NCBI GenBank assembly: GCA_937872125.1
Contig: CALMNY010000270.1
Coordinates: 1-14,151, forward strand
DNA from: an uncultured Candidatus Competibacteraceae bacterium
Lineage (GTDB): Bacteria > Pseudomonadota > Gammaproteobacteria > Competibacterales > Competibacteraceae
Direction: 5' to 3'
DNA length: 14,151 nucleotides
A program made the translations under genes and the position numbers. The notes below the pieces were generated by a model that was not told the DNA's origin, did not search any database, and saw nothing but the letters and a program-made list of their open reading frames with translations. Positions 1 through 14,151 of the stretch are shown here, one piece after another (positions within the stretch are counted from its first letter, which is position 1; the number at the start of each line of letters is the position of its first letter).

Positions 1-689
1 GCGACCCGGCCCACCTCGCTGCGGCCCTCGGCTACTACCGCGCCACGCTCGGCGTCCCGTCCCACCGGAAACTGCTCTTCGGCTACCGCACGCCCGAGTT
101 CGGTTACCCAGTGGTAAATCTCGCCGGTCGGCGGCGCTCCGGTCAGGCGCGCGCCCAGTTCCAGCGCGGCGCACACTCCGGCTTGCCGCACCCACGGATC
201 CGATTGCCGGTCGGCGTAGCGGCTCACCACCAGCATCACGGTGGCCAGTTGCGCCCGCCGGGCCAGGGTGCGGAAGTACCCCAGGGTGAGGATCTCATTT
301 TCACCCTCGTAAACGGTGGGGGCGAGCAAGTCCCACAGCGCTTCGGTGAAGAGGTTGCCGGCGAGGAGCGCGCGGCCGCCATGAGTCTTAAGCAGCACGT
401 CGACAGTGGCCTCCTTCACCGCTTCGCTGCCGAACACCTTGGCCGTGACGCATTCGAGTTCTCCGCGATAGCCCTGGTCGAGCAATTGCGCCGTCCAGGC
501 CGTCAGGGCGTCACAGGCCACGATGCGCGCCGCCAGCCCGCCGAGGCGGCGCTGGACCAGTTCGCGCGATCCGATGGGCGCACCGAAGGTCTGGCGCTGC
601 TGCACCCAGGGCAAGAGGCTGGCGGCGATCAGACGCAGCGACCCCGCAGCCATGGCGCACACCGCCACGCGCCCATGGTTCAGCGCGTC
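1..689 (-). pseudogene. Acyl-CoA dehydrogenase, C-terminal part, truncated at its N-terminus
   Basis: The minus frame is open from base 3 through 689, with no in-frame stop. It encodes the C-terminal helical domain of an acyl-CoA dehydrogenase: the helix start DALNHGRVAV, then RQTFGAPIGSRELVQRRLGG, then THGGRALLAGNLF and finally VYEGENEILTLGYF. The Glu of the YEG motif is the usual catalytic base of the family and is present. The enzyme class oxidises acyl-CoA to enoyl-CoA with FAD. Upstream of about 689 the same frame gives low-complexity translation (GGTSPPDPGS and similar) with no middle or N-terminal ACAD domain, and it meets a stop near 888. The first 150 or more residues are therefore missing and the gene cannot make a normal enzyme. 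The C-terminus lies beyond the left edge. A downstream ATG at 653 exists, but starting there would lack the FAD/substrate half. The family is clear. The pseudogene status is inferred. Confidence 0.8.
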
Positions 690-916
690 GCTTCCTGGAT
701 CCGGGGGACTCGTCCCCCCTGCGGCGCGAGCGGCTTGCCGTCCGCCTTGGCGAAAACCATCTCCGTTCGGTTGCGGTCCTTCAACCAGAACCCAAACACT
801 GCGCCAAAGGCCTCTGGGAGGGGCACCAGGCGTTCCTGATCGCACTGACTGACGACGCAAACAAACTTGGCTACACCGCCCGGTCGTTCAGTTCCCGTTC
901 GCGATTCATTCAGCAC
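680..916 (-). CDS. Unrecognised 78-aa open frame (doubtful)
   Basis: An open minus frame starts with GTG at 916 and ends at a TGA that overlaps the first codons of the acyl-CoA dehydrogenase remnant in another frame. The middle part (LVPLPEAFGAVFGFWLKDRN) reads like ordinary protein rather than a shadow of the opposite strand, but I recognise no family. There is no convincing ribosome binding site ahead of the GTG and no signal peptide or membrane segment. It could be the tail of a gene whose upstream part was lost in the rearrangement that cut the dehydrogenase, or it could be noncoding. It is the only coding candidate in the otherwise empty 690-1,053 interval. Confidence 0.25.
   Translation of the reverse strand: MLNESRTGTERPGGVAKFVCVVSQCDQERLVPLPEAFGAVFGFWLKDRNRTEMVFAKADGKPLAPQGGRVPRIQEATR
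703..718. repeat. Perfect GC-rich palindrome at the acyl-CoA dehydrogenase break point
   Basis: GGGGGAC (703-709) and GTCCCCC (712-718) are exact reverse complements separated by two bases. It would fold as a strong hairpin on either strand. There is no adjacent T-run, so it is not a standard intrinsic terminator. It lies 14 bp from where acyl-CoA dehydrogenase homology stops. Confidence 0.55.
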
Positions 917-975
917 GCGCTCAGGCCCACTCCTGGATCATTCGCCGTACCGGGCGATGGCTGGGGGATCGCCGG

Positions 976-991
976 CCCCGCCTTCGCGGGG
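976..991. repeat. Hairpin upstream of the Gly/Tyr-rich gene
   Basis: CCCCGC (976-981) pairs exactly with GCGGGG (986-991) around a four-base CTTC loop. There is no following T-run, so it is a structural or REP-like element rather than a clear terminator. The rest of 690-1,053 shows no other supportable element. Confidence 0.4.
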
Positions 992-1053
992 AGTCCCACC
1001 CCCGTCACTGTTTGAGAACCAGGCCGCCCCGTCCGGCGGGTAGGAGTGAACCG

Positions 1054-1401
1054 ATGAATGCCATGAAGTGGATTCTGGGAGCCGTCGTCGCTACCGCGAT
1101 CGTGGTCCCGCTGCAGAGCGCCAACGCATGGAATGGCGACGGCTACGGAAGGGGTGGTTACGACGGAACTCGCCACGGCGATTACCGAGGGGGTGACTAC
1201 CCCGGTAACCGGGGCGACTACCGCGGCTACCACAGGCCTCACCATCGCTATGGGCGTCATGGTTACTATGGGCATCGCGGGTACTACCGAGGTCACCGGC
1301 ATTATTACGGAGGCCCGGGCGACTACGGGCGGCCTTGGTACGGCGATCGCGGGCCGGTGGTGGTGGTTCCGACCCCGCCGCCCCCACCGTTCCCTTGGTA
1401 A
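1054..1401 (+). CDS. Small secreted Gly/Tyr/His/Arg-rich protein
   Basis: This encodes a 115-aa protein. The ATG at 1,054 is chosen because AGGAGT (1,042-1,047) is a good ribosome binding site ahead of it; the frame is open further upstream but with no such site. Residues 1-25 form a Sec signal peptide (MNAMKWILGAVVATAIVVPL) with a signal-peptidase I type SANA|WN cleavage site. The mature part is a low-complexity series of short units such as RGGYDG, RGDYRGYH, RHGYYGHRGYYRGH and RHYYGG, ending in PVVVV and a proline run. Such composition fits an exported structural, surface or metal-binding protein. Gly/Tyr-rich sulfur-globule envelope proteins share the style, but I see no specific match. 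No cysteine is visible. It stands alone, with the recombinase remnant convergent on its 3' side. The function is unknown. Confidence 0.75.
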   Translation: MNAMKWILGAVVATAIVVPLQSANAWNGDGYGRGGYDGTRHGDYRGGDYPGNRGDYRGYHRPHHRYGRHGYYGHRGYYRGHRHYYGGPGDYGRPWYGDRGPVVVVPTPPPPPFPW

Positions 1402-1430
1402 GCCCGTTTGCATTGGGGCGATCCTGGCCT

Positions 1431-1748
1431 TCACCGCTTGTTGACCACCGCCGCCATGCGGTCCTGGTCCACGTGGGTGTCGATCGGGGTCGTGGCCAGG
1501 TTGACGTGCCCCAGCAGCGCCTGAATGTCCACCCGTGCCGCGCCGGCGTTCAGGAGATGGGTGGCGTCGGTGTGGCGCAGCTTGTGGGGGCTGATCTTCT
1601 TCTCGATCCCCGCCTGCTTCAGCATCCCCCGCCGGTCGGCGCGGGTGGCTTGCGGGGACACCGGCTGGCCGGGCGGGCGGGCGAATAGAGACTCACCCCG
1701 GGGCGGGTCCTGCCGCCTGCTGGGCCGGGTTCCGTTCGCCGTCTCTTC
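1431..1748 (-). pseudogene. Tyrosine recombinase (phage/XerC-type integrase) C-terminal remnant
   Basis: The frame is open from after a TGA at 1,749-1,751 to the TGA at 1,431-1,433. The translation shows the end of an integrase catalytic domain: ESLFARPPGQPVS, then ISPHKLRHTDATHLLNAGAA (the HxxR box), then IQALLGHVNLATT (the LLGH box). The next motif should be IYTHV with the nucleophilic Tyr, but here it is PIDTHV, so the Tyr is Asp; a single T-to-G change would account for it. The N-terminal core-binding domain and the first catalytic Arg are absent. The fragment is thus both truncated and catalytically dead. It marks a former mobile-element insertion immediately left of the electron-transfer block. 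Confidence 0.8.
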
Positions 1749-1952
1749 TCACCCGGCCTGACGGAACGTCAGATGGAGCCGCTGTTCGCCCAGCAGCGGG
1801 TGCTGGCCGGCTTGGAGCGGCCGCACGCCATGATCGCGCAATCGGTCGGGACCGCCCCCCACCAGGACGTGGGGTACGACAACGATTCCTTCATTTTCGT
1901 GAGCAGACCCCTGATAGGTCTCGGCAGCAAGCGGCGAGGTGAGCGACTTCGC

Positions 1953-1969
1953 ACGCCAGCGGGTGGCGT
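1953..1969. other. Short stem-loop after the histidine kinase gene
   Basis: ACGCCA (1,953-1,958) pairs with TGGCGT (1,964-1,969) around a five-base loop, about 25 bp beyond the kinase stop codon. No T-run follows on the minus strand, so a terminator role is only a possibility. The interval 1,752-1,994 has no gene I can support, though a plus-strand frame from 1,773 (MEPLFAQQRVLAG) looks fairly protein-like for about 50 codons. Confidence 0.2.
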
Positions 1970-1994
1970 CGAGGTGACGTCGTCCCTGGTCAGT

Positions 1995-3371
1995 TCAATC
2001 GGCGGCAGGCAGGCACAGCCACAGGCGCGCACCGCCCAGGGGCGAGGTCTGCGCCTGTACGCTGCCCCCGTAGGTGTGGGCCAGGGTGCGCACGATATCC
2101 AGCCCCAGGCCGGAGCCGGGGCGTTGCTCGTCGAGCTGTACGCCGCGCTCGAACAGGCGATCGCACTGCGCCTGGGGAATGCCGGGGCCGTCGTCGTCCA
2201 CGGTGAAGCACAACTGGTTACCCTCGCGCCGCACATCGACCACGACGCGCGCGCGGGCCCATTTGCCGGCGTTGTCGATCAGATTGCCCAGCAGCTCGTA
2301 CAGGTCCTGCTCCTCGCCGCGAAAGGCGCCGTCCTGGGCCTGAGGCGCCAGCTCAAAACGAAGCTGCCGTTCGGTGTGCAGGCGCTGCATGGTGCGCAAG
2401 AGGGCCTGCACGGGCGCCAGCGCCGGGGTGCGCAGTCCCGTGGCGCGCACGGCGGCGGCGGCGCGGGCGCGCGCGAGGTGGTAGTCCACCTGACGGCTGG
2501 CGCTGGCCACCTGCTCGCGTACCAGTTGCGCCAGCGGGCTGCTGTCCTGGGCGGCGGCGTTGGCGAGGATGGATAGCGGCGTGTGCACTGCGTGGGCCAG
2601 ATTGCCGGCCTGGGTGCGGGCGCGCTGCACCATGTCGGCGTTTTGCGCCAGCACATGGTTGAACTCCTGCACCAACGGCTGTAGCTCCTGGGGAAAGCGG
2701 CCTTCCAACTGTGCGGCGCTGCCACTGTGCACAGCGGCCAGGCGCTGGCGCAGCCATTGCAGGGGGCGCAGCGCCAGTTGCAATTGCACGGCTACGGCCA
2801 CAGCCAGGCCCAGCGCCAGCATGCCAAGGGCGGTCAGCAGCAGGCGGGTAAACCGTTCCATGGGTTCGGCGATCAAGGCCTTGTCCGCCGCCACGACCAG
2901 GCGCAGCGGCGGGGCATCGTCCTCGGGCAACTGCAGGGTGCGCGCCACGGCCAGCAGTTCATGCCCCTGCGCGTCGTGTAATACCAGGACGTGGTAGCCC
3001 TGAGCGGGGTAGGCAGCGGGCGCGGCGGGCAGCGACAGCACCTGGTCCCACAGCGAGCGCGAACGCGCCAGCGCCACCTGCGGCTTGCTGCCCAGCCGGT
3101 CGATCTGCCAGTACAGGCCCGACAACGGCGCCGCCAGGCGCGGGTCGGCTGCCATGGAGCCGACGATGAGGCGCCCGCCCGGCTCCCAATCCACGGCGGC
3201 GCTCAGGTGGTCCAGTTGCATGACCAACTGCACCTGGAGTTGCTGGGTGATGTGGTCCTGGAACAAAGCGCGCAGCCCCCAGCCTGCCAGGGCGATGGTG
3301 AGCAGCATCCAGGCCAGGGTGCCCGCGAGCAGGCGCCAGCGCAGCGAGCCCGCGAACGCTTGCGCTGTCAT
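1995..3371 (-). CDS. Sensor histidine kinase of a two-component system
   Basis: This is a 458-aa inner-membrane kinase. TM1 spans about residues 13-36, a periplasmic sensor region about 37-173, and TM2 about 174-196. A HAMP-like linker follows, then the dimerisation helix with the phosphoacceptor His260 in NLAHAVHTPLSIL (PhoQ/QseC-like H-box). The ATPase domain carries the N-box LLGNLIDNAGKWA, the G1 box DDDGPGI and the G2 box GSGLGLDI. Nothing essential is missing. The ATG at 3,371 overlaps the response-regulator stop as ATGA, so the two are translationally coupled. The operon also encodes an exported PepSY protein and diverges from redox genes, so the signal is probably redox- or metal-related. 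That is inference from context, as the sensor region has no motif I recognise. Confidence 0.93.
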   Translation of the reverse strand: MTAQAFAGSLRWRLLAGTLAWMLLTIALAGWGLRALFQDHITQQLQVQLVMQLDHLSAAVDWEPGGRLIVGSMAADPRLAAPLSGLYWQIDRLGSKPQVALARSRSLWDQVLSLPAAPAAYPAQGYHVLVLHDAQGHELLAVARTLQLPEDDAPPLRLVVAADKALIAEPMERFTRLLLTALGMLALGLAVAVAVQLQLALRPLQWLRQRLAAVHSGSAAQLEGRFPQELQPLVQEFNHVLAQNADMVQRARTQAGNLAHAVHTPLSILANAAAQDSSPLAQLVREQVASASRQVDYHLARARAAAAVRATGLRTPALAPVQALLRTMQRLHTERQLRFELAPQAQDGAFRGEEQDLYELLGNLIDNAGKWARARVVVDVRREGNQLCFTVDDDGPGIPQAQCDRLFERGVQLDEQRPGSGLGLDIVRTLAHTYGGSVQAQTSPLGGARLWLCLPAAD

Positions 3372-4039
3372 GTGGGCGCGCTGACGTCCACCAGCCGGTA
3401 GCCCAGACCGCGCACGGTCTCGATGCTGCCGGGCGGCAGCTTCTTGCGCAGGCGGCCCACGAACACCTCGATGGTGTTGGAGTCGCGGTCGCTGTCGTAG
3501 GGGTAGATGTGTTCGGCCAGCTCGGTGCGCGAGAGCACCTCGCCCTTGCGCTGCATCAAGAGCGACAGCAGCTTGAATTCATGGCTGGTCAGCGGCAAGG
3601 GCTGGCTATCGACCAGCACGCGCGCCTGGCGCGTATCGAGCCAGATCGGGCCGCATTGCCACTGCGCGCTGGCATGCTCACCCAGGCGGCGCAAAAGCGC
3701 ACGCAAGCGCGCGAGCAACTCCTCCATGTGAAAGGGCTTGGCCAGGTAGTCGTCGGCGCCGGCGTCTATACCCTCAACCTTTTCCTGCCAGGCGCCGCGC
3801 GCGGTGAGGATGAGCACCGGCATGTTGCGTTCGGCCGTGCGCCAGCGGCGCAACACCGACAGGCCGTCGAGCACGGGCAGGCCCAGGTCGAGCACCACGG
3901 CGTCGAAATCCTCCACCTCGCCCAGGTAATGCGCCTCGGCGCCGTCGCTGGCGCTTTCCACCGTGTGGCCTGCGCCGCTGATGGCCTGCACCAACTGGGC
4001 GCACAGCGTGGGCTCGTCTTCCACGACGAGGATGCGCAT
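3368..4039 (-). CDS. OmpR/PhoB-family response regulator
   Basis: This encodes 223 aa. The receiver domain has the acidic pair D8/E9 in MRILVVEDE, phosphoacceptor D51 in VVLDLGLP, T79 in LILTAR and K101 in LAKPF. A winged-helix DNA-binding domain follows (about 125-217), with LTSHEFKLLSLL and VFVGRLRKKL, and the family ending ETVRGLGYRL. The ATG at 4,039 is chosen over an upstream TTG (4,042) because AAGGAG lies five bases before it. The ATG overlaps the PepSY stop by one base (TGATG), and the gene's own stop overlaps the kinase start. It is the expected regulator of its own operon and probably of the divergent reductase operon, through the direct repeat at 4,394-4,411. Confidence 0.95.
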   Translation of the reverse strand: MRILVVEDEPTLCAQLVQAISGAGHTVESASDGAEAHYLGEVEDFDAVVLDLGLPVLDGLSVLRRWRTAERNMPVLILTARGAWQEKVEGIDAGADDYLAKPFHMEELLARLRALLRRLGEHASAQWQCGPIWLDTRQARVLVDSQPLPLTSHEFKLLSLLMQRKGEVLSRTELAEHIYPYDSDRDSNTIEVFVGRLRKKLPPGSIETVRGLGYRLVDVSAPT

Positions 4040-4371
4040 CAAGGCTCCTTGCGTTTCATGCTGATGACCTGGCCGTCGACGGCATTGACCTTGAGCTTGG
4101 CCATGCGGCCGTCGTTTTGCAGCAGGCGGATTTCGTAGATGAAGCGCCCGTCGTCATGCTCGAACTCGACCTTGAGCACCTGGCCCTGGTAGTCGCGCTC
4201 CACCGTGTCGAGCACGCTGCGCAGCGGCAACGCCTGGCCTTGCTCCAGCGCCTGGCGCGCCAGGTCATAGTCACGCTCATCGGCCTGCAGGGTTCCGCCC
4301 GCGCCCAGGGCGTACACCCACAGGCTCAGCAGGGTCAGGCGGCGGAAGGGGGCGGTACGGCGGGTATTCAT
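4039..4371 (-). CDS. Exported PepSY-domain protein, first gene of the two-component operon
   Basis: This is a 110-aa protein. Residues 1-30 form a signal peptide (RR...LTLLSLWVYALGAGGTLQA|DE). The mature part is one PepSY-type fold: ARQALEQGQALPLRSVLDTV helix, then strands GQVLKVEFEHDDGRFIYEIR and LKVNAVDGQVISM. PepSY domains often regulate or chaperone partner proteins in the periplasm, and small ones occur beside redox membrane proteins. The stop codon overlaps the response-regulator ATG (TGATG), so it belongs to the same transcript. It may tune the sensor kinase or bind a component of the divergent electron-transfer system; this is inferred from position only. The ATG at 4,371 is chosen because the signal peptide begins there. 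The frame is open far upstream, but that translation is antisense to the reductase operon. Confidence 0.85.
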   Translation of the reverse strand: MNTRRTAPFRRLTLLSLWVYALGAGGTLQADERDYDLARQALEQGQALPLRSVLDTVERDYQGQVLKVEFEHDDGRFIYEIRLLQNDGRMAKLKVNAVDGQVISMKRKEP

Positions 4372-4375
4372 AAAA

Positions 4376-4383
4376 ATTTTATA
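4376..4383 (-). promoter_or_regulatory. Candidate -10 element of the PepSY/two-component operon
   Basis: TATAAAAT reads on the minus strand from 4,383 to 4,376 within a stretch that is AT-rich for this window. No good -35 lies 17 bp upstream. That position is covered by the TTCATC direct repeat instead, as at activator-dependent promoters. Initiation at the usual distance would fall at or next to the ATG, implying a nearly leaderless transcript. Confidence 0.45.
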
Positions 4384-4393
4384 CCTCGGCGGC

Positions 4394-4411
4394 GATGAAC
4401 GGCGGATGAAC
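4394..4411. promoter_or_regulatory. Direct repeat GATGAAC-N4-GATGAAC, candidate response-regulator site
   Basis: Two identical heptamers start at 4,394 and 4,405, exactly 11 bp apart. On the minus strand they read as TTCATC-N5-TTCATC, ending ten bases before the TATAAA element. OmpR-family regulators such as PhoP and PmrA bind 11-bp-period direct repeats about this far upstream of the -10. The site lies in the divergent intergenic region (4,372-4,530), so it could control both operons. The assignment to the adjacent regulator is inferred. Confidence 0.5.
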
Positions 4412-4530
4412 ACGGCCTTCAGCATGGGTTCAAGGCGGTTTTTCCAGAATTGTTCCCAAGCCAAATGCGGCGCCCGGTCACCCGCAACCACGACTGAAGC
4501 GCCACCCACCAAGCCAAAAAGGAAGACCGC

Positions 4531-5913
4531 ATGCGTATCAAAATCGCCCTGGGAATCTGGTTGCTGGGAATCACCCTGGCCTGGCTGGCGGTGGCCCCGC
4601 CGGACCCGGGCCTGTGGCCGCTGGTTGATGCGCAGGGCGCGGCCTCGGGCTGGTGGCGGCTGCGCCAGCACGCCATCTACCTCACGGGCCTGTGGAGCAT
4701 AGGCTTGATGAGTCTGGGCATGCTGCTGGCGCTGCGCCTGCCGCTGCTGGAGCGCCCGCTGGGCGGCATGGACCAGGTCTATCGCCTGCACAAATGGGCG
4801 GGCATCAGCGCCGCCATTACGACCATCGCCCACTGGGGCGCCAAGGAATCCAGCGGCTGGATCAAGGCCCTGTGGGGCCGCGCCGGCCACCCCGAGCGCG
4901 AGGCCGTGTGGGCCTGGTTGACCGATAGCCGGGGCCTGGCCAAGGACGTGGGCGAATGGGCATTCTACCTGCTGCTCGCGATGGTGCTCATCACCCTGTG
5001 GCAGCGCCTGCTGCCCTACAAGCGCTGGCGCATCACGCACCGCGCCATGCCGCTGCTGTATCTGGCGCTGGTGTTCCATGCCGTGGCGCTGATGCCACTC
5101 TCCTTCTGGGCCATGCCGCTGGGCCTGCTGATGGGCAGCCTGTTGGCGCTGGGCAGCCTCGCGGCGCTGTGGTCGCTGGCGGGCTGGATCGGCCTGCGGC
5201 GCAGCCACGCAGCCCGGATCCATGCTGTGCGGCTGTTGGGGGACGGTGCGCCGGACGCACCCGTGGAAGTGATCTGCGCCATGCCACCAAGCTGGCCGGG
5301 CCACCGCGCGGGGCAGTTCGCCTTTGTGCGCTTCGACCGCAGCGAAGGCGCCCACCCCTTCACCATTGCCAGCGCCCCTGGGGCGCTGGGCGTGGGCGAG
5401 CGGGGCGAGTCGCTGCTGCGCCTGGTCATCAAGCCCCTGGGCGACTATACCCGCACGCTGCACCAGCGCCTGCGCGCCGGGCAGAGCGTAACCATCGAAG
5501 GCCCCTACGGCCGCTTTGACGGCCGGGGTCAAGCCGAACGCCAGCAGGTCTGGGTGGCGGCGGGCGTGGGCGTCACCCCCTTCCTCGCGCTGCTGGAGGC
5601 ACGCCAGCCCGGTGCTTCCGGCCCGGCCGCAGACCTGGCCCCTGTGCACATGCACTACTGCACCCGCGACGCCCGCCGCGACCCGCTGCTGGCGCGCGTG
5701 CAGGCGCTGTGCGCCCAGGCCCAGCCGCCGGTGCAGCTCACGGTGCACAGCGCGGCCCAGGGGCCGCTTCTGAAGCCCCAGGATCTGGAAGTCATCTCCG
5801 GACCGCTGGATATCTGGTTTTGCGGTCCGCAGGGCCTGGGCGATGCGCTGCACGCCCACGCCAGCGGCCCGCGGCCCTGGCGTCTGCACCGCGAATCGTT
5901 TGCCATGCGTTGA
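4531..5913 (+). CDS. Ferric-reductase-like transmembrane cytochrome b/flavoprotein
   Basis: This is a 460-aa protein with an N-terminal membrane domain (about residues 5-222, roughly six helices) and a C-terminal cytosolic FAD/NAD(P)H reductase domain. The heme ligands are visible as two His pairs, H87/H101 and H170/H183, spaced 14 and 13 residues apart as in the FRE/NOX ferric-reductase superfamily. The FAD-binding motif is HPFTIASAP (275-283), followed by GPYGRF (324-329). The NAD(P)H motifs are AAGVGVTPF (343-351) and CGP (431-433). The expected reaction is electron transfer from NAD(P)H through FAD and two hemes to an acceptor on the periplasmic side, such as Fe(III), a flavoprotein or a quinone. 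The start has an AAGGAAG ribosome binding site. It is the first gene of a five-gene plus-strand operon. Confidence 0.9.
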   Translation: MRIKIALGIWLLGITLAWLAVAPPDPGLWPLVDAQGAASGWWRLRQHAIYLTGLWSIGLMSLGMLLALRLPLLERPLGGMDQVYRLHKWAGISAAITTIAHWGAKESSGWIKALWGRAGHPEREAVWAWLTDSRGLAKDVGEWAFYLLLAMVLITLWQRLLPYKRWRITHRAMPLLYLALVFHAVALMPLSFWAMPLGLLMGSLLALGSLAALWSLAGWIGLRRSHAARIHAVRLLGDGAPDAPVEVICAMPPSWPGHRAGQFAFVRFDRSEGAHPFTIASAPGALGVGERGESLLRLVIKPLGDYTRTLHQRLRAGQSVTIEGPYGRFDGRGQAERQQVWVAAGVGVTPFLALLEARQPGASGPAADLAPVHMHYCTRDARRDPLLARVQALCAQAQPPVQLTVHSAAQGPLLKPQDLEVISGPLDIWFCGPQGLGDALHAHASGPRPWRLHRESFAMR

Positions 5914-5928
5914 TGTGGAGGCTTTCCC

Positions 5929-6342
5929 ATGAAAACCCATCCCTCCCTTTTGTCCCTTTGTCTGGCCCTGGCGGCGGCGCCCGCCCTGGCCAGCGATGAC
6001 TGCGACGCGCCGGTCGAACGCTGGCAATCGCGCGAGGCCGTGCGCCAGATGGCCGCGCAGCAGGGCTGGCAGGTGCAGCGCCTGAAGATCGACGACGGTT
6101 GCTACGAAATCCGTGGTGCCGATGCCCAGGGCCGATCCTTCAAGGCCAGGATCGACCCGGAGACCCTGCGACTGGTGAAGATGAAAGTGCGCGACCGCGA
6201 CCATGACCAGGAGCGCGACCGCGACCGCGAGCGCCCGCGCAGCCCGGACGCGCCCCCGCGCAATGCCGATGGCGGGGCCAACGCCCCCGCCTCCGGCCCC
6301 TTGCTGACGCCCGGCGCCACGCCGGGCGGCCATAGTGAATGA
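5929..6342 (+). CDS. Exported PepSY-like protein with charged C-terminal tail
   Basis: This is a 137-aa protein with a signal peptide (residues 1-21, ALA|SDD cleavage) and a TGGAGG ribosome binding site. The core (about 27-87) resembles the PepSY_2 type: REAVRQMAAQQGWQVQRLKI, then GCYEIRGADAQGRSFKARID and PETLRLVKMK. Cys25 and Cys58 could form a periplasmic disulfide. After residue about 88 the protein becomes a highly charged run of Arg/Asp/Glu (RDRDHDQERDRDRERPR) and then a Pro/Gly/Ala-rich tail, probably disordered. PepSY domains of this class often accompany transmembrane electron-transfer proteins, where they may bind or position the redox partner. It lies 15 bp after the reductase gene and 20 bp before the DUF2271 gene. 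A direct redox role is not shown, as no cofactor motif is visible. Confidence 0.75.
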   Translation: MKTHPSLLSLCLALAAAPALASDDCDAPVERWQSREAVRQMAAQQGWQVQRLKIDDGCYEIRGADAQGRSFKARIDPETLRLVKMKVRDRDHDQERDRDRERPRSPDAPPRNADGGANAPASGPLLTPGATPGGHSE

Positions 6343-6362
6343 GTTTGCAACGGAGAACGACC

Positions 6363-6839
6363 ATGTCCAAACCCCTTCTGACCACCGTGGCCGTCGCCTG
6401 CGCGCTGGCCCTGCCCGCCGCCGCGCACAGCCGCCAGATCACGCTGTCCACTACCCTCAACAACTACGGGGGCGACGGCGCCTACCTCGCCGTATACCTG
6501 ACCGACGCCAAGGGCGCCTACGCCAGTACGCTGTGGGTGGCCGGTGGCAAAGCCAAGTACTACAAGCACCTGGCGGACTGGAACCGGTTGTCCGCCGGCG
6601 ACAGCAAGCGCCTGGATGGCGTGACCGGCGCCAGCGTGGGCGCGGGCCGCACGCTCAAGGTCACGGCAGAGCTGGCCGACGCGCTGATCGATGCCGGCTA
6701 CGAAATCCGCGTCGACGCGGCGGTGGAAAACATGCGCGACAGCCCGTCGGAGGTGCGCGCGCCGCTGACGAGCACCAACGCCGGCAAACCGCAGCCCGGC
6801 AAGCAGTACATTCAGGCGCTCACCTTCCAACTGCAATAA
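6363..6839 (+). CDS. Exported DUF2271 protein with a predicted FMN-attachment (ApbE acceptor) motif
   Basis: This is a 158-aa protein with a signal peptide (about residues 1-21, ALALPAAA) and a GGAGAACGACC leader before the ATG at 6,363. The mature domain matches my memory of DUF2271: ITLSTTLNNYGGDGAYLAVY, TLWVAGGKAKYYKHLADWNR and a C-terminal GKQYIQALTFQLQ. At residues 85-91 lies DGVTGAS, which fits the D-x-x-[ST]-G-A-[ST] pattern that ApbE enzymes modify by linking FMN to the Thr/Ser; the acceptor would be Thr88. An ApbE gene closes the same operon. This makes the protein a good candidate for the periplasmic flavin electron carrier of the system. The motif is seen directly. Flavinylation and the carrier role are inferred. 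Confidence 0.82.
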   Translation: MSKPLLTTVAVACALALPAAAHSRQITLSTTLNNYGGDGAYLAVYLTDAKGAYASTLWVAGGKAKYYKHLADWNRLSAGDSKRLDGVTGASVGAGRTLKVTAELADALIDAGYEIRVDAAVENMRDSPSEVRAPLTSTNAGKPQPGKQYIQALTFQLQ

Positions 6840-6852
6840 GCAAGAGCACATC

Positions 6853-9060
6853 ATGGGCTGGAAATCGATCCACCGCTGGCTGGGCCTCATGGCGGGCACG
6901 CTGGCGCTGGTGCTGGGCCTGACCGGCGCCCTGCTCGCCATCGACCCGATTCAGCAGGCCTGGCAGGCCCCGGCGGCGGGCGAGCTGCCGGTGGCGACGC
7001 TAGTGGAGCGGGTCTCGCGCACCATCCCCGGCATCGAGGAAATCCGCCACCTGCCCTCGGGCGTGGTTGTGGTTCATTCCTTCGAGCAGGACCAGGCCCG
7101 CGCCGTCCGCGTCGATCCGGCCGATGGCCGCGTGCTGGGACCCTACCAACCTTCGGTGCTCCCGCGCTGGGTGAAGAACCTGCACCGCACGCTGCTGCTG
7201 GGCGACGCTGGACGTTGGGGCGCGGCGGCTGCCGCCCTCGCCATGCTGGTGCTGAGCAGCTCGGGCCTGCTGCTGCTGCTGCGCCGCATGGGCGGCTGGC
7301 GGCGCCTCGCCGCGCGCGTGCGCGGCACGCTGGCGCAGCGCGTGCACGTACTCACCGGGCGCGTGGTGCTGGCGGTGCTGCTGCTGACTTCCGTCACGGC
7401 GCTGTACATGAGCGCGACCACGCTCGGCTTCGTCGCGCTTGATCCACCCAGCGAACCCGAGGTGGTCTCGGTGGCCAACGGCCAACCGATGCTTGCCGGC
7501 GCGCAACTGCTCCTGCTGCAGAGCCTGCCCCTGCGGGACCTGCGCAAGCTCAATTTCCCGGACGCGAGCGATCCCGAGGACGCCTGGCAGGTGACGACCC
7601 GCACGGGCCAGGCCTGGATCGACCGCTACTCGGGCCAGCAGCTCGCCTGGCAGGACGCGACAACGGCCCAACGCCTGTACGACTGGGCCCTGATGCTGCA
7701 CGCGGGCGAAGGCGCCTGGTGGCCGTGGGTGCTGGTGCTGGGCGCCACGGGAGCGAGCATCCCCCTGTTTTGGGTGACGGGTCTCATCCTCTGGTGGCAG
7801 GCGCGCCGCCACAGGCCCCGGGTGGCCCACAACAGCCCGCTGGCGCAGGCCGACATGCTGATCTTCGTCGCCAGCGAGGACGGCAGCACCTGGGGCTTCG
7901 CCCAGGCGCTGCACGATGCCCTGGTACGGGCGGGCCACCGCGTCCACAGCGCCGCGCTCGAACACTTCCAGAGCGGGCCGGCGGCGCGGCAGATCTTTGT
8001 GCTGGCCTCCACCTACGGCGAAGGACAGGCGCCGGCGCACGCCAGCCGGGCGCTAGAACGCATCCAGGCCCTGGACGCGGCGGCCGTGCCGGTCACGGTG
8101 CTGGGCTTTGGCGACCGGCAGTTTCCGGCCTTCTGTGCCTTTGCCGAAGCGCTGGATAGCACGCTGCGCCAGCGCGGCTGGCCCCAGTTGCTCCCGTTCG
8201 CGCGCATCCACCAGCAATCGGCCCAGGAATTTACCCGCTGGGGGGAAGCGCTGGCCCAGGCGCTGGACGAACCTCTGGCGCTGGACTACCGGCCGCACCG
8301 GCCGCCCACCACGACGCTGACGCTCGAGGCGCGCCAGGACTACCCCGGCCGCGCCGACCAGCCGACGGCGATCCTGCGCTTTCGCTGGCTCCCTCAGAGC
8401 GCCTGGGACCGCCTGCTGGGCCGGGGCCTGGCGCGCTTTGTCGCCGGCGACCTGCTGGGTGTGCTGCCGCCCGACTCGAGTATGCCGCGCTACTACTCGC
8501 TGGCCTCGGGCTGGCGCGACGGCTTCGTGGAAATCTGCGTGCGCCGCATGCCCGGCGGCGTTTGCTCCGGCTACCTGCACGCGCTGCAGCCCGGCGACAC
8601 CCTCCAGGCCTTCGTCCGTCCCAACCCCGGCTTTGCGCTGGCAGGCGAACGGGGGCCTGTGGTGCTGATCGGTGCGGGCACGGGCGTGGCGCCGCTGGCG
8701 GGTTTCATTCGCGGCAACGCGCGGCGCACCCCCATGCACCTGTACTTCGGCACCCGCGACCCGGCGCGGGATTTCTACTTTGGCCCCGAACTTCAGCGCT
8801 GGCTGGGCGAGCGGCGCCTGGCCAGCCTGCGCACGGTGTTCTCGCGCACCGCTGGCGGCGGGGGTTATGTGCAGGACGCGCTGCGCCGCGATGCCAGCCG
8901 GTTGCAGGAGTTGCTGGCCCGGGGCGCCATCGTGCGCGTGTGCGGCAGCCGCCCCATGGCGCAGGGTGTGGCCCAAGTGCTCGACGGCATCCTGGCCGCG
9001 CGGCGCCTGAGCGTGGCGCAACTCAAGGCGAACGGACGCTATGCCGAAGACATCTTCTGA
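6853..9060 (+). CDS. PepSY-TM / flavodoxin / FAD-NAD(P)H reductase fusion
   Basis: This is a 735-aa inner-membrane flavocytochrome. Residues 1-320 are a PepSY-TM (PiuB/FoxB-like) domain with four hydrophobic helices (about 10-30, 122-144, 168-190, 290-316), a periplasmic PepSY part, and four conserved-looking His residues, H7, H111, H165 and H283, placed as heme ligands. A flavodoxin-like FMN domain follows at 333-472 (ASTYGEG, LGFGDRQFPAF). The C-terminal part is a cytochrome P450 reductase-type module: RYYSLASG (546-553) and GGVCSGYLH (568-576) for FAD, GAGTGVAPL (607-615) and YFGTRDPARDF for NADPH, and the terminal RYAEDIF, where the FAD-stacking aromatic is Phe rather than the common Trp. 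Electrons should flow NADPH-FAD-FMN-heme-periplasm. It lies 13 bp after the DUF2271 gene. The ribosome binding site is weak, suggesting coupling. Confidence 0.92.
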   Translation: MGWKSIHRWLGLMAGTLALVLGLTGALLAIDPIQQAWQAPAAGELPVATLVERVSRTIPGIEEIRHLPSGVVVVHSFEQDQARAVRVDPADGRVLGPYQPSVLPRWVKNLHRTLLLGDAGRWGAAAAALAMLVLSSSGLLLLLRRMGGWRRLAARVRGTLAQRVHVLTGRVVLAVLLLTSVTALYMSATTLGFVALDPPSEPEVVSVANGQPMLAGAQLLLLQSLPLRDLRKLNFPDASDPEDAWQVTTRTGQAWIDRYSGQQLAWQDATTAQRLYDWALMLHAGEGAWWPWVLVLGATGASIPLFWVTGLILWWQARRHRPRVAHNSPLAQADMLIFVASEDGSTWGFAQALHDALVRAGHRVHSAALEHFQSGPAARQIFVLASTYGEGQAPAHASRALERIQALDAAAVPVTVLGFGDRQFPAFCAFAEALDSTLRQRGWPQLLPFARIHQQSAQEFTRWGEALAQALDEPLALDYRPHRPPTTTLTLEARQDYPGRADQPTAILRFRWLPQSAWDRLLGRGLARFVAGDLLGVLPPDSSMPRYYSLASGWRDGFVEICVRRMPGGVCSGYLHALQPGDTLQAFVRPNPGFALAGERGPVVLIGAGTGVAPLAGFIRGNARRTPMHLYFGTRDPARDFYFGPELQRWLGERRLASLRTVFSRTAGGGGYVQDALRRDASRLQELLARGAIVRVCGSRPMAQGVAQVLDGILAARRLSVAQLKANGRYAEDIF

Positions 9061-10075
9061 GCGGCCCCGGCGCGGCTGGCGCATCCACCGGCACGGGCCC
9101 ACCATGGGCACGCGCTGGTCCGTCTCCTGCGACGTCGAACCGGAAATCGCCACCGACGCCCTGCACCAAGCCTTGGCCGCGGCGGTGGAGCAGGTGGATC
9201 GGCAGATGTCACCCTGGAAGCCGGACAGTGACCTGAACCGGCTGAACCAGGCGCCACCCGACCACTGGGTGGCCCTGCCCGCCCAAATCCTGCAGGTGCT
9301 GACTCGGGCGCTGGACATCAGCCGCCTGAGCAGCGGGGCCTTTGATCCGGCCGTTGGCGCGCTGGTCGATGCCTGGGGCTTTGGCGCCGTGCGCGACCGC
9401 CCCGATGCCGTCGCCATTCGCGCCGCCGCCCAGGCGACATACCAACCAGCCCATCAGGGGCTGGAACTGGACGCGCTTGCCGGCCGCGCCTGCAAGCGCG
9501 CCCCCGTGCAGCTCGACCTGTGCGGCATTGCCAAGGGCTACGCCGTCGATCAGATGGCGGCCGTGCTGCAGCGCCACGGCGTGCAGCATGCCCTGGTGGC
9601 TCTCGATGGCGAACTGCGCGCCGTGGGCAGCCAGGCCGACGGCCAGCCCTGGGCCGTGGCCGTGGAAAGCCCGCAGCCTGGACGCCGTGCCGCCCATGGC
9701 GTGATCGAACTGCAGGATCTGGCCATCGCCACCTCGGGTGACTACCGCCGTTGGGTGGAGGTGGGCGGCGTGCGCCTGTCGCACACCATGGATGCGCGCC
9801 GGGCCGCACCGGTCCACCACGCCGTGGCGTCGGTCACCGTGCTGGCGCGCGACTGCATGAGCGCCGATGCCTGGGCCACCGCGCTGCTGGTCGCAGGCCC
9901 GGGCGAAGGCCCGGCCCTGGCTCAGCGCATGGGGCTGGAGGCACTGTTCCTGTTGCGCCGCGAGGGGCGCTGGGTGGAGCTGGGGCTGGGGCGCTTTGCG
10001 GCCGCCCCAGCGGCAAACCCCATGGCACACCACCACGCCCCTACCGCACCGCCAGCCCCGCCGCATGCTCGATGA
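9041..10075 (+). CDS. apbE: FAD:protein FMN transferase (ApbE family)
   Basis: This is a 344-aa enzyme that attaches FMN from FAD to Thr/Ser of target proteins, using Mg2+. Family motifs occur in order: MGT (22-24), MSPWKPDSDLNRLN (56-69), SGAFDPAVGALVDAWGFG (98-115), LDLCGIAKGYAVD (158-170), ATSGDY (230-235), HTMDAR (248-253) and SADAWATAL (274-282) with the metal-binding Asp/Thr. The start overlaps the end of the reductase fusion by 20 bp, so it is translationally coupled. No signal peptide or lipobox is visible: the N-terminus is basic and polar (SSERPRRGWRIHRHG). Most extracytoplasmic ApbE proteins are exported, so this copy looks cytosolic unless the start is wrong. The C-terminus ends in an odd His/Pro/Ala tail close to the transposon junction. 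The obvious substrate is the DUF2271 protein. Confidence 0.93.
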   Translation: MPKTSSERPRRGWRIHRHGPTMGTRWSVSCDVEPEIATDALHQALAAAVEQVDRQMSPWKPDSDLNRLNQAPPDHWVALPAQILQVLTRALDISRLSSGAFDPAVGALVDAWGFGAVRDRPDAVAIRAAAQATYQPAHQGLELDALAGRACKRAPVQLDLCGIAKGYAVDQMAAVLQRHGVQHALVALDGELRAVGSQADGQPWAVAVESPQPGRRAAHGVIELQDLAIATSGDYRRWVEVGGVRLSHTMDARRAAPVHHAVASVTVLARDCMSADAWATALLVAGPGEGPALAQRMGLEALFLLRREGRWVELGLGRFAAAPAANPMAHHHAPTAPPAPPHAR

Positions 10076-10099
10076 CGGGGTTGCGCTCCACACGAAACG

Positions 10100-10315
10100 G
10101 CATGGCGCTTCAAAAACGACCGTGGCGATGCTGTGGTGCGTGAGGATGAGATCTACGACTGGTTTGCGGCCAAGGACAACGCGGCGCTGTGTTCCTGGGA
10201 GCACTTCTGTCGCCTGGCGCGGGAACCGGAGCGGCGCAAGGTCGGCGGCGATGCGCGGATCGTGGTCGGTGGCACCGTTTATGAAGTCGATCCCGGCCTG
10301 GCTCATGCGGACTGA
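10100..10315 (+). pseudogene. Transposase fragment (Mu-C-type domain)
   Basis: An open frame gives RFKNDRGDAVVREDEIYDWF, then WEHFCRLAREPERRKVGGDA and RIVVGGTVYEVDPGLA before a TGA. The last part resembles the beta-barrel Mu-C domain that follows the DDE catalytic core in transposases paired with an AAA ATPase. The DDE core is missing upstream, and the C-terminal extension expected after EVDPGLA is also missing: the frame stops within 11 bp of the ATPase start. The gene is therefore deleted at both ends. The upstream junction lies between the apbE stop (10,075) and about 10,106. Confidence 0.65.
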
Positions 10316-11275
10316 AGTCATCGAGTATTACCGGCTGACCAAGCCGTTGAACCGGGCCGGCTATTATGAAACCGCACACCACAGCCAGATCATCAAGAAC
10401 GTGCGCGGCGCCATCCTGGAAGGCCGCATCGTCGCCCTCTGTGGCGTGATCGGCAGCGGGAAGACCGTGATGCTGCGCCGGTTACAGCAACAATTGAAGG
10501 AGGAAAATCGCATCACCGTCTCCCGTTCCCTGACGGCGGAAAAGCACAGCGTCAAGCTCAGCACCCTGGTGGCGGCGCTGTTCTACGATCTTTCGCCAGA
10601 AAGAAGGTCCGCGTGCCCAGCCGAACTGAAGATCGCGAGCGGGAACTCCAGGAATGGGTGAAAAAGAGCAAGCGACCGGTCGCCTTGTTCATCGACGACG
10701 CCCACGCACTCAAGGATGATACGCTCACCGGACTCAAGCGACTGATGGAAGTCATCGAAAGCGATGGGGGTTGCCTGTCGGTGGTCCTGGCCGGTTGGCC
10801 CAAGCGGCGCAATGACTTGCGCCGCCCGAAGCTGGAGGAAATCGGTATGCGGACCGATACCTTCTCCCTCGACGGCATCACCGGCAGCCAGCGCGAATAG
10901 ATCCAGTGGTTGCTGTCAACCTGCGCGGCGCATCCGCAGGGTCCCGATGCGATCATCCGTCCCGAAGCGGTCGATCTGCTGGCCAGCCGGTTGCGGACAC
11001 CCCTCCAGATCGAATGGCATCTGACCCAAGCTTTGGAGGCTGCCTATCAGACCGGTGAATCCCCTATCGGTCCCGAACTGGTCGAGACCCTGCTGTACCG
11101 GCATCTGGATGATCTGGAATCGACCCTAACCCGGCAAGGCTACGGCCTCAAGGACCTGGTGCAGAACTTCGACGCCAAGCCGGCGGAAATTAAAGCCCTA
11201 TTTGCCAATCAGCTCGATCCGATCCGGGCCAATGACCTGCGCGATCGGATGCGCCTCGCCGGACTGCCTATTTGA
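10305..11275 (+). pseudogene. Transposon-type AAA ATPase (TniB/ExeA-like), broken by frameshift and stop
   Basis: The N-terminal part starts at ATG 10,305 and contains Walker A, CGVIGSGKTVML. Around 10,600 the frame shifts by -1: FYDLSPE continues as KKVRVPSRTEDRERELQEWV only in the next frame, consistent with loss of one A from a short A-run. The second frame holds Walker B, PVALFIDDAHAL, and LSVVLAGWPKR, then hits TAG at 10,898-10,900 inside GSQRE*IQWLL. The same frame then continues to RMRLAGLPI and the stop at 11,275. Read through, it is a full-length target-selection ATPase of about 320 aa that would have partnered the adjacent transposase. Two independent lesions make a pseudogene the best call. 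The shift site is not a canonical slippery heptamer. Confidence 0.85.
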
Positions 11276-11290
11276 ACGGGTCACGGTGAC

Positions 11291-11434
11291 TGGCAATTAA
11301 TGTGGTCCCGGACCGGATGATTGCAGTCTCAGTGGCAAATAATCCGGTCCCGACGGTGCCGATAGTTGCATTTAATTCGGTCCTGAAATCGCGATGATTT
11401 CAGTCCTGACCGTTTTCGATTTCAGTCCTCTACA
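11291..11434 (+). mobile_element. Transposon right end: six helically phased transposase-binding-like repeats
   Basis: Six copies of a degenerate core (A/G-ATT-N3-GTCC-T/C type) begin at 11,299, 11,320, 11,341, 11,374, 11,397 and 11,419. The spacings are 21, 21, 33, 23 and 22 bp, close to whole helical turns. The first, third and fourth copies extend to a shared 20-bp block (for example 11,291-11,310 and 11,333-11,352 agree at 17 of 20). The outermost copy ends with CTACA at 11,430-11,434, so the tip reads inward as TGTAG. Multiple repeated sites at the tips are typical of Mu/Tn7/Tn5053-like elements with a DDE transposase and an AAA ATPase. The array starts 16 bp after the broken ATPase gene, in the right orientation to be its right end. 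Confidence 0.7.
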
Positions 11435-11438
11435 CCTA
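11413..11438 (+). repeat. 26-bp inverted repeat, left copy
   Basis: The reverse complement of 11,413-11,438 matches 11,710-11,735 at 25 of 26 positions; the only difference is A versus C. The inner part is the transposon tip repeat, and the outer four bases (CCTA here, TAGG there) extend the match beyond the TGT tip. Confidence 0.8.
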
Positions 11439-11499
11439 TTTGCTTAGCGTAGGATATTGGGAAGATTCTGCGATAACCATTTGTAAAAAGAGACACTAT

Positions 11500-11712
11500 A
11501 TGATAAGAAAACCGATGGGTATTGAAGAACGCATGGTCGGAGTAGGCCAAATCCTGATCGAGTGTTTTTACGAGTTGCCGTTGAATGATAACGATATAAA
11601 CGATCTCTTCGATGTGGTCGCCGAGATCATGGGGGCGGCGCTAGACGTAGACCAACTCGGCTATGACCGTGAAGATGTTATCGCTGGGCTGCGGAGCATG
11701 TGTAAGGAGTAG
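11500..11712 (+). CDS. Small protein of unknown function in an AT-richer segment between two transposon ends
   Basis: This encodes 70 aa from ATG 11,500 (MIRKPMGIEERMVGVGQILI). Other possible starts are TTG 11,440 (90 aa), ATG 11,515 and ATG 11,533. The product is acidic and probably helical, with YELPLNDNDINDLFDVVAEI and ending VIAGLRSMCKE. It has no signal peptide, no membrane segment and no motif I recognise. The upstream AAAAAGAGA is at best a weak ribosome binding site. The segment is clearly richer in A/T than everything around it, which suggests a different origin. Its stop codon (TAG, 11,710-11,712) lies inside the right inverted repeat and directly touches the second transposon tip. 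It could be cargo of an element or a chromosomal scrap trapped between two insertions. Confidence 0.55.
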   Translation: MIRKPMGIEERMVGVGQILIECFYELPLNDNDINDLFDVVAEIMGAALDVDQLGYDREDVIAGLRSMCKE

Positions 11713-11751
11713 GTGTAGAGGACTGCAATCGAAAATCACCAAGACTGTAAT
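11710..11751 (+). mobile_element. Second transposon end, inverted relative to the first
   Basis: It starts with TAGG-TGTAG and carries two cores in reverse orientation at 11,719-11,729 and 11,741-11,751, spaced 22 bp as in the other end. This looks like the left end of another copy of the same element lying to the right, but no transposase follows; coding remains of a cpYpsA gene begin 22 bp later. It is therefore a solo end or the relic of a deletion. Confidence 0.65.
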
Positions 11752-11772
11752 CAGCGCAGTTTCGTAACCAGA

Positions 11773-11985
11773 TTGCTCCACAAACTCATCAGCGGCGGCC
11801 AGACCGGCGTAGACCGGGCGACCCTCGATGTGGGGCTGGTTCTGGGCCTGGCAGTCGGCGGCGGGTGTCCGCCGGGCCGACGCGCCGAGGACGGGGTGAT
11901 TCCCGACCGCTACCCGCTGGTGGAGACCCCGGAGCGCAACGACCCGGCCCGCACCCGGTGCAAGAACGCGGATGCGGACAGGAAC
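11773..11985 (+). pseudogene. Molybdenum-carrier-type (cpYpsA) protein, degraded
   Basis: The frame starts at TTG 11,773 and gives HKLISGGQTGVDRATLDVGL, then GGGCPPGRRAEDGVIPDRYP and LVETPERNDPARTR. These are the signature blocks of the putative molybdenum cofactor/nucleotide carrier family (cpYpsA, PF12694), including SGGQTGVDR and GRRAEDG. The following block should read like RTxxNVxxSDGT. Here it decays (KNADADRNRRRW) and GTAV appears one frame away, indicating a frameshift near 11,965-11,980. No homologous C-terminus follows before the convergent alkene-reductase gene. The start sits 22 bp after a transposon end, so its promoter was probably lost too. The family is clear. Loss of function is inferred. 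Confidence 0.7.
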
Positions 11986-12132
11986 CGCCGTCGGTGGATG
12001 CCCAGGCATGATCGATACCCAGAAAGGGGTCCATCGGGGCGGCCATCTCGCCACCCCGCAGGGAGCAAGCGCGAACGCCACTGCCGCTGTTCATGCGTTG
12101 CCGGTGGGTGATTTCACTCCTCCCAGCCTTCT

Positions 12133-13203
12133 TCAAGCGGCGCTCGTTCCGCTCAGGAACGGGTAGTCCGTATAGCCCTGAGCGCCGGGTGAATAGAACG
12201 TGCTCGGGTCCGGCGTGTTGAGCGGCGCGCCCCGGCGGAAGCGCTCCGGCAGATCGGGATTCGCCAGAAAGGCGCTACCGAAGACCGTCGCGTCGGCTCG
12301 GCCATCCGCCACAGCGGCTTCAGCGCTCTTCTGGTCGAGACCGCCGCCGATCAGGTAGGCGCCGTTGAAGCGCGGGCGCAACCGGGCGTGGTAATCGAAT
12401 TTGGCCCCGAACTGGGCGACGTGCAGGTAAGCCGGATTGAGGCCACGAAGTTGCTCGACCAGGTAGGTGTAAGTTTCCTGGGGATTGGCGTCAACGATGT
12501 CGTTGAAGTGCATTTCCGGCGCAATCTTCACCCCGACGCGATCTCCGCCGGCCTCGGCGACCATCGCCGCCAGCACCTCCAGCACAAAGCGGGCGCGATT
12601 CGCGACAGAGCCGCCGTATTGATCCTGACGCTGGTTGGCGCCGGACGCAAGAAATTGTTCCGGCAGGTAGCCCGAAGCCGCGTGCAGTTCCACCCCATCG
12701 CAGCCCGCTTCCAGCGCGCGGCGCGTCGCGATGCGAAAGTCCGCAATGATTGCAGCAATCTCGTCTACACTCAGCGCCCGCGGGGTGACGAAATCCTGCA
12801 GACCACTCGGGGTCCAGCTTTGGCCAGCCGGCTTGATCGCGGACGGCGCCACGGGTACCGCCCCTTCCGGCAATAAGGCGGGGTGAGAGATCCGTCCGGT
12901 GTGCCACAGTTGCATGAAAATCCGGCCCCCTTGGGCATGGACGGCCTCAGTGATTTTCTTCCAGGCGGCCACCTGGGCATCGGTCCCGATCCCCGGCGTG
13001 CGCACGTAACCCTTGCCCATCGGCGAAACATAGGCGCATTCAGTAATGATCAGCCCGGCGCTGGCGCGTTGGCTGTAATACGTGATCGCCAATTCACTCG
13101 GCACGCCATCGTCGCCGGCGCGGGAACGGGTCATCGGCGCCATGACCATACGGTTTGACAAGGTATAGCGACCGACGCGAACGGGGGTGAAAAGTGGGCT
13201 CAT
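12133..13203 (-). CDS. Alkene reductase of the Old Yellow Enzyme family
   Basis: This is a 356-aa FMN-dependent ene-reductase that uses NAD(P)H to reduce activated C=C bonds or nitro compounds. It starts LFTPVRVGRYTLSNRMVMAP, with the FMN-tuning Thr25 in APMTRSRA. Other landmarks are MQLWHTGRISHP, then GVELHAASGYLPEQFL with H174 and Y179, DQYGGSVANRARF, and a C-terminal YTDYPF. In most OYE enzymes the substrate-anchoring pair is His-Asn or His-His; here the second position is Ser177 (HAAS). The ATG at 13,203 is preferred over the longer frame (13,248) because GAGGA precedes it and the family begins there. A truncated LysR gene lies divergently upstream, so its regulation may be altered. Confidence 0.93.
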   Translation of the reverse strand: MSPLFTPVRVGRYTLSNRMVMAPMTRSRAGDDGVPSELAITYYSQRASAGLIITECAYVSPMGKGYVRTPGIGTDAQVAAWKKITEAVHAQGGRIFMQLWHTGRISHPALLPEGAVPVAPSAIKPAGQSWTPSGLQDFVTPRALSVDEIAAIIADFRIATRRALEAGCDGVELHAASGYLPEQFLASGANQRQDQYGGSVANRARFVLEVLAAMVAEAGGDRVGVKIAPEMHFNDIVDANPQETYTYLVEQLRGLNPAYLHVAQFGAKFDYHARLRPRFNGAYLIGGGLDQKSAEAAVADGRADATVFGSAFLANPDLPERFRRGAPLNTPDPSTFYSPGAQGYTDYPFLSGTSAA

Positions 13204-13313
13204 AGCGTGTTCCTCAGAGGTTATTGTTGGGGGTCGAAGCATGATCAACCAAAGCCGATGCAGGATAAAGCAGGTAAAATCGAAACCATTGGTCCGCTGA
13301 TGGATCCCTGTGC

Positions 13314-13480
13314 GTGGAACTCCCGAACGATAGGGCTTTATTCGTGGAGGTCGTTAAAGCGCGCGGCTTCCGTCATGCCGCCGAAGCGGTCGGGATGCCG
13401 AACTCCACGGTGTCGCGCTGGATCAGCACCCTGGAAAAGGCCATGGGGTCGGGCCTGCTCCACCCCACCCCACGCCAGAG
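13314..13480 (+). pseudogene. LysR-type regulator, N-terminal fragment
   Basis: From GTG 13,314 the translation gives LPNDRALFVEVVKARGFRHA, then AEAVGMPNSTVSRWISTLEK and AMGSGLLHPTPRQ. This is the winged helix-turn-helix of a LysR regulator, with the AxxVGMPNSTVSRWI recognition region. Homology fades after LLHPTPR at about 13,480, where the family would continue into the linker helix and the effector-binding domain of some 200 residues. The frame ends at 13,523. It is divergent from the alkene reductase, the usual layout for a LysR regulator and its target, so this was probably that gene's regulator. A DNA-binding domain alone would be unlikely to respond to an inducer. Confidence 0.75.
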
Positions 13481-13757
13481 CGCGCTGAGTGTTCTTGGCT
13501 GTCCGCCCGTTCGCCGTCGATGAGGGAGGCGGCGATCAGCGGGAGCGCGGTGCGTGATGGCCCGTGGGGCGCGGGATCGTGGGGCACGTCTGGTCTCCAT
13601 TTTTCAGTCGGGCCGGATCATAAGGGCCAGTGACGGGTTGCGCCTGGCCGGAACGGACCCGGCAGCTCGGGCCGTCGGTTGGAGCCGGGCGGCCAGATCA
13701 TGCCGATATTCAGCGCGTGACGCCGGCGTGACGGCGCGGGAACGAAGGGACCGCATC
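13481..13757. other. Interval without a supportable gene
   Basis: Neither strand gives a recognisable protein. Short open frames on the minus strand are Arg/Pro-rich and look like noncoding GC-rich sequence. The only local order is a direct repeat of GCGTGACG at 13,715-13,722 and 13,726-13,733 (11-bp period) shortly before the acetyltransferase start. Confidence 0.4.
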
Positions 13758-14151
13758 ATGACTATCGTTTACAAAGAAAATGCGCCGCTGCGCATCGAAG
13801 CTGCGCAGGACCTGTACCGGCGCTCTACCCTGGGGGCGCGGCGGCCGGTGGATCAACCGGATCGGTTCGCCGGGATGTTGAACAACGCCAATCTGATCAT
13901 CACCGCCTGGCGCGGCGAACGCTGCGTGGGCATCGCCCGCACCTTGACCGATTTCACCTATGTGGCGTATCTCGCCGACCTGGCGGTCGATGCCGACTAC
14001 CAACGGCAGGGCATTGGCCGGCAACTGATCGTGGAAACCCAACAGCGCCTGATGCCCGCGTGCATGATCGTATTGTTGGCGGCGCCTCAGGCCCACGCCT
14101 ATTACGCTCGGCTGGGCTTTGCGCCCCATCCTCGCGCCTGGGTGCTCCGGG
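13758..14151 (+). CDS. GNAT-family N-acetyltransferase (runs off the right edge)
   Basis: At least 131 aa are encoded from ATG 13,758, preceded by GAAGGGA as ribosome binding site; the stop codon is outside the window. It shows the small GNAT fold: MTIVYKENAPLRIEAAQDLY, RRSTLGARRPVDQPDRFAGM, LIITAWRGERCVGIARTLTD, then the strand YLADLAVDADYQ. The acetyl-CoA loop QRQGIGRQL (motif A) follows, and then YYARLGFAPHPRAWVL, the usual C-terminal block. The family is about 135-140 aa, so only a few residues are missing. These single-domain GNAT enzymes acetylate amines or protein N-termini, and the substrate cannot be told from sequence. It appears to be a single-gene unit. Confidence 0.88.
   Translation, partial: MTIVYKENAPLRIEAAQDLYRRSTLGARRPVDQPDRFAGMLNNANLIITAWRGERCVGIARTLTDFTYVAYLADLAVDADYQRQGIGRQLIVETQQRLMPACMIVLLAAPQAHAYYARLGFAPHPRAWVLR

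Follow-up and report, generated by a model that had tools for sequence, protein, structure and literature searches.

A cluster that pairs two membrane flavocytochromes with an FMN transferase and an exported acceptor protein raises the question of where its electrons go and what switches it on. The window, the whole stretch of DNA analysed here, is the 14,151-nt contig CALMNY010000270.1 of assembly GCA_937872125.1, assigned to Candidatus Competibacteraceae. The cluster probably moves electrons out of the cell interior onto a protein that carries flavin, and a conserved switch-like DNA element suggests that neighbouring sensor genes activate it together with other electron-export genes.

The Locus and Its Constant Core

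Five open reading frames lie on the + strand in the order FRE, PepSYb, DUF2271, CPR, and ApbE, and all of their domains score above the Pfam cut-offs, confirming the genes, order, and domains named in an earlier note on this sequence. The note had drawn the locus as these five genes; they stand, but a divergent unit on the − strand (1995–4371), consisting of PepSYa, a response regulator, and a histidine kinase, and the operator (4396–4432) that separates the two units had been left out. The note had also missed that the two-component system is of the SK1 type and that ApbE has no export signal. The conserved synteny that it had proposed to look for was found: PepSYb, DUF2271, CPR, and ApbE are jointly present in 46 of 51 related loci, four of the other five (L034, L041, L047, and L050) end at a contig edge, and L048 has no detectable PepSYb.

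The five genes fall within a published class, the PepSY-type ApbE-flavinylation systems, and the core is not itself new. Shared with the PepSY-like systems, as described in parts of PMC8238504 and PMC11334425, are a PepSY_TM protein, a DUF2271 protein with a [S/T]GA[S/T] motif, and ApbE, all in one operon. The window differs in its PepSY_2 partner, the lack of DUF4198, the optional slot for FRE or cytochrome b561, the SK1-type regulator with its operator, and an ApbE on which no signal peptide is visible; for the flavodoxin/CPR half of the fusion, no description in PepSY-like systems was found in those parts of the two papers. A DUF4198 partner is frequent rather than obligatory (1500 of 3220 clusters; PMC8238504, in part). 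Assignment to a DUF4198-type cluster was rejected, as DUF4198 is absent from the draft of the window genome and exceeds the cut-off in 4 of 30 genomes.

Whether the locus speaks for its nominal host is a separate matter. The contig may be foreign to the draft genome, through a binning error, or a recent import, and hence uninformative on the host; this is a serious contender, if a little short of an even chance, and it is compatible with the explanation preferred below. GC content is 0.66–0.73 over positions 1–10,000, compared with 0.56–0.65 beyond and 0.61–0.67 in seven other contigs, and in the host order the 39 remaining genomes all lack an exact match to the operator. Across 369 genomes of the class, the CPR relatives that match by at least 40% over nearly the full length are, among the matches listed, that of the window and those of G378 (73%) and G370 (43%), with a further relative at 32% in G245, also among the matches listed. 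However, GC in the right third of the contig resembles that of the host, as an import would explain better than mis-binning, and a foreign origin would touch the host assignment only.

Predicted Electron-Input Proteins

FRE (4531–5913, + strand; 460 aa; PF01794 and PF08022) is a flavocytochrome of the NOX/ferric-reductase type, whose best PDB match is 8qt6 (3e-28), a bacterial NOX-like protein (SpNOX). His87, His101, His170, and His183 are invariant in 12 of 12 aligned sequences, with HX13H and HX12H spacing, and the protein accordingly reads as a member of this class, with two predicted bis-His heme sites plus an FAD/NAD(P)H domain. FRE shares with the prokaryotic NOX-type flavocytochrome 8qt6 the transmembrane plus FAD/NAD layout and both histidine spacings but differs in being encoded with a flavin carrier operon.

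CPR (6853–9060, + strand) combines a PepSY_TM part (residues 6–316), a flavodoxin domain (337–456), and an FAD/NAD(P)H reductase (about 540–707; PF03929, PF00258, PF00970, and PF00175 in all). Its predicted model (pLDDT 83) matches diflavin reductases, and the histidine quartet His7, His111, His165, and His283 is conserved. FoxB, considered as a PDB relative of the PepSY part, was not among the best 60 of 96 sequence matches, nor among the 50 Foldseek matches listed for CPR, where diflavin reductases dominate; the putative hemes of CPR are assigned on the conserved histidines. The flow of electrons from NAD(P)H to a flavinylated periplasmic DUF2271, as the earlier note had envisaged, is implied by these domains and conserved ligands, and the class has been published (PMC8238504, in part).

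The two input modules that the note had recognized are real at the window locus, but FRE is an optional second donor outside the constant core: it is full length in nine of the 51 loci plus the window, and cytochrome b561 occupies its slot in five other loci. FRE was counted by tblastn, and ORF cluster c6, in which true FRE was mixed with antisense ORFs, was set aside. Clusters joining PepSY with an MsrQ-like protein (108), and PepSY proteins with an NAD-binding domain (1077), have already been described (PMC8238504 and PMC11334425, in part).

FRE and CPR could also be independent enzymes with regulation alone in common, FRE acting like a NOX on oxygen or metals and CPR being the sole feeder of DUF2271. 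The absence of FRE from most loci, where CPR, DUF2271, and ApbE stay together, fits such independence, as do the FRE or b561 genes found at unlinked places behind the same operator (L122–L125) and the NOX-like best match of FRE. However, in each of the 10 full-length cases FRE immediately precedes PepSYb on the same strand, and b561 takes its slot elsewhere, as a donor feeding a shared carrier would, so that independence appears doubtful. The exchange of FRE for b561 suggests that FRE is an interchangeable donor and that the regulon requires a supply of electrons in the periplasm but no particular source for them.

The Predicted Flavin Carrier and Its Partners

PepSYb (5929–6342, + strand; 137 aa; PF13670, 97 bits) is an exported PepSY_2 protein in which Cys25 and Cys58 are conserved in at least 95% of 48 aligned rows; no significant relative was recovered for it from the PDB by sequence. 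DUF2271 (6339–6839, + strand; PF10029, 122 bits) is the predicted flavin carrier. Its true start is likely at 6363 (MSKPLL), as the alignment places Met9 in at least 95% of 30 rows, and its N-terminus is hydrophobic and Sec-like by hydropathy and inspection. In PepSY-like systems at least one target gene should encode a signal peptide or a lipidation site, and here that gene is DUF2271. The acceptor motif claimed in the earlier note reads TGAS (residues 96–99; 6624–6635, + strand), is identical in all 30 aligned DUF2271 proteins, and is the predicted site of FMN attachment; the same motif class has been demonstrated experimentally in A. ursilacus (PMC8238504, in part). A PDB sequence search with DUF2271 gave nothing significant, with three matches at E values of 0.8–0.9.

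ApbE (9041–10075, + strand; 344 aa; PF02424, 280 bits), whose start overlaps the CPR gene, has FAD:protein FMN transferases as its best PDB matches. No N-terminal signal peptide is visible on the ApbE of the operon in the loci examined, by hydropathy and inspection. Isolates with related loci include Diaphorobacter nitroreducens DSM 15985 (L023) and Comamonas badia DSM 17552 (L030); in C. badia a single ApbE was found. An ApbE of this kind fits poorly with periplasmic flavinylation. With a signal-less ApbE and a DUF2271 that looks Sec-exported, flavinylation may occur before export.

The Divergent Sensor Genes

The divergent unit encodes a sensor histidine kinase (1995–3371, − strand; 458 aa; HATPase_c, with a PhoQ-like catalytic domain), whose periplasmic part contains the motifs SGLYWQ (84–89) and RSRSLWD (103–109); Ser84, Gly85, Tyr87, Trp88, Gln89, and Arg103–Asp109 are invariant in 20 of 20 aligned sequences. 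SK1 kinases, the sensors of Sphaeroides-heme-protein (SHP) operons, are defined by periplasmic sequences resembling SGVYWQ and RSRSLWD (PMC2909971, in part), and the window kinase has both. The kinase model (pLDDT 81.5, pTM 0.44) left the fold of the sensor domain unassigned, the 50 matches listed being kinase cores or kinases with large rmsd. The OmpR/PhoP-type response regulator (3368–4042, − strand; 224 aa; PF00072 and PF00486) is 82–92% identical to its counterparts beside closer kinases and 64–71% identical to those beside more distant ones. PepSYa (4039–4371, − strand; 110 aa; PF03413, 36.6 bits), a small exported PepSY protein, adjoins the two-component system in 23 sequences, the window included, and is likely the counterpart of Orf1 and DbfQ; it is a small periplasmic partner next to the kinase, as in the SK1/Orf1 module, and we infer that Orf1 belongs to the PepSY proteins, a term absent from PMC2909971.

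The SK1/Orf1 module shares with the window the SGxYWQ/RSRSLWD kinase, the small periplasmic partner, and the divergent layout, and in some species an orf1-like gene stands on both sides of that layout (PMC2909971, in part). The output differs, being an SHP chain there and a flavin chain here, and no operator is named in those parts of that paper. In Vibrio cholerae, DbfQRS, which responds to membrane stress, and BqsRS/CarSR of Pseudomonas aeruginosa have the PepSY–kinase–regulator module in common with the window (PMC12714742, PMC12666569, and PMC4682146, in part), a likeness taken from the published descriptions of those systems; the window system differs in its box sequence, its regulon, and the lack of ExxE on the first helix. 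Iron sensing as in BqsS was rejected for the window kinase, whose first periplasmic helix has no ExxE; the only such sequence, EPME at 169, is not conserved in close relatives.

The Operator and Its Proposed Regulon

The two units are separated by a 37-bp operator (4396–4432, + strand), TGAAC-N6-TGAAC-N6-TTCAG-N5-GTTCA, that is, TGAAC-N6-TGAAC plus an inverted pair, conserved in position and layout. BqsR, the regulator of a related Fe(II) system, binds TTAAG-N6-TTAAG (PMC4682146, in part), with which the operator shares the pentamer-N6-pentamer layout. The window and the 51 loci contain 49 sites with at most two mismatches, 47 of them within 700 bp upstream of the two-component system, FRE, b561, PepSYb, or c8, and the other two at the 5′ ends of YceI genes; three mononucleotide shuffles of 911 kb gave no matches, and the reversed pattern was absent from 53 of 53 genomes. 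The operator precedes the kinase operon, FRE, b561, the core, a small exported protein, YceI, and SHP/DHC genes. It stands upstream of all 12 full-length FRE genes of at least 50% identity, and seven more distant FRE homologues (39–49%) in the same genomes have none among the sites listed.

Operator and SK1-type kinase occur together: of 53 genomes, 33 have both, two the operator only, none the kinase only, and 18 neither (Fisher 2.9e-12, a value that overstates independence because the genomes are related), with the kinase cut-off of 44% having been set after the table was seen. The two genomes with operators and no kinase above the cut-off are G443 and G452; weaker kinase matches (30–39%) occur in the operator-negative G370, G378, G448, and G449 and the operator-positive G443. 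Genome-wide, 63 of 69 sites are tied to the two-component system or a regulon member. Six are unexplained: three near other two-component genes (G418:C179, G416:C3, and G447:C185), one preceding a membrane phosphatase-like ORF (G447:C169), one adjoining nothing recognized (G440:C654), and G443:C50. A P-type cation ATPase near the core gave tblastn matches in 13 of 52 sequences (eight at 49% identity or above); in L147 it faces an SHP operon across an operator, and it was not counted as a regulon member.

Since the same operator in related genomes also stands before heme-based chains (DUF1924/SHP–DHC–cytochrome b) and YceI, the window system appears to be one branch of a regulon for electron delivery to the periplasm. 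Among the titles, abstract openings, and passages that the literature search covered (including parts of PMC12442407, PMC12424826, and PMC12052999), no two-component system was tied to a DUF2271/ApbE operon.

A Proposed Mechanism

The assays suggested in the earlier note pointed towards iron, a role that finds little support here. In that reading the chain would serve iron uptake by reducing ferric iron or ferric siderophores in the periplasm, a function put forward for PepSY/DUF2271/DUF4198 clusters in Caulobacter and elsewhere; PepSY-like flavinylation clusters have been linked to iron (PMC8238504, in part), mutants in the Caulobacter cluster CCNA_03155–03159 lose fitness with EDTA (PMC12004947, in part), the PepSY proteins FoxB and HiuB are described as serving siderophore use, and BqsS, a presumed relative of the window kinase, senses Fe2+ (PMC12666569, in part). 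It is nevertheless improbable, given that no Fur-like box with five or fewer mismatches to the consensus used (nothing better than six) lies in 46 upstream regions of up to 600 bp, that no TonB receptor or known iron transporter is encoded among the 31 flanking or regulon ORFs that were scanned, a small fraction of the flanking ORFs overall, that DUF4198 is scarce and the ExxE motif missing, as noted above, and that DbfS gave no response to iron.

The explanation that we consider quite probable is that an interchangeable regulon for electron delivery to the periplasm stands under the control of the SK1 system, and that electrons from NAD(P)H or quinol arrive through it at FMN-bearing DUF2271. 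The SK1/Orf1-type system (PepSYa, response regulator, and kinase) would act through the two-dimer operator on the divergent operon, which would build a PepSY-type extracytosolic flavin electron chain. CPR is predicted to pass electrons, presumably from NADPH, through FAD and FMN to membrane hemes, and FRE to pass them from NAD(P)H through FAD to two hemes; both would deliver at the periplasmic face, where DUF2271, putatively flavinylated by the ApbE of the operon at the TGAS serine, would hand them on, and in sister loci a quinol-type cytochrome b561 would replace FRE as donor. The regulon would answer an envelope cue rather than iron starvation, and our guess is that the electrons end on an oxidant, or on an oxidized component of the periplasm or membrane, rather than on siderophore iron. 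A more tentative proposal, less likely than not, joins two steps: that the signal-less FMN transferase loads the Sec-exported DUF2271 precursor in the cytosol, the flavinylated chain then crossing the membrane, and that one SK1-type sensor switches between flavin- and heme-based periplasmic chains under one operator.

Should ApbE act before export, the system would be an exception to the usual picture of periplasmic flavinylation. The operator ties one DUF2271 flavin system to a sensor family under study (SK1, and presumably DbfS/BqsS) and also to SHP, a cytochrome that binds oxygen and whose role is still debated, so that a single regulon search, reporter, and DNA-binding assay would serve both.

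Organization of the locus and conserved synteny

The earlier note described a five-gene flavin electron-transfer locus at 4531–10075, and all five genes are present on the plus strand with the domains named there: FRE (4531–5913), PepSYb (5929–6342), DUF2271 (6339–6839), CPR (6853–9060), and ApbE (9041–10075). The class of system was already known. Upstream, on the minus strand, lie the divergent genes of a two-component system (TCS), which encode PepSYa (4039–4371), an OmpR/PhoP-type response regulator (3368–4042), and a PhoQ-like histidine kinase (1995–3371), and the 159-bp spacer between the two units contains a 37-bp operator (4396–4432).

Conserved synteny, the check proposed in the note, was borne out when CPR was used as a query against genome contigs. 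Among the 51 loci recovered, mostly labelled with betaproteobacterial genera or families, the PepSYb–DUF2271–CPR–ApbE core occurs together in 46; four of the other five end at a contig edge, and the fifth, L048, the sole locus labelled Rhodobacteraceae, has no detectable PepSYb. Matches are fragmented for ApbE in L042 and for CPR in L046.

The gene preceding the core is far more variable. Full-length FRE is found in 9 of the 51 loci (10/52 sequences counting the window), and cytochrome b561, which never shares a locus with FRE, is found in another 10 of the 52 sequences. It stands in place of FRE, with the TCS on one side and PepSYb on the other, in five loci (L016, L020, L029, L031, and L033), lies downstream of ApbE in four (L026, L028, L030, and L038), and lies upstream in L037. 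FRE and b561 coexist at separate places in genomes G422 and G418, so the two are not exclusive genome-wide. The TCS, counted where its kinase reaches 44% identity, resides in the same locus in 18/52 sequences. In L005, FRE persists only as a C-terminal remnant; L005 and L055 both carry such a remnant and a weak operator with two mismatches, and the best kinase match of the genome reaches only 35%, which we read as decay of FRE going with loss of the sensor.

A small exported protein, c8, is encoded in 17 of the 52 sequences, mostly after apbE (for example, L047:2051–2365 and L049:12322–12696, with 15 more loci), and an operator lies upstream in 14 of these 17. The one copy scanned has no Pfam match, and in some loci a P-type cation ATPase or cytochrome b561 comes after c8.

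The operator and its association with the kinase

The direct repeat GATGAAC-N4-GATGAAC occurs exactly once in the window, where the expectation with up to two mismatches is 0.05 according to dinucleotide shuffles; with the inverted pair added, the full form reads TGAAC-N6-TGAAC-N6-TTCAG-N5-GTTCA. Allowing up to two mismatches, the 37-bp form has 49 sites in the window and the 51 loci (911 kb), and zero sites in three mononucleotide shuffles of the same 911 kb. Of these sites, 47 precede the TCS, FRE (in one case its remnant), b561, PepSYb, or c8 by no more than 700 bp, and the remaining two (L025:6138 and L036:12248) are located at the 5′ ends of reading frames for YceI. When no more than one mismatch is allowed, the operator is present in 25/30 and 9/23 genome handles, and a reversed-pattern control gave 0 sites in all 53 handles; it also occurs once in the window genome.

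The operator and the kinase co-occur closely. Among 53 distinct genomes that carry all or part of the core (window genome included; G378 and G406, with identical coordinates, counted once), 33 have both, two have the operator only (G443 and G452), none has the kinase only, and 18 have a core with neither, based on a cut-off of at least 44% kinase identity that was picked after the table was seen. The Fisher value for this association, 2.9e-12, is inflated by the relatedness of the genomes. Weaker kinases (30–39%) are found in operator-negative G370, G378, G448, and G449, and in operator-positive G443.

Genome-wide, 63 of 69 distinct sites (our count, 48 + 21) can be assigned either to the TCS or to one of the regulon members: core loci, the TCS with b561 (L124) or with FRE (L125), a related TCS facing DUF1924–DHC–cytochrome b (L126–L129 and L146), FRE (L122), b561 (L123), a PepSY_2/PHO4 pair (L121), c8 (L148), and YceI. 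Three of the six unassigned sites, L130 (G418:C179:29212), L131 (G416:C3:430130), and L156 (G447:C185:17518), lie about 1 kb or less from different OmpR-type two-component genes; L143 precedes a membrane phosphatase-like reading frame as judged by eye, nothing was recognised around the site in L149 within 1592 bp, and the last is on contig C50 of G443. No operator site was listed for seven more distant FRE homologues (39–49%) in the same genomes. In L121, from Castellaniella caeni, the operator sits between the PepSY_2 protein and the PHO4-family phosphate transporter, and in L147 two operator sites lie between a DUF1924–DHC operon and a divergent P-type cation ATPase that is 52% identical to that of L040.

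Cofactor sites of the electron-transfer proteins

The residues expected to hold cofactors are strongly conserved. FRE residues His87, His101, His170, and His183 are invariant in all 12 full-length sequences aligned (the window, nine loci, and two unlinked copies, L122 and L125), and their spacing, HX13H and HX12H, is the pattern by which NOX enzymes bind two hemes; among PDB entries, 8qt6 matches best (3e-28). CPR residues His7, His111, His165, and His283 are kept in at least 95% of 50 rows and in 29/29 of a separate alignment, a quartet that would fit the two bis-His hemes of a described PepSY protein (PMC11334425). In sequence as well as in its predicted structure (pLDDT 83), the soluble half of CPR resembles diflavin reductases. 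Two cysteines of PepSYb are conserved in 95% or more of 48 aligned rows. The DUF2271 motif TGAS is present in 30/30 aligned sequences, and flavinylation of this motif class has been demonstrated in A. ursilacus (PMC8238504).

ApbE without a visible export signal

The ApbE reading frame of the window operon overlaps the tail of the CPR gene; its start lies 21 residues ahead of the MGT core, and its catalytic region is conserved. Within the first 45 residues, no 10-residue stretch reaches a mean hydropathy of 2 in any of 53 rows, which include the broken frame of L042, whose true N-terminus is unseen, L005 and L055 from the same genome, and some rows with longer open frames upstream; the highest stretch, 1.94, begins at residue 36 in L024. 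The medians for the first 60 residues of DUF2271, PepSYb, PepSYa, and c8 are 2.3–2.7, and single DUF2271 rows as low as 1.1 are probably due to uncertain starts. All signal calls were made by hydropathy and inspection rather than by a trained predictor.

An ApbE without a signal is odd beside an exported substrate, because most ApbEs seem to be secreted, and one early test found a periplasmic location to be needed (PMC12052999). The same source describes a cytosolic ApbE in Klebsiella that serves a soluble fumarate reductase. Flavinylation may alternatively be rescued by another ApbE. Additional matches are found in 11 of 12 genomes searched, and 11/16 of the additional copies inspected by eye have N-termini that resemble those of lipoproteins or twin-arginine substrates; in G420 (Comamonas badia), the operon's ApbE is the only one found. 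The simplest reading of the signal-less operon ApbE is that DUF2271 would be loaded with flavin before export.

Host of the contig

The window is contig C270 of a draft genome that is 80.7% complete and comprises 553 contigs. The GC content drops after ApbE from about 0.70 to 0.56–0.65, and the host order's 39 other genomes contain no exact operator match, which together point to an import or a mis-binned contig. At the GC drop, from the end of apbE (9867–11275), lie broken pieces of an AAA-type ATPase, one matching PF13401 just below the cut-off and another further below, which resemble the remains of a mobile-element ATPase at the border of an imported segment. Beyond them are a fragment of a cpYpsA/SLOG-family protein (11773–12111; PF12694, profile positions 2–65 of 145) and an N-ethylmaleimide reductase-like gene of the old-yellow-enzyme type (12133–13248; PF00724) with host-like GC, from which a LysR-like reading frame seems divergent by eye. 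At the other end, an acyl-CoA dehydrogenase C-terminal domain (3–860, minus strand; PF00441) belongs to a gene that runs off the contig.

The sensor kinase and its probable relatives

The regulatory half of the system, the TCS and its operator, was not found in the literature searched, and its nearest parallels come from other systems. The sensor kinase SK1 of Sphaeroides-heme-protein operons is recognised by variants of SGVYWQ and RSRSLWD, and its presence is strongly correlated with a periplasmic protein, Orf1 (PMC2909971). The window kinase has both motifs, as SGLYWQ and RSRSLWD, with key positions invariant in 20/20 aligned relatives. The Fe2+ sensor BqsS is described as orthologous to DbfS of V. 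cholerae, a kinase under the control of the small PepSY protein DbfQ (PMC12714742, PMC12666569). We infer that SK1 and DbfS/BqsS form one family; SK1 has been placed in Vibrio (PMC2909971). The BqsR box, TTAAG-N6-TTAAG, has the same layout as the operator (PMC4682146). The ExxE site of BqsS is missing from the window kinase, so there is no need to assume iron as the cue; by analogy with DbfQRS, the best present guess is that the system would respond to membrane stress.
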